Below are positions 1 through 64,000 of a stretch of DNA of 64,000 bases, piece after piece. The notes beneath the pieces were generated by a model. That model saw only the letters and a program-made list of their open reading frames with translations, did not search any database and was not told the DNA's origin. Both the position numbers and the translations under genes were made by a program. Position 1 is the first letter of the stretch; every line of letters starts with the position of its first letter. The stretch is from Nesterenkonia sp. F. Its GTDB lineage: Bacteria; Actinomycetota; Actinomycetes; Actinomycetales; Micrococcaceae. The stretch covers positions 1 to 64,000 of the forward strand of contig NZ_AFRW01000118.1 of the NCBI RefSeq assembly GCF_000220985.1, written 5' to 3'.

Positions 1-301
1 GACCGGGCTGGACGTCGTCCCCGCCGCCGTTGAGCCCCCGGCCGGCGCCGCGACGGCCCAGCCGGGCGATCGGGGCCGGGCCGACGACGCGCCCGCCGGC
101 TGAGCGCGACTCTCCCCGACCCGTTCCCCGGCCCTCGTCCGGGGCCTCGTCGGGGGCGGCATCCTGGGCTGCGTTCCGTGCGGCGTTCCGTGCGGCGTCC
201 TGGTCGGCGGCGCGCGCTCCGGCCCCTCGCCCGGACCCGGACCCGGACGCGGGTCCGGCGGGCGGCTGAGCGTCGGCGTCGCCGGGTCTCGATTCGGTCA
301 C
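1..301 (-). CDS. Partial N-terminal gene divergent from xylA, possibly the xylose regulator
   Basis: An open frame without stops runs leftward from a GTG at 299-301 to the window edge (100 codons). The visible part is low complexity, rich in Gly, Ala, Asp and Pro, with short repeats (RNAARNAA, SGSGSG), followed by a basic stretch (ARLGRRGAGRGL) and GGDDVQPG. No domain can be recognised. Divergence from xylA, with a shared 118-bp region containing a palindrome, is the usual arrangement for a XylR-type ROK repressor, whose helix-turn-helix would begin further left. The function is inference from position only, and the GTG start is not certain because its purine-rich tract lies 13 nt upstream. 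Confidence 0.4.
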   Translation of the reverse strand, partial: MTESRPGDADAQPPAGPASGSGSGRGAGARAADQDAARNAARNAAQDAAPDEAPDEGRGTGRGESRSAGGRVVGPAPIARLGRRGAGRGLNGGGDDVQPG

Positions 302-305
302 GGAC

Positions 306-341
306 TTGATCTTATCCCCCGTAAGATTTAGGTTCGATCTA
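306..341 (+). promoter_or_regulatory. xylA promoter with overlapping operator candidates
   Basis: TTGATC (306-311), a 17-nt spacer and TAGGTT (329-334) form a plausible -35/-10 pair. The spacer contains a perfect 6-bp inverted repeat, ATCTTA-N7-TAAGAT (309-327). AGGTTCGATCTA (330-341) overlaps the -10 and occurs exactly, in the same orientation relative to transcription, in the promoter of the binding-protein gene near 9.87 kb. A xylose-responsive repressor acting at both sites is the simple reading. Confidence 0.6.
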
Positions 342-420
342 GAAACAAAATGAGTGCCGAGTCACACCTGTGCTCCACACTATGCGCTCGCCCCGCATTC
401 TTCTGCCAAGGAGGACCTCC

Positions 421-1602
421 ATGACCCATCACGACGCCGTCTCCCCCAAGTTCTCGTTCGGCCTCTGGACCGTCGGCTGGACCGCCCAGGACCAGTTCGG
501 CTCCGCCTCGCGACCGGCCTTCGAGCCGTGGGAGTATCTGCCTCAGCTCAAGGAGGCCGGAGCCGACGGCGTCACCTTCCATGACGACGACGTCGCCCCC
601 TTCGGCACCGACGACGCCGAGCGGGAGAAGTACTTCTCGACGTTCAAGGAGGTCGCCGAACAGGTCGGGCTGACCGTCGAGATGGTCACCACCAACACCT
701 TCGGCCACCCGGTCTTCAAGGACGGCGGGCTGACCTCCAACGACCGCTCGATCCGTCGCTTCGGCCTGCGCAAACTGCTGCGCAACGTCGACCGCGCCGC
801 CGAGTTCGGCGCCGAGACCTTCGTGATGTGGGGCGGGCGCGAGGGCTCCGAGTTCGACGGCGCGAAGGACCTGCACGCCGCGCACCAGCGCTACGCCGAG
901 GGCCTCGACACCGTCGCCGCCTACATCAAGGAGAAGGGCTACGACCTGCGCATCGGCCTGGAGCCGAAGCCGAACGAGCCCCGCGGCGACATCTTCCTGC
1001 CGACGATCGGTCATGCCCTGGGCATGATCGCCCAGCTCGAGCACGGTGACATCGTCGGACTGAACCCGGAGACCGGCCATGAGCAGATGGCGGGGCTGAA
1101 CTTCACCCACGGCATCGCCCAGGCGCTGTGGGCCGGCAAGCTGTTCCACATCGACCTCAACGGCCAGCGCTCGATCAAGTACGACCAGGACCTGGTCTTC
1201 GGCCACGGCGACCTGACCTCGGCCTTCTTCACCATCGACCTGCTGGTCAACGGCTTCCCCGGCGGCGGCCCGCGCTACGACGGCTGGTACCACTTCGACT
1301 ACAAGCCCGCCCGCACCGACCACGTGCAGGGCATCTGGGACTCGGCGAAGGCCAACATCGAGATGGTCACCATGCTCGCCGAGAAGGCGAAGGCCTACCG
1401 CGCCGACGCGGAGGTCCAGGAGGCCATGCGGGCCGCCGGCATCTACGAGCTCGGCGAGTCCACCCTGGCCGAGGGCGAGTCGATCGGCGACCTGCTGGCC
1501 GACCGTTCCGCCTACGAGGACTTCGACCCGGAGCAGGCCGCCGAGCGGAACTTCGGATTCGTGCAGCTCAACCAGCTGGCGCTGAAGCACCTCATCGGCT
1601 GA
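421..1602 (+). CDS. xylA: Xylose isomerase
   Basis: Interconverts D-xylose and D-xylulose in the cytoplasm, the first step of the isomerase pathway. The ATG at 421 is chosen because AAGGAGG (408-414) lies six bases upstream; it gives 393 residues, and an upstream in-frame ATG at 382 has no such site. Numbering matches the Streptomyces enzyme closely: catalytic His54 in [10 protein letters not shown], metal/catalytic E181 and K183 in [13 protein letters not shown]217 and H220 in [10 protein letters not shown]245 in HIDLNGQ, D255 and D257 in YDQD, and the late aspartate in FDYKP. This is the short class I (actinobacterial) type. xylB follows after a hairpin. The supporting motifs are complete, so the call is firm. 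Confidence 0.98.
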
Positions 1603-1616
1603 TCCGCCGACGGGAG

Positions 1617-1681
1617 ACGTGCGGGGAAGCCGCCGCGTCGGATCAGGCACCGCCCGTGACGCCGGCGACTTCCCCGCACGT
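1617..1681 (+). terminator. Hairpin between xylA and xylB
   Basis: ACGTGCGGGGAAG (1617-1629) is matched perfectly by CTTCCCCGCACGT (1669-1681), a 13-bp stem enclosing 39 nt. No T-run follows. A TAGACT -10-like hexamer (1720-1725) lies downstream, so xylB may be re-initiated. The structure could attenuate read-through or stabilise the xylA message. The core GTGCGGGGAAG resembles the GTGCGGGAAAG arm of the palindrome family described elsewhere, but the loop is far longer. Confidence 0.5.
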
Positions 1682-1767
1682 GTCTGCGGCCTGCTGTGCC
1701 GCAGGTCACCCTCTGCCTCTAGACTGACACCGATCCCGACACCCGCCTCAGCACCAAGGAGACCGCA

Positions 1768-3213
1768 GTGCCCACGCTCGTCGCCGGCATCGATTCCTCG
1801 ACCCAGTCCTGCAAAGTCGTCATCCGCGACGCCGAGACCGGCGAGCTGGTCCGCACCGGCTCCGCCAAGCACCCCGACGGCACCTCCGTGGCACCCTCCG
1901 CCTGGTGGGAGGCGCTGCAGCGGGCGATCGAGGAGGCCGGCGGGCTGGGCGACGTCGCCGCTGCCGCCGTCGGCGGCCAGCAGCACGGCATGGTCGCTCT
2001 CGACGCCGAGGGCGAGGTCATCCGCGACGCGCTGCTGTGGAACGACACGCGCTCGGCCGACGCCGCCGAGGACCTGGTCGCCGAGCTCGGCGGCGGCACG
2101 ACCGGCGCGGCCGAGTGGACCCGGATGACCGGCTCGGTGCCGGTGGCCTCGCTGACGGTGACCAAGCTGCGCTGGCTGGCCGACGCCGAGCCGGAGAACG
2201 CGCGGCGCGTGGCCGCCGTCGCCCTCCCCCACGACTGGCTGACCTGGAAGCTCTCCGGCGCCGCCCGGCTGGAGGAGCTCACCACGGACCGTTCCGACGC
2301 CTCGGGCACCGGCTACTACGATCCCGCCGGCGGCGTGTACCGCCGCGACCTGCTGGCCCGGGCGCTGCGCATCGACGAGGACGCCGCCGAGCAGATCGTG
2401 CTGCCGCAGGTGCTTCAGCCCGGCGAGCGCGCCGGCGCCGGCGATGCCTCCCGGGGATGGGGCGAGCTGGTGCTCGGCCCCGGAGCCGGGGACAACGCCG
2501 CGGCCGCGCTGGGGCTGGGCATGACGCCGGGAGACGTGGCGATCTCCATCGGAACCTCCGGGGTGGTCTCGGCGATCTCCCCGCAGCCGATCCAGGACCC
2601 CACCGGCATGGTCACCGGCTTCGCCGACGCCACCGGCGCCTTCCTGCCGCTGGCGGTGACGCTGAACGGCTCCCGCGTGCTCGACGGCGCGGCCCGGATG
2701 CTCGACGTCGACCACGACCGGCTGGCCGAGCTGGCGCTCTCCGCCGCGCCCGGCGCCGACGATCTGACGCTGATCCCCTATCTGGAGGGCGAGCGCACGC
2801 CGAACCTGCCGCGGGCCACCGGCTCCTTCGTGGGGCTCTCGCTGGCCTCGATGAACCCAGCCGACGTGGCGCGGGCCGCCGTCGAAGGACTGCTCTGCGG
2901 CCTGGCCGACGGGCTGGAGGCGATGACCGGGCAGGGTGTGCCGGTGGAGTCGGTGAAGCTCATCGGCGGCGCGGCCCGCTCGGCGGCGGTGCAGCAGATC
3001 GCCCCGGCGGTGCTCGGCCGCGAGGTGCAGGTGCCCGAGCCGGGCGAGTACGTCGCCGACGGCGCGGCGCGGCAGGCGGCGTGGGTGCTCTCCGGGGCCG
3101 CGCAGCCGCCGGCGTGGACGACGTCGACGGTGCACACCTTCACCGCCGAGCCGACGCCGCAGGTGCGCGAGGCCTACGCCGCCCGCCGCGGCCTCTACGC
3201 CGAGCGGGACTGA
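1768..3213 (+). CDS. xylB: Xylulokinase
   Basis: Phosphorylates D-xylulose to D-xylulose 5-phosphate for the pentose phosphate pathway. FGGY-family kinase of 481 residues, a normal length. Visible motifs: N-terminal [10 protein letters not shown] phosphate-binding loop, [11 protein letters not shown] and LWNDTRSAD substrate region, [13 protein letters not shown], catalytic aspartate D242 in [11 protein letters not shown], and the C-terminal ATP-binding SIGTSG and [11 protein letters not shown] segments. The start is a GTG preceded by AAGGAG about seven bases upstream. It lies 165 nt after xylA on the same strand and probably shares its induction by xylose. It could also take xylulose made by other routes in the window, such as the sugar-acid module at 11.5-15.2 kb. 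Confidence 0.97.
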
Positions 3214-3231
3214 GCCCACCCGTCACAGCGA

Positions 3232-3287
3232 TGACTCGGCGGAAAGTGCGGGAAAGCGAATCTATTCCCGCACTTTCCGCCGAGTCA
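3232..3287. repeat. Palindromic repeat copy A, bidirectional hairpin
   Basis: A perfect 23-bp stem (3232-3254 with 3265-3287) around a 10-nt loop, between the convergent ends of xylB and dps. One of five related palindromes in this window (others at 11453, 16165, 33672 and 35022). It probably ends transcription from both sides, although no T-run follows; instead a run of nine Gs (3292-3300) lies on the dps side. Confidence 0.85.
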
Positions 3288-3322
3288 CCGTGGGGGGGGG
3301 TGCCTATGAGGAGCGGGCCGGA

Positions 3323-3823
3323 TCAGCCGGCCGAGCGCTCCAGGTGGGCGCGGATGAACCACTGGAACTGCTCGAGCTCCTTGGTCTGGCCGATCAGGAT
3401 GTCCTCGGTGATCGGGTCGACCTGGCCGGACTTGGCGATCACCTCGCGATGGTCGCCGATGACGCCGCTGTAGACCTTCTCGAGCTCGGCCAGGTGGGCC
3501 ATGGTGTCGGCCTTGCCCAGCGGGTAGTCCTCCCAGTGGCGTGCGCCGACGAGCTCGCCGGTGCGACCGCTGGGGGATCCGCCGAGGGTGGCGATCCGCT
3601 CGGCGAGCTCGTCGACGAACCCGCGGACCGTGGTCACCTGCGGGTCGATCATCTCGTGCACGCCGATGAAGTGCGGGCCGGTGACGTTCCAGTGGACGTG
3701 CTTCAGCGTCAGCTGCAGGTCGTTCAAGGCGTGCAGCCGGATCTGCAACAGCCCCGCGATCTCGTGGCCGTTCTCCGTCGCGAGTCCCGGGACGGTGTAG
3801 TCGGCGAACTGTTCGTCTGCCAT
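3323..3823 (-). CDS. dps: Dps family DNA-binding ferritin-like protein
   Basis: Starvation and oxidative-stress protein that stores iron in a dodecameric cage, uses peroxide to oxidise Fe(II), and may bind DNA. 166 residues, the usual size. The Dps ferroxidase signature is clear: H and D residues in LKHVHWNVTGPHFIGVHEMID (residues about 40-60), followed by DELAERIATLG. The N-terminus is short and not lysine-rich, so DNA binding is not assured. AGGAGG lies eight bases before the ATG. It stands alone, convergent with xylB. The upstream region contains a tandem GACATCAGGAC-type repeat (about 3865-3890) that could be a control site. Confidence 0.96.
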   Translation of the reverse strand: MADEQFADYTVPGLATENGHEIAGLLQIRLHALNDLQLTLKHVHWNVTGPHFIGVHEMIDPQVTTVRGFVDELAERIATLGGSPSGRTGELVGARHWEDYPLGKADTMAHLAELEKVYSGVIGDHREVIAKSGQVDPITEDILIGQTKELEQFQWFIRAHLERSAG

Positions 3824-4167
3824 GCGGTGATACCTCCTGGGGACGGTCCGTCCGCCCCGTGGGTCCTGATGTCGTCCTGATGTCGCCCTGACGTCTGCAT
3901 GCTACGACGAGCACCCCCGGCCTGGGGACCCCTCCGGCCCGGGATGAGGTGGTGCATCGGGTCACGTCGCCCCGGCGGGCGCGCCTCCGCGCTGAGCGGT
4001 CGGCGACGACGGCACCCGGTTCGCATCTCCGAGGCAGCTCGCCGCCGCCGTCGCCGCTCGCACCGCGTCGCCGAGCGTCCGTCGCACCCGGGACGCGGCC
4101 CACCTGGTGCGGGAACGCGTCGATTCCCCGCGCGAGACGGAGCTGCGACTGACGATCCGGGACCCGC
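3824..4167. other. 344-nt intergenic region upstream of dps
   Basis: Lies between the start of dps and the end of the GH3 gene. It should hold the dps promoter, and the only repeat noticed is GACATCAGG twice in tandem near 3870-3885 (on the minus strand). The rest is arginine/alanine-coding-like GC-rich sequence with no start-plus-ribosome-site combination or domain that I trust. I see no convincing gene. Confidence 0.4.
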
Positions 4168-6546
4168 TCAGCCCTCGCGGGCGGGAGTGGTCATCACCCG
4201 GGCGCCGGTGACTTCGCGCAGCGCGCCGGTCAGCTCGACCTCCCCGGCCAGCGGCAGATCGCCCGCGGAGCGGCCGATCCACAGGTCCATCGTGCCCGGC
4301 TCGACGATGCGTCGCAGGTCGACGCCGATGAAGGAGAACCGATCGGCGTGCACCTCGAAGGTCACCCGCCTCGACTCCCCCGGCGCCAGCTCGACACGGG
4401 CGTAGCCGATCAGCTGCCGCACCGGACGCGCCACCTGGGCGATCCGATCGCCGACGTACAGCTGGACCAGCTCGTCCACGGGCCTCTCGCCGCTGTTGGT
4501 CACCGTCGCCGAGACCTCCACCGTGCCGTCCACCGGCATCTCGGCGGCCGAGACCTGGAGCCCGGAGTACTCCACCGTGGTGTAGCTCAGCCCATGGCCG
4601 AAGGGGTACAGCGGCGTCGGGTCCAGATTGGACACGCCCTCGCTGTTCTGCCCCAGCGGCGCGGCCAGGTAGCCCGCCGGCTGTCCGCCCGGCAGCGCGG
4701 GCACGCTGATCGGCAGCCGTCCGGCGGGCTCGATCGAACCGCTGAGCAGCTCGGCCAGCGCCGGGCCGCCCTCCTCGCCGGGGAAGAAGGCCTGCACGAT
4801 CGCCGCGCAGCGCTCGGCGACCGCCCCCAGGGCGTAGGGACGCCCGGAGACGACGGCGAGCACCACCGGCGTGGACGAGGCCTCGGCGGCGTCGAGGACC
4901 GCCTCGACCAGCTCCTGCTGGGCGCCGGGCAGCCGCAGGTCCTCGACATCGCAGCCCTCGCCGGAGGTTCCGGCGCCGAACATGCCCGCCAGGTCGCCGA
5001 CGGTGACCACCGCCAGGTCCGCCGCGGCGGCCTGCTCGGCGGCCTCGGCGATCCGCGAGGCGTCGTGCTCGACGATCGGGCAGCCGGACGCGTGGGTGAT
5101 CTCGGCCCCGCCCCAGGCCTCGCGCAGCGACTCCAGGATCGTCGGCATCGGGACCCCGATCCCGCGATGCGGGAAGGTGCCGGCGGGGTACTTCGCCAGC
5201 ACGTGGTTCGGGAAGGAGTAGCAGCCCATCATCGTCCGCGGCTCGTCGGCCGAAGGGCCGACGACGGCCACCCGCTTGCCGGACAGCGACTCGGGGCGGG
5301 CCGGCAGCACGCCGTCGTCGTTCTTCAGCAGCACCAGCGAACGCTCGGCGACCTTCTTCGCCAGCGCGCGGTTGGACGCCGAGTCCAGGTCCGTCGACTC
5401 GTCGACGGCCGGCTCCCAGGTCTCGCCCGCGCCGGCGTCGAGCAGCCCGAGCTCGATCTTCTGGCGCAGCACCCGGCGCGCCGAGCGGTCGACGATCGCC
5501 TCGTCGAGCTTCCCGTCGCGGACCTGCTGGGCCAGCGTGCGGTAGCCGCCGGTGTGCGGCAGCTCCACGTCGAGCCCGGCCGAGACCGCCAGGCGGGCAG
5601 CCTCGGCCTGGTCGGCGGCCGCACGGTGCATCGACTCCAGGAAGGCCACCGACCAGTAGTCGGCGACCACCGTGCCCTCGAAGCCCCACTCGTCGCGCAG
5701 GATCTCGGTGAGCAGCCGGCGCGACGCCGCCGGCGGCTCGCCGTCGATGTCGGCGTAGGAGTTCATCACCGAGCCGACCTGCCCCTCGCGCACCGCCATC
5801 TCGAACGGCGGCAGGATCAGGTCGTGCAGCTCGCGCGGACCGATGTGCACCGGCGCGTGGTTCCGTCCGGCCCGCGAGGCGGCGTAGCCGGCGAAGTGCT
5901 TCAGCGTGGCGATGATGCCGGCCTTCTGCAGCCCTTTCACGTAGGCGGTGCCCACGGTGCCGACCACGTGCGGGTCCTCGCCGATGGTCTCCTCGACGCG
6001 GCCCCAGCGGGCGTCGCGGACGACGTCGAGCACCGGCGAGAGGCCCTGCTGGACGCCGACGGCGGCCATGTCGGCGCCGATGGCCGCGGCCATCTCCTCG
6101 ACCAGCTCGGGGTCGAAGGTCGCGCCCCAGGCCAGCGAGGTCGGGTAGACGGTGGCCTGGTAGGCGGTGAAGCCGGTCAGGCACTCCTCGTGGGCGACGG
6201 CCGGGATGCCGAAGCGGTTGGCCGCGACGACGGCGGCCTGCCGCTCGCGCAGGTCGGCCGCGCCCTCGGGCACCGAGAGCGCCGTCGTCCCGTAGGTGCG
6301 GGTCAGCTGGCCCTCGCCGTCGACGATCTCCTGCTCGAAGGGCAGCTTGCCCGCCGACATCGCGCTCTCCATCGGCGCGACCTCGCCCTGGGCCTCCTCG
6401 TCCTGGCGCATCTCCCAGTGCGAGCCCAGCTGCGAGACCTTCTCCTCCAGGGTCATCTCGGCCAGCAGGGCCTCGACGCGCTCGGCGACGGGGCGCGAGG
6501 CGTCGTTCCACGCTCCGGTGAGGCGCTCGGCGGTCACATCGGTCAC
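4168..6546 (-). CDS. Glycoside hydrolase family 3 beta-glycosidase, likely beta-xylosidase
   Basis: Removes terminal beta-linked sugars from imported oligosaccharides; no signal peptide, so cytoplasmic. About 792 residues with the usual GH3 order: (beta/alpha)8 domain (about 30-340) with TLKHFAGYAASRAGRNHAP and the nucleophile Asp in VVADYWSVAF; the alpha/beta sandwich beginning LVLLKNDDGVLP with KRVAVVGPSAD; and a C-terminal fibronectin-III-like domain (VTNSGERPVDELVQLYV). I prefer the GTG at 6544-6546, which has AAGGAG six bases upstream, over an ATG 27 nt earlier that has none at normal spacing. It lies 55 nt after the permease gene in the same direction, so it is probably the last gene of the importer operon. 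Xylosidase is inferred from the xylAB context; beta-glucosidase or arabinosidase activity is possible. Confidence 0.92.
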   Translation of the reverse strand: MTDVTAERLTGAWNDASRPVAERVEALLAEMTLEEKVSQLGSHWEMRQDEEAQGEVAPMESAMSAGKLPFEQEIVDGEGQLTRTYGTTALSVPEGAADLRERQAAVVAANRFGIPAVAHEECLTGFTAYQATVYPTSLAWGATFDPELVEEMAAAIGADMAAVGVQQGLSPVLDVVRDARWGRVEETIGEDPHVVGTVGTAYVKGLQKAGIIATLKHFAGYAASRAGRNHAPVHIGPRELHDLILPPFEMAVREGQVGSVMNSYADIDGEPPAASRRLLTEILRDEWGFEGTVVADYWSVAFLESMHRAAADQAEAARLAVSAGLDVELPHTGGYRTLAQQVRDGKLDEAIVDRSARRVLRQKIELGLLDAGAGETWEPAVDESTDLDSASNRALAKKVAERSLVLLKNDDGVLPARPESLSGKRVAVVGPSADEPRTMMGCYSFPNHVLAKYPAGTFPHRGIGVPMPTILESLREAWGGAEITHASGCPIVEHDASRIAEAAEQAAAADLAVVTVGDLAGMFGAGTSGEGCDVEDLRLPGAQQELVEAVLDAAEASSTPVVLAVVSGRPYALGAVAERCAAIVQAFFPGEEGGPALAELLSGSIEPAGRLPISVPALPGGQPAGYLAAPLGQNSEGVSNLDPTPLYPFGHGLSYTTVEYSGLQVSAAEMPVDGTVEVSATVTNSGERPVDELVQLYVGDRIAQVARPVRQLIGYARVELAPGESRRVTFEVHADRFSFIGVDLRRIVEPGTMDLWIGRSAGDLPLAGEVELTGALREVTGARVMTTPAREG

Positions 6547-6601
6547 AGGAGTCTCCTTCGTCCTCTGGTCCATCCTCGGATGCGCCCTCGGCAGGGCTGG
6601 G

Positions 6602-7543
6602 TCACTTGCTGAAGCCGGCGGTCAGCCCGGCGACGATGTAGCGGCGGCCGATGATGTAGGCGGCCAGCAGCGGCAGCGCCGAGAGCACGACGGCGGCCAG
6701 CGTGGCCGGCACGTCGACGGCGAACTGGCCCTGGTACTCCCACAGCGACAGCGGCAGCACGCGGACCTCGCGGCTCTGCGTGAGGATCAGCGGGAAGAGG
6801 AACCCGTTCCACACCTGCAGCGCCTGATAGATGCCGACGGTCATCATCGCCGGGATCGCCATCGGCAGCACGAGGTTCAGCAGGATCTTCCACTCGCCGG
6901 CGCCGTCCACGCGCATCGACTCGAAGAGCTCGGCGGGGATGTCGCGGACGAAGTTGACGATGATCAGCACGCTCAGCGGGATCGCGAAGGCGATCTGCGG
7001 CAGGATCAGCGCCCACAGGGTGTCGTACAGTCCGAGCTCTCGGATCAGGTAGTAGACGGGGATGATCGTCGCCTGCACCGGGATCGCGATGCCCAGCAGG
7101 ATCAGGCTGAACAGCCGACGGCCGCCGAAGGTCGTCGAGCGGACGATGTAGTACGAGGCCATCAGCGAGACCGCCAGCACCGCCGCCACCACGGCCACCG
7201 TGACGATGACCGAGTTGAAGAAGAAGTGCATGAAGTCGTTCTCGAGGACCTTGACGAAGTTCTGCAGCGTCGGCTCGCTCGAGGGCACCAGCGGGTTCGA
7301 GTTGGCCAGGTCCTGGCGGCTGCGGAACGCCGTGATGACGATGAAGTAGATCGGCAGGATGATGACCGCCAGCCAGGCCCAGCCGGCCAGGCCGCCCAGG
7401 ATGTTCGGACGGTCGGTGGGCTTGCGGGCCTTGTGGTTCGGGCCCTGCGCCTTCGGGGCCGCGGCGGCCGGGCGGCCTGATCCGGCGCCCGACGTCGCGC
7501 GGCCGCTCCCCTGACGGGAGGTGTCGTCCACAGTCGTGCTCAT
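6602..7543 (-). CDS. Sugar ABC transporter permease (MalG/CUT1 type)
   Basis: Inner-membrane subunit of a CUT1 carbohydrate importer. 313 residues: a disordered, Ala/Gly/Pro-rich cytoplasmic tail of about 50 residues, then six predicted membrane spans starting at WAWLAVIILPIYFIVI. The EAA loop that docks the ATPase reads ESMRVDGAGEWKILLNLVLP (about 220-240). It starts one nucleotide after the stop of the preceding permease, so the two are translationally coupled. No ATPase gene accompanies the operon; the MsiK-like ATPase at 57.5 kb is the obvious partner. The substrate is inferred to be xylo-oligosaccharides or another plant oligosaccharide. Confidence 0.95.
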   Translation of the reverse strand: MSTTVDDTSRQGSGRATSGAGSGRPAAAAPKAQGPNHKARKPTDRPNILGGLAGWAWLAVIILPIYFIVITAFRSRQDLANSNPLVPSSEPTLQNFVKVLENDFMHFFFNSVIVTVAVVAAVLAVSLMASYYIVRSTTFGGRRLFSLILLGIAIPVQATIIPVYYLIRELGLYDTLWALILPQIAFAIPLSVLIIVNFVRDIPAELFESMRVDGAGEWKILLNLVLPMAIPAMMTVGIYQALQVWNGFLFPLILTQSREVRVLPLSLWEYQGQFAVDVPATLAAVVLSALPLLAAYIIGRRYIVAGLTAGFSK

Positions 7544-7544
7544 C

Positions 7545-8453
7545 TCACGCCCCTGCCTTGTCGCTCTCCATGCGGCTGGATCCGGAGATCTTGTTCAGCA
7601 GCAGGGAGAGGGTCACTCCGACGGCCACCAGGATCACCGCGATGGCCGAGGCTCCGCCCATGTCGTACTCGCGGAAGCCGGTGATGTACATGTCCAGCGG
7701 AAGGATCCGGGTCGCTCCGGCCGGTCCGCCCTGGGTGAGGACGAAGACCAGGTCGAAGTAGGTCAGCGATCCCACCAGCATCAGCGTGGAGGACGTGATG
7801 ATCGTGTAGCGCAGCTGCGGCAGCGTCAGGCTGAAGAACTGACGCATGCGCCCGGCGCCGTCGATCGTGGCGGCCTCGTAGATGGTCGCCGGGATCTGGC
7901 GCACGCCGGCCTGGTACAGCAGCGAGTGGAACGGCACGAAGCACCAGCCGACGACGAAGATCACCACCAGCAGCGCGATGTTCGGGTCGCCGAGCCACTG
8001 GGCGGGGAGCCAGTCCCACCCCAGCGCGGGGCTCAGTCCGTAGTTGGGGCTGAACAGCGTCTGGAACGTGATGCCGACGGCCACCGAGGAGAACAGCAGC
8101 GGCAGGAAGTAGAGCACCGACAGGAAGGCCCGGTACTTCTGCTGGCCGGCCATGAACACGCCCAGCAGCAGCGCCACCGGCGCCTGGAAGACGTAGGAGA
8201 TGACCACGAACAGGAAGGTCAGCCACAGCGCATTGCGCGTCTGGTCCTCCTGCAGGATGCGGAACCAGGTGTCGAGGCCGTTGAACGACGGCGTGCCGAG
8301 GCCGTCCCAGGACATGAAGGACAGCACGACGACGCCGGCCAGCGGCACCAGCGCGAAGAGGCCGAAGAAGAGCACCGCCGGCAGCGCCATCAGGAACGAG
8401 GGTCCCTGACGGCGCCGCGCGTCGGACTTGGGGGACGTCACAGTCTGGGTCAT
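7545..8453 (-). CDS. Sugar ABC transporter permease (MalF/UgpA type)
   Basis: Second membrane subunit of the CUT1 importer, 302 residues. After a short basic N-terminus (SDARRRQGPS) there are six hydrophobic spans, the first being FLMALPAVLFFGLFALVPLAGVV (about 20-43). The EAA motif is YEAATIDGAGRMRQFFSLTLP (about 192-212). It follows the binding-protein gene by seven nucleotides and nearly abuts the next permease, giving the order binding protein, MalF-type, MalG-type, GH3 on the minus strand. Confidence 0.95.
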   Translation of the reverse strand: MTQTVTSPKSDARRRQGPSFLMALPAVLFFGLFALVPLAGVVVLSFMSWDGLGTPSFNGLDTWFRILQEDQTRNALWLTFLFVVISYVFQAPVALLLGVFMAGQQKYRAFLSVLYFLPLLFSSVAVGITFQTLFSPNYGLSPALGWDWLPAQWLGDPNIALLVVIFVVGWCFVPFHSLLYQAGVRQIPATIYEAATIDGAGRMRQFFSLTLPQLRYTIITSSTLMLVGSLTYFDLVFVLTQGGPAGATRILPLDMYITGFREYDMGGASAIAVILVAVGVTLSLLLNKISGSSRMESDKAGA

Positions 8454-8460
8454 GCGGCGA

Positions 8461-9759
8461 TCAGCCCTGCTGCCCGTTCATCGCCTCGGCGAACTCCTCC
8501 GGCGTGATCTCGCCGACCAGGATCTTCTCCAGGTTCTCCATCAGCGGCTGCGAGACCTCGGGGGCCACCGCCTGATCCCAGGAGAGCTGGAAGTTGTCCG
8601 CCTCGCTGACCAGTTCGTCGGCGAAGGTCAGGAAGTCGGCGTTCTCCGCAGACTCGATCTCCTCGTCGATGTCGTTCAGCGGGGGAAGGTTGCCGTCGTC
8701 GAGGGTGTCCTGCACGTACTCGTCGTTGTAGAGGTGCTCGGTGATGTAGTCCACCGCGACCTCCTGCTCCTCCTCGGAGGCGTCGGCCGAGACCGACCAG
8801 AAGTTCGCCGGGTTGCCGGTGATGTTGCTCGGGTCGCCCTCGCCGGACTCCAGTGCGGGGAACTCGGTGAAGCCGAAGGCGTCGGACTGCGCGAACTCCG
8901 GGAAGTCGGCGTGGATGGTCGAGTAGACCCAGGAGCCCTGCAGCAGCATCGCGGCCTCGCCCTCGGCGAGCAGGCGCGCATCCTCGTTCTGCGAGGCGTC
9001 GACGCCGGTGAAGGTCTCGTCGAAGCCGCCCTCGTCCGCCAGCCACTGGATCTCCTCCAGAGCCCAGAGGATCGACTCGTCGCTCCAGGCGCCCTCCTCG
9101 CCGTCGACGACGGCCTGGAAGACCTCGGCGCCGCCGTGGCGGTCGGTGAGGTACTGCAGCCACATCAGCGCCGGCCAGACCGAGCCGCCGGCCAGCGAGA
9201 ACGGCGTGTAGCCGGCGTCGCGCAGCTGCGGGATGACCTCCTTGACCTCGGCCCAGGTCTGCGGGACCTCGACCCCGGCCTCGTCGAAGACGTCCTGGTT
9301 GAGGTACATGACCGCCGGCTGCACGCCGTTCATCGGCACGCCGTAGGTCGAGCCGTCGACGACGCCGTTGTTCCAGACCGACTCGTGGACGCGGGACTCC
9401 AGGTCGCCGACCTCGTCGGTGATGTCGACGACGCGCTCCTCGGCCACATACTCGGCCAGCGTGCCGCCGGTCCAGTTCATGATCAGCGTCGGCGCCTCGC
9501 CGGAGCCGACGACGGTGCGGATGCGCTCCTTGAAGGCGTCGTTCTCGAACGACTCCACCGCGATCTGCCGGCCGTCCTCGGCCTGGTCGTTCCAGCGCTG
9601 GATGTCCGACTCGACGTTCGGCCAGCCGCCGCCGGTCAGGATCCAGGCGCCGGCCCCGTCTCCGGAGCCTCCGCCGGATCCGCCGCAGGCGGAGAGGGCC
9701 AGCAGCGAGGCGGCGGCGACGCTCGCCGCGCCGGTGCGGGTGAGGGTGCGGGTGTTCAT
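8461..9759 (-). CDS. ABC transporter sugar-binding lipoprotein 1
   Basis: Extracellular solute-binding protein (family 1) that delivers sugar to the permeases downstream. 432 residues with a lipoprotein signal peptide (MNTRTLTRTGAASVAAASLL) and lipobox LSAC, then a Gly/Ser linker. The ATG at 9759 follows AAAGGA at normal spacing. Hallmarks include GWPNVESDIQRWN near the N-terminus, the hinge segment DPSNITGNPANFWSVSADAS and the C-terminal FQLSWDQAVAP. It is closely related to the next gene upstream (10009-11298), clearly a duplicate. The promoter is strong (TTGACA-N17-TAGTCT) and shares an exact 12-mer with the xylA promoter, which links it to xylose control. Confidence 0.94.
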   Translation of the reverse strand: MNTRTLTRTGAASVAAASLLALSACGGSGGGSGDGAGAWILTGGGWPNVESDIQRWNDQAEDGRQIAVESFENDAFKERIRTVVGSGEAPTLIMNWTGGTLAEYVAEERVVDITDEVGDLESRVHESVWNNGVVDGSTYGVPMNGVQPAVMYLNQDVFDEAGVEVPQTWAEVKEVIPQLRDAGYTPFSLAGGSVWPALMWLQYLTDRHGGAEVFQAVVDGEEGAWSDESILWALEEIQWLADEGGFDETFTGVDASQNEDARLLAEGEAAMLLQGSWVYSTIHADFPEFAQSDAFGFTEFPALESGEGDPSNITGNPANFWSVSADASEEEQEVAVDYITEHLYNDEYVQDTLDDGNLPPLNDIDEEIESAENADFLTFADELVSEADNFQLSWDQAVAPEVSQPLMENLEKILVGEITPEEFAEAMNGQQG

Positions 9760-9845
9760 GAGAGATCCTTTCTCATCAGGGCGAGACGCCGTCGACCGAC
9801 CGGGGAGGAGGCGGTCGCACGGCAGGTGATGCCATATGATCGGCA

Positions 9846-9889
9846 TTTCGTCTTGCCGAAAGACTAAATAGATCGAACCTGGGTGTCAA
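9846..9889 (-). promoter_or_regulatory. Promoter and operators of importer operon
   Basis: On the minus strand TTGACA (9884-9889), 17 nt and TAGTCT (9861-9866). The spacer contains AGGTTCGATCTA (9869-9880), identical to the element at the xylA -10. Immediately downstream of the -10 lies a perfect 5-bp inverted repeat, GTCTT-N5-AAGAC (9850-9864), nested with TTTCG-N6-CGAAA (9846-9861). Two different regulators could act here. Confidence 0.7.
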
Positions 9890-10008
9890 GCGCCACATAT
9901 GTCTCTGATCACACCCCGGACGCACCGCGGGCGACGGACGGCCGCCTCCGACCGTCCGCCGCCCGCGCGACGCTCCCCCGCACCCCGCCGAAGCGGGACG
10001 CCGACGAC

Positions 10009-11298
10009 TCACTGCCCCTGAGTCGCGTTCATCTCCTCGGCGAACTCCTCCGGACTCATCTCCTGCAGGAAGACCTTCTCCAGGTTCTCCAGCAGCGGCT
10101 GCACCTGCGAGGGGGCCACCGCCTGGTCCCAGGAGAGCTGGAAGGTGTCGGCCTCCTGGACGGCGTCGTAGGCGAAGCCGAGGAACTCCTGGTCCTCGGT
10201 CTCGGCGATCTCGTCCTCGAGACCGGTCAGCGGCGGCAGATTGCCGGTCTCGAGCATCCCGTCGACGTACTCCTCGTTGAACAGCGAATCCTCCAGGTAG
10301 CCGGAAGCGGCCTCCTGCTGCTCCTCGCTCGCGTCGGCGGAGATCGACCAGAAGTTCGCCGGATTGCCGACGATGCTGCTCGGGTCGCCCTCGCCGCCCT
10401 CGACGGCGGGGAAGGTGGTGAAGCCCAGGTCACCGGACTCGACGAAATCGGGCTCGTCCTGGAGCAGCCGGGAGTAGACCCAGCTGCCCTGCAGGACCAT
10501 GGCGGCCTCGCCGTCGGCGACCAGCTGACCGTCCTCGTTCTGGTCGGCGGAGACCGAGGCGAAGCCGGGGTCGAAGGCCCCGGCCTCGACGAGCTCCTGG
10601 CAGCGTTCCATGGCCTCGATGATGGCCGGGTGGGACCAGGCGTCCTCCTCGCCGGCGACGACGGCCTCGAAGACCTCCGCGCCGCCCAGCCGGTCGGTGA
10701 GGTAGGAGGCCCACATCAGGTACGGCCAGCGCGAGTTGCCGGCCAGCGAGAACGGATGCACGCCCTGCTCCTCCAGCGCGGGCACCACATCCATGAGCTC
10801 CTGCCAGGTGGTCGGCGCCTCGACGCCGGCGTCGGCGAGGACCTGCCTGTTGTAGTACAGGACCACCGGCTGCATGTTGTTCATCGGCACCGCGTAGGTG
10901 GTGCCGTCGACGACGCCGTTGTCCGCCACCGAGTCGATGAGCCGATCCTGCAGCCCCTCGGTCTGCTCGGTGATGTCGACCAGATAGTCCTCCTCGACGT
11001 ACTCCAGCAGCGTGCCGCCGGTCCAGCCGACGATCATCGTCGGCGCCTCGCCGGAGCCGACGGCGGTGCGGATCCGCTCCTTGTAGACGTCGTTCGCGAA
11101 GCTCTCGACCTGGAAGTCCACCCCCTCGGTCTCCTCGCTGTAGCGGTCCAGGTCCTCCTCGACCACCGGCCAGACGCCGCCGTTGAGGACCCACGCGTCG
11201 GGGTTCTCGTCGCCTCCGGAGCCTCCGCAGGCGGAGAGGGCGAGCAGCGAGACGGCCGAGAGGCCGGCGACCACGGACGTCGTTCGACGTGCAGGCAT
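10009..11298 (-). CDS. ABC transporter sugar-binding lipoprotein 2 (paralogue)
   Basis: Second family 1 solute-binding protein, 429 residues, with signal peptide and lipobox LSACGGSGG. It aligns along its whole length with binding protein 1: shared segments include the DPSSIVGNPANFWSISADAS hinge, GNLPPL, DTFQLSWDQAVAP and the C-terminal EMSPEEFAEEMN. It has its own promoter (TTGACA-N17-TAGTTT) 63 nt or more upstream of the ATG, so it is not simply part of the permease operon, although read-through is possible. It has no permeases of its own and probably feeds the neighbouring pair with a different sugar. Which sugar cannot be told. Confidence 0.93.
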   Translation of the reverse strand: MPARRTTSVVAGLSAVSLLALSACGGSGGDENPDAWVLNGGVWPVVEEDLDRYSEETEGVDFQVESFANDVYKERIRTAVGSGEAPTMIVGWTGGTLLEYVEEDYLVDITEQTEGLQDRLIDSVADNGVVDGTTYAVPMNNMQPVVLYYNRQVLADAGVEAPTTWQELMDVVPALEEQGVHPFSLAGNSRWPYLMWASYLTDRLGGAEVFEAVVAGEEDAWSHPAIIEAMERCQELVEAGAFDPGFASVSADQNEDGQLVADGEAAMVLQGSWVYSRLLQDEPDFVESGDLGFTTFPAVEGGEGDPSSIVGNPANFWSISADASEEQQEAASGYLEDSLFNEEYVDGMLETGNLPPLTGLEDEIAETEDQEFLGFAYDAVQEADTFQLSWDQAVAPSQVQPLLENLEKVFLQEMSPEEFAEEMNATQGQ

Positions 11299-11332
11299 GA
11301 GCGTGATCCTTTCCTCGTCAGTGCATGCGAGT

Positions 11333-11389
11333 GATGTGATTCACATTATGTGGTCCTGCAAAACTAATGCCGACGGGAACATGTGTCAA
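11333..11389 (-). promoter_or_regulatory. Promoter of binding protein 2 with palindromic leader
   Basis: Minus strand TTGACA (11384-11389), 17-nt spacer, TAGTTT (11361-11366). In the leader are ATGTGA-N-TCACAT (11334-11346) and an overlapping CACAT-A-ATGTG. GATGTGATTCAC (11333-11344, plus-strand reading) recurs exactly upstream of the msiK-like gene at 57306-57317. The spacer also contains GAACATGTGT (11377-11386), a match to the ACANNTGTTC element found at the erythrulose genes; this may be chance. Confidence 0.6.
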
Positions 11390-11452
11390 GAATCACGTGC
11401 ACAGGTGTTCACCCCCGGGTCGTCGTCACCCGGCCACCCCCTCCCCGAGACA

Positions 11453-11514
11453 CGATGAGTCCGCGGTTCGTGCGGGAAAGAACCGTCTTTCCCGCACGAA
11501 CCGCGGACTCATCG
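11453..11514. repeat. Palindromic repeat copy B, terminator-like hairpin
   Basis: The most perfect copy: a 28-bp stem with no mismatch (11453-11480 with 11487-11514) and loop AACCGT. It lies 18 nt downstream of the stop of the GntP permease gene and upstream of the binding-protein 2 promoter, so it should insulate the two. Confidence 0.85.
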
Positions 11515-11532
11515 CTCGCGCAGCGGCCTCGC

Positions 11533-12972
11533 TCAGGCGACCAGGGCGTAGACCACCCAGGCCAGCAGGAACGCCAGCACGCCGATGGCGGTGCCGATGA
11601 CCGACCAGGTCTTCAACGTGGTGACCGTGTCGAAGCCGCAGAAGCGGCCGACCATCCAGAAGCCCGAGTCGTTGAAGTGCGAGCAGGTGATCGAGCCGGC
11701 CACGATGGCCACCACGATCGCCGCCAGCCCGAAGCCCTCCAGGCCCAGCTCGGCGACGCTCGGGGCCATGATCGAGCCCGCCGTCGTCGCCGCGACCGTC
11801 GCCGAGCCCTGCGCGACGCGCACGGCGACGGCGACCAGGAAGCCCGCCAGGATGACCGGCATCCCGAAGGAGTCCAGCGCCGAGGCGATGGAGTCGCCGA
11901 TGCCGGTGGCGGTCAGCACGCCGCCGAAGGCGCCGCCGGCGCCGGTGATCAGGATGATCGAGCAGACCGGGGCGAAGGCCTTGTCCACCAGGTCCGAGAG
12001 GCCCGAGCGGATGTCCTGCACCCCGCGGCGCGGCCGGAGATAGAGCAGGTACATCGCCGTCAGCGTGGCGATCAGCAGCGCGATCGGCGTCGGGCCGATG
12101 AGCTTGGAGATGGTCAGCCCCACATTGTCCGCGGCGACGGCGCCGGTGGACTCCAGCGTGCTGAAGACCGTGTTGTAGAAGATCAGCGCCAGCGGCAGCA
12201 GCAGACAGAAGATCACCGTGCCGAACTTCGGGGCCCGCACGTGCTCGGTGATCTCCGGTTCGCCGAAGATGTCCGGCACCGGCATGTTCGGATGATTCTT
12301 CGCCAGCAGCAGGCCCAGCCGGTAGCCGGCCAGGTACCAGGTCGGGAGGCCGACGAGCATCGCGACGACCAGCACGGTGCCGATGTCGGCGCCCATCACC
12401 GTCGCCGCCGCCGTCGGGCCGGGATGCGGCGGGGTGAGCGCGTGCATCATCAGGAACGCGCCGACCGAGGGCAGCACGTAGATCATGAAGCCGCCCTGCA
12501 GCCGCCGGGCGACGGTGTAGATGATCGGCAGCATCACGATGAAGCCGGCGTCGAGGAAGATCGGGAAGGCGTAGAAGAGCGAGGCCACCGCCAGGGCCAG
12601 CGGGGCGCGCTTCTCGCCGAAGGTCGCCAGCATCCGGTCGGCCAGCACCTGGGCGCCGCCGGAGACCTCGACGAGTCGGCCGAGCACGGCGCCGAAGCCG
12701 ATGAGCAGCGCGACGCCGCCGATGGTCGAGGAGAATCCGTCGACGACGACGTCGAAGACCTCCCCGTAATGGATGCCGGCGGCCAGTCCGGTCGCCAGCG
12801 AGGTGATGATCAGGGCGAAGAAGGCGTGCAGGCGGACCTTGATGATCAGCACCAGCAGCAGCACGATCGCCAGCGCGGCGATCGTCAGCAGCACCGGGGT
12901 GCCGGGCTCGAAGGACCGTCCGACGTCGGCGGCGGCCAGGGGCGAAAGCCCGGACGACAGTGTCTCAAGCAT
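11533..12972 (-). CDS. GntP family sugar-acid:H+ symporter (copy 1)
   Basis: Imports gluconate-like aldonic or hexuronic acids by proton symport. 479 residues, about 12-14 hydrophobic spans starting TPVLLTIAALAIVLLLVLII. The family signature around the conserved PPHPGPTAAATVMGADIG (about 183-200) is present, as are the C-terminal THVSHFNDSGFW-type motif (here CSHFNDSGFWMV) and repeated glycine-rich helices. It is the distal gene of a minus-strand group headed by the TIM-barrel gene at 15.2 kb, although a 259-nt gap separates it from the dehydrogenase. The exact substrate is unknown; the neighbours suggest an aldonate that is oxidised at C3 and then decarboxylated or isomerised. Confidence 0.93.
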   Translation of the reverse strand: MLETLSSGLSPLAAADVGRSFEPGTPVLLTIAALAIVLLLVLIIKVRLHAFFALIITSLATGLAAGIHYGEVFDVVVDGFSSTIGGVALLIGFGAVLGRLVEVSGGAQVLADRMLATFGEKRAPLALAVASLFYAFPIFLDAGFIVMLPIIYTVARRLQGGFMIYVLPSVGAFLMMHALTPPHPGPTAAATVMGADIGTVLVVAMLVGLPTWYLAGYRLGLLLAKNHPNMPVPDIFGEPEITEHVRAPKFGTVIFCLLLPLALIFYNTVFSTLESTGAVAADNVGLTISKLIGPTPIALLIATLTAMYLLYLRPRRGVQDIRSGLSDLVDKAFAPVCSIILITGAGGAFGGVLTATGIGDSIASALDSFGMPVILAGFLVAVAVRVAQGSATVAATTAGSIMAPSVAELGLEGFGLAAIVVAIVAGSITCSHFNDSGFWMVGRFCGFDTVTTLKTWSVIGTAIGVLAFLLAWVVYALVA

Positions 12973-13231
12973 ACGGGGATTCTCCGTGGGTCGCCCGCCG
13001 CCTCAGGCGGCGGGATGGCGGACGAGGATGTCGTGATGAGGGGAGGTGGGCCGCGCGGCGAGGGCGGCCGCAGACGTGGTGACGACGCTCACGGGCGGCG
13101 CGGGATGCACTCCGGCCGGAGCCCGCCGTCGACGACGGCGGGCCCGGGCCGATGCGCGGTGGTGGCGGGAGCCGACTGCGCCGGGCGTCGACTGCCCGAG
13201 GCCGCGCGGTGGCCGCGCGGCCGGGCAGGGC
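12973..13231. other. Intergenic region with several GC hairpins
   Basis: 259 nt between the permease start and the dehydrogenase stop. It contains strong short hairpins: CCCGCCGCC(T) facing GGCGGCGGG around 12990-13013, CCCGCCGTC facing GACGGCGGG around 13121-13141, and a GCCGCGCGG repeat near 13200. On the minus-strand transcript these could lower read-through or process the message so that the permease is made at a different level. No gene is recognisable. Confidence 0.4.
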
Positions 13232-14221
13232 TCAGACCTGGTCGCTGCCGGTGCCGCGCGGCGCCGGACCCAGCTCGCGCAGCAGGTCGCCCATCTTCGC
13301 GTAGGCCTTGTTCCGGTAGGCGACCAGCTCGGCGGCGGTCTCCTCGTCGAAGTCGCCGGTCCAGCCCTTGCCGTTCTTCACGCCGTGGCGGCCGGCCTCG
13401 ACGTTGTCGGTGAGCATCTGCGGCGTCGCCATCCGCTCGCCGTAGGCGTCCTCGACGATGGTGAAGCACTTGGCATAGACGTCCAGGCCGGCCTGGTCGG
13501 CGATGGCGAAGGGGCCGAAGAAGCCCAGCCGGAAGCCGAAGGTGGTGCGCACGATGGTGTCGACCGCCTCGGGCGTGGCCACGCCCTCCTCGACGACGTT
13601 CACCGCCTCCTTCAGCAGCGCGTACTGCAGACGGTTGAGCACCATGCCCGGCTTGTCGGCGACCTCGGCGCCCTCCTTGCCCGAACGCTCCAGCAGCTCC
13701 TTGACCGCCGCGACGGCCTCGGGGGCGGTCTCCTCGCCGGAGACCAGCTCCACGCCGGGGATGAACGGCGCCGGATTGGAGTAGTGCACGGTGAAGAAGC
13801 GCTCGGGGCGCTTCACCGCCGGCGCCAGCACGTGCACCGGGATGGTGGAGGTGTTGGTGCCGATGATCGCGTCCTCGCGGGCGCTCTCGGAGATCCGGCC
13901 GAGGACGTCCTTCTTCACCTCGGGGGACTCGAAGACCGCCTCCTCGATGAAGTCGACGTCGGCGACGGCCTCCTCCAGCGTGCGGCCGGCGGTCAGATTC
14001 GCCCGGATGGTCTCCGTGGAGCCGGCCGGGTAGAGGCCCTGGTCCTCGAAGTCCTGCGCCTCGCCGAGCAGACGCTCCAGGCCGCGGCGCGAGGCCTCGA
14101 CGTCGACGTCGACGATCTCCACGGTGTAGCCGGCCAGCGCCAGGGACTGGGCGATGCCGCCGCCCATGTAGCCGGCGCCGACGACGGTGACGGTGCTGAT
14201 GGACTGGACTGTGGATGTCAT
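13232..14221 (-). CDS. 3-hydroxyacyl-CoA dehydrogenase family protein, L-gulonate 3-dehydrogenase-like
   Basis: NAD-dependent dehydrogenase of 329 residues. Rossmann fold with VVGAGYMGGGIAQSLALAG (about 13-31) and acidic VDVD ending the second strand; catalytic-type HYSNP motif (FFTVHYSNPAPFIPGVE, about 143-160) with the Ser-Glu region of the family; a C-terminal all-helical domain (KPGMVLNRLQYALLKEAVNVVEEG). Single-function members near sugar-acid permeases are usually L-gulonate 3-dehydrogenase (lambda-crystallin type) rather than fatty-acid enzymes, and no CoA-pathway gene is nearby. AGGAGG precedes the ATG. It sits 43 nt after the TIM-barrel gene in the same operon. I infer oxidation of an aldonate at C3; carnitine dehydrogenase and 3-hydroxybutyryl-CoA dehydrogenase are alternatives. 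Confidence 0.85.
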   Translation of the reverse strand: MTSTVQSISTVTVVGAGYMGGGIAQSLALAGYTVEIVDVDVEASRRGLERLLGEAQDFEDQGLYPAGSTETIRANLTAGRTLEEAVADVDFIEEAVFESPEVKKDVLGRISESAREDAIIGTNTSTIPVHVLAPAVKRPERFFTVHYSNPAPFIPGVELVSGEETAPEAVAAVKELLERSGKEGAEVADKPGMVLNRLQYALLKEAVNVVEEGVATPEAVDTIVRTTFGFRLGFFGPFAIADQAGLDVYAKCFTIVEDAYGERMATPQMLTDNVEAGRHGVKNGKGWTGDFDEETAAELVAYRNKAYAKMGDLLRELGPAPRGTGSDQV

Positions 14222-14264
14222 GGGGGACCCTCCTGGGTGATGGTCGGGCAGTGTCGGGATGCGG

Positions 14265-15206
14265 TCAGCGAGGCAGGGCCGAGGCGAGCACGCCGCGGAT
14301 GTAGTCGCGGTTCTCGGCGCAGACGCCGATCGAGTCGGAGCCGTAGTGCTCGCAGCAGAACGGGCCGGTGAAGCCCAGCTCGAGCGCGCGGCGGATCATC
14401 CGGCGGTAGTTGATGTAGCCGGTCTTCAGCGGCGTCGGGGCGGAGAAGTACGCGCCGGTGGCCGGGTCGTAGTCCCGCGAGTAGTTCTTGATGTGCCAGA
14501 AGTTGATGTGCGGCAGGACCTTCTCGTGCATCTCCTCCGGCGTGCCGCCCAGCTCCTCCAGCGGGCGGTGCAGTCGCACCAGATTGCCCAGATCCGGGTT
14601 GAGGCCGACGGCGGGGTGGTCGACCTCCTCGAGGAAGGCCACCGCACGCTCGGGGGTGCCGATGAAGGTGTCCTCGTACATCTCCAGGCTCAGCTGGATG
14701 CCGTTGGCCTGCGCGTGGTCGCCGAGCTCGCGGACGCGCTCGATCGCCAGCGGACGCAGCGCCGGGTCGTCGACGTGGCCGGCGGCGTGCCAGAACCACT
14801 GCGCCTCGGCCTGGGCGGGGGTGAAGGCCTGCATGAAGCCGGTGTTGACGATCGCCGCTCCGAACGTCGGAGCGATGTCGATCAGCCGGTGGGCGTCGGC
14901 GAGGTTCCGCTCACCGTGCTCGGCGTCGACGACGGAGTTCCGCGTCATCGAGATCGACGAGATGCCCAGTCCCTCGGCGGCCAGCACGCCGCGGAACTCC
15001 TCCAGCCGCTCTGCGGAGAGCCGATGCAGCGGCAGCCAGGCGTCGGTGGGATCGATGTGGTCGAAGCCCAGCTCGCGCATCTGCCGCAGGCAGTCGGCCC
15101 AGTAGGCGGCCTCGGCCTCGTGCACGGGTGTGCCGTCGGGCGTGGCGCTGCCGAAGGCCAGCATGTTGCCGGCGATCGGCCAGGTCTCAGCGTCGTGGGC
15201 GATCAA
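14265..15206 (-). CDS. TIM-barrel sugar isomerase/epimerase-like protein (possible 3-keto-acid decarboxylase)
   Basis: AP-endonuclease-2/xylose-isomerase-like TIM barrel, 313 residues. Metal-site residues are visible: Glu in LSLEMYED, Asp in GLNPDLGN, His in NFWHIKNYS and Glu in PFCCEHYGSDS. The likely start is a TTG at 15204-15206 with a perfect GGAGG nine bases upstream; an earlier in-frame GTG has no ribosome site, and the operator at 15251-15288 lies upstream. It heads a minus-strand operon with the C3 dehydrogenase and GntP permease and is divergent from a GntR regulator. By analogy with OiaC at 21.6-22.4 kb, a member of the same superfamily next to another aldonate dehydrogenase, it may decarboxylate or isomerise a 3-keto-acid. 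That is inference; the fold is clear. Confidence 0.85.
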   Translation of the reverse strand: MIAHDAETWPIAGNMLAFGSATPDGTPVHEAEAAYWADCLRQMRELGFDHIDPTDAWLPLHRLSAERLEEFRGVLAAEGLGISSISMTRNSVVDAEHGERNLADAHRLIDIAPTFGAAIVNTGFMQAFTPAQAEAQWFWHAAGHVDDPALRPLAIERVRELGDHAQANGIQLSLEMYEDTFIGTPERAVAFLEEVDHPAVGLNPDLGNLVRLHRPLEELGGTPEEMHEKVLPHINFWHIKNYSRDYDPATGAYFSAPTPLKTGYINYRRMIRRALELGFTGPFCCEHYGSDSIGVCAENRDYIRGVLASALPR

Positions 15207-15250
15207 CGGATCGAACCTCCAGAATCTGCGGACGTCGGCGTCCACCGGCC

Positions 15251-15288
15251 ATGTGACGCACACTACTGTCACATATCCAATAGGATAT
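15251..15288. promoter_or_regulatory. Operators between TIM-barrel operon and GntR gene
   Basis: Two adjacent palindromes in the divergent region: ATGTGAC-N10-GTCACAT (15251-15274), perfect 7-bp arms, and ATATCC-AATA-GGATAT (15273-15288), overlapped by CCAATA-GGA-TATTGG (15277-15291). The second is AT-rich in a GC-rich background and has the size of a GntR/FCD operator, so autoregulation and repression of the operon are likely. The first could bind a Crp-like or other activator. Confidence 0.6.
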
Positions 15289-15398
15289 TGGGAAGTCGGT
15301 GACGTGACGTGTCGCACCATCGGCCCGACGACCGCATGATGAGAGAGGGCTCCGCGGCATCGAGCGCCCGGAGGACGTCCAGCTAGGATCGAGGGATC

Positions 15399-16148
15399 AT
15401 GACGACTTCCCAGCCCGCCGCCGAGCCCGGCCCCGACGACGTCGGCGCGCGCCCGAGCCCGTCGATCTCTCGGCGCGCGCTGCGCGACGGGGTCTACGAC
15501 GCGCTGCTCGAGAAGATCCTGGACGGCTCCGCGCCGGCCGGCAGCTCGCTGACCATCGACGCGCTGGCCCGCGAGCTCGCAGTCTCCCCCACCCCGGTGC
15601 GCGAGGCGCTGGTGCAGATGGAGCACACCGGCCTGGTCACCCGCGAGGCGCTGAAGGGCTACCGGGTGGCCCCGCCGATGTCCCGCGAGCAGCTCGAGCA
15701 GCTCTTCGACATGCGGCTGATCCTGGAGCCGGCCGCCGCCGCCCGCGCGATGGCCCGCATCGACGAGCTGCTGCCCGAGCTCCGCGCCGCCCACGCCCGG
15801 CACGAGGCCGCCGCCGAGCGGGTGCGCCGCCGACTGGACGCGGGCCGGCCGGCCTACGGCGAGGGCTTCGCGGAGCTGCGCGAGTACTTCACCTCGGACT
15901 GGGCCTTCCACCTGGCGATCGTGCGCGCTTCGGGAAACGTCTTCCTGCAGCAGTCGCTGGACTCGCTGCAGACCCACATCCAGCGCATGCGCCAGACCGC
16001 CGACCACGGCCGGCTGGACATGGAGGAGGCCGTCGCCGAGCACGCCGAGGTGCTGGCCGCCTTCGAGACCCGCGAGCCGACCACGGTCGACGACGCCCTG
16101 CGGCGCCACCTGCACGCCGTCGCCGGCCGCGTCTCCTCCGACGGCTGA
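15399..16148 (+). CDS. GntR family transcriptional regulator (FCD domain)
   Basis: 249-residue regulator. N-terminal winged helix (about 28-95): GVYDALLEKILDG then LTIDALARELAVSPTPVREAL and the wing GLVTREALKGYRV. The C-terminal helical FCD ligand domain has the family metal residues in the pattern MRLILEP, DWAFHLAIV, AEHAEVLAAF, RRHLHAV. A TAGGAT hexamer (15384-15389) ends nine bases before the ATG, so the mRNA is leaderless or nearly so. It is divergent from the TIM-barrel/dehydrogenase/GntP group and is its likely repressor, with the sugar acid or a breakdown product as ligand. It is followed by palindrome copy C. Confidence 0.93.
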   Translation: MTTSQPAAEPGPDDVGARPSPSISRRALRDGVYDALLEKILDGSAPAGSSLTIDALARELAVSPTPVREALVQMEHTGLVTREALKGYRVAPPMSREQLEQLFDMRLILEPAAAARAMARIDELLPELRAAHARHEAAAERVRRRLDAGRPAYGEGFAELREYFTSDWAFHLAIVRASGNVFLQQSLDSLQTHIQRMRQTADHGRLDMEEAVAEHAEVLAAFETREPTTVDDALRRHLHAVAGRVSSDG

Positions 16149-16164
16149 TCTGCCTCATCACCCG

Positions 16165-16230
16165 GGCGATGAGTCCGTGGAAGGTGTGGGAAAGATGCGA
16201 TATTCCCACGCCTTCCACGGACTCATCGCC
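16165..16230. repeat. Palindromic repeat copy C, bidirectional hairpin
   Basis: A 28-bp stem (16165-16192 with 16203-16230) with a single T/G mismatch that is a wobble pair in RNA, and a 10-nt loop. It lies between the convergent ends of the GntR and lactonase genes. Confidence 0.85.
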
Positions 16231-16243
16231 GGGGCGGGCGCGC

Positions 16244-17215
16244 TCAGCCGCCGATCCGCGACCAGGTCGTGTCGCGCACCAGCACCGGCAGGTGGTACAG
16301 CCCCGTGGTGGCGGCGATGTAGAGGTCCAGACCCTCCGGGCCGCCGAAGCAGAGGTTGGCCACCACCTCCGGCACCGGGACGGCGCCCAGGTGCGCGCCG
16401 TCGTCGGCGGAATAGACATGGACGCCGTCGGCCGCCGAGCTCCAGACCCGCCCGGCCTCATCGACCCGGATGCCGTCGGGCACCCCGGCCGGCGGCGTGA
16501 AGAGCACCCGCCCACCGGTGCAGCGCACCCGCCCCTCGGTGCGGACGACGTCGTAGGAGCGCACGTGCCGGTGTCCGCCGGAGGTCAGCCGGCCCGCCGA
16601 GGTGTCGCTGACGTGCAGCACCGACTCGTCCGGGGAGAAGGCCAGGCCGTTGGGGTCGCCCATGTCGGTGATCATCGACTCGGCCTCCCCGGTCTCCGGG
16701 TCCACGCGGAAGACGTGGCAGCCGCCGTATTCGAACTCGCCGGGATGGCCCTCGCGCGGGTTCACGATCCCGTAGGGCGGGTCGGTGAACCAGACCGCCC
16801 CGTCGGAGGCGACGACGACGTCGTTCGGCGAGTTGAAGCGTCCGCCGGCGAAGCGCTCGACGATCGGGGCGACCTCGCCGTCGCGCTCGACCTCGATCCG
16901 GCGCCGGCCGTGCGAGCACTGCACGATCGCGCCGTCGGCGCCGCGCGTGCGCCCGTTGGTGAACTCCACGCCGGCGCGATGGACGCGCGTCCGGCCGGCG
17001 GCCGGGTCGTGCTCCAGGATCTGGTCGCCGGGGATGTCGCTCCACCGGACCGTGCCCGTCTCCGGGATCCAGCAGGGACCTTCGGACCAGATCGCGCCGT
17101 CGGCGACCTTGGTCGGCGTCGCGCCCTCGGGGATCAGCCCGGCGCGGACCAGGGCGGCCAGCGTCTCCGCATCGGCGACCGAGGCGTCGGCGGGTTCGGA
17201 GTCTGCAGTCGTCAC
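16244..17215 (-). CDS. SMP-30/gluconolactonase family lactonase 1
   Basis: Six-bladed propeller that hydrolyses sugar-1,4- or 1,5-lactones to aldonic acids. 323 residues, GTG start with AAGGAGA five bases upstream. The divalent-metal ligands are visible: Glu in WSEGPCW (about 50), Asn in RFNSPNDVVV, Asn in GDPNGLAFSPDE and the Asp in GVPDGIRVDEAG. The protein ends DTTWSRIGG, as does its neighbour. No signal peptide, so cytoplasmic. It forms a minus-strand group with a paralogue, an SDR, a GntP permease and ApnO/OiaC-like genes, in which the lactone made by the SDR would be opened here. D-apionolactonase activity is inferred from context; the known ApnL is of a different family as far as I recall. 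Confidence 0.9.
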   Translation of the reverse strand: MTTADSEPADASVADAETLAALVRAGLIPEGATPTKVADGAIWSEGPCWIPETGTVRWSDIPGDQILEHDPAAGRTRVHRAGVEFTNGRTRGADGAIVQCSHGRRRIEVERDGEVAPIVERFAGGRFNSPNDVVVASDGAVWFTDPPYGIVNPREGHPGEFEYGGCHVFRVDPETGEAESMITDMGDPNGLAFSPDESVLHVSDTSAGRLTSGGHRHVRSYDVVRTEGRVRCTGGRVLFTPPAGVPDGIRVDEAGRVWSSAADGVHVYSADDGAHLGAVPVPEVVANLCFGGPEGLDLYIAATTGLYHLPVLVRDTTWSRIGG

Positions 17216-17323
17216 GGGCGTCTCCTTCGTCTCGCGGCGGACGGCACGACCGCCCTCGGGCGGCGCCGCTCCACCCCGGGGGACACGCTCATCATGCCAT
17301 CCGCGGCGACGAACGGGCGCCGG

Positions 17324-18244
17324 TCAGCCGCCGATCCGTGACCAGGTCGCGTCGCGCACGGCGACGGGCAGCTGGTAGATGCCGGTGGTGGCGGCGATGA
17401 ACAGCTCCCGTCCGTCGGCGCCGCCGAAGCAGAGATTCCCCACGACCTCCGGCACCGGGATGCGTCCCAGGTGCTCGCCGGCGTCGGTGTACACGTGGAC
17501 GCCGTCGGCCGCCGAGCTCCAGATCCGTCCGGCCTCGTCCACCCGGATCCCGTCCGGGATGCCCGCGGGGATCTCGAAGAGCGTACGACCGCCGGTGCAG
17601 CGGATCCTCCCCTGCTCTCCCTGCTCCCGGACGACGTCGTAGGAGACCACCCGCCGCTCGCCGACGCCGACCGGCCGGCGCACCGCCGAGGTGTCGCTGA
17701 CGTGCAGCACCGACTCGTCCGGGGAGAAGGCCAGGCCGTTCGGCTCGGCGATGTCGGTGATCATCGGCTCGGCCTCGCCGGTCTCGGGGTCGACGCGGAA
17801 GACATGGCAGCCTCCGTACTCCATCTCCCCCGGGTGCCCTTCCCCCGCGACGGTGATGCCGTAGTGCGGGTCGGTGAACCAAACCGCGCCGTCGGAGGCG
17901 ACGACGACGTCGTTCGGCGAGTTGAAGCGCCCGCCCGACCATCGCTCCACCAGCGGCTCGACCACGCCGTCGCGCTCGACCTCGATCCGGCGCAAGCCGT
18001 GCGAACACTGCACGATCGCGCCGTCGGCGCGCCGCGTGCGCCCGTTGGTGAACTCCACCCCGTCCCGATGCACCGAGGTCGCCCCGGTGAGCAGGTCATG
18101 CTGGAGGATGCGGTCCCCGTGGATGTCGCTCCACCGCACGGTGCTCGTCTCCGGGATCCAGCACGGCCCCTCGGACCAGGTCGCGCCGTCGGCGATCTTC
18201 ACCGGTTCGGCGCCGTCGCGGACCAGCTCGTCCAGGGCTGTCAT
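17324..18244 (-). CDS. SMP-30/gluconolactonase family lactonase 2 (paralogue)
   Basis: 306 residues, very similar throughout to lactonase 1: shared WSEGPCWIPET, RWSDI, RFNSPNDVVVASDGAVWFTDP, GLAFSPDESVLHVSDTSA and VPEVVxNLCFGG. The same four metal ligands are present (SEGP, FNSPND, PNGLAF, PDGIRVDEAG). It differs in small loops, for example an RRPVGVGERR insertion where copy 1 has LTSGGHRH. ATG with GGAGGAG upstream. It lies 108 nt upstream of lactonase 1 and 21 nt after the SDR. The pair is a tandem duplication and probably splits work between two lactones or anomeric/ring forms. Confidence 0.9.
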   Translation of the reverse strand: MTALDELVRDGAEPVKIADGATWSEGPCWIPETSTVRWSDIHGDRILQHDLLTGATSVHRDGVEFTNGRTRRADGAIVQCSHGLRRIEVERDGVVEPLVERWSGGRFNSPNDVVVASDGAVWFTDPHYGITVAGEGHPGEMEYGGCHVFRVDPETGEAEPMITDIAEPNGLAFSPDESVLHVSDTSAVRRPVGVGERRVVSYDVVREQGEQGRIRCTGGRTLFEIPAGIPDGIRVDEAGRIWSSAADGVHVYTDAGEHLGRIPVPEVVGNLCFGGADGRELFIAATTGIYQLPVAVRDATWSRIGG

Positions 18245-18265
18245 GGTCTCTCCTCCCTCAGGCGG

Positions 18266-19060
18266 CTACACCGCGGTGTAGCCGCCGTCGACCTGCAGAT
18301 TCGCCCCGGTGATGAACGAGGCCTCGTCGGCGAGCAGGAAGCACATGGCCGCGGCGACCTCCTCCGGGTCGCCGATGCGCCCGACCGGATGCGTCGCGGC
18401 CAGAGACTCTTCGGCCGCGGCCGGGTCCTCCTGGCTGCCCAGGAAGGAGTCCAGCACCGCCGAGCGTACCGAGCCCGGCCCCACGGAATTGCACCGGATC
18501 CCCTCGGCGGCGTGCTCGCCGGCGACCTGCCGGGTCAGCTGGACGATCGCACCTTTGGAGGAGGCGTAGGCCGCCTGGCCGTCCTGCCCGGCGAGCGCGG
18601 AGATGGATCCGGTGTTGACGATCGCCGCGCCGCGTCCGTGCTCCCGGGCGTGGCGCACCAGATGCTTGCATCCCAGGAACGCTCCGCGCGCGTTGACCTG
18701 CAGGCACCGGTCCCAGTCCTCCACCGTGGTGTCCACCAGCGCGCGCGTGACGATGACGCCGGCGTTGTTGACCAGTCCGGTCACCGGTCCGAGCGCCTCC
18801 GCCGTCTCGGCGATCATGCGGGCGACGTCGGCCTCCTGCGAGACGTCGACCGACAGCGCAGCGGCCGTGCCGCCGACCGCGGAGATCTCGTCGCGCACCT
18901 CCTCGGCGGCCGCGCGGTCGATGTCCGCCACGCCCACGGCCGCCCCGCGCCGGGCCGCCAGCCGGGCGGTCGCCGCGCCGATCCCCGACCCGCCGCCGGT
19001 GACGATCACCGTCCGGCCGGCGAGCTGCGACGTCTCCGTCGATGGCTGTCCCTGTCTCAT
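18266..19060 (-). CDS. Short-chain dehydrogenase/reductase, probable sugar 1-dehydrogenase
   Basis: Classical SDR, 264 residues from the ATG at 19060, which has AGGAGG seven bases upstream; a longer in-frame start lacks this. Cofactor motif TGGGSGIGAAT (about 21-31) with Asp in VADIDRA indicating NAD preference, NNAG at about 97, catalytic Ser in NTGSISALAG and YASSK (Tyr-x-x-x-Lys). The C-terminus is the usual LQVDGGYTAV. It immediately precedes two lactonases in the same direction, so it most likely oxidises a sugar hemiacetal (for example D-apiose) to its lactone. Oxidation of a polyol or of a sugar acid is possible. Confidence 0.9.
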   Translation of the reverse strand: MRQGQPSTETSQLAGRTVIVTGGGSGIGAATARLAARRGAAVGVADIDRAAAEEVRDEISAVGGTAAALSVDVSQEADVARMIAETAEALGPVTGLVNNAGVIVTRALVDTTVEDWDRCLQVNARGAFLGCKHLVRHAREHGRGAAIVNTGSISALAGQDGQAAYASSKGAIVQLTRQVAGEHAAEGIRCNSVGPGSVRSAVLDSFLGSQEDPAAAEESLAATHPVGRIGDPEEVAAAMCFLLADEASFITGANLQVDGGYTAV

Positions 19061-19127
19061 GCTCACTCCTCCTCCGAGGCCGCCGAGCGGCGGCTCTCCC
19101 GTCGTCACCTCATTCTGCGCCGGACGA

Positions 19128-20606
19128 TCACGCCGCCAGAAGCCAGAGCGCGGCGAGGATGATCATCGTGGTCCACCCCAGCACGGTCGTCAGCACCGTC
19201 CAGGTGCGCAGCCCGTCGGCCACCGAGAGCCCCAGGAAGGTGTTGGCCACCCAGAATCCGGAATCGTTGATGTGGGACAGCGCCACCGATCCGCAGCCGA
19301 TGGCCAGCACGATCAGCGCCACCTGGAAGGAGGTGAAGTCACCGTCGACGACGACGTTCTGCACCAGCCCCGCCGAGGCGAGCGTCGCCACCGTGCCGGA
19401 GCCCTGCGCCACCTTGAAGACGGTGGCCAGCAGGAAGGCCATCAGCAGGATCGGCATGCCGGTGCCCAGCAGCTCCTGCGAGATGGTGTCGCCGACGCCG
19501 GTCTGGGTGAGCACCTCGGCGAAGACGCCGCCGGCGCCGGTCACGAACACCACGATGGCGGCGGGAGCCAGCGAGGAGTCCATCACCCCGCCGAGGTCCC
19601 GCATGCTCCACCCGCCGCGGATCCCCAGCACGAAGATCGCCGCGGCCACCGTCACCAGCAGCGCGAAGGCCGGCTCGCCGACGAGCGACACGACGCGTCC
19701 GGGGAGGCTCTCCTCCGCGACCACGAGGGATCCGAGGGTGCCGACGGTGATCATCAGCACCGGCAGCACCACCATGCTGGCCACGGAGACGGCCCCGGGG
19801 CCGCGCACCGGCGTCGGTGCTGTCCGCACGGCCGTCGCGACGTCGCCCCCTCCAGCAGGTGCCCGGCGGCCGGCGGCTCCGCCGGATCCGTCGCCCCCTT
19901 CCGTGCCGATCTCCTCGCCGGTCGCCCGACGGTCCTGCGCGTCGACGGTCTGCTCGAATCGCCGCCGGACCATCGGGTCGATCGGGAAGTCCCGCCGGTC
20001 GGTGATCAGGCGGCCGACGACATGGACCAGGAAGCCCATGGGCACGGCGATCCCCAGGCCGAGCAGAGTCACCAGGCCGACGTCGGCCCCGAGCAGCGTG
20101 GAGCTTCCGGTCACGCCGGGGTGCGGCGGCACCATGTTGTGGATGAACACCATCAGCGCGGCGATCGGTGCGCCGACGGCGATGGGCGCGCGGTGACCGG
20201 CGGCCCGCGCGAAGGAGAAGATGATCGGCAGCATGATGATGAAGCCGACGTCGAAGAAGATCGGCACCGCGAAGACCCCGGAGGTCAGCAGCAGGGCCGG
20301 ACCGACGCGCCGCGGGCCGAGCGCGGCGGTCAGGGTCGTCGCCAGGGCGGCCGCGCCCCCGGTCTTCTCGATGATCGCGCCGAGCATGGCGCCCAGCCCG
20401 ACCAGCAGGGCCACCGAGCCCAGCGTCCCGCCCATCCCGTCGACGAAGGTCGGGATGACCTCGTCCAGCGGCATCCCGCTGGCGAGGGCGGTCACCAGGG
20501 CGGCGGCGAGCAGGGCCACGAAGGCCGGAACCTTGAAGCGGATGACCAGCACCAGCAGTACGGCGACTGCGGCGACGGCCACTCCGATGACGGTGAGAGT
20601 GCTCAT
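19128..20606 (-). CDS. GntP family sugar-acid:H+ symporter (copy 2)
   Basis: 492 residues, about 12-14 spans. It shares the GntP signatures MVPPHPGVTGSSTLLGADVG and LSHINDSGFWVANTFLGLS. A cytoplasmic loop (about 205-270) is long and polar (QDRRATGEEIGTEGGDGSGG) and is not in copy 1. SD AAGGAG precedes the ATG. It lies between the SDR and the ApnO-like gene, so it may bring in D-apionate or a similar aldonate directly, bypassing the dehydrogenase and lactonases. It is well diverged from the copy at 11.5 kb, implying a different substrate. Confidence 0.93.
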   Translation of the reverse strand: MSTLTVIGVAVAAVAVLLVLVIRFKVPAFVALLAAALVTALASGMPLDEVIPTFVDGMGGTLGSVALLVGLGAMLGAIIEKTGGAAALATTLTAALGPRRVGPALLLTSGVFAVPIFFDVGFIIMLPIIFSFARAAGHRAPIAVGAPIAALMVFIHNMVPPHPGVTGSSTLLGADVGLVTLLGLGIAVPMGFLVHVVGRLITDRRDFPIDPMVRRRFEQTVDAQDRRATGEEIGTEGGDGSGGAAGRRAPAGGGDVATAVRTAPTPVRGPGAVSVASMVVLPVLMITVGTLGSLVVAEESLPGRVVSLVGEPAFALLVTVAAAIFVLGIRGGWSMRDLGGVMDSSLAPAAIVVFVTGAGGVFAEVLTQTGVGDTISQELLGTGMPILLMAFLLATVFKVAQGSGTVATLASAGLVQNVVVDGDFTSFQVALIVLAIGCGSVALSHINDSGFWVANTFLGLSVADGLRTWTVLTTVLGWTTMIILAALWLLAA

Positions 20607-20673
20607 GGTCAGTGGTCTCCTTCCCCACGGACGACGCGGACCCGGCCGGCAGCACGGACGGGGCCCGACGACG

Positions 20674-21576
20674 TCAGCGGCGGACCGCCTCGATCTTCAG
20701 CATCTTGGCGATCGTGTCGTCGAGGACGGAGTCGTCGAAGACGCGCTTCCAGTCCTCCTTGATGATCATGTCCCGGCCGTGCCCCATGGCGATGTGGCAG
20801 GCCTCGGAGAAGGGGTTGTCGCCGCGCAGCGCGTTGGCCAGCGCGACCTGGATGTGGCCGTGGAAGAGCGCCTCGGCGGCTTGGCGGGGGACGCCGACAG
20901 TGTTCACGGTCTCCTCGAGGGCCTCGTGGAGCAGCTCGCCGATCATGCAGGCGATGGTCTCCACCAGCGTCGGCTCCAGCACCGCGAGCTGCTTGACCGT
21001 CACCCAGTGGACGTCGATCACCGGCGCGTAGATGGCGCGGATGACCTCGGCCGCACGCTCGGCGACGGCCTCGTCGCCGGACTCCACGGCGGCGACGGCG
21101 TGCTGCGGGGCCGCGACGCCGCCGAAGGTGTCGGCGTACTCCTCGTCGGTGCGCCGCTTGAGGAAGATCGAGGGATGCGCCGGGTGGGCGCAGACGTACT
21201 CGACGTCGTCGCGGGGGCTCAGCAGTCCCGCATAGGCGGCGGCCGGGTCCAGGGTCATCAGGATCGCCCCGGCCGGCAGCAGCGGCACGACCTCGGCGCT
21301 GACCGCGCCCAGGGCGACGTCGGGCACCGCCAGGATGGCGACGTCGACGCCGTCGACGGCCTCCTCCAGCGGCATGGTCTCCACGCCGGCCTCGCGCAGC
21401 CGTTCGGCGCCGGCCTCGGACTTCTCCACGTGGCGCACCTGCGCCTCGGTGGTGCGCAGGTTGTCGGTGATGCGGCGGCCCATCTTCCCGCCGGCGCCGA
21501 TCAGCGCGATCGTCATGGTGTCGATCGTCGTGGTGTCGATGGTCGTGGTGTCGATGGTCGTGGTGTCGATGGTCAT
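20674..21576 (-). CDS. apnO: ApnO-like D-apionate oxidoisomerase (6-phosphogluconate-dehydrogenase-like)
   Basis: NAD-linked enzyme of 300 residues. After a repeat-built N-terminal extension, the Rossmann motif is MTIALIGAGGKMGRRITDNL, then VAILAVPDVALG, ILMTLDPAAAYAG, the diagnostic CAHPAHPSIF (His-Pro-x-His-Pro) and a helical C-terminal half (VKQLAVLEPTLVETIACMIG; HGHIQVALANALRGDNPFSEAC). As I recall the family, ApnO converts D-apionate to 3-oxo-isoapionate by coupled oxidation and rearrangement, resembling ketol-acid reductoisomerase run backwards. Its start codon overlaps the OiaC stop (ATGA), with GGAGG upstream, so the two are translationally coupled. Another aldonate substrate cannot be excluded. 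Confidence 0.8.
   Translation of the reverse strand: MTIDTTTIDTTTIDTTTIDTMTIALIGAGGKMGRRITDNLRTTEAQVRHVEKSEAGAERLREAGVETMPLEEAVDGVDVAILAVPDVALGAVSAEVVPLLPAGAILMTLDPAAAYAGLLSPRDDVEYVCAHPAHPSIFLKRRTDEEYADTFGGVAAPQHAVAAVESGDEAVAERAAEVIRAIYAPVIDVHWVTVKQLAVLEPTLVETIACMIGELLHEALEETVNTVGVPRQAAEALFHGHIQVALANALRGDNPFSEACHIAMGHGRDMIIKEDWKRVFDDSVLDDTIAKMLKIEAVRR
21514..21573 (-). repeat. Tandem 15-bp repeats encoding TIDTT
   Basis: Four consecutive 15-bp units directly after the ApnO start codon encode TIDTT, TIDTT, TIDTT and TIDTM. The last unit recreates ATG ACG ATC, the natural family start, so the repeats look like slippage that duplicated the first codons. Confidence 0.85.
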
Positions 21577-22376
21577 GCGTGCGTCCTCCTCAGACGGTTC
21601 TTCAGGTAGTCCATGCTGTGGACGGTCCAGTCGTGCTCGGCCGCCACGGTGGTCTCGGCGTCGGCCTGCCAGGGCAGCCAGTGCTCGACGATCTGGTCGA
21701 TCCCGCGCTCCTCGGGCGCGACCGCCTCGACCATCGCCGCGTAGTCCAGGAGCCCCTCGCCCAGCCGCGCGCCGCTGAACGTGAATCCGACCCAGCCGGG
21801 CTCGCGGACGAAGGCGAAGTCCTTCACGTGCAGGTTCTTCACATGGGCGGCGGTCGCGGCGACGACGTCGGCGGGGCGCTCGAGGGCGGCCACGGAGTTG
21901 CCCGGGTCCAGAGTGATGCCCAGCGCCGGGCTGTCCACGGTCTCGACGAGGTCGACCAGCGCGGCGGTGGACAGCTGCTCGTAGGTCTCCAGCGCCAGCT
22001 CGACGCCGGCGTCCGCGTAGGCCGGCAGCGCGGCCCGCAGCTGCTCGCGGGCGACGTCGACGGGGGTGTCGGCCGGCTGGACCATCGAGCGGACCGTCCC
22101 GGCGCCCAGCGCCTCGGCGACGGCGAGGAAGCGCCGCAGGTGGGCGGTGCGCACGCCCCGGGTGCCCACCGCCAGCCGCAGGTCCAGGTCGTCGGCGAGG
22201 GAGCGCAGCTCGTGCAGCCGCGCGACGCCCATGTCCTCCAGGGGCGCGTGGTCGCAGATCTCGAAGACCTCGGCGCCCAGCGAGGCGGCGTCGGCGAGCA
22301 TCTGCGGCAGCGTCCATGGCTCGGGGACCCGGTCGGACCCTCGCCACAGATAGGCGTAGGTGCTGATGCCGAGCAT
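21573..22376 (-). CDS. oiaC: OiaC-like 3-oxo-isoapionate decarboxylase (TIM-barrel, sugar isomerase superfamily)
   Basis: 267-residue TIM barrel starting MLGISTYAYLWRG (ATG with GGAGGAG upstream). Metal-site residues are visible: Glu in ELALETYEQL, Asp/Asn in LGITLDPGNSVA, His in VKNLHVKDFAF and Glu near the C-terminus (IVEHWLPWQ). The LAVGTRGV strand is typical of the group that contains OiaC, which as I recall decarboxylates 3-oxo-isoapionate to L-erythrulose. Overlap with the ApnO start and the downstream L-erythrulose-type genes (LerI, LerK, EryI homologues) both support that role. Hydroxypyruvate isomerase or another isomerase is the main alternative. Confidence 0.75.
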   Translation of the reverse strand: MLGISTYAYLWRGSDRVPEPWTLPQMLADAASLGAEVFEICDHAPLEDMGVARLHELRSLADDLDLRLAVGTRGVRTAHLRRFLAVAEALGAGTVRSMVQPADTPVDVAREQLRAALPAYADAGVELALETYEQLSTAALVDLVETVDSPALGITLDPGNSVAALERPADVVAATAAHVKNLHVKDFAFVREPGWVGFTFSGARLGEGLLDYAAMVEAVAPEERGIDQIVEHWLPWQADAETTVAAEHDWTVHSMDYLKNRLRRTHA

Positions 22377-22403
22377 GCGGCTCCTCCCGTGAAGCAGGTT
22401 CTG

Positions 22404-22459
22404 GGTGATCTGACTCACCACAGCGAACCAGGGGAACGCAGAGTTGTCAACCGGTTGAC
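22404..22459. promoter_or_regulatory. Divergent control region of the OiaC/ApnO operon and GntR
   Basis: GTCAACCGGTTGAC (22446-22459) is a perfect 14-bp palindrome, the right kind of site for the adjacent FadR-type GntR protein. On the minus strand it supplies the TTGACA -35 of the oiaC/apnO promoter, so binding would block it. GGTGA-N6-TCACC (22404-22419), with the TGTGA-N6-TCACA geometry of Crp/GlxR sites, lies between that promoter and the oiaC start. Confidence 0.65.
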
Positions 22460-22500
22460 CAATTGGGGCGCCCTCCGGTCCTGCTCGATACACTCGCGGC

Positions 22501-23304
22501 ATGCCTCGTTATCCGCAGAACCCGGCCGAAGAGCTCCACGGCAGGCTGTCGACGATCCCGGCCAGCACACCGACGGCGGCGGTGGCCTCCCGGCTGCTGG
22601 CCTACTTCACCTCCGGCGGCCAGGAGCCGGGGACCCGGCTGCCCGCCGAGCGCCAACTGGCCGAGATGCTGGGCACCGGCCGCTCAGCGGTGCGCGAGGC
22701 CCTGGCCGCCCTGGAGATCCTGGGCATCGTCGAGGTCCGCCCCGGCTCGGGGACGTACCTGCAGTCGCATGCCTCCGAGCTGCTCCCCCGCACGCTGAAC
22801 TGGGGCCTGATGCTCGGTGCGCAGAACGTCGCCGACCTGGTCGAGCTGCGCTCGACGCTGGAGACGCAGGCGGCGCGGCACGCCGCCGAGCGGCGCGACG
22901 ACGACGCCGTCGACCGCCTGCAGCGGCACGTCGACACGATGGCCCGTCACCAGGACCTGGATGACCGCCAGCAGTTCATCGAGGCCGATGCGCACTTCCA
23001 CCAGGAGCTGGCGGCCTGCACGGGCAATGCCGCGCTCTCCGCGCTGCTGCAGAGCGTGCGCGCGCTGCTGCGCATCTGGGTCGATCGCGGCGTCGCCCGG
23101 CCGCAGGACGCCGAGGAGGCGATCACGGAGCATGCGGCGATCATCGAGGCGGTCCGCGCCGGTGATCCGGAGGCCGCAGCGGCGGCCATGGGCTCGCACA
23201 TGGGCACCGCCCAGGACCGCGTGCTCACCGCCGTCGAGGATCACTCCGGCGCGGATCGCACCGGAGAGGACGCCGGAGGGGGACGCCGAGGGGGACGCCG
23301 CAGC
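22501..23304 (+). CDS. FadR-type GntR transcriptional regulator, 3' end disrupted
   Basis: Winged helix at about 25-95 (TRLPAERQLAEMLGTGRSAVREALAALEILGIVEVRPGSGTYL) followed by an FCD ligand domain with FIEADAHFHQELAACTGN, ITEHAAIIEAV and MGSHMGTAQDRVL. The expected end is near residue 250, but the frame has no stop there and runs on to 24276, antisense through the whole next gene, which is not credible. Reading one base further along gives a stop at 23336-23338. Two G5 tracts (23278-23282 and 23290-23294) lie just before, so one extra G in the sequence is the likely cause. The end given is where homology-like sequence stops. TACACT (22489-22494) ends six bases before the ATG, implying a leaderless message. 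Probable repressor of the divergent oiaC/apnO operon. Confidence 0.8.
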
Positions 23305-24069
23305 TCAGCCGGCCGCCAGGCGCAGCAGCTCCAGGTAACCCTCCAGCCGCCAGGCGGCCCGGCCGACGAAGAGACCGTCGACGTCGTCCATGGCCAGCAG
23401 CTCGGCGGCGTTGTCCTGGTGCACCGAGCCGCCGTAGAGGACCGCCGCGGTGCGGCTGCCGAACTCGCCTTGCAGCGCGGCGAAGGGCTCCTCGAGCTCG
23501 GGCACCGTCGCCGGACGCCCCTGCTCGCCGATCGCCCAGATGGGCTCGTAGGCGACCAGCACCCGGCCCAGCTCCTCCTCGGACAGCCCCTCCAGGGCCC
23601 CGCGGACCTGGGCGAGGACGTGCTCGGCCGAGCCGCCGGCGTCGCGGACCTCGGCGGACTCGCCCACGCAGAGCAGCGGCGTCAGCCCGTGGCGCAGCGT
23701 CGCCGCGACCTTCGCGGCGGTGGTCTCCACCGTCTCGTTGAAGTGCTCGCGCCGCTCGGAGTGGCCGATCTCGATCAGCGCCGCGCCGGCGTCGGCGACC
23801 TGCGGCACCGAGACCTCCCCGGTCCAGGCGCCGGCGTCCTCCCAATGGGCGTTCTGCGCGCCGACGACGACGCCGGAGCCGTCCAGCTCCGCGGCGACGG
23901 CGGCCAGCGCAGTGTGCGGCGGGATCACGAAGGGATGCACCCGCTCGCGCAGCCGCGGTTCCGCGGCCAGCGCCTCGGCCAGCCCGCGGGCGAACTCGCG
24001 ACCCTCGGCCAGCGTCTTGGTCATCTTCCAGCTGGTGCCCACCCACGGGGCGCCGTCGATCCGCTCCAT
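23305..24069 (-). CDS. Triosephosphate-isomerase homologue, probable L-erythrulose-1-phosphate isomerase (LerI-like)
   Basis: 254 residues from the ATG at 24069, with AGGAGG six bases upstream. TIM catalytic residues are K15 (GTSWKMTK), H103 (IGHSERREHF) and E175 (VAYEPIWAIGEQG), with the YGGSVHQDN phosphate loop. The canonical Asn of GNWKMN is Ser (TSWKM), a variation I associate with the TpiA2/LerI branch that handles tetrulose phosphates, not with glycolytic TpiA. It follows the kinase gene after 34 nt on the same strand, matching the LerK-LerI pairing known for L-threitol and erythritol use in mycobacteria: L-erythrulose 1-phosphate to D-erythrulose 4-phosphate. A second true tpiA is expected elsewhere in the genome. 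Confidence 0.87.
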   Translation of the reverse strand: MERIDGAPWVGTSWKMTKTLAEGREFARGLAEALAAEPRLRERVHPFVIPPHTALAAVAAELDGSGVVVGAQNAHWEDAGAWTGEVSVPQVADAGAALIEIGHSERREHFNETVETTAAKVAATLRHGLTPLLCVGESAEVRDAGGSAEHVLAQVRGALEGLSEEELGRVLVAYEPIWAIGEQGRPATVPELEEPFAALQGEFGSRTAAVLYGGSVHQDNAAELLAMDDVDGLFVGRAAWRLEGYLELLRLAAG

Positions 24070-24103
24070 GCGGCTCCTCCTCGGCTCAGGCCCGGACACG
24101 TGC

Positions 24104-25813
24104 TCACGCCTCGGCGAGGTGCTCGCCGAGGGCCTGCATCAGCAGCGAGAACGAGACCGCTCCGGGGTCGGGCGTGCCCAGCGACTTGTCCCCGAGCACC
24201 CGGGAACGACCCAGCCGGGCGGTCATGTCAGCGGTGTCCCGAGCCGCCTGCTGGGCGATCTCGGCGGCGGCGGTGATGGCGTCGGCCAGCGGCGTGCCGG
24301 CGTCGAGGGCCTTGCGCAGCTCGCCGGAGAAGGGAACCGCGGCGTCGATCATCGTCTTGTCGCCGACTTCAGCGCCGCCCAGGCGGCGGACCGCGTCGAC
24401 GGCGTCGAGCAGCGCCTGCCCCTTGGCCGCGTCGTCGCTGGCCCGCTCGTCGGAGAGCGCCCGACCGGCCGCGGTCAGCGCCGCGCCCCACAGCGCCCCG
24501 GAGGTGCCTCCGGCCGACTCGGCCCAGGCGGTCCCGGCATGGACCAGCACCGTCCGCGCGCCGGCGCCGCGCTCCAGGGCGGCGGCGCCGGCCTCGACGG
24601 CGCCGCGACTGCCGAGCACCATGCCCTGCCCGTGGTCGCCGTCGCCGGCGATCGCGTCGATGCGGCCGAGCTCCTCCTCCTGCTCGGCGCAGATGCGCGC
24701 GAAGAGCTCGATCACGGACTGCACGCGGCGGGCCTGCCGCTGCGCGTCCTCCTGGGCGGCGGGGACCTCCTCCTCGCCGGGGGTGAAGAACTCGGTGCGC
24801 GGGCTCCGCTCGCCGTCGACGACGCCGCGGCGGTAGGCCGGAGTGTCCACCGGGGCGGTCCAGTGCCGCTCCAGCTCCTCGTCGAGGTGGACCACGGTCA
24901 GCGAGAGCCCGGCCATGTCCAGGCTGGTGACGAACTCGCCGACCTCCGGACGCACCGGGGTCAGTCCGGCGGTCTCCAGCCGCTCGGCCACCCGACCGTA
25001 GACGACGAAGAGCTCCTCGTACTTCACCGTGCCCAGGCCGTTGAGGATGACCGCGACACGGCCGGATCCGACCCCGGGGTCCTCGTCCAGCACGCCGTCG
25101 ACCAGCAGGTCGGCGACCTCGGAGGCGGTGCCCATCGGCAGGTCCTTCACGCCCGGCTCGCCGTGGATGCCCAGACCCACGCCCATGGTGTTCTCGGCGA
25201 CGTGGAACAGCGGCTCCTCCGCCCCGGGCAGCGTGCAGCCGTCGAAGGCCAGTCCGAAGGAGCGGGTGGCGTCGTTGGCCTTGGAGGCGACCCGCTCGGC
25301 CTCGGCGACGTCGGCGCCGGCCTCGATGGCCGCCCCGGCGATCTTGAACACCGGCAGATCTCCGGCGATGCCGCGGCGGTCGCGGTGGTTCTCCTCCGAG
25401 TTGGAGGCGACGTCGTCGCTGACCTTGACGATGCGCACGTCCACGCCCTCGGCGCGCAGCTTCTCCGCGGCGGCGCCGAAGTGCAGCACGTCGCCGGCGT
25501 AGTTGCCGAAGCCCAGGATGACCCCGCCGCCGTTCTCGGCGTTGCGGGCCACCGAGTAGACCTGCGAAGCCGACGGGGAGGAGAAGATGTTGCCGCAGGG
25601 GGCGCCGTGGCCCATGCCGGGCCCGACCCAGCCGGCGAAGGCCGGGTAGTGCCCGGAGCCGCCGCCGATCACCAGCGCCGGCTGGCCCTTCGGCGTCTCG
25701 GTGGAGCGCACCACACCGCCGTGGACGGCGCTGACGTGCTCGGGGTGGGCGGCCACCAGGCCGCGGACCGCCTCGGCGGAGAAGTCGGATGCATCGTTGA
25801 TCAGGTAGGTCAT
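24104..25813 (-). CDS. ATP-dependent dihydroxyacetone-kinase family protein, probable L-erythrulose kinase (LerK-like)
   Basis: 569 residues with both domains of the single-chain ATP-dependent type. DhaK part (1 to about 330): IGGGSGHYPAFAGWVG, NYAGDVLHF and the substrate-binding His217 in MGVGLGIHGEPG. DhaL part (from about 365): IAGDGDHGQGM with the magnesium-binding aspartates, SAGGTSGALWG and GRSRVLGDKSLGTPDPGAVS. No PTS-type DhaM is needed or present. With the TpiA2-like and RpiB-like genes it forms the tetrulose set: L-erythrulose to its 1-phosphate. Dihydroxyacetone kinase proper is the alternative. The promoter region carries two direct ACANNTGTTCT elements shared with rpiB. Confidence 0.9.
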   Translation of the reverse strand: MTYLINDASDFSAEAVRGLVAAHPEHVSAVHGGVVRSTETPKGQPALVIGGGSGHYPAFAGWVGPGMGHGAPCGNIFSSPSASQVYSVARNAENGGGVILGFGNYAGDVLHFGAAAEKLRAEGVDVRIVKVSDDVASNSEENHRDRRGIAGDLPVFKIAGAAIEAGADVAEAERVASKANDATRSFGLAFDGCTLPGAEEPLFHVAENTMGVGLGIHGEPGVKDLPMGTASEVADLLVDGVLDEDPGVGSGRVAVILNGLGTVKYEELFVVYGRVAERLETAGLTPVRPEVGEFVTSLDMAGLSLTVVHLDEELERHWTAPVDTPAYRRGVVDGERSPRTEFFTPGEEEVPAAQEDAQRQARRVQSVIELFARICAEQEEELGRIDAIAGDGDHGQGMVLGSRGAVEAGAAALERGAGARTVLVHAGTAWAESAGGTSGALWGAALTAAGRALSDERASDDAAKGQALLDAVDAVRRLGGAEVGDKTMIDAAVPFSGELRKALDAGTPLADAITAAAEIAQQAARDTADMTARLGRSRVLGDKSLGTPDPGAVSFSLLMQALGEHLAEA

Positions 25814-25879
25814 GTCTCGTCAGTCCTCGTGCTGTCCCGGGGTCCGACCAGCGGCGGGCGACAGGCCGTCGGCGCTGGT

Positions 25880-25904
25880 ACAGATGTTCTCTGACAATTG
25901 TTCT
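25880..25904. promoter_or_regulatory. Direct-repeat operator for the SorC-family regulator
   Basis: ACAGATGTTCT (25880-25890) and ACAATTGTTCT (25894-25904) are spaced exactly 14 nt apart between the divergent kinase and regulator genes. ACATATGTTC (27688-27697), upstream of rpiB, is a third match to ACANNTGTTC. Confidence 0.65.
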
Positions 25905-26007
25905 GTCGCCCACCTTACGGCAGGATGGGTGACCAGCACCACTCTGAACCGCCGATCCGAGCGGAGGATACGATGAATCGATCGACGAGGATCCGATGGA
26001 GGCTGAG

Positions 26008-27024
26008 ATGAACGACCAGGCGCCCTCGCCCCACGAGGACCCCGCCGCGACCGCCGACGCGAGCCCCTCGGGGCCCGCGGCCGACGCTCCGGAGTCCGCG
26101 GAGGCCGCCGAGACCGAGCGGCTCTACCGCGCCGCGCAGCTCTACTACGAGCAGGGAGCGACCCAGGCCGAGGTCGCCGCGCAGCTGCAGGTCTCCCGCC
26201 CCTCCATCAGCCGGATGCTCTCCGAGGCCCGGACGCGCGGGATCGTCGAGATCCGCGTGCACCGGCCGTCGGCCTTCGGCGTCGACGACCTGCAGGAGCG
26301 GCTGCGCACGCGGCTGGGGCTGCATGAGGTGCTCATCGCCTCCGGCGACCAGCGCCAGCGCATCGGCATGGGGCTGGGACCGCTGACGCGGCACGCCCTG
26401 GCCGGCACGGAGCTCGGCCCGGGCGACGTGCTGCTCATCGCCTCCGGCGAGACCACCTACGCGCTGGCCCAGCAGCGGCTGGGCTCCTTCTCCGGCGTCG
26501 TCGTCGCCCCCACCGTCGGCGGGCAGGCGGAACCGGACCCCTGGCATCAGACCAACGAGGTCGTCCGCGCCTTCACCTCCACCTCGGGCGGATATCCGCA
26601 CTACCTCTTCGCCCCGTCGATGCCCTCGCAGGCGCTGCTGACCGCGCTGCAGGACGACCCGGGCTACCGGCAGGTCGCCGAGGACTGGCGCACGGCGAAG
26701 GTCGCGCTGGTGGGCGTCGGCGCTCCGGCGCTGTCCCGCGAGTCGATCGCCCGCTCGGTGCCCCGCGACCACCCGAACCTGGCTCGCTCGGTGGGCGACG
26801 TGTGCCTGGCCTTCTTCGACCAGAACGGCGACGAGGTCACCTTCCCCGGTCACGAGCGGATGGTGCGCATCCCGGGCGAATCGCTGCGCACGGTGCCGCA
26901 TCGCATCGCCGCCGCCGTCGGCGTGCACAAGGCGCCCAGCATCATCACCGCGGCGAAGTCGCAGTGGTTCACCACGCTGATCACCGACGAGGTCACCGCC
27001 CGCGCGATCGACCGCACGCCGTAG
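26008..27024 (+). CDS. SorC/DeoR-type sugar-binding transcriptional regulator
   Basis: 338 residues. After an acidic disordered N-terminus there is a sigma-factor-like helix-turn-helix, YYEQGATQAEVAAQLQVSRPSISRMLSEARTRGIVEI (about 45-82), then the large sugar-phosphate-binding domain (about 85-330) with GDVLLIASGETTYALAQ and VALVGVGAPALSRESIARS. I prefer the ATG at 26008, which has GGAGG five bases upstream, to one 12 nt earlier. It is divergent from the kinase/LerI genes and next to rpiB, as EryD-type regulators of tetritol genes are. The ligand is probably an erythrulose phosphate or similar. Whether it represses or activates cannot be told. Confidence 0.92.
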   Translation: MNDQAPSPHEDPAATADASPSGPAADAPESAEAAETERLYRAAQLYYEQGATQAEVAAQLQVSRPSISRMLSEARTRGIVEIRVHRPSAFGVDDLQERLRTRLGLHEVLIASGDQRQRIGMGLGPLTRHALAGTELGPGDVLLIASGETTYALAQQRLGSFSGVVVAPTVGGQAEPDPWHQTNEVVRAFTSTSGGYPHYLFAPSMPSQALLTALQDDPGYRQVAEDWRTAKVALVGVGAPALSRESIARSVPRDHPNLARSVGDVCLAFFDQNGDEVTFPGHERMVRIPGESLRTVPHRIAAAVGVHKAPSIITAAKSQWFTTLITDEVTARAIDRTP

Positions 27025-27060
27025 TCGCGGACGGGGCCGGAGTCGGAGTCGGAACGACGA

Positions 27061-27120
27061 TCGCCGCGCCGTCCACCCATCGCCGACGAACTCCTCGGCG
27101 ATCGGTGACCAGCGCGGCGA
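27061..27120. terminator. Bidirectional double hairpin
   Basis: Between the convergent regulator and rpiB genes. The outer stem is TCGCCGCGC (27061-27069) with GCGCGGCGA (27112-27120). The inner stem is ATCGCCGA (27079-27086) with TCGGCGAT (27095-27102) and an 8-nt loop. It is not a member of the 60-bp palindrome family. Confidence 0.6.
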
Positions 27121-27145
27121 CTCGGGGAATGCTCGGCAGCCGAGC

Positions 27146-27619
27146 TCAGCAGCTGCCGGTCTGCTCGTAGTTCTCGATGGCGGCGACCTTGGCCGCCGAG
27201 GCGCTCTCCGGGTCGAAGGCATGGTCCAGCCACTGGGATGCGAGCATGCGGGCCAGCTCCAGGCCGACCACCCGCTCGCCGAAGCACAGCACCTGGGCGT
27301 TGTTCGACTTCACCGAGCGCTCCACGGAGAAGGGGTCGTGGGCGGTGACCGCGCGGATGCCCTCGACCTTGTTGGCCGAGATCGCCACGCCCAGGCCGGT
27401 GCCGCAGATCAGCAGGGCCCGGTCGGCCTCGCCGGCGGCGACCTTCTCCGCCGCGGCGACGGCGACGTTCGGGTAGGCGGTCGAGTCGCCCGCCGCGACG
27501 CCGACGTCGACGACGGAGGCCACCCGGTCGTCCGCCTCGAAGTCCTTCTTCAGGGCTTCCTTGTACGAGAAGCCGGCGTCGTCGCCGCCGACGATCAGGC
27601 GCAGCTGCTGAGTGCTCAT
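27146..27619 (-). CDS. rpiB: RpiB/LacAB-family isomerase, probable D-erythrulose-4-phosphate isomerase (EryI-like)
   Basis: 157 residues from the ATG at 27619 (SD AAGGAG). RpiB motifs: [18 protein letters not shown] at the N-terminus, [23 protein letters not shown], and the catalytic-Cys loop [21 protein letters not shown] with [22 protein letters not shown]. The common GSDHAGF is GGDDAGF here, a form I associate with the EryI/DerI enzymes that make D-erythrose 4-phosphate from D-erythrulose 4-phosphate. The shared operator element and the neighbouring kinase and TIM homologue support that role; ribose-5-phosphate isomerase is the default alternative. Confidence 0.9.
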
Positions 27620-27655
27620 CGTTCCGTCTCCTTGGTCGACATGGTCTCCGTCACC

Positions 27656-27697
27656 ATGCTGACCCCGTCCAGCACGAACGTCAAGGCACATATGTTC
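27656..27697 (-). promoter_or_regulatory. rpiB promoter and operator
   Basis: Minus strand TTGACG (27679-27684), 17-nt spacer, CAGCAT (27656-27661). Just upstream of the -35 lies the near-palindrome ACATATGTTC (27688-27697), matching the two elements at the kinase promoter, so one regulator probably controls both. Confidence 0.55.
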
Positions 27698-27717
27698 ACG
27701 GCCCCTGCGCACCGACA

Positions 27718-27757
27718 CGACGACGCCCCGCGCCGGAATCCGGGGCGGGCGTCGTCG
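27718..27757 (-). terminator. Terminator hairpin downstream of serS
   Basis: CGACGACGCCC (27718-27728) pairs with GGGCGTCGTCG (27747-27757), extended by CCGG/CCGG near the loop, about 30 nt after the serS stop. No T-run is obvious. Confidence 0.6.
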
Positions 27758-27786
27758 GCGGGGCCGAAGATCGGCGGCCGGAGGCT

Positions 27787-29076
27787 TCAGCGGATCGGCT
27801 CGAAGACCTCCTGGCCGCCCAGGTACGGGCGCAGCGCCTCGGGCACGCGGACCGAGCCGTCGGCCTGCTGGTGGTTCTCCAGGATCGCGACCAGCCAGCG
27901 GGTGGTGGCCAGCGTGCCGTTGAGCGTGGCGACCGGGCGCGTGCCGGCCTTGGCGCCGTCGTCGGCGGTGCGCCGCTCGCGGATGTTCAGCCGTCGGGCC
28001 TGGAAGGTGGTGCAGTCCGAGGTCGAGGTCAGCTCGCGATAGGTCTCCTGGCTCGGGACCCAGCCCTCGCAGTCGAACTTGCGGGCGGCACTCATGCCCA
28101 GGTCGCCGGCGGCGATGTCGACCACCCGGTAGGGCAGCTCCATCTTCGCCAGCATCTGCTCCTCCCAGGCCAGCAGCCGCTCGTGCTCGGCCGCCGAGTC
28201 CTCCGCGGAGCAGTAGACGAACATCTCCAGCTTGTTGAACTGATGCACGCGCAGGATGCCGCGGGTGTCCTTGCCGTGGGATCCGGCCTCGCGGCGGTAG
28301 CAGGTCGACCAGCCGGCGATCCGGCTGGGACCCGAGGAGAGGTCGAGGATCTCGTCGGCGTGGTAGCCGGCGATGGCGACCTCGGAGGTGCCGGTCAGAT
28401 AGAGGTCGTCACGCTCGAGCCGGTAGATCTCGTCGTCGTGCTCGACGTCGAAGCCGGTGCCCTGCATCGTCTCCGGGCGCACCAGCGTCGGGGTGATCAT
28501 CGGGGTGAACCCGGCGGCGAGCGCCTGATCCATCCCCATCTGCATCATCGCCAGCTCCAGCCGCGCGCCGACGCCCTGCAGGAAGTAGAACCGCGCGCCG
28601 GAGGTCTTCGCGCCGCGCTCCATGTCCACTGCGCCCAGCGACTCGGCCAGCTCCAGGTGATCCTTCGGGGTGAAGCCCTCGGCGGCGAAGTCGCGCGGGC
28701 TCCCCTCGGTGCGCAGCACGTCGAAGTCGTCCTCGCCGCCGGCGGGCACGCCCTCGTGGATCGGGTTCGGGACGCGCCGCTGCAGCGACCGGAAGGTCTC
28801 CTCGGCCTCGTTCGACGCCGCCTCGGCGGTCTTGACCCGCTGGGAGAGGTCCTTGACCTCGGCCAGCAGCCGGTCCTTCTCCTCGCCGGAGGCCTGCGCG
28901 ACCTGCTTGCCGAAGGCCTTCTGCTCGGCGCGCAGCGACTCGAACCGGGCGATCGCCTCGTTGCGGGTCTGCTGGGCGGAGATGACGAGGTCGACGAGCG
29001 ACTCGTCCTCCTGTCGCGCCCGCTGACTGGCCCGGTACTTCTCGGGATGCTCGATGAGGTCCTTGGTGTCGATCAC
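27787..29076 (-). CDS. serS: Seryl-tRNA synthetase
   Basis: Class II synthetase charging tRNA-Ser, 429 residues. The N-terminal long coiled-coil arm (about 25-105) is evident. Motif 2 is [20 protein letters not shown] with the HQFNKLEMF segment, and motif 3 lies in [34 protein letters not shown] is the usual serine-binding region. The start is a GTG at 29074-29076; TAGTCT (29083-29088, minus strand) ends only six bases before it and there is no ribosome site, so the transcript is probably leaderless. It is divergent from the diacylglycerol-kinase-family gene, also probably leaderless. Confidence 0.98.
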
Positions 29077-29239
29077 CCCACCAGACTATCGGCAATGCGT
29101 CCCGCACGCTCCCGGCGTCGTGTCCGCGCAGCACCGCGCAGTACCGCGCAGGGCCGCGCGGGCACGACGCCGGCCGCCGGCGGCCCGCCGGGCGCCGGCA
29201 CCCGGGTGCTCGCAAGCTTTCACAGTAGACTCGGCGCTG

Positions 29240-30520
29240 ATGGATTCCGATCTGCTCCTCTGGCTGCTCGTCGCCTCCGCCGCCGTCCACGTCATCGCCG
29301 TGATCGTGCTCCTCCGCGCGCAGATCACGACTCGCCGGCTGCACGAGGAGATCCTCGAGCTCCGCCGCGCCCGCGATCGGGCCGCCGAGACCTCCCACGA
29401 GGTCGACGGCCGGCCGACGGTCGCCCTGGTGATCAACGCCTCCAAGCCCGAGTCCGACGCCGTCGCCCGCCTGGTGCACTCGGCCTGCTCGCGGTCGGGG
29501 CTCGGCGAACCGCTGGTGCTGCCGACCAGGCCCGAGGACCCCGGCGGAGCGATGGCCCGCGAGGCCCTCGACGCCGGCGCCCGCGTGGTCATCGCCGCCG
29601 GCGGGGACGGCACCGTCCGCGCGGTGGCCGCCCATCTGACCGGCACCGAGGCCGCGCTGGGCGTGGTGCCGATGGGCACCGGCAACCTCTTCGCCCGCAA
29701 CATCGGCCTGCCCCACCACGACCTCGAGGCCTGCGTGGACCAGGCGCTGCACGGTCGGCCGCACCGTGTGGACACGCTGGAGCTGATGCTCGAACACCCC
29801 GACGGCACGCAGGCGCGGCACAGCTCGCTGGTCATCGCCGGCGGCGGTCTGGATGCCGAAGTCATGAGCGACACCCGCGACGCGCTGAAGGCCCGCGCCG
29901 GATGGCTGGCCTATGGCGAGGCCGGCATGCGCCACGTCACCGGGCGCCGTCGCACGCTCACCGTGGCCCTGGACGACCAGCCGCCGCACACGCACAAGGT
30001 GCGTTCGGTGCTGCTGGCCAATTGCGGGATGCTGCAGGCGGGCATGGTCCTGGTGCCCAGCGCGCAGTTCGACGACGGCGTCTTCGACACTGCCCTGTTC
30101 TCTCCGCGGCATGCGCTGGACTGGGCGAAGATCGTCGCCAAGACCGTCACGCGCTCCTCGGCGGACATCCCGGTGATGACCGTCCGTCAGTCCCACACCG
30201 GCCGACTGAGCATGACCGAGCCGATGCCCTTCCAGATCGACGGCGACCCGGTCGGCGAGGTCGTCGGCGTCGAGGCGAGCATCCGGCCGGCCTCGCTGCG
30301 GGTCAACGGCGTGGCCACCTCCGGCTGGACCGGCTGGAGCCCGACGACGGCGGACCCGGCCGACGACTGGGAGCCCGACCGCGGGATGACCTCGCAGATC
30401 ACCGCGGTCCCGCCGCGACGCGACGGCGGTCACGCCGTCCGCAGCACGCCGGACGAGGCGGCCGACTCAGACGACGCGACGGGCGGCGCGACGACGGAGG
30501 AGTCGGCAGAACGCACCTGA
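29240..30520 (+). CDS. Diacylglycerol kinase-family lipid kinase
   Basis: 426 residues. An N-terminal membrane span (LLLWLLVASAAVHVIAVIVLL) is followed by a coiled stretch and the DAGK catalytic domain (about 65-350): VALVINASKP, IAAGGDGTVRAV (nucleotide loop), GVVPMGTGNLFARN, and later FQIDGDPVG. The C-terminal 80 residues are acidic and disordered. In actinobacteria such proteins phosphorylate diacylglycerol or a related lipid, or sphingosine-like compounds; the substrate is not decided. TAGACT (29226-29231) ends eight bases before the ATG, with no Shine-Dalgarno, indicating a leaderless message. The single N-terminal span is an uncommon addition to this family. Confidence 0.92.
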   Translation: MDSDLLLWLLVASAAVHVIAVIVLLRAQITTRRLHEEILELRRARDRAAETSHEVDGRPTVALVINASKPESDAVARLVHSACSRSGLGEPLVLPTRPEDPGGAMAREALDAGARVVIAAGGDGTVRAVAAHLTGTEAALGVVPMGTGNLFARNIGLPHHDLEACVDQALHGRPHRVDTLELMLEHPDGTQARHSSLVIAGGGLDAEVMSDTRDALKARAGWLAYGEAGMRHVTGRRRTLTVALDDQPPHTHKVRSVLLANCGMLQAGMVLVPSAQFDDGVFDTALFSPRHALDWAKIVAKTVTRSSADIPVMTVRQSHTGRLSMTEPMPFQIDGDPVGEVVGVEASIRPASLRVNGVATSGWTGWSPTTADPADDWEPDRGMTSQITAVPPRRDGGHAVRSTPDEAADSDDATGGATTEESAERT

Positions 30521-30551
30521 ACTCCCCGATCGCCCCCGCGCCGACGGCGGA

Positions 30552-31484
30552 TCAGCCCCGGCGCAGCGTCTCGACCCAGGTGCGCGCGGCGGAGAAGGCC
30601 GCGTCGCCGACGTCGGCGGTGACCTGCTGCGGCTTGCCGTCGGCGCGCGGATAGGACCCCAGGAAACGGATCTTCGGCGAGATGCGGTGCACGCCGGCCA
30701 GCGCGTCGGCCACCCGCTCCTCGCGGATGTGACCCTCCAGATCGATGGAGAAGAAGTACTCCCCCAGCCCGTTGCCGGTGGGCCGCGACTCGATGCGGCA
30801 GAGGTTCACCCCGCGGGTGGCGAAGTGCTCGAGCAGCTCCAGCAGGGCGCCGGCGCGGTCCTCGGGCAGCGGGATCATGATGGTGGTCTTGTCCGCGCCG
30901 GTGGGCTCGGGCACCGGCCCGGGCCGGCGGACCAGCACGAACCGGGTGACCGCCCCGGCGACGTCCTCGACGCCGGCGGCGGCCACGTGCAGCCCCAGCT
31001 GCTCGGCGACCAGCGGCGAGCAGATCGCCGCGTCGGCCGCCGGCTCCTCGGCCAGCAGCCCCCGGGCGCCGGCCGCGGTGGAGGCCGCCGGGATGAACTC
31101 GGCCTCCGGCACGGTGGCGTCGGCCCAGCGACGCACCTGGGCCCAGGCGTGCGAATGGGTGGTGATCGTGGAGATCCGGCTCAGCGGCATCGGCTCGCGG
31201 GAGGCGACGACGAAGGTGATCGGCACCAGCGCCTCGGCGACGATGTGCAGCTGGTGGGCGACCGAGACGGCGTCGAGCGTGGCGGTCACCCCGCCCTCCA
31301 CCGAGTTCTCGATCGGCACCATGGCCGCATCGACCGCGCCGTCGTCGACCAGCGCCAGCGCGGAGGGCACCGAGGTCGTCGGCACCCGTTCGGCGGTCTC
31401 GTCGCCGTCGAGGATCTGCAGCAGCGCGGCCTCGGTGAAGGTCCCGGCCGGCCCCAGGAAGCTGTAGCGGCTCGTCTCGCTCAC
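30552..31484 (-). CDS. pheA: Prephenate dehydratase
   Basis: Converts prephenate to phenylpyruvate in phenylalanine synthesis. 310 residues from a GTG whose last bases overlap the rhodanese stop (GTGA), so the two are coupled. The catalytic PDT domain begins YSFLGPAGTFTEAAL and includes IPIENS-like MVPIENSVEGGVTATLD and the GAVTRFVLV motif (Thr-Arg-Phe). The C-terminal ACT domain, TTIMIPLPEDRAGALLELLE through RIESRPTG, binds phenylalanine for feedback inhibition. No chorismate mutase domain is fused, as is usual in actinobacteria. The C-terminal 45 residues extend past the ACT domain. Confidence 0.96.
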   Translation of the reverse strand: MSETSRYSFLGPAGTFTEAALLQILDGDETAERVPTTSVPSALALVDDGAVDAAMVPIENSVEGGVTATLDAVSVAHQLHIVAEALVPITFVVASREPMPLSRISTITTHSHAWAQVRRWADATVPEAEFIPAASTAAGARGLLAEEPAADAAICSPLVAEQLGLHVAAAGVEDVAGAVTRFVLVRRPGPVPEPTGADKTTIMIPLPEDRAGALLELLEHFATRGVNLCRIESRPTGNGLGEYFFSIDLEGHIREERVADALAGVHRISPKIRFLGSYPRADGKPQQVTADVGDAAFSAARTWVETLRRG

Positions 31485-31810
31485 AGGACCGTCGGCTCCT
31501 CGCCGGTGTCGGACTCCAGCGGCCGCCCGGCCTCGAGCCAGCCGCCCATGCCGTCGCCGACGAAGATCGCCGTGTACCCCTGCGCGGTCAGCCACTCGGC
31601 GATCTTCACCGCGCGGCCGCCGGTGCGGCAGACGACATAGGTGTCCTCGTCGGGGTCGAGCTCCTCGGCGAACCGCTCGGGGATCTGGCCGACCGGGACG
31701 TGCAGCGCGCCCGGCGCGTGGCCGGCGGCGAACTCGTAGTCCTCGCGGACGTCCAGCAGGGCGGCGCCGTCGGGGACGTCGGCGGCGCGGACGGTCTCGA
31801 AGTCCGACAT
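31481..31810 (-). CDS. Rhodanese-like single-domain protein
   Basis: 109 residues from the ATG at 31810 (SD AGGAGG). It has the rhodanese fold with LLDVREDYEFAAGHAPGALHVPVGQIPE and the active-site Cys61 in VVCRTGGRA, which would carry a persulfide. Role: sulfur transfer or detoxification; the partner is unknown. It is the first gene of a pair with pheA (4-nt overlap), a link that may be only transcriptional. Confidence 0.93.
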   Translation of the reverse strand: MSDFETVRAADVPDGAALLDVREDYEFAAGHAPGALHVPVGQIPERFAEELDPDEDTYVVCRTGGRAVKIAEWLTAQGYTAIFVGDGMGGWLEAGRPLESDTGEEPTVL

Positions 31811-32025
31811 CTCGGCCTCCTCGGATGGTGGCGGGTCGTGGCGGGTCCTCGGGCGCACGCCCAGTGATCCATGCACTGCTGCGCACGCCCGGTCGACGGT
31901 TCCGAGACTATCGCGCCGGGCCCCGGGCCGTCGGGCCCGGCGACGCACGGGACGGCGCGGGACGGCGCGGCGCGACGGCGGCGGGGGCCTCCCCAGTCCG
32001 GGCCCGGGTGCATAGGGTGAGGGCC

Positions 32026-33651
32026 ATGAGCACCACCGGCCGCCACGGCACCGCTGAGCATCCGACCGACGCGACGTCGGCCTCCACCACCGACACCGAG
32101 CTGACGGACTTCCGCGCCGCCACCGCCGCGGAGTGGCGGGAGGCCTTCCTGACCGGCGACGTCAGCGCCGTCGAGCTGACCACCTCGGCGCTGACCGCCC
32201 AGGCGGTGAGCGCCTCGCTGGGGGCCTTCCTCCATGTCGACGCCGACCTGGCCCTGGCCCGCGCCGCCGAGCTGGATCAGGTGCGCGAGGCCGTCCTCGA
32301 CGGCGTGCCGGACGCCTCGCGGGCGTCGCGGCTCTCCGACCTCTCGGCCCGGGACCCGCTGCTGGGCCTGCCCACGGCGTTCAAGGACCTGGTCGACGTC
32401 GCCGGCATGCCCACCACACTGGGCACCGCCGCGCTGGACGCCGCCGTCCCGCCCCGCGACGCCGACCTCGCCCGCCGGGTGCACCGGGCCGGGACGGTGA
32501 GCATCGGCAAGACCCAGGTCCCGGAGTTCGGCCTGCCCTGCTACTCGGAGAACGACCTGGGCGCGCCCTCGCGGAACCCGCTGGACCCGGCGCGGACCTC
32601 GGGCGGCTCCACCGGCGGCGGGGCCGCAGCGGTGGCCGCCGGGATCCTGCCGCTGGCGCCGGGCAACGACGGCGGCGGCTCGGTGCGCATCCCCGCGGCG
32701 GCCTGCGGACTGGTGGGGCTGAAGCCCGGCCGCGGCCGGATGCCCGACGATCCGCGCGAGGACCGGGTGACGAATTTGGCGGTCTCCGGGCCGATCGCCC
32801 GCACCGCCGAGGACGCCGCGCTGCTCTTCGACGTGATGGCCGGCGCACGGTTCACCGTCCCGGGCGTCGGCGGGCCGGACGGTGGATCTGACGGCGGGCG
32901 CAGACGTCGGCGAGCGGGGCGAGGGCGTCGCCGCGGGACGGACGACGACGGCGCCGACGTCGCCCTGGCCGAGGGGCCGGCGATGCGCGCGGTGCGTCGG
33001 GCGCTGGCCGAGGGCCTCGCACCGCTGCAGGTCGGCGTGGTGACCGAGTCCCCGTTCAGCCCGGAGCTGGACATCCTCCCCGACGAGGAGGCGATCCGTG
33101 CGCTGGAGGCCGGCGTCGCCGGGCTGGCCGGCCGTGGTCATGCGGTGCAGGGGACCGAGCACTGCACCGGCGGCGACCGCTTCTGGCCCTCCGGCTACCA
33201 CGAGGACTTCCGCACGCTGTGGACCTCGCGGCTGGCCGGCCTTGAGCTGGAGGACGACGCCCGCGAGCGCCTGCGCCCGCTGACCCGGCATTTCCTCGAG
33301 CTGGCCGCCGACCGGACGGCCGAGCAGACGCGGCGCTCCGTGACCGCGATGCAGCGGCTCGCCGACGACGCCGAGGCGATGCTGGGGCCCTGGGACGTGC
33401 TGATGACGCCGATGCTGGGCCTGCGCCCGCCGGAGGTCGGCTGGTTCGCCGGCCTCGACCCGGCCGAGGACTATGTGCAGCAGTGCCGCTTCACGCCCTG
33501 GTCCTCCGTGGTGAACGTGATGGGGCTGCCGGCCATCAACGTGCCCGTCCACGCCGACGCCGAGGGGATGAGCTGGTCGGTGCAGCTGATCGGTCGCCGC
33601 GGGAGCGAGGAGCAGCTGCTCGCACTGGGGGCCACGCTGCAGCAGGACTGA
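32026..33651 (+). CDS. Amidase signature family hydrolase
   Basis: 541 residues with the Ser-cisSer-Lys triad: Lys in [13 protein letters not shown] (about 125), the cis-Ser in [15 protein letters not shown] (about 200) and nucleophile Ser in [16 protein letters not shown] (about 222). This matches acylamide amidases rather than GatA in length and in the C-terminal [16 protein letters not shown] polar insertion (about 285-312, [23 protein letters not shown]) interrupts the domain after the triad. TAGGGT (32013-32018) ends seven bases before the ATG, so the mRNA is leaderless. The substrate is unknown. Confidence 0.93.
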
Positions 33652-33671
33652 TCCCTTGCCCCGCCACCGGC

Positions 33672-33731
33672 GATGACTCCGTGGAAAGTGCGGGAAAGCG
33701 CACATATTCCCACACTTTCCACAGAGTCATC
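33672..33731. repeat. Palindromic repeat copy D, bidirectional hairpin
   Basis: 25 paired positions with two mismatches (33672-33696 with 33707-33731), loop AGCGCACATA. It lies between the convergent amidase and oxidoreductase genes, and its end overlaps the oxidoreductase stop codon by two bases. Confidence 0.85.
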
Positions 33732-34974
33732 ATCGGGCCGGGCCGTCGCCGAAGTCGGGGACCTCGATCCGCCGGCCCCCGTCGCGCATCGAGTCGTGGG
33801 CGACGATCCCCGGGGCGGTGAAGGCCGCCGCGCGCCACGCGTCGACCGGCGGACGCTCTCCGGTGACCACGGCCCGGACGAAGTCGTCGGCGAGGAAGTG
33901 GTGGGCGCCCTCGTGCCCGTTGGGCGCGCCGTCGTAGGCCGCCGGCAGCCGCGTCCGGTCGTGCACCGCGGCGGTGCCGGAGGTGAAGGCGGCGTGCAGC
34001 GCCGGGTCGACGCCGGCGAGGTCGGCGTCGTCGACGTCGCCGCGACCGGGCACGAACTGCTCGGAGATGTCGCGGGACTCCTCCTTGTCGTTCCACACCG
34101 TCTGGTGGGCGAGCTGCTCGAAGCTGGCCCGCGTGCCGAAGAAGCGGAACCGGGACTCGCGGATCGGGGAGGGATAGCCGACCCGGCGCATCTCGTTGGT
34201 GCGCAGCACGCCGCCGTCGGAGAGCTCGAAGAGCGCCGTGGCGTTGGAGACGTCGTTGTCGAACATGCTGACCTCGCGGTCGAAGACGCCGTCGTCGCGA
34301 TCGTCCGGCACGCCCAGGCAGCTCACGCTGACCGCCCGCGCGGGGATCGCCCCCAGCACGCCGCCGACGGCGTGGGTCGGGTAGAGCATCGGCGGGTAGC
34401 TGGCGGTGGCCTTCCAGTTCTCGCCGCCGCTGTGCTGGTAGGCGGCGTAGAAGCCCAGATCCATGTCGTGGACGTAGTCACCCTCGCTGTAGAAGACGCG
34501 TCCCAGCGCCCCGCGACGGTGCTGCTCGCGGACGTGGACGGTGGCGGGGTTGTAGTAGCTGGTCTCGCCCATCATGTAGGTCAGACCGGTGCGCTCGACC
34601 GCTGCGAGGATCTGTTCGATCTCGGTGATCTCCACGGCCATGGGCACCGCCGAATAGACATGCTTGCCAGCTTCCAGAGCCTGCAGCACCAGCGGAGCGT
34701 GGGTCCAGCGCTGGGTGAAGATGGCCACCGCGTCGACGTCGGAGGCGAGCATCTCCTCGAAGGTGTCGTCGACGGTCGCGCCCTCGAGGCGATCGGCGAG
34801 CTCGCGGGCGCGCTCGGGACGCAGATCGGTGACGCGCAGTCCGCCGACGCCGGGGTGCAGGTCCCAGAGGGCGGCGAAGGAGCCGGAGAACTGTCCCGCG
34901 CCGACGATGCCGATGCTGACGCCGCCGGCGTCGGCGTCCAACGGCGCGGCGGGCTCGAGGGGGAAGGCGATCAT
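33730..34974 (-). CDS. Gfo/Idh/MocA family oxidoreductase
   Basis: 414 residues. The N-terminal Rossmann domain has SIGIVGAGQFSGSFAALW; the C-terminal alpha/beta domain is recognisable from MGETSYYNPATVHVREQHRRGALG onward. The usual catalytic EKP is replaced: the strand reads AGKHVYSAVPMA, with no Lys at that position. His-Asp-type residues further on (YPPMLYPTHAVGG) could serve. It may therefore act in a way other than simple hydride transfer to a sugar carbonyl, or belong to the subgroup with VYSAVP. No operon partner; palindrome copies flank it on both sides. The substrate is probably a sugar or inositol derivative, but this is unproven. Confidence 0.9.
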   Translation of the reverse strand: MIAFPLEPAAPLDADAGGVSIGIVGAGQFSGSFAALWDLHPGVGGLRVTDLRPERARELADRLEGATVDDTFEEMLASDVDAVAIFTQRWTHAPLVLQALEAGKHVYSAVPMAVEITEIEQILAAVERTGLTYMMGETSYYNPATVHVREQHRRGALGRVFYSEGDYVHDMDLGFYAAYQHSGGENWKATASYPPMLYPTHAVGGVLGAIPARAVSVSCLGVPDDRDDGVFDREVSMFDNDVSNATALFELSDGGVLRTNEMRRVGYPSPIRESRFRFFGTRASFEQLAHQTVWNDKEESRDISEQFVPGRGDVDDADLAGVDPALHAAFTSGTAAVHDRTRLPAAYDGAPNGHEGAHHFLADDFVRAVVTGERPPVDAWRAAAFTAPGIVAHDSMRDGGRRIEVPDFGDGPAR

Positions 34975-35021
34975 GGTGTCCTCTCGGTCCGGGTGGTCGC
35001 TGGCCGGCGCCGCCCGATGCA

Positions 35022-35081
35022 GATGACTCCGCGGAAACGGCGGGAAAGACGGCCCATACCCACAGTTTCCACGGAGTCATC
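35022..35081. repeat. Palindromic repeat copy E, degenerate hairpin
   Basis: GATGACTCCGCGGAAA opens the left arm at 35022 and TTTCCACGGAGTCATC closes the right arm at 35081; 20 of 23 positions pair. It lies downstream of the small CsbD-like gene and upstream of the oxidoreductase start. The most worn of the five copies. Confidence 0.75.
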
Positions 35082-35123
35082 GGTCGGTCGCGGGCGACGC
35101 CGAGGCGTGTTCGCCGCGACGCC

Positions 35124-35306
35124 TCAGAACTTGTCCTTGAGCCCTTCGCCGAACTCCTGGGCATCGTTCTTGACCTGGTCGACGCCCTCACCGACGCTGT
35201 CGGCCTCCTTGACGTCCTCGACGGTCTCCCGGCCCTGCTCCTTGGCCTCCTGAGCCGCCTCGCCGGCCTTCTCCTTGTACTCTCCGAACGTGTCGCCGAG
35301 TCCCAT
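35124..35306 (-). CDS. Small acidic helical stress protein (CsbD-like/Rv0909-like)
   Basis: 60 residues from the ATG at 35306: MGLGDTFGEYKEKAGEAAQEA followed by charged, Gly-spaced helix-forming sequence ending EFGEGLKDKF. The start MGLGD and repeated KEKAGEA resemble CsbD-family general-stress proteins and the small Rv0909-like (annotated as antitoxin-like) proteins of actinobacteria. The GGAG tract is weak (AGGGAGA). There is no toxin partner nearby, so a stress protein is the better guess. Function not established. Confidence 0.75.
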   Translation of the reverse strand: MGLGDTFGEYKEKAGEAAQEAKEQGRETVEDVKEADSVGEGVDQVKNDAQEFGEGLKDKF

Positions 35307-35490
35307 CACATTCTCCCTTCGGTCTGGAGTCGGGCACTGGGCACGGTACCGACAGTTCCCGACGGAGGTCACCCCCTCGCGCCCGATCCGAACTCCGCCT
35401 GCACTCGGCCGGAGGACAGACTCTCCACCCCAGGTCAGCGCGGGACGTCAACTCTGGTCCGGGGTCGACTGCGCGTGGGATCCTCCTGAT

Positions 35491-36054
35491 ATGAGCCTCC
35501 CTGACCAGCCTGCCGCCCGGCACCGGTCCGTGGCCGCGACGTTCTCCGAGCACGTCGCCGGCGTCGAGGACTGGGACGCGCCCGCACCGGTGCCCGGCTG
35601 GCGCGCCCGCGACGTCGTGGGCCATCTGACCCGCTGGTTCCCGGAGTTCCTGCGACCCGATGGGCTGGAGCTCCCGCCGGGCCCGGACGACTCCGTCGAC
35701 CCCGTCGGGGCCTGGGAGCATCTGCGGAACCAGGTCCAGGAGCTGCTCGAGGGCCCCGAGTCGCGGCGTTCGTTCTCGCACCCCGAGCTGGGCACGATGC
35801 CGCTGGAGGTCGCCGTCGACCGGTATTACACCCCCGACGTCTTCATGCACACCTGGGACCTGGGGCGGGCCGCCGGCCAGGACGTCCAGCTGGACGAGGA
35901 CTATTCCGCCGAACTGCTGGCGGGGTTGGACCGGATGGACGACGCGCTGCGCGCCTCCGGCCAGTTCGGCCCGCGCGTGCCGGTCCCCGCCGACGCCCCG
36001 GTGCAGGAGCGGCTGGCCGGGTTCATCGGCCGCGATCCGTTCTGGAGGCGCTGA
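35491..36054 (+). CDS. DinB-like/mycothiol-dependent maleylpyruvate isomerase superfamily protein (TIGR03086-like)
   Basis: 187 residues from the ATG at 35491. The N-terminal pattern RSVAATFSEHVAGVEDWDAPAPVPGWRARDVVGHLTRWF (about 12-50) with a conserved His in GHL, then DxFMHTWDLGRAAGQD (His-x-x-Asp) gives the metal-site layout of this actinobacterial superfamily. Such proteins are often mycothiol-linked detoxification enzymes, but most have no assigned reaction. Its 3' end overlaps the convergent GNAT gene by 32 bp. Confidence 0.88.
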   Translation: MSLPDQPAARHRSVAATFSEHVAGVEDWDAPAPVPGWRARDVVGHLTRWFPEFLRPDGLELPPGPDDSVDPVGAWEHLRNQVQELLEGPESRRSFSHPELGTMPLEVAVDRYYTPDVFMHTWDLGRAAGQDVQLDEDYSAELLAGLDRMDDALRASGQFGPRVPVPADAPVQERLAGFIGRDPFWRR

Positions 36055-36601
36055 GCGTCCCCACCGGGCGCATCATCGTCGTCCGCGGCCAGCGGTCCAG
36101 CCCGTGGGCCGCCTCCTCCCGGAGTCGAACGCCCAGCTGCGGGCCGTGCCGATGCGGAGGCAGATCGACGAATCCCAGGCGACGATAATGCGGCGCGTTC
36201 CAGGGGATCTCGACGAAGGTCGTCAAGGTCAGCCGCGCCAGCCCACGGGCCAGGGCCCAGTCGGCGGCGACGTCGAGCAGCCGCGCCCCGATCCGACGGC
36301 CGGCGACCTCCGGGTCCACCGAGACCTGCTCCACATGTGCGGCGTCGTCCAGCTCCTCGACGAGCAGGTAGGCCCGGGCGGTGCCGGCGACCTCGACGAG
36401 CCACGCTCCTCCGCGGGCGACGAACCGCTCCAGGTCCCGGGGAGCGGGCGGCTCGTCGTCGGCGATCGGATCCATCGCCGTGCCGCGGAACATCTCGCCT
36501 GCGGCTCGTTCGATGCGCGCGATCGCCGCGTGGTCCTCGAGTCCGGCTGCCCGCACTCGCTCCCCGCGTCCGTCCCCGCGTCCATCCCCGCGTGCGCCCA
36601 T
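36023..36601 (-). CDS. GNAT family N-acetyltransferase
   Basis: 192 residues from the ATG at 36601, which has AAGGAG five bases upstream. The first 15 residues are a Gly/Arg/Asp repeat (GDGRGDGRGER). The GNAT core follows: RAAGLEDHAAIARIERAAGEMF, acceptor-side WLVEVAGTARAYLLVEEL, and the acetyl-CoA segment VEQVSVDPEVAGRRIGARLLDVAADWA, ending NAPHYRRLGFVDLP. The C-terminal tail overlaps the neighbouring gene's 3' end. The substrate is unknown. Confidence 0.88.
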   Translation of the reverse strand: MGARGDGRGDGRGERVRAAGLEDHAAIARIERAAGEMFRGTAMDPIADDEPPAPRDLERFVARGGAWLVEVAGTARAYLLVEELDDAAHVEQVSVDPEVAGRRIGARLLDVAADWALARGLARLTLTTFVEIPWNAPHYRRLGFVDLPPHRHGPQLGVRLREEAAHGLDRWPRTTMMRPVGTLSASRTDRGR

Positions 36602-36709
36602 GCCTCTCCTTCCCCGAACCGTCCGGCGACGCGCCGGCCTGTTCCCCCGCCGACCGTGCTGTGCCATGCTCATCCCATCATCGTCGACAGGATCGCAGGA
36701 GGTCATCCG

Positions 36710-37465
36710 ATGAGCCCGTCGCCGCAGACCCCGCACAACTCGCATCCGATGGACGACGCCGGCGCCGGCGCACCGTCCGAGCGCCCGCTGAGGATCGTCG
36801 CCGTGCTCTTCCCGCACGTCACCCAGCTGGACTTCACCGGTCCGGCGCAGATCTTCTCCCGGATGCCGCACACCGAGCTGCATGTGGCCTGGCACCGCGT
36901 CGAGCCGGTGCCCACCGACGGCGGCTTCTCCATCCTGCCGACCACGACCTTCGACGACGCCCCGCAGGCCGACGTGCTCTTCGTCCCCGGCGGACGCGGG
37001 GCCTTCGAGCTGCTCGAGGACGCCACGGTGCTGGCGTTCCTGCGGCGGCAGGCGGCCACCGCCGAGCATCTGGCCAGCGTCTGCACCGGCTCCTTCCTGC
37101 TCGCCGCGGCCGGTCTGCTCGAGGGCCGGCGGGCGACCAGCCACTGGGGCTCGCTGCATCTGCTGGAGCGTCTGGGCGTCACGCCCACCGCGGAGCGGGT
37201 GGTCCGCGACGGTCCGGCGATCACGGCGGCGGGCATCTCGGCCGGCATCGACTTCGCCCTGCGGCTGGCCGCCGACCTGCACGGCGAGGACGCGGCCAAG
37301 CGCATCCAGCTGCAGCTGGAATACGACCCGGATCCGCCCTTCGACGCCGGCGCCCCGTCCCGGTCCGACGCCGACGACGAGCTCGCCCACGCCCAGATCG
37401 CGGCGATGACCGAGCTGCGCGGCGAGGTCGTCGACCGAGCCGCCGCCCGGCTGCACGCCGGCTGA
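36710..37465 (+). CDS. DJ-1/PfpI family protein, isonitrile-hydratase-like
   Basis: 251 residues. GATase1-like fold with RIVAVLFPHVTQLDFTGP at the N-terminus (Asp41 in TQLDFTGP), PGGRGAFELLED, and the nucleophile-elbow Cys125 in SVCTGSFLLAAAGLLEGRRATSHW. The Asp/Cys pair and the TSHW segment match isonitrile hydratase (InhA) and the N-terminal part of AraC-type regulators; here there is no DNA-binding domain. SD AGGAGG precedes the ATG. The reaction is inferred by family only. Convergent with the uracil permease. Confidence 0.9.
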   Translation: MSPSPQTPHNSHPMDDAGAGAPSERPLRIVAVLFPHVTQLDFTGPAQIFSRMPHTELHVAWHRVEPVPTDGGFSILPTTTFDDAPQADVLFVPGGRGAFELLEDATVLAFLRRQAATAEHLASVCTGSFLLAAAGLLEGRRATSHWGSLHLLERLGVTPTAERVVRDGPAITAAGISAGIDFALRLAADLHGEDAAKRIQLQLEYDPDPPFDAGAPSRSDADDELAHAQIAAMTELRGEVVDRAAARLHAG

Positions 37466-37468
37466 GGC

Positions 37469-38883
37469 TCAGCGCCCGGGACTCTCCGGGCCCTCTGGAG
37501 TCTCCTGCTCCTCCAGATCGTCCCGGCCCACCGGACTGGCGAGCGCGTCGTCGTCCTCGGCTGCCCGCCCCCGGGGCCGGTGCCGCGCAGCCGGGCGACG
37601 GCGCCGAGCCCGTGATGGATGGCCAGCGCGGCGACGCTGCCGAGCGCGATGCCCTCGAAGACCACCTCGCCGAGAGTCATGGTGAAGTTCGCGACGGCGA
37701 TGATCAGCGGCACCCCGGCCACGGCCAGGTTGATCGGGTGCGAGAAGTCCACGCGGTTCTGCACCCAGATCCGCACGCCGAGCACCCCGATCATGCCGTA
37801 GAGCACGGTCCCGGCGCCGCCGAGCACGCCCACCGGCACGGTCGCGATCAGCGCGCCGATCTTCGGCAGCAGGCCCAGCGCGACGGCGAAGAGCCCGGCG
37901 ACCAGATAGGCCGCGGTGGAGTAGACCTTCGAGGAGGCCATCACGCCGATGTTCTCGGCGTAGGTGGTGGTGCCCGAGCCGCCGCCGGAGCCGGCGAGCA
38001 TCGTCGCCGCGCCGTCGGCCATCAGCGCCCGACCGGTGACCGGATCCAGGTTCCGCCCGGTCATCAGCGCCACCGATTTCACATGTCCGACGTTCTCGGC
38101 GACCAGCACCAGCACCACCGGCACGAAGAGCCCGACGACGCCGAGGTGGAAGCTCGGGGCGGTGAACTCCGGCAGGCCGACCCAGGAGGCCTCGGCGACG
38201 CCGGAGAAGTCCACTTCGCCGCGCAGCACCGCGACCGCGTAGCCGACGACGACGCCGACCAGCACCGACAGCCGGCCCAGCAGCCCGCGGAAGACCACTC
38301 CGGCCAGCAGCATCGCCGCGATCGTCGCGAAAGCGGTGACCGGGGCGGCGTCGACGTTGTCCCAGGCGGCCGGGGCGAGGTTCAGCCCGATGAGCGCGAC
38401 GATCGCGCCGGTGACCACCGGCGGCATGAGCACCTGGATCCATCGGGTGCCGGCCAGGTGGGCGATCAGCCCGACGAGGAACAGCCCCGCCCCGGCCATC
38501 ACGATCCCGCCCAGCGCCCCGGCCATGCCGTACTGGCCCATCGAGGCGCCGACCGGCGCCAGGAAGGCGAAGGAGGAGCCCAGGTAGGAGGGCACCCGGC
38601 CGGCGGTGACGATCAGGAACAGGATGGTGCCCAGCCCGGAGAAGAGCAGCGTGGTCGAGGGCGGGAAACCGGTGATCAGCGGCACCAGGAAGGTCGCCCC
38701 GAACATCGCGACCACGTGCTGGAGTCCGATGCCCAGCGTCCGCGGCCAGCTCAGCCGCTCGTCGGGTGCGACCACGGCCCCCGGCGCGACGGCGACGCCG
38801 TCGCCGTGCAGCCGCCAGCCGAGCCCCGGGATGCCTCGGCGGCGCGCGGGCGCAGTGGTCTCGGTCGAAGTGCTGGCGGGCAT
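37469..38883 (-). CDS. NCS2 uracil/xanthine permease, C-terminus apparently frameshifted
   Basis: Nucleobase:cation symporter-2, most like UraA: LQHVVAMFGATFLVPLITGF (first span), and the substrate-site block FVPVVLVLVAENVGHVKS with SGTTTYAENIGVMASSKVYS. About 12-14 spans in roughly 471 residues. After LRGTGPGG the frame has no stop and would continue antisense through the neighbouring gene. In the next frame the sequence reads GRAAEDDDALASPVGRDDL and stops at 37469, just before the convergent DJ-1 gene, a normal polar C-terminus. A C5 tract at 37568-37572 (G5 on the coding strand) lies at the junction; one missing G restores the frame. The transport core is intact either way. Confidence 0.88.
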
Positions 38884-39221
38884 GGGTCCCCCGTGGTGCT
38901 GCCGGTGCGGATCGCGGTCGGCACGACTCTACCGGGCCGCACGGCGGGGCCGATCGACGGCGTCGCGGCCTCGGCCGGCCCGACCGACCGTCGCGACGCG
39001 GGAGCCGCCGAGGTGCGGATGCGGACTCTCCCACCCTCCGCTCACGACGGGGCGATCATGGGCGTCTCTCATGCTGGACACCCCTGGTGTCGTGAGGCGC
39101 AGCACGCCGGTTCCGCTGCTAGCGTGCACACTCGTGTGATCATGCACACAGTGCATGCCAGGCGTGCCCCTCGGGCATGCCGCACGCGGTCCGACGCACC
39201 ACCAGTCGAAGGAGCCCGGTG
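38884..39221. other. 338-nt divergent region between uracil permease and DASS transporter
   Basis: It must hold both promoters. TGCAC-ACA-GTGCA (about 39143-39155) and GTGCACACTCGTGTGATCAT (just upstream) are short inverted repeats close to the DASS start and could be an operator for an unseen regulator. No gene with a ribosome site or recognisable domain. Confidence 0.4.
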
Positions 39222-40838
39222 ATGACCTCCCACCCCGCACCCCCCGATGCCGAGGGGACTCGAGAGACCGCCGGCCCGCGCCCAGGAGCCTCGGAGGAGC
39301 ACGTGCCGCACGCCCGACTCTGGACCGGGCGGCTCCTCGGCCCGGCGCTCGGCGTGCTCGTCTACCTGGCGAGCAGCCAGGACCCCGCACTGAGCACGGA
39401 TGCGGCGATGACACTGGGCGTCGCCGTGCTCATCGCCGTCTGGTGGATGACCGAGGCCCTGCCGCTGGCGGTGACCTCGCTGATGCCGCTGCTGCTCTTC
39501 CCGGCGCTGGGCATCTTCGACATCGACCAGGCGACCAGCCAATACGGCGACAAGATCGTCTTCCTCTTCCTGGGCGGCTTCATCATCGCCCTGGCCATGG
39601 AGAAGTGGAACCTGCATAAGCGCATCGCGCTGCTGACGATGAGCGCCATCGGTTCGAAGCCCCGGCAGCTGCTGCTGGGCATCATGATCGCCACCTGGTT
39701 CCTCTCCATGTGGGTCTCCAACACCGCGACGACGATGATGATGCTGCCCATCGGCGTCTCCGTGCTGACCATGGTCGCCGGCGAGAAGCTCTCCCACCTG
39801 CCCGCCGACCGGCGGCCCACCGACGAGGACGACCCGGTCACCGCGCTCTCCGGCGATCGCGACACCCGAAACTTCGCCATCAGCGTCATGCTCGGCATCG
39901 CCTTCGCCGCCACGATCGGCGGGCTGGGCACGCTGATCGGCAGCCCGCCCAACCTCGTCATGGTCGGCGTGCTGGAGGATCAGTTCGACACCACCGTCAG
40001 CTTCGCCGACTGGATGAAGCTGGGCGTCCCGCTGTCGCTGGTGTTCCTGGTCGTCGCCTGGCTGATGCTCAGCCGGGTCATCTTCCCCACCACCATGAAG
40101 GACGCCATGGGCGGCCGGGACGTCGTCCGCGAGGAGCTCCGCACGCTCGGGCGGATGTCCCGCGGCGAATGGAGCGTGCTGGCGGTCTTCGTCTCCACCG
40201 CCCTGCTGTGGATCTTCCTGGGGCAGCTGCAGAGCATCGACTGGCTGGTCGCGGCCCTGCCCTTCGTCGCGGGCCTCAACGACACCAGCGTCGCGATGGC
40301 CGCGGCGGTCGCGCTCTTCCTGATCCCGGTCTCGGCCAAGGACGGCGTGCAGGCCATGGACTGGAAGACCGCCCAGCGCGGAGTCCCGTGGGGCGTGCTG
40401 CTGCTCTTCGGCGGCGGCCTCTGCCTCGCCGCGGCGATGAGCGAGACCGGCGTCTCCGACTGGATCGGCCAGCGCATGGAGGGACTCGGCGTGCTGCCGA
40501 CGGTGCTGCTCGTCGCCGCGGTCTGCCTGCTGACCCTGCTGCTGACCGAGCTGACCAGCAACACCGCGACGTCGACGACCTTCCTGCCGGTCTTCGCCGG
40601 CTTCGCCGTCGCGATCGGCGTCGACCCGATGCTGCTGATGGTCCCGGCGGCGATGGCGGCCACCTGCAGCTTCATGCTGCCGGTCGGCACGCCCCCGAAC
40701 GCCATCGTCTACGGCTCCGGCTATGTGACCATGCCGCAGATGGTGAAGGCCGGCGTCTGGCTCAACCTCATCGGCGTCGTGCTGATCACCGGCATGACGA
40801 TGCTGCTGGGCGGCTGGGCCATGGGCCTGGAGGTCTGA
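39222..40838 (+). CDS. DASS/SLC13 family sodium:dicarboxylate (or sulfate) symporter
   Basis: 538 residues, about 11-12 spans. Both signature motifs of the family are present: SNTATTMMMLPIG (about 165) and, in the second repeat, ELTSNTATSTTFLPV (about 447), which form the sodium and carboxylate site. PVGTPPNAIVYGSG near the C-terminus matches bacterial succinate/malate carriers of the VcINDY type. ATG with AAGGAG eight bases upstream. It stands alone between the uracil permease and ectoine genes. C4-dicarboxylate import is the likely role; sulfate or citrate is possible. Confidence 0.94.
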   Translation: MTSHPAPPDAEGTRETAGPRPGASEEHVPHARLWTGRLLGPALGVLVYLASSQDPALSTDAAMTLGVAVLIAVWWMTEALPLAVTSLMPLLLFPALGIFDIDQATSQYGDKIVFLFLGGFIIALAMEKWNLHKRIALLTMSAIGSKPRQLLLGIMIATWFLSMWVSNTATTMMMLPIGVSVLTMVAGEKLSHLPADRRPTDEDDPVTALSGDRDTRNFAISVMLGIAFAATIGGLGTLIGSPPNLVMVGVLEDQFDTTVSFADWMKLGVPLSLVFLVVAWLMLSRVIFPTTMKDAMGGRDVVREELRTLGRMSRGEWSVLAVFVSTALLWIFLGQLQSIDWLVAALPFVAGLNDTSVAMAAAVALFLIPVSAKDGVQAMDWKTAQRGVPWGVLLLFGGGLCLAAAMSETGVSDWIGQRMEGLGVLPTVLLVAAVCLLTLLLTELTSNTATSTTFLPVFAGFAVAIGVDPMLLMVPAAMAATCSFMLPVGTPPNAIVYGSGYVTMPQMVKAGVWLNLIGVVLITGMTMLLGGWAMGLEV

Positions 40839-41140
40839 GCCGAACCGAACACGGTCGGGCACGGGCTGATCCGCGACGAGCGCGATCCACGCACTGGAAG
40901 GATGGCGCAGATCACAGCATAAGAAGGACTGTTGACCGCCTATGCATCACAAGACGATAACAGTCTGCGCATTTCTTCGCGCATTTCTCCCAGCCTCCTC
41001 GCATCGTCATGATGACGGGGATCGCACGGGATGAATATTCACCGCGGAAGGCGACGCGGGACCGCGATCACCCCGTGCGGACGCCGCAGAGACGGCGTCC
41101 ACGGTTGATTCGTCCTCCACGGTCAGTATCGTGGGGCGCG
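40839..41140 (+). promoter_or_regulatory. Upstream region of the ectoine operon
   Basis: 302 nt with local AT richness unlike the rest of the window. Distal promoter candidate: TTGACC (40932-40937), 17 nt, CGATAA, flanked by the inverted repeat GACTGTT/AACAGTC (40927-40933, 40959-40965). Just downstream is a 12-nt-period direct repeat GCGCATTTCT (40967-40976 and 40979-40988). Proximal promoter: TTGATT (41105-41110), 16 nt, TATCGT (41127-41132), eight bases before the ectA ATG. Two start sites could give basal and osmotically induced expression. Confidence 0.5.
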
Positions 41141-41671
41141 ATGCCTGACTCCGCAGACAACCCTGCCCATTCCGGGGAAGAGATCGAGCTCCGTGCCCCC
41201 GTGCTCTCCGACGGCGCCGCCCTGTGGCGGATCGCCGAGGGCACCGGCGTCCTCGATGTGAACACCCCGTACGCCTACCTGCTGTGGACCCGCGACTTCG
41301 CCGCCACCTCGGTGATCGCCCTGGTCGACGGCCGCCCCGCAGGCTTCATCTCCGGCTACCTGCGCCCCTCCGACCCGCAGACGCTGTTCATCTGGCAGGT
41401 GGCCGTCGACTCCGAGTTCCGCGGCCGCCGCCTGGCCTCCCGGATGCTCGCCGACGTCGTCGCCCGCTCCGGCGCGTGCCGCCTGGAGACCACCATCACC
41501 GCGGACAACGCCGCCTCCATCGCGCTGTTCACCGGGCTCGCCCGCGACCACGACACCGAGATCACCCGGTCCGACCTGTTCACCGAAGACCTGTTCCCCA
41601 CTCAGCAGGAGACCGGCGAGCACCACGCCGCCGAGGACCTCTACACCGTCGAGCCGCTGCGCTCGAGCTGA
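41141..41671 (+). CDS. ectA: L-2,4-diaminobutyrate acetyltransferase
   Basis: Acetylates diaminobutyrate in ectoine synthesis. GNAT protein of 176 residues from the ATG at 41141. Typical EctA segments: [33 protein letters not shown], acetyl-CoA loop [23 protein letters not shown], and [21 protein letters not shown]. No Shine-Dalgarno; TATCGT ends eight bases upstream, so it is probably leaderless. First gene of ectABC; no lysC-type kinase or ectD hydroxylase is adjacent. Confidence 0.97.
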
Positions 41672-41838
41672 GCGGGCCCCAGACGCACGACGTCGGCCGC
41701 CGCGACCGGGAACCGCCCGGATCCGCGGCAGCAGCGCAGCGGCACCCGCCGCAGGCGCCGACCAGCCGCCGTCGACCGCACCGAACCCCCATCCCAGACC
41801 GCGGCGCGCGACGCCGCATCACGGAGGAGACCACACCC

Positions 41839-43125
41839 ATGGCCACCGACATCTTCGAAACCTTCGAATCCCAGGTCCGCAGCTACTGCATGAACTGGCC
41901 GGCCGTCTTCGAGAAGGCCTCCGGCTCCTACCAGTACACCGAGGACGGCTCGCGATACCTGGACTTCTTCTCCGGAGCCGGCGCGCTGAACTACGGCCAC
42001 AACCATCCGGAGCTGCGCGACCTGCTGGTCGACTACGTGGCCAACGACGGGGTCACCCACTCGCTGGACATGAAGACCCCGTCCAAGCGCCGCTTCCTGG
42101 AGACCTTCGAGCGGGTCATCCTGGAGCCGCGGAGCATGGACTACAAGATCATGTTCCCGGGCCCGACGGGGACCAACAGCGTCGAGGCGGCGCTGAAGCT
42201 GGCCCGCAAGGTCACCGGCCGCCAGCACATCCTGTCGTTCACCAACGCCTTCCACGGCATGACGCTGGGGTCGCTGTCGGTCACCGGCAACTCGATGAAG
42301 CGCCGCGGCGCCGGCATTCCGCTGACCAACAGCTCCAAGATCCCGTACGACGACTACTTCGACGGCGACATCCCGGACTTCATCTGGCTGGAGAAGGTCC
42401 TGCAGGACTCCGGCTCCGGCGTCGACAAGCCGGCCGCGGTCATCGTCGAGACCGTCCAGGGCGAGGGCGGCCTGAACGCCGCGCGCATGGAGTGGCTGAA
42501 GGAGCTCTCCGCGCTGCTGAAGCGCCACAAGATCCTGCTGATCATCGACGACGTCCAGGCCGGCTGCGGCCGCACCGGCACCTTCTTCTCCTTCGAGGAG
42601 GCCGGCATCTCCCCGGACATCATCTGCATGTCCAAGTCGATCTCCGGCTACGGCCTGCCGATGGCGATCACCCTGTTCAAGCCGGAGCTGGACGTCTGGG
42701 AGGGCGGCGAGCACAACGGCACCTTCCGCGGCAACAACCTCGGCTTCGTCACCGGCGCCCGGGCGCTGGAGCTGTTCTGGTCGGACGACTCCTTCCAGAA
42801 GCAGCTGGCCGCGAAGATCGAGACTCTCCGGGAGGGCCTGGAGGACATCGCCCAGCACGTGAAGGGCGCGACGCTGCGCGGCCGCGGCTTCCTGACCGGC
42901 ATCTGCTTCCCCGACGCCGACACCGCCGGCAAGGTCGCCGCCGAGTCCTATAAGCGGAACCTGCTGCTGGAGACCTCCGGTCCCGAGGACGAGGTCATCA
43001 AGGTCATGCCGCCGCTGACCATCGACGACGAGGACCTGCAGAAGGGCATCAAGGTCATCGAGGACGCCGTGCTGGCGGCCACCGGCCAGATGAGCGAGCC
43101 GAGCCGCCTGCGCGCCCCGCGCTGA
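41839..43125 (+). CDS. ectB: Diaminobutyrate-2-oxoglutarate transaminase
   Basis: Makes L-2,4-diaminobutyrate from aspartate semialdehyde with glutamate as donor. Class III PLP aminotransferase, 428 residues. [21 protein letters not shown] binds the cofactor phosphate, VETVQGEGG and [13 protein letters not shown] line the site, and the PLP lysine is K266 in [12 protein letters not shown]. The ATG has GGAGGAG nine bases upstream. It lies 167 nt after ectA. The sequence is close to the actinobacterial EctB type. Confidence 0.98.
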
Positions 43126-43324
43126 TCCGGCTCCCGCCCGAGCCTCTCGTGTCCCCCGCGCTCCGCCTCCCGGCGCGGCACTCGCCGTGCGATGATGCGT
43201 GAGTCCGGGGGACACGGGCCGTGCGCGGCACCTGCCCCGCGCCGTCGACCGGACGGCGTCGCCCGGCCGTGTCGCCCCGACGACCTCCACCCTCCCCACC
43301 CCTCCCCGCAGACAGGAGACGAGC

Positions 43325-43714
43325 ATGTACACGCTGCACATCGACGACCTCAACGACGGCGAGCGCGACATCCGCAACGAGGACTGGCGCTCCCGCCGAA
43401 TGGTCCTCGGCCGCGAGAAGGTCGGCTTCTCGCTGCACGAGACCACCATCTACGCCGGCTCCACGCATGAGTTCTGGTACGCGAACCACATCGAGGCGGT
43501 CTACTGCGTCGGCGGCGCCGGCCGGCTGACCAACCTGGAGACCGACGAGGTCCACGAGATCACCGACGGCTTCCTCTACCTGCTGGACGGCCATGAGAAG
43601 CACCGCGTGGAGGCCGACGAGGAGCTCCGCCTGGTCTGCGTCTTCAACCCGCCGGTGACCGGCAAGGAGGTCCACGACGAGAACGGCGTGTACCCGCTGA
43701 TCGTCGAGGACTGA
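43325..43714 (+). CDS. ectC: L-ectoine synthase
   Basis: Closes the ring of N-acetyl-diaminobutyrate to give ectoine. Cupin of 129 residues, normal for the family. Metal ligands expected in [21 protein letters not shown] (Glu) and the Tyr/His in [11 protein letters not shown] are present. AGGAG precedes the ATG. The 199-nt gap after ectB is longer than usual and GC-rich. Followed at once by a perfect 20-bp hairpin terminator. Ectoine rather than hydroxyectoine is the expected product from these three genes. Confidence 0.98.
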
Positions 43715-43760
43715 GCGCCGCTCCCTCCTTCCCCGGCGACGCCGAACCGTCGCCCGGACC

Positions 43761-43805
43761 ACGACGCCCGCCCCGGGATCCCCGCGATCCCGGGGCGGGC
43801 GTCGT
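43761..43805. terminator. Strong bidirectional hairpin after ectC
   Basis: A perfect 20-bp stem (43761-43780 with 43786-43805) with loop CCCGC, between the convergent ectC and ROK kinase genes. Confidence 0.85.
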
Positions 43806-43817
43806 CGTGCGCGGGGC

Positions 43818-44771
43818 TCACCCCACGTCTGCGCGACGCATGCCGACGCCCAGATGCGCGGCGCCGACCGCAGGAGCGCCGGAACTGGGCGGCAGCATCT
43901 CGAGGCGCTCGTCGATCCGCAGCGAGTGCAGGAAGTCCGATGCCTCTCCCGCCCTCCTCAGCTCGTCCACCACGACGTCCCGGAGCCGATCGCCGAGATG
44001 GACCAGACCTCCTCCGAGAAGCACGGTCGGCACGTCGAGCGTGAGCACGATCAGACGCACCGCCGCCGCGACGCCGGCGGCGAACTCGCGGCGCAGTCGC
44101 ATCGCCCGCCCCTCTCCGCGGTCGGCGGCGTCGAACATCTCCAGCACCGGCAGATCCCCGCCGCCCCACCGCCGCGCCACGGCCCCGCCGCCGGCGACGG
44201 TCTCGAGGCATCCGCGCTGGCCGCACGGGCAGGTCTCCCCCCGCGGGTCGACCGATATGTGGCCGATCTCGCCGGCCACTCCGCCGACTCCGCGCTGCAG
44301 GACCCCGTCCACCACCACCCCGGCGGCGACGCCGGTGCCCAGATTGAGGTAGACCAGGCTCTCCCTCTCCCGCCCGCGGATCCGGCACGCGCCGATCGCG
44401 GCGGCCTTCACATCGTTCTCCACCCGGACCGGCACGCCCAGTTCGCGCTCCAGGATGCGCGCGAGGTCCAGGTCCCGCAGGCCGAGGTTCACCGCGTGAC
44501 GCACCCGGCCGCTCGGCACCTCGATCTGGCCCGGGATGCCGACGCCGACCGATTCCGCCGACACCTCGCCGGAGGGTCCGCAGAGAGCGGCGACGGCCCG
44601 GCCCACCGTGTCGACGACACCTGACGGCCCGGGGACGGTGACGCACCGGTGCCGCGCGACGACCCGTCCTGCCGCATCGAGCGCCAGCGCCTCAGTCTTG
44701 GTCCCGCCGACGTCGAGCCCCACGCGGACGGGTCGTCCGACGACCGTCGCACCATCGAGTCGCCGCGTCAT
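43818..44771 (-). CDS. ROK family sugar kinase, possibly N-acetylglucosamine kinase
   Basis: 317 residues. The ATP motif is VGLDVGGTKTEALALD; the catalytic Asp is in VENDVKAAAIG; and the ROK zinc site is GEIGHISVDPRGETCPCGQRGCLETVAGG (His plus CxCGxxGCxE). It starts by ATGA overlap with the preceding ROK repressor, so they are one transcript. In context with a GH20-type hexosaminidase it would phosphorylate GlcNAc released inside the cell; glucose and N-acetylmannosamine are alternatives. NagA and NagB are not in the window. Confidence 0.92.
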   Translation of the reverse strand: MTRRLDGATVVGRPVRVGLDVGGTKTEALALDAAGRVVARHRCVTVPGPSGVVDTVGRAVAALCGPSGEVSAESVGVGIPGQIEVPSGRVRHAVNLGLRDLDLARILERELGVPVRVENDVKAAAIGACRIRGRERESLVYLNLGTGVAAGVVVDGVLQRGVGGVAGEIGHISVDPRGETCPCGQRGCLETVAGGGAVARRWGGGDLPVLEMFDAADRGEGRAMRLRREFAAGVAAAVRLIVLTLDVPTVLLGGGLVHLGDRLRDVVVDELRRAGEASDFLHSLRIDERLEMLPPSSGAPAVGAAHLGVGMRRADVG

Positions 44772-45922
44772 GAGACCCCCAGTTCGGCGGACAGCACCAT
44801 GACCAGCCCGCCCTGGAGGACGAGGTCGTCGCTCTGCAGGGGCACGCGCAGTCGCACATGGGTGTGGAAGCGACTCAGCGTGTGGCTCCGGAGCTTCTCC
44901 AGCGCGGCGTCGAGCAGCGTGCCGCCGAAGAGCTCATGCGGGGCCGCGATGACCACGTCGGAGAGGTTCAGCGCACCGACGATGGGAGCCAGCACGAGAG
45001 CCAGCCGGCCGCCCGCCTCCCGGAGGACCTGCTCATGCGCTCTGTCGCCTCCCGGATGCGAGGCATCGGCCTCCTCGAGCATCCGCGTCAGCTGCGGGAC
45101 GGACAGCCAGGCTTCCAGACAGCCGGTCTTCCCGCAGGCGCACTCGGGCCCATCGCCCTCTCCCACCTGGACGTGGCCGATCTCGCCGGCCGCCTGGGCG
45201 CTGCCGACGACGAGCTCACCGCGCACCAGCAGCGCCCCGCCGACGCCGCGCCCGACGCGGACGAGGAACATGTCCGGCTCGGCCTGCCCGAAGGTGTGCT
45301 CGGCGAGTGCCGCGGCGTTGGCGTCGTTGCCGACCACGGTGGGCACGCCCAGCGCGTCCTCCAGACGATCCCGCAGCGGAACCGCCTCCCATCCGAAGTT
45401 CGGCGCCTCCAGCACCTGACCGTCCTCCGAGATGATGCCCGGCGAACCGACTCCGACGCCGAGGACGCGCCCGTCGGCGACGTCCACGAGGGACCTGGCC
45501 AGGTCCACCACTTCGTCCACCGCGTCGTCGCCGGACCCGACCGTGGCGCGCGTCCGGATGCGCCGATCGAGCACGGCACCGGTGAGGTCCATCAGCGCGC
45601 CGACATTCTCCTCGGCCCCCGCGAGGTCCAGGGCGACGACCTGGATCCCATGCCGATCGAGGTCGACGAGCACGGCCGGCTTGCCCGGTCCGGAAGGTGC
45701 CCGCACCCCCTTCTCCACCACCAGCTCTCGCTCGAGGAGATGGGCGACCAGATCCGACGTGGTCACTCGCGTCAGCCCGGTCTCCCGTGCGAGATCGGCA
45801 CGACTCATCGCACCGCCGTGGAAGAGCGTGCGCAGCAGCAGGGTCAGATTGTGGGCCCGAGCATGCCGCGGCAGGACGCGCTGCGACGATCCGGCTCGTC
45901 GAGGGGTGGCGAGACTCTCCAT
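44768..45922 (-). CDS. ROK family transcriptional repressor (NagC/XylR type)
   Basis: 384 residues: winged helix-turn-helix (about 22-80, HNLTLLLRTLFHGGAMSRADLARETGLTRVTTSDLVAHL) joined to a ROK sugar-binding domain with VVGNDANAAALAEHTFG and the intact zinc motif GEIGHVQVGEGDGPECACGKTGCLEAW. The degenerate N-terminal ATP loop (ALDLAGAEENVGAL) fits a sensor rather than a kinase. It is divergent from the ABC importer at 46.15 kb. A perfect palindrome, TTTGTAAG-N5-CTTACAAA, lies directly before its ATG, so autorepression is likely. The ligand is probably a GlcNAc-type sugar or its phosphate. Confidence 0.93.
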   Translation of the reverse strand: MESLATPRRAGSSQRVLPRHARAHNLTLLLRTLFHGGAMSRADLARETGLTRVTTSDLVAHLLERELVVEKGVRAPSGPGKPAVLVDLDRHGIQVVALDLAGAEENVGALMDLTGAVLDRRIRTRATVGSGDDAVDEVVDLARSLVDVADGRVLGVGVGSPGIISEDGQVLEAPNFGWEAVPLRDRLEDALGVPTVVGNDANAAALAEHTFGQAEPDMFLVRVGRGVGGALLVRGELVVGSAQAAGEIGHVQVGEGDGPECACGKTGCLEAWLSVPQLTRMLEEADASHPGGDRAHEQVLREAGGRLALVLAPIVGALNLSDVVIAAPHELFGGTLLDAALEKLRSHTLSRFHTHVRLRVPLQSDDLVLQGGLVMVLSAELGVS

Positions 45923-45923
45923 G

Positions 45924-45944
45924 TTTGTAAGTATGGCTTACAAA
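45924..45944. promoter_or_regulatory. ROK repressor operator
   Basis: TTTGTAAG (45924-45931), five bases, CTTACAAA (45937-45944): a perfect 8-bp inverted repeat, AT-rich in a GC-rich genome, starting one base from the repressor's start codon. A degenerate relative (TTTTGTTAGTTAAG, about 46063-46077) lies nearer the importer promoter. Confidence 0.75.
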
Positions 45945-46152
45945 GCGGCTCCTCGCCTAGAGCGGATCGGAGCCGGTTCGCAGCGAGGCCCCCTCGGAGG
46001 GGTGCCGCCCGCGGCGTCCGCCGCGAACCCGCCGACCGCGACGGAGCTCGGAGCCCCCTTCCATTTTGTTAGTTAAGACGCCATACTTTTCCGCAGGGAG
46101 GTGTGACCCACACCACGCATCTCTGTCACAGCACCACGAGAGGAATCCACTC

Positions 46153-47430
46153 ATGCGACGCTCGATCGCGACGACCACCGCCGCAGCCCTCGCCCTCACC
46201 CTCACGGCCTGCGGCTCCAGCTCCGAGGGCGGCACCGACGGCGAGGAGTCCGCCTCCGCGGATCTCACGATGTGGTTGATGGAGCGCTCCGTGCCCGAGG
46301 AGGCGCAGGACTGGCTCGTCGAGGAGTTCGAATCCCGGCACGAGGGCTCCACGCTGACCATCCAGCACCAGCCCTGGGCCGGCATCGTCGAGCTGCTCCA
46401 GACCTCGCTGCCCGATGCCGAGCAGACGCCCGACCTCGTCGAGGTCGGCAACACCCAGGCCTCGACCTTCACCTCCGTGGGCGCCTTCGCACCCGTCGAC
46501 GACATGCTCGACGAGCTCGGCGGGGACTCGCTCATCGAATCCAGCCTCGACGCCGGCTCCTGGGACGGCACCGCCTACACTCCTCCGCTGTACGCCGGTT
46601 CGCGGGTCATCTACTACCGCAGAGACCTCCTGGAAGACGCCGGGATCGACGTTCCGCAGACGCTCGAGGAGCTCGGCGACGCGGCGATCGAACTCAACGA
46701 GGCCAACCCCGAGGACACCGAGGGTTTCACCGGCATCTACCTGGCCGCGGCCGACCCGAAGACGCTCGAAGGCTGGCTGTTCACGCACGGCGGCGACTAC
46801 GCCGTGCAGGACGAGGACGGCACCTGGGAGGGACGACTCTCCAGCCCCGAGTCCCTCGACGGGCTCCGAGAGGCTCAACGCCTGATGGAGCAGGGATCCG
46901 AGTACGTCCAGGATTCCAGCGAGACGGTCCAGGCCGCCGGCGAGCTGTTCAGCGCCGGCCGCGTCGGCTTCCTCTCCGGCCTGCCCTACATGGAGGACGA
47001 GATCGACCAGGAGATGTGGGACCAGGACCAGGTCGGAGTCATCGCGCTGCCGGGACTCACCGAGGGAGAGCCGGGCGTGACCTTCGCCGGAGGGTCGAAC
47101 ATCGGCATCTCCGCGGCCTCGCAGAACCAGGAGCTCTCCCAGGAGGTCCTGACGCTCATCTACAGCGAGGAGTTCCAGTCGCTGCTGGCCTCGGAGGGCG
47201 GCTGGGTGCCCGGAAACCTGGACTACGCCGACGCCCTCGAAGGACCCAGCGCCGAGCCGTTCCAGGTCGCAGTGGAGAACTCCAAGCTGACCCCGAACAC
47301 CCCGTCCTGGGGCGTGGTGGACAGCGCCCAGCTGCCGGTCGAGATCTGGACGCGCATCGCCGAGGGCGACGACGTCGAACAGGTGGCCGAGGAGATCGAC
47401 TCCGAGATCGAGGACGTCCTCAACGACTGA
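46153..47430 (+). CDS. ABC transporter sugar-binding lipoprotein, island 2
   Basis: Family 1 solute-binding protein of 425 residues with signal peptide MRRSIATTTAAALALTLTAC and lipobox LTAC. Mature part: ADLTMWLMERSVPEEAQDWLVEEFE, then TPDLVEVGNTQASTF and YYRRDLLEDAGIDVPQTLEEL, as in chito- or cello-oligosaccharide binders (NgcE-like in layout). It starts the importer operon divergent from the ROK repressor. GTGTG-ACC-CACAC (46101-46113) in the leader could be another control site. The substrate is inferred to be GlcNAc-containing oligosaccharides, including those with an oxidised end. Confidence 0.93.
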   Translation: MRRSIATTTAAALALTLTACGSSSEGGTDGEESASADLTMWLMERSVPEEAQDWLVEEFESRHEGSTLTIQHQPWAGIVELLQTSLPDAEQTPDLVEVGNTQASTFTSVGAFAPVDDMLDELGGDSLIESSLDAGSWDGTAYTPPLYAGSRVIYYRRDLLEDAGIDVPQTLEELGDAAIELNEANPEDTEGFTGIYLAAADPKTLEGWLFTHGGDYAVQDEDGTWEGRLSSPESLDGLREAQRLMEQGSEYVQDSSETVQAAGELFSAGRVGFLSGLPYMEDEIDQEMWDQDQVGVIALPGLTEGEPGVTFAGGSNIGISAASQNQELSQEVLTLIYSEEFQSLLASEGGWVPGNLDYADALEGPSAEPFQVAVENSKLTPNTPSWGVVDSAQLPVEIWTRIAEGDDVEQVAEEIDSEIEDVLND

Positions 47431-47479
47431 CCCTGTCGCATCCGCGCCCGGCCGGGTGCGGAGCCGGCCTGGAGGCCCC

Positions 47480-48466
47480 ATGACGATCCACGCACCGACT
47501 TCCCGCCGACCGCTCGACGAGGCGGCGACCGACCGACCGACGCCCGAGCCGCCGCGGCCGTCCCTCCGGTCCCGCGGACAGGTCCTCACTCCGTACCTGC
47601 TGCTGCTCGTGCCGACGGCGCTCGTCGTCCTGGCCCTCGGCTACCCGATGATCCGCCAGCTGGTGATGTCGTTCCAGGAGTTCGGCTTCGCCCAGCAGTT
47701 CGGACAGCCCCCGGAATGGGTCGGGCTGGACAACTACACCGCTATCCTCTCCGACCCGTACTTCTGGGTCGTCACGCTCAGGACGCTGGTCTTCACCGCG
47801 GGGGCCGCCGGCACGACCATGGTCATCGGCGTCGCCCTCGCCGTGCTGATGCAGCGAGTGGCGCCGGCGGCACGCACAGCTGTCCAGATCGCCCTCGTGT
47901 TCGCCTGGGCGACCCCGGTCATCGCCGCCGTCGCGATCTGGAAACTGATGACCGACCATCGCAACGGCGTGGTCAACGACGTCCTCGTCGGCTTCGGACT
48001 CACCGAGTTCGAGGGCTTCGACTGGCTGGACGGCGGAGCGGCCACCTTCATGCTGATCGGCGCCACAGTGGTGATCTGGGCCAGCACGCCGCTGGTCGCC
48101 CTCTCCGTCTTCGCGGCGCTGGCACAGGTGGACGAATCCATGGTCGAGGCCGCCCAGCTCGACGGCGCCTCGCTGGGACGGACGGTCTGGAGCGTCCTGC
48201 TTCCGAACATCCGTCCGGTGCTGGTGCTCCTGGGCATCCTCCAGGTGATCTGGGACCTGCGTGTGTTCGCCCAGATCTACTCGCTGCAGCAGGGCGCCGG
48301 AAGCACCGAGGAGACCAATCTGCTCGGCACGTACATCTACCACACCGGCATCGGAGGCGGGAACTATGGCGTGGCCTCCGCGCTGGCCATGGTGATGCTG
48401 CTCCTCCTCGTGGCGCTCACCTGGCGATACATCCGCAGACTCGGCAAGCAGGGAGATCTGTCATGA
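47480..48466 (+). CDS. Sugar ABC transporter permease (MalF type), island 2
   Basis: 328 residues from the ATG at 47480, with GGAGG just upstream. A disordered Pro/Arg-rich N-terminus precedes six spans, the first TPYLLLLVPTALVVLALGYPM. EAA motif: VEAAQLDGASLGRTVWSVLLP (about 222-242). ATGA overlap couples it to the next permease. Encoded with the binding protein but without an ATPase; the MsiK-like protein at 57.5 kb is the expected motor. Confidence 0.95.
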   Translation: MTIHAPTSRRPLDEAATDRPTPEPPRPSLRSRGQVLTPYLLLLVPTALVVLALGYPMIRQLVMSFQEFGFAQQFGQPPEWVGLDNYTAILSDPYFWVVTLRTLVFTAGAAGTTMVIGVALAVLMQRVAPAARTAVQIALVFAWATPVIAAVAIWKLMTDHRNGVVNDVLVGFGLTEFEGFDWLDGGAATFMLIGATVVIWASTPLVALSVFAALAQVDESMVEAAQLDGASLGRTVWSVLLPNIRPVLVLLGILQVIWDLRVFAQIYSLQQGAGSTEETNLLGTYIYHTGIGGGNYGVASALAMVMLLLLVALTWRYIRRLGKQGDLS

Positions 48467-49320
48467 GTGCCGCGAACTCCATCATGCGCCCCCGGACCGC
48501 CCGGGGTCGGACGACGCTGAACGCGGTGGCCGTCGCCGTCGCCCTGGTCTGGGTGTTCCCCATCTATTGGATGATCAACACCTCGCTCCAGCCGACGAGC
48601 ACGGTGCGCGTGGAGGGACCGGCTCCGGTGCCCCTCGAGTTCACCCCGGAGGCATACCTCGGCGTGCTGGCCGACCAGAGCTTCTGGACCGCGCTGAGCA
48701 TGAGCCTGCGGGTCAGCCTGCTCGCCGTCGCCGTCGCCCTGGTGTCGGCGACGCTCGCCGCCGTCGCGCTGAGCCGGTTCCGCTTCCGAGGCCGGGCCTC
48801 GGCGGTGGTCGCGGTCCTGGTCATCCAGATGATCCCGGCCGAGGCGCTGTTCATCTCCCAGTTCCGGATGCTCTCGGACTGGGGGCTGGTGAACACCGTG
48901 CTCGGGCTGTCCCTGCTCTACGTCGGCACAGTGATGCCGTTCATCGTGTGGATGCTCAAGGGGTTCGTCGACGGAGTCCCCGCCGACCTCGAGGAGTCGG
49001 CGATGACCGACGGCTGCACCCGATTCGGGGCGTTCGCCCGCGTCACGCTCCCGTTGCTGGGCCCGGGACTGGTCTCCACCGGCGTCTTCGCGTTCCTCGT
49101 CTCGTGGAACGAGTTCACGCTGGCCCTGGTGATCCTCTCCTCCGGCGGGCGGGTCACCCTCCCCGTCTGGCTCCAGGGCTTCCAGGAGGGCATCAGCGGC
49201 ACCGACTGGGCGGGGGTCATGGCCGGGTCGACGCTCATCGCCGTCCCGGTGCTCATCCTCTTCAGCATCGTCCAGCGGCGCATGGCGCGCGGGATGGTCT
49301 CCGGAGCCGTCAAAGGCTGA
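48463..49320 (+). CDS. Sugar ABC transporter permease (MalG type), island 2
   Basis: 285 residues, six spans beginning LNAVAVAVALVWVFPIYWMI. EAA motif: EESAMTDGCTRFGAFARVTLP (about 182-202), with the conserved Gly-Cys-Thr variant. The C-terminus is short and basic (QRRMARGMVSGAVKG). Overlaps the MalF-type gene by four bases and is followed after 85 nt by the GH20-like gene, which is probably in the same operon. Confidence 0.95.
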   Translation: MSAANSIMRPRTARGRTTLNAVAVAVALVWVFPIYWMINTSLQPTSTVRVEGPAPVPLEFTPEAYLGVLADQSFWTALSMSLRVSLLAVAVALVSATLAAVALSRFRFRGRASAVVAVLVIQMIPAEALFISQFRMLSDWGLVNTVLGLSLLYVGTVMPFIVWMLKGFVDGVPADLEESAMTDGCTRFGAFARVTLPLLGPGLVSTGVFAFLVSWNEFTLALVILSSGGRVTLPVWLQGFQEGISGTDWAGVMAGSTLIAVPVLILFSIVQRRMARGMVSGAVKG

Positions 49321-49405
49321 CCTCCCGCGCGCCGCCGACGCGCCCCGACGAACTCCCGACGATCTTCCGACAGACCGATCTCGACCTGACGACGAAGGAC
49401 GCCCC

Positions 49406-51226
49406 ATGAACCTCCCCCTGCACCCTGCTCCCCGCCGGATCGAAGAGATCCCGGGCCGCCCGCCCCACGCCGACGTCGACGTGCTCACCTCTCAGGACGA
49501 TCAGCTGCCGCCTCAGGGCTATCGGCTGGAGTACGGCGAGACGGTGCGCATCGCCCACGCCGACGCCGCCGGGCTGCGGTATGCCCTGCAGACGCTCGCG
49601 CAGCTGCGGGCGACGTCTCCGACGCCGGACCGTGCCGTACGGATCGTCGACTGGCCGGACTTCGCCCGACGCGGCTTCCAGCTGGACATCAGTCGGGATC
49701 GGGTCCCCACGCGGGCCGGACTGCGACGGCTGGTCGACGTCCTGGAGCTGGCGCGGTTCAACCAGCTCGAGCTCTACATGGAGAACACCTTCGCCTACCG
49801 CGACCATGCGGAGGTGTGGCAGGACGCGTCGCCGATGACGCCCGAGGACCTGCGCTGGCTGGACGACCTCTGCGTCGCGCGCGGGATCGAACTGGTGCCC
49901 AACCAGAACACATTCGGCCACTGGGAACGGTGGCTGTCCCACGACGAGCACCGGCACCGCGCCGAACATCCCGAGTCGCAGACCTTCGCCGGCACGGTCC
50001 GTCCGCCGTCGACGCTGGCCCCCACGGACGACAACGCCCGATTCGTGACGGGCCTGCTCGACGAGCTCACGCCCCACGTCCGCTCGCGCCGGCTGAACAT
50101 CGGCGCCGACGAGACCTGGGAGCTCGGGACCGGCGCCAGCCGGCAGCAGGTCGCGGCACGCGGTCTGGGCCCGGTGTTCCTCGACTACGTGGAGAAGGTG
50201 GCGCGTCCGTGGACGGATCGCGGATACACCGTCGAGTTCTGGTCCGACATCCTCGGCAGTCACCCAGAGCTCATGGACCGCATCCCCGAGGGCACTGTGC
50301 CGGTCGTCTGGCTCTATGACTCGCCGGACCACATCGCCACCGTCCTGGAACGCATGAGCCCGGCCGAGCAGGAGTTCAACCGAGCCCACGGCGTCGACGC
50401 CGAGCAGCTGCGGAGCTTCTCCTCCCGGGCTCGCGCGCTGATCGATGCCGGCGTGTCGTTCTGGGTCGCCCCCGGGACCGGGACCTGGCTCTCCTTCGTC
50501 GGACGGCTCGACAACGCGATCGGCAACATGGTCGATGCGGCGGAGACCGGAATCGCCCACGAGTCGGAGGGGTTCCTGCTCACCTGCTGGGGAGACGGCG
50601 GACATGTCGATCCGCCGGCCATCAGCTATGCGCCGATCGTCTTCGGCGGCGGCGTGAGCTGGGCCCTGGAAGCCAACCGCGACGTCGAGCATCGCCTCGC
50701 CGAGGTCCTCGACCGCCACGTCTTCGACGACGAGGCCGGCGTCCTGGGCGGGGTCCTGACCGACGTCGGACGCGTGGCCGACGGCCTGGACGCCGCGATC
50801 GGCAACGCCAGCCCGCTGTTCCGCGTCATCCAGCAGGCCGGAGCGATGGAGCCGCACCACGTCCCCTCGGCCGGGAGTCTGGCCTCGGCCCGTGATGTCC
50901 TCAGCTCCGCCCTGTCCCGGCTGGACGACGCCCGTCCCGCCGCCGCGGACGGAGCCGCGGTCATCGCCGAGATCCGTCAGGCGGTCCGCTGGGCGCTGTT
51001 CGGCGTCGAGGTGTTCGAGTCCGGCCTCGTCGCCGTCGTCGACGGCACCGCGGAGATGTCGAGGGAGACGGCACGAGGCCTCCTGGACCGCTTCGACAGC
51101 CTGCTGGCCGATCAGCGGCGGACGTGGCTGCTCGCCGCGCGTCCGGGAGGACTCGACACGAGCATCGCGCGGTTCGCACCGCTGCGGCGGAGGCTGGCAC
51201 GCCTGGCGAGCGGATCCGCGGACTGA
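49406..51226 (+). CDS. GH20-type beta-N-acetylhexosaminidase, cytoplasmic
   Basis: 606 residues, no signal peptide. The small N-terminal domain (residues 1 to about 85) ends AGLRYALQTLAQL, the usual bridge to a GH20 barrel, and the barrel begins VDWPDFARRGFQLDISRDRVP. The catalytic Asp235-Glu236 pair is in LNIGADETWELG; NTFGHWERW and FWSDILGSHPELM are other barrel strands. The C-terminal 200 residues are helical without a known name. Retaining GH20 enzymes use the substrate's acetamido group, so the substrate should carry GlcNAc or GalNAc at the non-reducing end. Because it is intracellular and downstream of an importer, intact chito-oligosaccharides must be brought in first. Confidence 0.9.
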   Translation: MNLPLHPAPRRIEEIPGRPPHADVDVLTSQDDQLPPQGYRLEYGETVRIAHADAAGLRYALQTLAQLRATSPTPDRAVRIVDWPDFARRGFQLDISRDRVPTRAGLRRLVDVLELARFNQLELYMENTFAYRDHAEVWQDASPMTPEDLRWLDDLCVARGIELVPNQNTFGHWERWLSHDEHRHRAEHPESQTFAGTVRPPSTLAPTDDNARFVTGLLDELTPHVRSRRLNIGADETWELGTGASRQQVAARGLGPVFLDYVEKVARPWTDRGYTVEFWSDILGSHPELMDRIPEGTVPVVWLYDSPDHIATVLERMSPAEQEFNRAHGVDAEQLRSFSSRARALIDAGVSFWVAPGTGTWLSFVGRLDNAIGNMVDAAETGIAHESEGFLLTCWGDGGHVDPPAISYAPIVFGGGVSWALEANRDVEHRLAEVLDRHVFDDEAGVLGGVLTDVGRVADGLDAAIGNASPLFRVIQQAGAMEPHHVPSAGSLASARDVLSSALSRLDDARPAAADGAAVIAEIRQAVRWALFGVEVFESGLVAVVDGTAEMSRETARGLLDRFDSLLADQRRTWLLAARPGGLDTSIARFAPLRRRLARLASGSAD

Positions 51227-51269
51227 CCGGTGATCCCGTCCCGCGGCGGACCCGCCCGACGATCCGAGG

Positions 51270-51914
51270 TCATGGACGCGCCGTGTCCAAGCTTCCGGTG
51301 AACGAGGCGGCGCGCTCGGCGATCTCCGTCCAGCCGCCGTCCCGCACCACGGCGGGCGGCACCACGGAGGTGCCGCAGCACACCGCCGCGGCTCCGGCGG
51401 CCAGGAAGGCCGCGGCGTTCTCGGCGCCGATGCCGCCCGAGGGCAGCAGCTGCACGCCCGGATAGGGCCCCTGGAGGTCCTTGAGGTATCGCGGCCCCAC
51501 GGTTCCGGCCGGGAAGATCTTGACCGGGTCGGAGCCGAGCTCCATGGCGCGCCCCACCTCGGTCGGCGTCATCGCCCCGAGGCTGAACGGAACCTGCGCC
51601 TCGCGGGCGACGGCGGCCACGTCCTCGCGGATCCCCGGCGTCACCAGGAACTGCGCCCCGGCGTCGACGGCCTCGCGGGCCTGCTCCGCCGTCATGACGG
51701 TGCCGACGCCCACCATCGCCCCGTGCTCGGCGGCGGTCTCGGCGATGCGTCGCACATGCGAGGCCACGCCCGGGGTGGTGAAGGTGAGTTCGACGACGCG
51801 GATGCCGCCGGCGGCCAGGGCGGCGGCCAGCTCCGCGGCGTCGGGGATGTCCTCCGCGCGCACGACGGCGAGCGTCCTGTCGGCGGCGAGGCGGCCTGCC
51901 AGGGTCTCAGTCAC
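51270..51914 (-). CDS. eda: 2-keto-3-deoxy-6-phosphogluconate aldolase
   Basis: Splits KDPG to pyruvate and glyceraldehyde 3-phosphate. 214 residues, a normal length. Catalytic Glu42 is in VVELTFTTPGV and the Schiff-base Lys132 in DPVKIFPAGTVGP; MVGVGTVMTAEQA and LPSGGIGAENA complete the family signature. The GTG start lies eight bases inside the end of the D-aminoacylase-like gene, so the two are coupled. It is the last gene of a three-gene minus-strand operon and acts after the KDG kinase encoded divergently at 55 kb. KDPGal aldolase activity is possible. Confidence 0.95.
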   Translation of the reverse strand: MTETLAGRLAADRTLAVVRAEDIPDAAELAAALAAGGIRVVELTFTTPGVASHVRRIAETAAEHGAMVGVGTVMTAEQAREAVDAGAQFLVTPGIREDVAAVAREAQVPFSLGAMTPTEVGRAMELGSDPVKIFPAGTVGPRYLKDLQGPYPGVQLLPSGGIGAENAAAFLAAGAAAVCCGTSVVPPAVVRDGGWTEIAERAASFTGSLDTARP

Positions 51915-53550
51915 GGGATTCAGTTCCTTTCTCGGTGCGGCGCAGCGCTCGGCCCGCGCGGTCCCCCGTGGGATGCCCGCGGCGCCAGGAGAGCACTCCG
52001 TTGACGTAGACGCTGTGGATGCCCGCGGCCGGCCGCCGGGGCTCGTCGAACGTGGCCCGGGCCTCGACCGCCTCGGGGTCGAAGAGCACCAGGTCCGCGG
52101 CCGAGCCGAGGGAGACGGTGCCGCGGCCGACGAGCCGCAGCCGGGCGGCGGGGCGTCCGGTGAGATGGTGGATCATCTCCTCGAGCGTGAGCAGCCCGAG
52201 GTCCCGGCAGTAGCGGCCCAGATACCGGGGGAAGGTGCCCCAGGCGCGCGGGTGGGGTCTGTCGCCGTGGAGCAGGCCGTCGCTGCCGCCGGTGTGGACG
52301 CGATGGGTCATGATCGTCTGGACGTTCTCCTCATGACCGACGTGCTGGAGGATGCCGGTGCCCAGCCGATCGGCGGTCAGGATCTCGCAGAAGACGTCGA
52401 ACGGCTCGCGATCCGCCGAGGCAGCGAGCTCCGCGATCGTCCGGCCCACGCACTCGGCGAGCGCCGGGTCCTGCACGGAGGAGATCTCGAGGGCGTCCCA
52501 TTCCATGGGCACGCCGTGGCATCCGTCGGATCCCTCGACCTCCAGGGCGTGGCGGATCCGCGCCCGCGTCCGAGGGTCCTCGAGTCGGGCGAGCGCATCG
52601 TCGGCGGAGCCGGCGGTGGACCAGCTCGGCAGCATGGCGGCGAGCGTGGTCGCACCGGGCAGGTAGGGGTAGGTGTCCAGCGTGATGTCGACGCCGTCGT
52701 CGAGCGCGGCATCGATCATCTCCAGCAGCTCCGGTGCCCGGCCGGCGTTCTCCGCGAAGTTCATCGTCGCGTGCGAGAGGTGCAGCGCGCACCCGGAGCG
52801 CCGGCTCAGCTCGATCATCTCGGCATAGGCCGCCAGCGCGCCGTGGCCGTAGGAGCGATGATGCGGGGCGTAGAACCCGCCGTGGACGGCGACTTCGGCG
52901 CAGAGCTGCTCGAGCTCGGCGGAGGACGCGTACATCCCCGGCGTGTACGTCAGCCCGCTCGACAGACCGACCGCTCCCTGCTCCATGGCCGCGGCGACCA
53001 TCGCGCGCATCGTCGCGATCTCCGCGTCTGTGGCCGGGCGATCGTCGAATCCGACGACGGCGGCGCGCACCGTCCCCTGAGGGACGAGGTAGGCGGCGTT
53101 CGCGGCGATCCGCCGGCCGGCCTCGTCCGGGGCGTCCAGGCGGTCGAGGTACTCGGCCACAGTGCGCCAGTCGACGGCGAAGTCCTCCGGGTCGCCGTTC
53201 CATCCGGCGATCTTCTCCCGGATCACCGGCAGCGTGACGTCGGTGACCGGCGCGTAGGAGAGCCCGTCCTGGCCCAGCAGTTCGGTGGTCACGCCCTGGG
53301 AGAGCTTGGGCGCGTGCTCGGGACGGGTGAGCAGATGCAGGTCCGAGTGGGCGTGCATGTCGATGAAGCCGGGGCACAGGACCAGGCCTTCGGCGTCGAC
53401 CGACGTCTCGTCGGACCGTGGCACGAGGCTGCCGGGCTCGGCGATCTCCGCGATCAGACCGTCGGCCAGCCGGACGTCGGCGATCCGACGGTCGGCGCCG
53501 GTGCCGTCGATCACGGCGGCGCATGAGACGAGCGTGGAGGGTATCGACAT
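51907..53550 (-). CDS. D-aminoacylase family amidohydrolase, possible N-acetylglucosaminate deacetylase
   Basis: 547 residues, urease-type metal-dependent amidohydrolase. HAH metal motif in CPGFIDMHAHSDLHLL (about 58-74), LSSGLTYTPGMYAS typical of N-acyl-D-amino-acid deacylases, later His ligands in YAPHHRSYGHG and CALHLSHATMNF, and the Asp in HTGGSDGLL. In this operon the natural substrate is unlikely to be an ordinary D-amino acid: the next enzymes make and use 2-keto-3-deoxygluconate. D-Glucosaminate is itself a D-2-amino acid, so removal of acetate from N-acetyl-D-glucosaminate would suit both the family and the context. Inference, not proof. Confidence 0.88.
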   Translation of the reverse strand: MSIPSTLVSCAAVIDGTGADRRIADVRLADGLIAEIAEPGSLVPRSDETSVDAEGLVLCPGFIDMHAHSDLHLLTRPEHAPKLSQGVTTELLGQDGLSYAPVTDVTLPVIREKIAGWNGDPEDFAVDWRTVAEYLDRLDAPDEAGRRIAANAAYLVPQGTVRAAVVGFDDRPATDAEIATMRAMVAAAMEQGAVGLSSGLTYTPGMYASSAELEQLCAEVAVHGGFYAPHHRSYGHGALAAYAEMIELSRRSGCALHLSHATMNFAENAGRAPELLEMIDAALDDGVDITLDTYPYLPGATTLAAMLPSWSTAGSADDALARLEDPRTRARIRHALEVEGSDGCHGVPMEWDALEISSVQDPALAECVGRTIAELAASADREPFDVFCEILTADRLGTGILQHVGHEENVQTIMTHRVHTGGSDGLLHGDRPHPRAWGTFPRYLGRYCRDLGLLTLEEMIHHLTGRPAARLRLVGRGTVSLGSAADLVLFDPEAVEARATFDEPRRPAAGIHSVYVNGVLSWRRGHPTGDRAGRALRRTEKGTESRD

Positions 53551-53560
53551 CGGGATGCTC

Positions 53561-54892
53561 CTAGAAGCAGGTCCGCACGGTCGAGACCACGCGGGCGTCC
53601 TGCGGCGAGTCCGCGTCGTCGAGCACCGGCAGCAGCTGCCACTTGTCCAGCGCGGTGCACGGATGCGAGAGCCCCAGACGCACCACGTCCCCGGGCGAGA
53701 TCTCCTGATCCGGGTCGACGACGAGGAAGCAGTGCTGGTCGTTCACCGCGGTGATCGCGGCGTCCCGGAGCTCCGTCATCGGGCCGCCGAGCCGCGGCCC
53801 GATCAGCTGCGGCGCCGGGAGCCCCTCGTCGACGGGGACGTCCCTCTTGCCGGCGTCGAGGATGGCCAGTCCCGGCTCAGGCTGCGAGACCACCCGCGCC
53901 CAGCAGTGCATGGCCGAGCGCAGCGCGCCCGGTCCGTCAGGGTCGGTGCGGCCCAGCGGAGAGATCCCGCGATAGAAGCCGTCGTCGTGGATGATGCAGG
54001 CCCCGCTGCGCAGCACGACGCGCACGGCCGGCCGGCCCCCGCCCGCCTCGCGGACACGCTCGGCCAGCACGTCGACGACATCGTCGAAGAACGCGGATCC
54101 GCCGGCCGTGATCATCACCTCGTCGGCGGCGTACAGAGCCTCGGCGTCGAGCTGGTCATGGAGCATGCCGACGCGCTCGAGATAGCCGCGCACGATCGTC
54201 AGGGCGGCGGCGTCGCCGGTGTGCGCGAGCGCGCCCTCGTATCCGCCGACGCCCACCAGACGCAGCTGCGGGGCGGCGGCGACGGCGCGGGCGATCGCCA
54301 CCGCCTCGTCATCGGTCCGCGCGCCGGTCCGGCCTCCAGGTGCACCGAGCTCCACGACGATGTCCAGCACCGCCTCCGGGAACTCGGCGAGCACGGCCTC
54401 CAGGCGTGCGACGGCACGCTCCGAGTCGACCCAGGACACGATCTCCGCGCCGTCGAGGACATCCTGCGCGGCCTCGCCGATCGCCCCGGGATCGGTGAGG
54501 ACGTTGGCGACCATCACGCGTCGCACACCGTGCTGCCGGGCCACCCGGAGCTGCGGCGCGTTCGCCAGCGTGATGCCCCAGGCACCGTGGGCGAGCTGCT
54601 GCGCCCAGAGCTGCGGGGCCATCGTCGTCTTCCCGTGCGGCGCCCAGTCCACGCCGTGGCGGGAGCACCAGGCCGCGAACCGCTCGCCGTTGCCCTGCAG
54701 ACGTCCGGCGTCGAGCGTCATCACCGGCGTCTGGAGACGCCCCAGCGCCGGCCGCTCCTCCGCGAGCTCGCGGGCGGTCAGGCCGTGGAAGGCACGCGGG
54801 ACGGCGTGGTGCCGCCACCCCAGCACCTCGTCGGAGATCTCGTCGACGCGCTCCCGGTCGATGGGATCGATCAGACGCGGGGAATCGGCCAC
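53561..54892 (-). CDS. PLP enzyme of the D-serine dehydratase/D-threonine aldolase family, possible D-glucosaminate deaminase
   Basis: 443 residues from a GTG with GGAGG four bases upstream; an ATG 24 nt earlier would lie in the operator. Alanine-racemase-like barrel with PLP Lys88 in VDWAPHGKTTMAP, phosphate region TAGGSAFFDD, and a C-terminal domain carrying the zinc pair His/Cys in LSHPCTALDKW, as in D-serine dehydratases. Such enzymes eliminate water and ammonia from D-3-hydroxy-2-amino acids; D-glucosaminate has exactly this arrangement and would give 2-keto-3-deoxygluconate. KDG kinase and KDPG aldolase next door support that. D-serine or D-threonine are alternatives. Confidence 0.88.
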   Translation of the reverse strand: MADSPRLIDPIDRERVDEISDEVLGWRHHAVPRAFHGLTARELAEERPALGRLQTPVMTLDAGRLQGNGERFAAWCSRHGVDWAPHGKTTMAPQLWAQQLAHGAWGITLANAPQLRVARQHGVRRVMVANVLTDPGAIGEAAQDVLDGAEIVSWVDSERAVARLEAVLAEFPEAVLDIVVELGAPGGRTGARTDDEAVAIARAVAAAPQLRLVGVGGYEGALAHTGDAAALTIVRGYLERVGMLHDQLDAEALYAADEVMITAGGSAFFDDVVDVLAERVREAGGGRPAVRVVLRSGACIIHDDGFYRGISPLGRTDPDGPGALRSAMHCWARVVSQPEPGLAILDAGKRDVPVDEGLPAPQLIGPRLGGPMTELRDAAITAVNDQHCFLVVDPDQEISPGDVVRLGLSHPCTALDKWQLLPVLDDADSPQDARVVSTVRTCF

Positions 54893-54904
54893 GGGTCCTC
54901 CTGC

Positions 54905-54932
54905 ATTGCATATCATGCAATTAACGTTGCAA
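54905..54932. promoter_or_regulatory. Operator between the deaminase and KDG kinase genes
   Basis: ATTGCAT-ATC-ATGCAAT (54905-54921) is a perfect 7-bp inverted repeat, followed by an extra half site TTGCAA (54927-54932). It lies in the 150-bp divergent region and is the likely target of the IclR regulator encoded in the plus-strand operon. Confidence 0.65.
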
Positions 54933-55042
54933 AGTGAGCAGGATCATGTTTAGCATCGACCGCACCGGCCGTCAACGGCCACCGCGCCTCCGGACGCCGG
55001 CGCGCGGCGAACGGAGGGGCGACGAGGGAGAGGGGCACACAG

Positions 55043-56083
55043 GTGACGGATGCGATCTGCCTGGGTGAGGCGATGGCGATGGTGACCCCGCCGCCGGGCG
55101 AGTGCCTCGCAGACTGCGACGCGCTCAGCCTGTCGATCGGCGGAGCCGAGGCCAACGTCGCCCTGGGCCTGTCGTCGCTCGGGGTGTCCACCGCCTGGGC
55201 GAGCCGCCTCGGCGACGACGCCTTCGGCGAACGCATCCGCCGGACGCTGCAGGACGGCGGAGTGGACGGCTCCTGCATCGAGCACGATCCGCGGCGGCAC
55301 ACCGGTCTCTACGCCAAGGACCCCGCCGCCCGCGCGGCGGACCGCATGCTCTACTACCGCGCCGGATCTGCGGCCAGCGCCATGGGACCGGACTTCCTGC
55401 GCACCGGGCGACTCCCCGGGTTGCTCGAGTCCGCGCGGCTGATCCACACCAGCGGCATCACCCCCGCGCTCTCCGCGGAATGCTTCGCGATGACAGAGGA
55501 GCTGCTGAGTCGCCGGCCCGGCGAGGCGCTGGTCTCCTTCGACGTCAACTGGCGCCCCGCCCTCTGGGAGGGCCGGGAAGCCGCCGATCTCGCCCGACTG
55601 GCCGACCGGGCCGACGTCGTGCTGGTCGGCCGGGACGAGGCGGAGGCCGCCTTCGACGTCCACGACGAGCACCAGCTGCGCGAGCTTCTGCCCTCGCCGC
55701 GCCTGCTGGTGATCAAGGACGAGGCGGTCGGTGCGGTCGCCCTGGAGGCCGACGGCGCCCGCACCCGCGTGCCGTCGCTGACCGTCGACGTCGTGGAGTC
55801 GGTCGGGGCCGGCGACGCCTTCGCCGCCGGCTATCTCGCCGAACTGCTCCGCGGCGGCGACCAGCGCAGGGCGCTGCGCAGCGGACACCTCTGCGCGGCG
55901 GCCACGCTCACCGTGCCGACCGACCGGGGACCGCTGCCGGCGACGGAGACGGCGGCCGCGGCACTGGCCTCCTCGGAGGCCGCATGGCGCGCCGTCCGAG
56001 CCTCGGCCGAAGGGCTTCAGCTGCCGCATCGACCCCTGCGACCGGACCATGAGCCGCCGCGCCGCGACGGGAGCAGATCATGA
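55043..56083 (+). CDS. kdgK: 2-keto-3-deoxygluconate kinase (PfkB family)
   Basis: 346 residues, GTG start. PfkB motifs: SIGGAEANVALGLSSLG (about 31-47), substrate loop DRMLYYRAGSAAS with the Tyr-Tyr-Arg of KDG kinases, VSFDVNWRPALW, and the anion hole with catalytic Asp258 in VESVGAGDAFAAGY. The C-terminal 40 residues are extra, basic and disordered. The stop overlaps the IclR start (ATGA). It produces KDPG for the divergently encoded aldolase. A fructokinase-like role is less likely given the neighbours and the YYRAGSA motif. Confidence 0.92.
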   Translation: MTDAICLGEAMAMVTPPPGECLADCDALSLSIGGAEANVALGLSSLGVSTAWASRLGDDAFGERIRRTLQDGGVDGSCIEHDPRRHTGLYAKDPAARAADRMLYYRAGSAASAMGPDFLRTGRLPGLLESARLIHTSGITPALSAECFAMTEELLSRRPGEALVSFDVNWRPALWEGREAADLARLADRADVVLVGRDEAEAAFDVHDEHQLRELLPSPRLLVIKDEAVGAVALEADGARTRVPSLTVDVVESVGAGDAFAAGYLAELLRGGDQRRALRSGHLCAAATLTVPTDRGPLPATETAAAALASSEAAWRAVRASAEGLQLPHRPLRPDHEPPRRDGSRS

Positions 56084-56835
56084 GCGAATCGCTCAGGCGC
56101 GCGCTGACCCTCCTCGACCAGCTCGCCCACGAGCCCTCGACGCTGGACGAGATCGCCGGGCGGACCGACGCCCACAAGACCACCGTCATGCGCCAGCTCC
56201 ACACTCTGGAGGACTGCCGGTTCGTCGTGCGGGACGCGCGGGGACGGTATCGGATCGGCTCCAAGGTCCTGGAGCTCTCGGCCCTCGCACTGGAGGAGCG
56301 CAGCATCGTCTCCGTGGCGCGGCCACACCTGCAGCAGCTGAACCGGGCCACCGGGCACACCGTCCACCTCGCCGCCTTCGAGGGGCCCGACGTCGTCTAC
56401 ATCGACAAGCTCGAATCGCGCCATGCGGTGCGGATGTACTCCCGCGTCGGCCTCACCGCCCCGCTGCATGCGACCGCGGTGGCGAAGGTGCTGATCGCCG
56501 ACCTGCCTGCCGCACGGCGCGAGCACATCGCGACGTCGCTGGACTACCGACGATTCACGGACCAGACCATCTCCGGCCCGCAGGAGTATCTCGCGGCGCT
56601 CGATGACGTCGCCGCGCGCGGCTGGGCGATGGACGACCGGGAGCACGAGGAGTTCGTGCACTGCGTCGCGGCTCCGGTCCGCGACGCCTCGGGCCGGGCG
56701 GTCGCCGCCGTCTCGACCTCGGTGCCGGTCGTGCTGGCGGACTCGGAGCAGCTGCTGGCCCTGGTGCCCTCGCTGACCGCCGTCGCGGAGGCGGCCTCCG
56801 CAGATCTGGGATGGAACCCGACAGAGAGGACCTGA
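56080..56835 (+). CDS. IclR family transcriptional regulator
   Basis: 251 residues: winged helix-turn-helix (about 1-65, LRRALTLLDQLAHEPSTLDEIAGRTDAHKTTVMRQLHTL with the wing RYRIGSKVLEL) and an IclR ligand domain (about 80-245) with VYIDKLESRHAVRMYSRVG, PLHATAVAKVLIADL and the conserved HCVAAPVRD. Translationally coupled to kdgK and three nucleotides before ridA. Members beside kdgK/eda genes commonly sense KDG (KdgR type), which would fit. It probably binds the palindrome at 54905-54921 and controls both divergent operons. Confidence 0.94.
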   Translation: MSESLRRALTLLDQLAHEPSTLDEIAGRTDAHKTTVMRQLHTLEDCRFVVRDARGRYRIGSKVLELSALALEERSIVSVARPHLQQLNRATGHTVHLAAFEGPDVVYIDKLESRHAVRMYSRVGLTAPLHATAVAKVLIADLPAARREHIATSLDYRRFTDQTISGPQEYLAALDDVAARGWAMDDREHEEFVHCVAAPVRDASGRAVAAVSTSVPVVLADSEQLLALVPSLTAVAEAASADLGWNPTERT

Positions 56836-56838
56836 CAC

Positions 56839-57240
56839 ATGACCAAGCACATCATCAGCACGGAGAACGCCCCGCAGCCGGCGCACACCTTCTCGCAGGG
56901 ACTCCGGAAAGGGCCGATCCTGCAGATCTCCGGCCAGGGCCCCATGGATCCGGAGACGGCGCAGTACATCGGCGACGGCGACGTCCGGGTCCAGACCCGT
57001 CGCACGCTGGAGAACATCCGAGCGATCCTGGAGGCCGGCGACGCCTCCATGGAGGACGTCGTCATGCTCCGCGTGTACCTGAAGGACCAGCAGGACTTCG
57101 CCGCCATGAACGAGGCCTACGCCGAGTTCATCGAGGAGCACGTGCCCAGCGGCCGGAAGCCCTGCCGCACGACCGTCTTCGTCTGCCTGCCCCACGAGGT
57201 CATGCACGTCGAGATCGACGCCCAGGCCGTCGTGGCCTGA
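56839..57240 (+). CDS. RidA family enamine/imine deaminase
   Basis: 133 residues. The hallmark active-site Arg110 is in GRKPCRTTVFV and Glu125 in MHVEIDAQAV; the N-terminal AFSQG is THFSQG-like here (HTFSQGLRKGPILQISGQ). RidA proteins hydrolyse reactive 2-aminoacrylate-type enamines released by PLP dehydratases. Co-transcription with kdgK and proximity to the PLP deaminase gene suggest it speeds or detoxifies release of ammonia from the enamine formed there. Confidence 0.93.
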   Translation: MTKHIISTENAPQPAHTFSQGLRKGPILQISGQGPMDPETAQYIGDGDVRVQTRRTLENIRAILEAGDASMEDVVMLRVYLKDQQDFAAMNEAYAEFIEEHVPSGRKPCRTTVFVCLPHEVMHVEIDAQAVVA

Positions 57241-57305
57241 GGTCCGACGGCGAGCCTCGCGAGTGTCATGCGCCACACATGCGATGGACAGCGCTCCCGA
57301 AATAT

Positions 57306-57338
57306 GATGTGATTCACGTGATCGTGTCGCAGATCACG
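57306..57338 (+). promoter_or_regulatory. Palindromic elements upstream of the msiK-like gene
   Basis: GATGTGATTCAC (57306-57317), shared exactly with the binding-protein 2 leader at 11333-11344, is followed by CGTGATC-N8-GATCACG (57317-57338), a perfect 7-bp inverted repeat. The start codon is 133 nt further on, so a long leader or an unseen promoter nearer the gene is implied. Confidence 0.5.
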
Positions 57339-57470
57339 CGATGCGCGTCACACAACCGAACTGAGCGAACCCCGGAGAGGCTCCGAGCATCGGACAGCGC
57401 TCTCCGCGACGAGCTCCCATTCACAACGGATCGTCGGGCACGTACCTGCCCGTGAAAGGGACTGAAGACT

Positions 57471-58616
<1,146 letters not shown>

Positions 58617-58650
58617 GCGAGCGCAGCGACGCCGCTGAACGCCGCTGAAC

Positions 58651-58691
58651 GAAGGGGCCGGCCCCGGAGATCCTCCGGGGCCGGCCCCTTC
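58651..58691. terminator. Strong hairpin after msiK
   Basis: A perfect 19-bp stem (58651-58669 with 58673-58691), loop ATC. It lies between the convergent msiK and mannitol-dehydrogenase genes and just after a 10-bp tandem duplication (GCCGCTGAAC, 58631-58650). Confidence 0.85.
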
Positions 58692-58718
58692 GTCATGCGC
58701 GGACAGCCCCCGAGGAGC

Positions 58719-60233
58719 TCAGCGGCCGCGCAGCTCGCGCAGCAGCGCCCGCGCGCCGTCGGTGCGCAGCACGTGCAGCGCGCGCCGGTACGGTGCGGTG
58801 AACTCCGGCCGCTCGACCAGATCGCCGAAGAGCTCGGCGTCGCGGAGGAACGCCAGCGGATCCTCGTCGTGGCGGGCCGCGGCGTCCATGACCCGCTCGC
58901 GCAGCCGGTCGACCACCGGCCAGACCTCGCCGTTCTCCCCGACTCCCTCGGCGTAGCGCGCCCAGGAGGCGACGACCGCGGCGCTGATCGAGACGTCGCG
59001 GCCGGCGTCGAGGTTCTCGCGGATGACCGGCACCATCCAGGTGGGGATCCGATCGGAGGACTCGGCGGCCAGCCGGGCGAGCGTGTCGGCGACGTGCGCG
59101 TTGGAGAACCGCGCCATCAGCTCGTCCTTGTAGCTCTCCAGGTCGATGCCGGGCACCTCGGGCACCGTGGGCGTGCCCTCGCCGTCCATGTAGAGCTCGC
59201 GGGTGAAGGGGGCCAGGTCCTCGTCGGCGCTGGCCTCGTGGGCGTAGGTGTGCCCCAGCAGCAGTCCGAAGTAGGCGATCACCTGGTGGCTGCAGTTGAG
59301 CAGACGCAGCTTCATCAGCTCATAGGGCTCGACGTCGTCGACCATCTGCACCCCGACCTCCTCCCAGGCCGGCCGCCCGGCGGGGAAGTCGTCCTCCAGC
59401 ACCCACTGGACGAAGTCCTCGCTGACCACCGGCCAGCGGTCCTCGATGCCGTAGTCCTCGGCGACCATGGCCACATCCTGCGCCGACGTCACCGGGGTGA
59501 TCCGGTCGACCATGCAGTTCGGGAAGGCGACCTCATCGCCGATCCAGCCCGCCAGCTCGGCGTCCTTCGCCGCGGCGTAGGCCAGGATCATCCGCCGGGC
59601 GAGATCGCCGTTGCCGCGGACGTTGTCGCAGGAGAGCACGGTGAAGGGCTCGACGCCGGCGGCCCGACGACGACGCAGCGCCTCGACCACGACGCCGAAC
59701 ATCGTCTCCGGGAAGGCCGCCCGAGGCGCATCGGCGCGGAAGTCGGCGGCCAGGTCGCGAGCCACCGCCGAGGCGTCGAGCCGGAACTCGCCGGTGGATG
59801 GTTCGTAGTTGTAGCCGCCCTCGGTGACGGTCAGCGAGACGATCCGCACCGACGGATCGGTCATCCGCGCGAGCACCGCCGCCGGCTCCTCGGGGGCGAA
59901 GAGATACTCGGCGATCGACCCGACCACCCGGGCGTCGCGGTCGCCGTCGGGGGCCTTGGGCACCAGCGTGTAGAGCCCGTCCTGGGCGGCGAGCGCCTCG
60001 CGCATCGCCGCGTCGCCGGGCAGCAGCCCGACGCCGCAGATCGCCCAGTCCGGAGCGTGGCCGCCGCTGAACAGCCGATCCAGGTAGTACGCCTGGTGGG
60101 CGCGATGGAAGCCGCCGACGCCGATGTGCACGATGCCCACGCGGCGCGCGTCCAGGGAGTAGTCGGGCACGGTGAGCCGGCCGGCGTTCTGCGCGGCGAT
60201 CTGCGGCAGAGAGGCGACGCTGAGTGCAGTCAT
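58719..60233 (-). CDS. Mannitol/polyol dehydrogenase family protein (long-chain)
   Basis: 504 residues. N-terminal Rossmann domain with IVHIGVGGFHRAHQAYYLDRL, a family fingerprint; SLTVTEGGYNY; and the catalytic region VEPYELMKLRLLNCSHQVIAY with Lys, Asn and His as in mannitol 2-dehydrogenase. Interconverts a polyol with its ketose (mannitol/fructose or arabitol/xylulose) using NAD(H); uronate reductases (fructuronate, tagaturonate) belong to the same family. Monocistronic. Its upstream region carries CTCATCTG twice (minus strand, about 60275-60300), flanking TGAGT/ACTCA. Confidence 0.93.
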   Translation of the reverse strand: MTALSVASLPQIAAQNAGRLTVPDYSLDARRVGIVHIGVGGFHRAHQAYYLDRLFSGGHAPDWAICGVGLLPGDAAMREALAAQDGLYTLVPKAPDGDRDARVVGSIAEYLFAPEEPAAVLARMTDPSVRIVSLTVTEGGYNYEPSTGEFRLDASAVARDLAADFRADAPRAAFPETMFGVVVEALRRRRAAGVEPFTVLSCDNVRGNGDLARRMILAYAAAKDAELAGWIGDEVAFPNCMVDRITPVTSAQDVAMVAEDYGIEDRWPVVSEDFVQWVLEDDFPAGRPAWEEVGVQMVDDVEPYELMKLRLLNCSHQVIAYFGLLLGHTYAHEASADEDLAPFTRELYMDGEGTPTVPEVPGIDLESYKDELMARFSNAHVADTLARLAAESSDRIPTWMVPVIRENLDAGRDVSISAAVVASWARYAEGVGENGEVWPVVDRLRERVMDAAARHDEDPLAFLRDAELFGDLVERPEFTAPYRRALHVLRTDGARALLRELRGR

Positions 60234-60295
60234 GGAACGGTCCCTTCATCCATCGGTGATCAGCACCACACTAACAGATGAGTGTTTCGGATTAC

Positions 60296-62086
60296 TCAGA
60301 TGAGCGAATCGGGTTCGTCGCCCGCCGCACGCAGCCGGACGCGATGATCGACCAGCCGGTCTGCCACCGGCACATGGGAGAGCAGCACGACCGCGCGATC
60401 CCCGGCGGCGCCGAGCAGCTCCTCATGCAGCCGGTCGGCCATGGCCGGATCCACATGGGCGGTGGGCTCGTCGAGGACCAGCACCTCGGCCCCGGAGAGC
60501 AGCCCGCGGGCGACGGCGATCCGTCGGGCCTGCCCGCCGGAGAGCAGCACTCCGTCCATGCCGACCGGCGTGTCCAGCCCCTCGCGCGCCTGCGCCCATC
60601 CGCCCAGCCCGACGGCCTCGAGCACCGTCCAGAGCGCGGCGTCGTCGGCCTGCTCGGGCCCCTGCGGATGGGCCAGCGCCAGATTGGCCCGGATCGTAGC
60701 GTCGAAGAGGTGGGCGTCCTGCTCGATCAGGCACACCCGGCGCCGCAGCTGCTCGCCGGTCAGCGCGGCGGCGTCGACGCCGCCGACGCGCAGCGTGCCG
60801 ACGTGGTCGAGGAGACCGACCAGCCCCTGCGCCAGAGCCGTCTTGCCGACGCCGCTGGGCCCGGTGACCACCGCCCGCTCGCCGGCGCGCAGACGCAGCG
60901 TCACCGGGGCGCTGACCGGAGCCGTCGCGCCCGGTCGGCGGACCGCGACGTCGATCAGCTCCAGGGCCGGCGCCGAGGGGTCAGGCGCCGAGGGGTCAGG
61001 CGCCGGCGGCTCCTCCGAGGAGCCCGCCGACGTGCCCGCCGACGCGCCCGGCGGCTCCGAAGCGACGTCGACGATCCGCCGCGCGGAGGCGAGCACGCCG
61101 CGACGGGCCGAGATCGCCGGCGGCACGGCGGCGACGACGTCGAAGACCGCCAGCGGCACCAGGGCGAGCACCGCCAGCATGGCCGGGTCGACCTCGCCGG
61201 GCCGCGGCAGGAAGCCCGGGCCCAGCGACCGAGGCGGCTCCAGCGCGTCGAGGCCGACCAGCAGCAGTCCCAGCACGGCCGCCCCGGAGGCCGCGGCGAG
61301 CACCGCCGAGGCCACGCCGGTGCCGGCCGCGCTGCGCAGCGCGGTGCGACGCAGCCGGGCGTCGACGTCCTCGACCCGGCGCAGCTGCGCCTCGACGGCG
61401 TCGTAGGCCAGCAGCACGTCGAGGTCGGCGACCAGCTCCAGGATCTCGTCGGCCAGCCGGCCGCGCAGCCCGGCGGTGCGCCGCTCGGCGCGGGCGGCCA
61501 GCGCCCCGTGCAGCAGCGTGCCGGCCGTCGCGGCGACGACGAGCAGTCCGGCCAGCAGCGCGGCGGCGGACGGATCGAGGAAGGCGACCCCGGCCACGGC
61601 GGCCAGCGCGACGATGGCCGAGCTGACCAGCGGCTGGATCACGCGGGTGGGACGGTCGAGCAGCTGGTCGACGTCGGAGACCATCCGGGCGAGCAGGTCC
61701 CCGCGGCGCCGCCCGCCGAGTCGGGCGGGGGCCAGCGGGATGAGCCGTTCGACCAGACCGACGCGCAGCTCGGCCAGGACCCGGAAGGCGGCGTCGTGCG
61801 AGCTGAGCCGCTCGAGATAGCGGAACGTCGCCCGCGCCAGGGCGAAGGCGCGCACTCCGACGACCAGCAGGCTCAGATAGAGGATGGGCGGCTGCTCGGC
61901 CGCGCGGGTGATCAGGTACGCCGAGGCGGCCAGCAGCAGCACTGCGCAGAGCCCGGAGAGCGCACCGAAGCACAGGCCGGGAGCCATCCGACGCCAGCCC
62001 GGCATCGTGAGGCGCAGCAGGGCGGCACGGCCCGCCGTCGGCATCGCCGGCGTCGTCGGAACCGTCGGCGTCGTCCTCCCGGTCAT
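60296..62086 (-). CDS. cydC: Cytochrome bd assembly ABC exporter subunit CydC
   Basis: 596 residues from an ATG that overlaps the cydD stop (ATGA). Six membrane spans (about 30-320, starting PGLCFGALSGLCAVLLLAASAYLI), then the ATPase: Walker A VTGPSGVGKTALAQGL, signature LLSGGQARRIAVARG, Walker B VLVLDEPTAHVD. With CydD it forms the heterodimeric exporter of reduced thiols (glutathione/cysteine in E. coli; the thiol in actinobacteria is uncertain) or haem carrier needed for cytochrome bd maturation. The linker between the membrane and ATPase parts has tandem APDPS repeats (about 60977-61006). Confidence 0.95.
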   Translation of the reverse strand: MTGRTTPTVPTTPAMPTAGRAALLRLTMPGWRRMAPGLCFGALSGLCAVLLLAASAYLITRAAEQPPILYLSLLVVGVRAFALARATFRYLERLSSHDAAFRVLAELRVGLVERLIPLAPARLGGRRRGDLLARMVSDVDQLLDRPTRVIQPLVSSAIVALAAVAGVAFLDPSAAALLAGLLVVAATAGTLLHGALAARAERRTAGLRGRLADEILELVADLDVLLAYDAVEAQLRRVEDVDARLRRTALRSAAGTGVASAVLAAASGAAVLGLLLVGLDALEPPRSLGPGFLPRPGEVDPAMLAVLALVPLAVFDVVAAVPPAISARRGVLASARRIVDVASEPPGASAGTSAGSSEEPPAPDPSAPDPSAPALELIDVAVRRPGATAPVSAPVTLRLRAGERAVVTGPSGVGKTALAQGLVGLLDHVGTLRVGGVDAAALTGEQLRRRVCLIEQDAHLFDATIRANLALAHPQGPEQADDAALWTVLEAVGLGGWAQAREGLDTPVGMDGVLLSGGQARRIAVARGLLSGAEVLVLDEPTAHVDPAMADRLHEELLGAAGDRAVVLLSHVPVADRLVDHRVRLRAAGDEPDSLI

Positions 62087-63939
62087 CGGCGGCCTCCCCT
62101 CGTCGCGACGGCGGCGGTCGCCCGGGCCGCAGTCGCCCCGGCCGCCGAGGAGTCCGCACCGGGGACCAGGTCGATCCGCTGGTCGGCGGCCTCGATGACC
62201 GCCGAGCGGTGGCTGATGACCAGCACGACCCGGCCGACCGCGGCCTCCGCGCGCAGCGTGGCCAGCAGCCGCTGCTCGGCCTCGGCGTCCAGCGCGGCAC
62301 TGGGCTCGTCGAGCAGCAGCACCGGACAGTCGCGCGCCCGGGCACGGTGCAGCGCCCGCGCCAGGGCGACGCGGTGGGCCTGCCCCCCGGAGAGACCGTC
62401 GCCCCGGACACCCAGCCGCCGGCGAGGGTCCAGGGCGGCGAGATCGACGGCCGCCAGCGCCGAGCGGACGGAGGAGGCGCCGTCGGCACCGGCGTGCTCG
62501 GCCCCCGACGCCGCGGGCTCGCCCAGGGCCACGTTCTCCGCCACAGTGCCGGCGCGCAGCCCATGGTCCTGCCCGGACCAGGCGATCGCCGCCCGAGGCA
62601 GCGGCACCTCGCCCTGCGGACCGTGCAGTCGTGCCCCGCCGGCGGCCGGCACCAGTCCGAGCAGCGCGGCGAAGAGCGTGGACTTGCCGACGCCGCTGGG
62701 CCCGGTGAGCACCGTCAGCTCGCCGGGGCGGGCGGTCAGCGCCACGCCGTCGAGGACGCGTCGACCGCCGCGGTCGACGCTCAGCCCGGCGACCTCCAGC
62801 CGCGCCCCGCGAGCGACCCCCGCGCCGGAATCGGCCGCACCGACGGCGTCGGCCTGATCGCCCGCCGGCCGGGTCGTCGCGCCCTCGCCGCGGGCGATGA
62901 TCGCGAAGACCTCCTCGGCCGCGGCCAGTCCGTCGGCGGCGGCGTGATACGTCGCCCCGACCTGGCGCAGCGGGGCGAAGGCCTCGGGGACGATCAGCAG
63001 CGCGGTCAGCCCCACCAGCAGCACCATCTGCCCGTCGACCAGCCGGATCCCGATGGAGACGGCCACCAGCGCAGTGGAGAGGCTCGCGGCGAGCTCCAGC
63101 ACGAAGCCGGAGAGGAAGCTGACCCGCAGCACCGCCATCGTGGAGCGCCGATGCGCCTCGGAGAGCCGGTGCAGGTTCTCCCGCTGGCGGTGCGCCCGAC
63201 CGAAGATGCGCAGCGTGGACAGTCCCTCGACCACGTCCAGATACCGGCGGCCGAGCGTGTCGAGCCGATCGCGCTGCCGACACTGGGCCGACTGGGTCGT
63301 CCAGCCGACCAGCACCATGAACAGCGGGATCAGCGGCATGGTGACCGCGACGATGATCGCAGTGGTCAGGTCCAGCAGCGCCAGCACGATCAGATGCACC
63401 GGCACCGCCAGCACAGTGAGCACCAGCTGCGGCAGATGCCGGGAGAAGTAGGCGTCCAGCGCATCCAGCCCGGGGCCCAGCGTGGTCGCGGCCCGGGCTC
63501 CGCCGGCGACGCCGAGGCCCGCGCCGTCGGCATCGCCGTCGACGTCGCCGTCGACGTCGCCGTCGACGTCGAGACCGGCGTCTCCGGCCCGCGCCAGCGC
63601 CCGGACCGCCGCGGCGCGCAGCTGACTCTTCACCCGGGCCGCCGCCCGCGCGGCGAGCACCTCCTCAGCCCAGGTCAGCACTGCACGCAGGAGCACGACC
63701 CCGGCGAGGGCGGTCAGCAGCAGCACCAGCCGACGCTCGGCGGACATCGCCCCCAGCGCTGCGAGCGGCCAGTCCGACGAGGCTCCGACCAGCTCGGCGC
63801 CGCTGACCACCGCCGCGGCGACCAGCGCGCTGAAGACCAGCACCAGCACCACGCGCAGCAGACCAAGGGCGACCTGCGCGGCCAGGAACCCGCGCGCGGC
63901 GCGGGCATGGCGCAGCAGGCGCGGATCCAGCGGCTTCAC
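62083..63939 (-). CDS. cydD: Cytochrome bd assembly ABC exporter subunit CydD
   Basis: 618 residues. Spans from about 15 to 330 begin ARGFLAAQVALGLLRVVLVLVFSALV; the diagnostic cytoplasmic segment LGPGLDALDAYFSRHLPQL is present. ATPase: Walker A LTGPSGVGKSTLFAALLGL, signature DGLSGGQAHRVALARAL, Walker B CPVLLLDEPSAALDAEAEQ. A repeat-encoded acidic insert (four DVDG-type units) precedes the LDALDAYFSRH segment. Usual order is cydA-cydB-cydD-cydC, so cydB is expected to end just right of 63940. The GTG/ATG region has GGTGACG but no strong ribosome site, consistent with coupling to cydB. Confidence 0.95.
   Translation of the reverse strand: MKPLDPRLLRHARAARGFLAAQVALGLLRVVLVLVFSALVAAAVVSGAELVGASSDWPLAALGAMSAERRLVLLLTALAGVVLLRAVLTWAEEVLAARAAARVKSQLRAAAVRALARAGDAGLDVDGDVDGDVDGDADGAGLGVAGGARAATTLGPGLDALDAYFSRHLPQLVLTVLAVPVHLIVLALLDLTTAIIVAVTMPLIPLFMVLVGWTTQSAQCRQRDRLDTLGRRYLDVVEGLSTLRIFGRAHRQRENLHRLSEAHRRSTMAVLRVSFLSGFVLELAASLSTALVAVSIGIRLVDGQMVLLVGLTALLIVPEAFAPLRQVGATYHAAADGLAAAEEVFAIIARGEGATTRPAGDQADAVGAADSGAGVARGARLEVAGLSVDRGGRRVLDGVALTARPGELTVLTGPSGVGKSTLFAALLGLVPAAGGARLHGPQGEVPLPRAAIAWSGQDHGLRAGTVAENVALGEPAASGAEHAGADGASSVRSALAAVDLAALDPRRRLGVRGDGLSGGQAHRVALARALHRARARDCPVLLLDEPSAALDAEAEQRLLATLRAEAAVGRVVLVISHRSAVIEAADQRIDLVPGADSSAAGATAARATAAVATRGGRR
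63523..63570 (-). repeat. 12-bp tandem repeat in cydD encoding DVDG
   Basis: Four in-frame 12-bp units, three identical (GCCGTCGACGTC on the plus strand) and one variant, encode DVDG, DVDG, DVDG, DADG within CydD. The unit pattern recalls calcium-binding Asp/Gly loops, but simple slippage is sufficient to explain it. Confidence 0.85.
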
Positions 63940-64000
63940 GGCGTCACCTCGTCACAGTCGGGAGCGGGTCGGGAGCGGCGGGCCGGGGGCGGTGGGCGGC
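63940..64000. other. Right edge, upstream of cydD
   Basis: 61 nt of GC-rich sequence before the cydD start. It is probably the end of cydB or the spacer after it, but too short to identify. Confidence 0.3.

Follow-up and report, generated by a model that had tools for sequence, protein, structure and literature searches.

Our analysis leads us to propose that a gene island in Nesterenkonia sp. F probably serves to import and catabolize C1-oxidized (aldonate-ended) GlcNAc oligosaccharides. The island lies on contig NZ_AFRW01000118.1 within the 64,000-nucleotide stretch of DNA that we analyzed (the window), and it comprises two units, an importer/GH20 unit and a catabolic core. The direct basis for this model is the gene content, the conservation of the core, a recurrent neighborhood of GH20, ABC and lactonase genes beside it, and the presence of NagA and NagB in the host. 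LPMO action on chitin leaves an oxidized end-sugar, and the fate of this sugar in soil actinobacteria seems to be undescribed in the literature searched. More broadly, we hypothesize, with the chances evenly balanced, that the Actinomycetota have a second, separately recruited pathway for C1-oxidized chitin. In this scenario a Cys-less clade of the D-aminoacylase fold, with Asp at the ligand place, would have evolved, separately from OngB, into an N-acetyl-D-glucosaminate deacetylase and been joined repeatedly to ABC importers, cytoplasmic GH20s and a secreted aldonolactonase, allowing soil actinobacteria to import and use intact oxidized oligomers released by their own LPMOs or those of others.

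The named genes are open reading frames at the following coordinates, and a profile search bore out the gene families given in the initial annotation, with every gene matching its expected Pfam family.

43818..44771, reverse strand: ROK-family sugar kinase (PF00480, 168.9 bits)
44768..45922, reverse strand: ROK/NagC-like transcriptional regulator, oriented away from the importer (PF00480, 139.1 bits, plus a weak MarR_2 match)
46153..47430, forward strand: sugar ABC solute-binding lipoprotein (SBP_bac_1, PF01547, 107.7 bits; lipobox LTAC)
47456..48466, forward strand: ABC permease of the MalF/UgpA type (BPD_transp_1, PF00528, 42.8 bits)
48463..49320, forward strand: ABC permease, MalG-type by position (BPD_transp_1, PF00528, 58.6 bits)
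49406..51226, forward strand: GH20 beta-N-acetylhexosaminidase of a divergent subfamily (PF00728, 44.1 bits, cut-off 22.3; GH20b, PF02838, 37.4)
51270..51914, reverse strand: KDPG (or KHG) aldolase (KDPG/KHG aldolase Pfam family, 156.8 bits; TIGR01182 (eda), 190.6, above the cut-off of 156.05)
51907..53550, reverse strand: deacylase of the D-aminoacylase fold, metal site marked by a GQDG motif (Amidohydro_3, PF07969, 124.6 bits)
53561..54916, reverse strand: fold-type III PLP D-hydroxyamino-acid deaminase (D-ser_dehydrat, PF14031, 66 bits; PF01168)
54917..55042, no strand: intergenic region from which the two core operons diverge (from gene layout)
55043..56083, forward strand: PfkB KDG (or KDG/KDGal) kinase (PF00294, 156.3 bits)
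56080..56835, forward strand: IclR-family regulator (IclR_C, PF01614, 154.7 bits)
56839..57240, forward strand: RidA enamine/imine deaminase (Ribonuc_L-PSP, PF01042, 105.8 bits)
57471..58616, forward strand: UgpC/MsmK-type ABC ATPase (NF008653, 468.4 bits, cut-off 432; PF00005 and OB_MalK)

Two starts are revised: 46153 (MRRSIATTTAAALALTLTAC) is the more likely one for the lipoprotein, and 48463 for the second permease. For the deaminase, either 54916 or 54892 may be the first position. The intergenic region is probably a promoter/operator region, and the UgpC/MsmK-type ATPase probably energizes the importer. No tRNA and no sharp border in GC content were found in the window. Several finer assignments fall below model cut-offs. 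The kinase at the left end is a ROK protein as originally annotated, but its designation as a GlcNAc-type enzyme was not confirmed, as every NCBIfam ROK model matched below cut-off, including the GlcNAc-kinase models PRK13310 (74.6 of 380 bits) and PRK13311 (38.7 of 551). The same is true of NagC for the neighboring regulator (115.5 bits, cut-off 650), of UgpA and GlcT for the first permease, and of BhcR (169.5 of 350) and KdgR (158.4 of 275) for the IclR regulator. The lipoprotein has only distant solved relatives, and we dropped substrate assignment from the binding protein on that account.

We envision a scenario in which the lipoprotein and two permeases, powered by the UgpC/MsmK-type ATPase, import an oxidized oligomer from which a cytoplasmic GH20 would remove GlcNAc at the non-reducing end until N-acetyl-D-glucosaminate remains. 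The released GlcNAc (or a similar sugar) would be phosphorylated by the ROK kinase and passed to NagA and NagB, which are encoded elsewhere in the genome and both score above cut-off. N-acetyl-D-glucosaminate would be deacetylated by the GQDG deacylase, and the PLP enzyme, which we propose converts D-glucosaminate (GlcN1A) to KDG and NH3, would act next, with RidA clearing the enamine/imine. The PfkB kinase would then phosphorylate KDG, and KDPG aldolase would yield pyruvate and glyceraldehyde-3-phosphate. From the genes we infer each substrate in this scheme, the direction of import, that the GH20 is cytoplasmic, what RidA does and where the oligomers originate. An intracellular GH20 was already part of the initial annotation; by eye we saw no export signal on the window GH20 or on the GH20s adjoining the core elsewhere, whose starts are partly inferred from alignment, and this is consistent with a cytoplasmic location. 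The GH20 domains exceed their Pfam cut-offs and the D-E pair is present within NIGADETWEL; the predicted structure (pLDDT 54.7) is too poor for a reading of the fold.

The core consists of the genes for KDPG aldolase, deacylase and fold-III PLP deaminase and, divergently, those for KDG kinase, IclR regulator and RidA. Among 149 genomes of the host family, a window-type deacylase marks 15 further loci, and in all 15 the six genes stand together. Among the best 80 of at least 524 relatives, the deaminase is present in 79 loci, RidA in 77, IclR in 74, KDG kinase in 71, a gluconate-type GntP permease in 62 and KDPG aldolase in 40, where a gene counted wherever it lay in the locus (about 21 kb at most) and some loci end at contig ends. 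The 15 family loci and these 80 have three loci in common (L087, L093 and L094 are L037, L043 and L044, with identical deacylase stretches and contigs of equal length), giving 92 distinct loci besides the window. The grouping of the core genes exceeds chance. The deaminase motifs are similarly constant: of 101 homologues (the best one per locus, OngC-type proteins included), all have HGKT and 100 have SHPC. The best solved relative of the deaminase, 3gwq, is also that of the OngC homologue in the PaOngB locus (L060).

This composition bears on whether the core simply degrades ordinary N-acyl-D-amino acids through a D-aminoacylase and a D-serine/D-threonine dehydratase. The family names point that way, as does the best solved match of the deacylase, the D-aminoacylase 1m7j, and OngC itself deaminates D-serine and D-threonine as well. 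However, a KDG kinase, an eda-type aldolase and a gluconate-class permease are often present, none of which D-serine or D-threonine needs, and none of the 96 rows of our alignment retains the Lys by which D-aminoacylases anchor the alpha-carboxylate. Plain D-amino-acid use is disfavored by the usual presence of the KDG kinase, and we consider it very improbable.

The deacylase, which we propose is an N-acetyl-D-glucosaminate deacetylase, adopts the D-aminoacylase fold in its predicted model (pLDDT 92.2), with target-normalized TM scores in Foldseek of 0.90 to 1m7j, its best-scoring solved relative in sequence and fold, and 0.92 to 3gip. OngB GlcNAc1A deacetylases (PpOngB, 9kb1; PaOngB, WP_209438165; described in the accessible text of PMC12017989) have this fold in common with it, and BLAST identity to three OngB-type proteins is 31-33%. 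Compared with OngB, the window clade keeps the equivalents of His68, His70, Tyr194, His222, His252, Tyr285, Asp368 and Arg379 but has Asp for Cys97, Thr for Lys254, Tyr for Glu226, Gly for Ser290 and Thr for Ser292, as well as a different insertion region. The metal-ligand position of PpOngB Cys97 is Asp in 95 of 95 window-type rows, the 96th being half of a split gene with a gap there (the rows include duplicate loci), and so the Cys/His/His ligand set of subtype V amidohydrolases is not found, even though both metal-ligand His residues are kept in 96 of 96. The carboxylate-binding Lys254 is Thr in 94 rows and Val in 2, and the specificity residue Ser292 is Thr in all 96; the loop bearing Gln298, where the alignment is unreliable, has Arg, His or Ala. 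In the window deacylase itself, the residues at the Cys97 and Lys254 places are Asp95 and Thr262. Some of the replaced residues bind GlcNAc1A in PpOngB, according to the accessible text of PMC12017989. In a tree of 44 chosen rows, 30 of them drawn from the 96 window-type rows, the window deacylase and OngB fall on separate sides of a supported branch. We considered and rejected, on both residues and tree, the identification of the deacylase as OngB: it falls outside the OngB clade. Relative to AfDam (1m7j) and N-acyl-D-glutamate deacylase (3gip), it has the same fold yet lacks the Cys metal ligand and the Lys anchor and has sugar-acid genes conserved nearby.

A pocket unlike that of OngB would also suit a core that degrades another N-acyl-2-amino-2-deoxy-aldonate, such as N-acetyl-D-galactosaminate (via KDGal), or aldonates that originate with lipid A or sugar dehydrogenases and not with chitin LPMOs. 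GH20 enzymes release GalNAc too, the best NCBIfam match of the PfkB kinase is to bifunctional KDG/KDGal kinases (165.3 bits, below the cut-off of 440), and no LPMO was found in the host. The aldolase, however, exceeds the eda (KDPG/KHG) cut-off and reaches just 102.3 of 207 bits with the KDPGal aldolase model, and we regard this alternative as improbable.

The link between the core and oxidized oligomers comes from its neighborhoods. Among the best 80 of at least 524 relatives, 12 loci, from Arthrobacter, Amycolatopsis and Saccharopolyspora and in at least three layouts, have a GH20 with sugar-ABC genes no more than 10 kb from the core; 11 of the 12 have a solute-binding protein, and L088 is cut off at that point. 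A PF10282 lactonase is near the core in 12 loci of the same best 80 of at least 524, all from Amycolatopsis or Saccharopolyspora, and in nine it lies between the GH20 cassette and the core, as would be expected for C1-oxidized sugars. In the Amycolatopsis locus L103 the lactonase gene occupies 13000-14130. A Vibrio ong-type cluster bears a lactonase of its own; the window has no lactonase homologue. This repeated neighborhood of GH20, ABC and lactonase genes supports the oxidized-oligomer model.

The same loci could alternatively combine two adjacent, independent units, with the importer and GH20 handling ordinary GlcNAc oligosaccharides or glycan pieces and the core using monomeric (N-acetyl-)D-glucosaminate taken up by another permease. 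Among the best 80 of at least 524 relatives, 68 loci have the core without such a GH20 and 62 have it with GntP, whose representative in L031 exceeds the gluconate:H+ symporter model (360.1 bits, cut-off 292.75), placing it in an aldonate-class of transporters; since GntP accompanies the core more often, the oligomer part resembles an accessory. The two units have separate regulators, ROK and IclR, and the only other genome of 149 with a window-type GH20 (G004, 49% identity) has the permease genes and no core; 13 more give only weak partial matches, the window GH20 is 25-30% identical to four GH20s adjoining the core elsewhere, and no GH20 match was seen in the wider neighborhood of L161. Against independence, other genera also have GH20 and ABC genes next to the core, there with a GH20 of a different subfamily, the lactonase lies between both parts in nine loci, and in the family sample outside the window 2 GH20s lie within 10 kb of the core where about 0.09 are expected (Poisson 0.004, a value that, like our Fisher values, ignores kinship and here uses a distance limit chosen afterwards). 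GH20 genes (19 genes in 11 genomes, counted by hand with pieces of one gene merged) are present in 11 of 16 core-bearing family genomes versus 12 of 133 others. None of the 6 other genomes sampled from the host genus has either the GH20 or the window-type deacylase, as for a joint gain. Moreover, no close orthologue of the core's GntP was found in the host, where the best match is 43% identical (core-linked GntPs are 74-81% identical to that of L031). On balance we find independent units rather unlikely and favor the import and breakdown of oxidized oligomers.

The distribution of LPMOs bears on where such oligomers would come from. AA10 LPMO and GH18 genes, which the initial annotation had suggested seeking, gave no match in the host genome (93% complete), and the host would thus be a scavenger of oligomers. 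AA10 genes are present in 4 of 16 core-bearing family genomes versus 2 of 133 others (by genus, 2 of 9 versus 1 of 23). A search of 40 genomes from the best 80 of at least 524 relatives found them in all nine Amycolatopsis or Saccharopolyspora genomes with the GH20 cassette and in none of 10 Micrococcaceae genomes, 3 of which have the cassette. Co-occurrence was set aside as proof of a chitin link: in a phylum sample of 396 genomes, a window-type deacylase (at least 53% identity) and AA10 are each present in 15 and shared by 11, which says little because all 11 belong to one genus. In three genomes of one genus (g26), 18-40 kb separate the core from an AA10 gene; we rejected this as linkage, since in G097, the one genome of the three whose surroundings were scanned, the AA10 gene adjoins CTP synthase and a GntR/GntP/kinase set. 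A Serratia GH20 is reported in the accessible text of PMC13325158 to leave the oxidized dimer GlcNAc-GlcNAc1A uncut, and cutting the last bond would thus require a suitable GH20.

In the literature searched we found no report of an actinobacterial version of the oxidized-chitin route. In a review of actinobacterial chitinolysis the words aldonic, oxidized, oxidised, glucosaminate and GlcNAc1A do not appear, and a 2025 paper on how Streptomyces venezuelae uses chitin contains neither aldonic nor oxidized, glucosaminate, GlcNAc1A or LPMO. The conserved and widespread gene set, with a first enzyme that can be tested, makes the question directly answerable; if our model is right, a single enzyme fold served twice to build the same chemistry.

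Two known systems are instructive. The DasABC-MsiK and NgcE chitobiose importers of Streptomyces also import GlcNAc oligomers by ABC transport but are described, in the accessible text of PMC6167110, for non-oxidized oligomers; their likeness to the window is by description. The closer parallel is the ong cluster for oxidative chitin utilization in Pseudoalteromonas prydzensis, where the route that the initial annotation placed in marine gammaproteobacteria proves to have been established with the same logic (PMC9537276, accessible text, as for the comparisons that follow). The ong cluster and the window each group a GH20, a D-aminoacylase-fold deacylase, a fold-III deaminase, RidA and KDG kinase in one cluster, and ong clusters of Vibrio, Klebsiella and Serratia carry kdgA too. 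This match in pathway logic, together with the recurrence of GH20 and ABC genes beside the core, partly supports the original oxidized chito-oligosaccharide reading; weighing on its other side are a deacylase that is no OngB orthologue and is without some residues binding GlcNAc1A in PpOngB, a host without detected AA10 or GH18, and GntP as the commoner partner. The window differs from ong in having ABC import in place of TonB receptors and an SSS symporter (OngIT, with no match in the window or in loci L075-L163), a GH20 without visible export signal in place of periplasmic OngA, IclR and ROK in place of RpiR regulators, no detected host LPMO, and a deacylase from another clade. Most likely, the enzyme set resembles the marine bacterial one, with a first enzyme that is differently derived.

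The genes that the initial annotation had named for 43818-57240 are present in the window, as gene layout and profile matches agree, and they form two blocks arranged tail to tail:

Block A, minus strand: ROK kinase and ROK regulator
Block A, plus strand: lipoprotein, two permeases and GH20, the GH20 ending at 51226
Block B, minus strand: KDPG aldolase (end 51270), deacylase and fold-III PLP deaminase
Block B, plus strand: KDG kinase, IclR and RidA
From 57471, after block B: UgpC/MsmK-type ATPase

The two strands of block B, whose six genes we call the core, diverge from a gap of 126 bases. Our main reading is that this island would import and catabolize C1-oxidized GlcNAc oligosaccharides. 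An ectoine synthesis set adjoins it at 41009-43714, with an acetyltransferase, a class-III aminotransferase and an ectoine synthase (PF06339, 177.5 bits).

The core recurs as a conserved module. A window-type deacylase is encoded in 16 of the 149 sampled genomes of the window's family, the window included (in genome G144 as two open pieces), and in all 15 other family loci the aldolase, deacylase, deaminase, kinase, IclR and RidA genes are clustered in identical divergent order. A GntP permease gene comes next after the aldolase in eight of these 15; one of the eight, from locus L031, scores above the gluconate:H+ symporter subfamily cut-off, and the other seven are 74-81% identical to it. Locus L044 has a distant GntP (33%) near its core. 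Across named genomes, 80 loci were collected, the best 80 of 524 relatives, almost all from Actinomycetota (Micrococcaceae, Nocardiaceae, Pseudonocardiaceae, Streptomycetaceae and others). Among these best 80 of 524, the deacylase is partnered by the deaminase in 79, RidA in 77, IclR in 74, the KDG kinase in 71, GntP in 62 and the aldolase in 40. The sole Bacillota record among them, a Sporosarcina beigongshangi contig (L098), bears the six-gene core with a deacylase nested among Micrococcaceae sequences, and reflects either recent transfer or contamination. Taken together, the deacylase, the deaminase for 2-amino-3-hydroxy acids, the KDG kinase and the permease of the aldonate class point, on family chemistry, to an N-acyl-2-amino-2-deoxy-aldonate as the substrate class. 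By the same chemistry a KDG kinase would be superfluous for D-serine or D-threonine, which argues against either as the core's substrate. Two more GntP-like permeases are encoded in the window on the minus strand, at 11533-12972 and 19128-20606, with 36-37% and 32% identity, respectively, to the core-linked GntP of L031.

The window's GH20 belongs to a rare subfamily: a full-length relative (49%) is found in one other of the 149 genomes, G004, alongside permease genes and with the core absent, and 13 further family genomes have nothing more than weak partial matches. A different GH20 subfamily is found no more than 10 kb from the core in 12 of the best 80 of 524 named loci (three Arthrobacter, eight Amycolatopsis and one Saccharopolyspora), accompanied by two permeases in all 12 and by a binding protein in view in 11; genome G024 (L040) also has a GH20 and one permease frame within this distance. 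Placement varies, with GH20 on the RidA side in L087 and L088, on the GntP side and facing GntP in L091, on the GntP side and co-oriented in Amycolatopsis and L138, and on the aldolase side in the window. The core-adjacent GH20s seem to begin straight at the GH20 N-terminal domain and no export signal was seen on them by eye, some starts being taken from alignment. Three GH20 genes in the family sample (window, G024 and G071) lie within 10 kb of the core where about 0.10 would be expected; with the window excluded there are two against 0.09 expected (Poisson 0.004, ignoring kinship and with the 10 kb limit set afterwards). GH20 is carried by 11/16 core genomes versus 12/133 others and, counted by genus, by 6/9 with the core versus 3/23 without. 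Window-type deacylase and GH20 are both absent from all six other sampled genomes of the window's genus, and thus the two blocks look jointly gained. In the host, the best match to the core's GntP reaches 43%, short of a close orthologue; uptake may therefore have passed to the ABC importer here.

We take as the strongest single pointer to C1-oxidized substrates a PF10282 lactonase, encoded between GntP and the binding-protein gene in eight Amycolatopsis loci and L138 (assigned by Pfam for L103 and L138 and by tblastn for the remaining Amycolatopsis loci). N-acetyl-D-glucosaminate (GlcNAc1A) is described as an equilibrium of 1,5-lactone and open aldonic acid (PMC12017989). The two lactonase N-termini inspected resemble twin-arginine signals. 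Lactonase genes also lie near the core in L131 (Pfam), L142 and L161, making 12 of the best 80 of 524 named loci. A Vibrio cluster (L059) with the content of the ong oxidative chitin utilization type (deaminase, deacylase, RidA, kinase, aldolase and GH20) has a PF10282 lactonase directly after GH20. No lactonase was matched in either of the two Pseudoalteromonas clusters, L058 and L060, and the ong paper (PMC9537276) nowhere uses 'lacton' in its main text. No lactonase homologue lies within the 64-kb window.

Neither AA10 LPMO nor GH18 genes have a match in the host genome (assembly 93% complete), and under our main reading the host would therefore be a scavenger. NagA and NagB are present. 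AA10 is found in 25 of 40 core-bearing named genomes and, among those with the GH20 cassette, in 9/9 Amycolatopsis/Saccharopolyspora and 0/3 Arthrobacter, counts that track kinship. Three genomes of genus g26 (G097, G114 and G144) carry an AA10 gene at a distance of 18-40 kb from the core, with the surroundings scanned in G097. SmCHB is a Serratia GH20. It is reported to have left the oxidized dimer uncut (PMC13325158), so that cutting the last bond would call for a suitable GH20.

We compared the deacylases with PaOngB (WP_209438165, from L060), which is reported to have deacetylated GlcNAc1A only among the substrates tried. Equivalents of His68, His70, His222, His252, Tyr285, Asp368 and Arg379 are common to both, His68 and His70 being kept in 95/95 window-type rows (one gap). 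However, at functionally important positions the window-type proteins have Asp for the ligand Cys97 (95/95, one gap), Tyr for Glu226, Gly for Ser290 and Thr for Ser292 (each 96/96), and Thr (94/96) or Val (2/96) for Lys254. In PpOngB, another GlcNAc1A deacetylase, S292T is reported to lower efficiency to 1.3% (PMC12017989); should both enzymes share a substrate, the window-type pocket must therefore work differently. In a tree of 44 rows, all 30 window-type rows fall on one side of a branch (96/96), and the OngBs sit beside the D-aminoacylase AfDam (1m7j) on the far side of a further branch (100/99). The predicted fold of the window deacylase (pLDDT 92.2) matches AfDam, a glutamate deacylase and PpOngB about equally. 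The window deacylase is thus outside the OngB family, though it would function like OngB if our reading is right.

Related lineages occur elsewhere. Five loci of genus g22 (L045, L047-L049 and L051; for example L047:10375-11988) encode deacylase-like proteins 37-42% identical to the window's, whose alignment shows other residues at several metal-ligand positions and in place of the catalytic Asp; a KDPG-type aldolase adjoins the gene in four of the five. The L047 protein, for which Pfam gives no match, has as neighbours a glycine-betaine-type ABC importer, an FAH-type hydrolase and an AMP-binding enzyme. Another deacylase lineage of the GQDG type in the window's family is represented by L055, L056 (a 3.5 kb piece) and L057. 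All three carry a deaminase of their own, L055 and L057 also have KDG kinase, aldolase and RidA, and an MFS transporter adjoins in L055; this lineage is possibly a separate version of the core's chemistry. A haloarchaeal deacylase on a Natrinema zhouii plasmid (L061; 41% to the window, Asp at the Cys position) has a GH20 some 6.5 kb away, and a PIG-L deacetylase, a class-V aminotransferase-fold enzyme and an FAH hydrolase are encoded in its vicinity. Klebsiella pneumoniae 9g5m, deposited in the PDB as an N-acyl-D-amino-acid deacylase, clusters with three OngB-type rows (100/100) and retains the Ser290-Ser292 and Gln298 pattern, and may therefore, by sequence, be a GlcNAc1A deacetylase.

A pathway of such logic, which the initial annotation described as reported from marine gammaproteobacteria, is borne out by the Pseudoalteromonas ong cluster (PMC9537276). 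According to that paper, the P. prydzensis cluster includes OngA, OngB, OngC, KdgK and the RidA protein OngD; OngB deacetylates GlcNAc1A, OngC produces KDG, and deleting these genes abolished growth on GlcNAc1A or GlcNAc-GlcNAc1A. Its screen of 2,455 marine and 12,220 terrestrial genomes, which required a minimum of four genes with more than 30% identity, is reported to have returned Gammaproteobacteria and one betaproteobacterium, and 'actino' is absent from the main text (PMC9537276). We found no report of an actinobacterial version in the literature searched, which consists mostly of non-subscription papers. The window proteins lie near or below the 30% limit of that screen: compared with three ong-type clusters, identity is 31-33% for the deacylase, 31-34% for the deaminase, 30-32% for RidA and 26-28% for the kinase.
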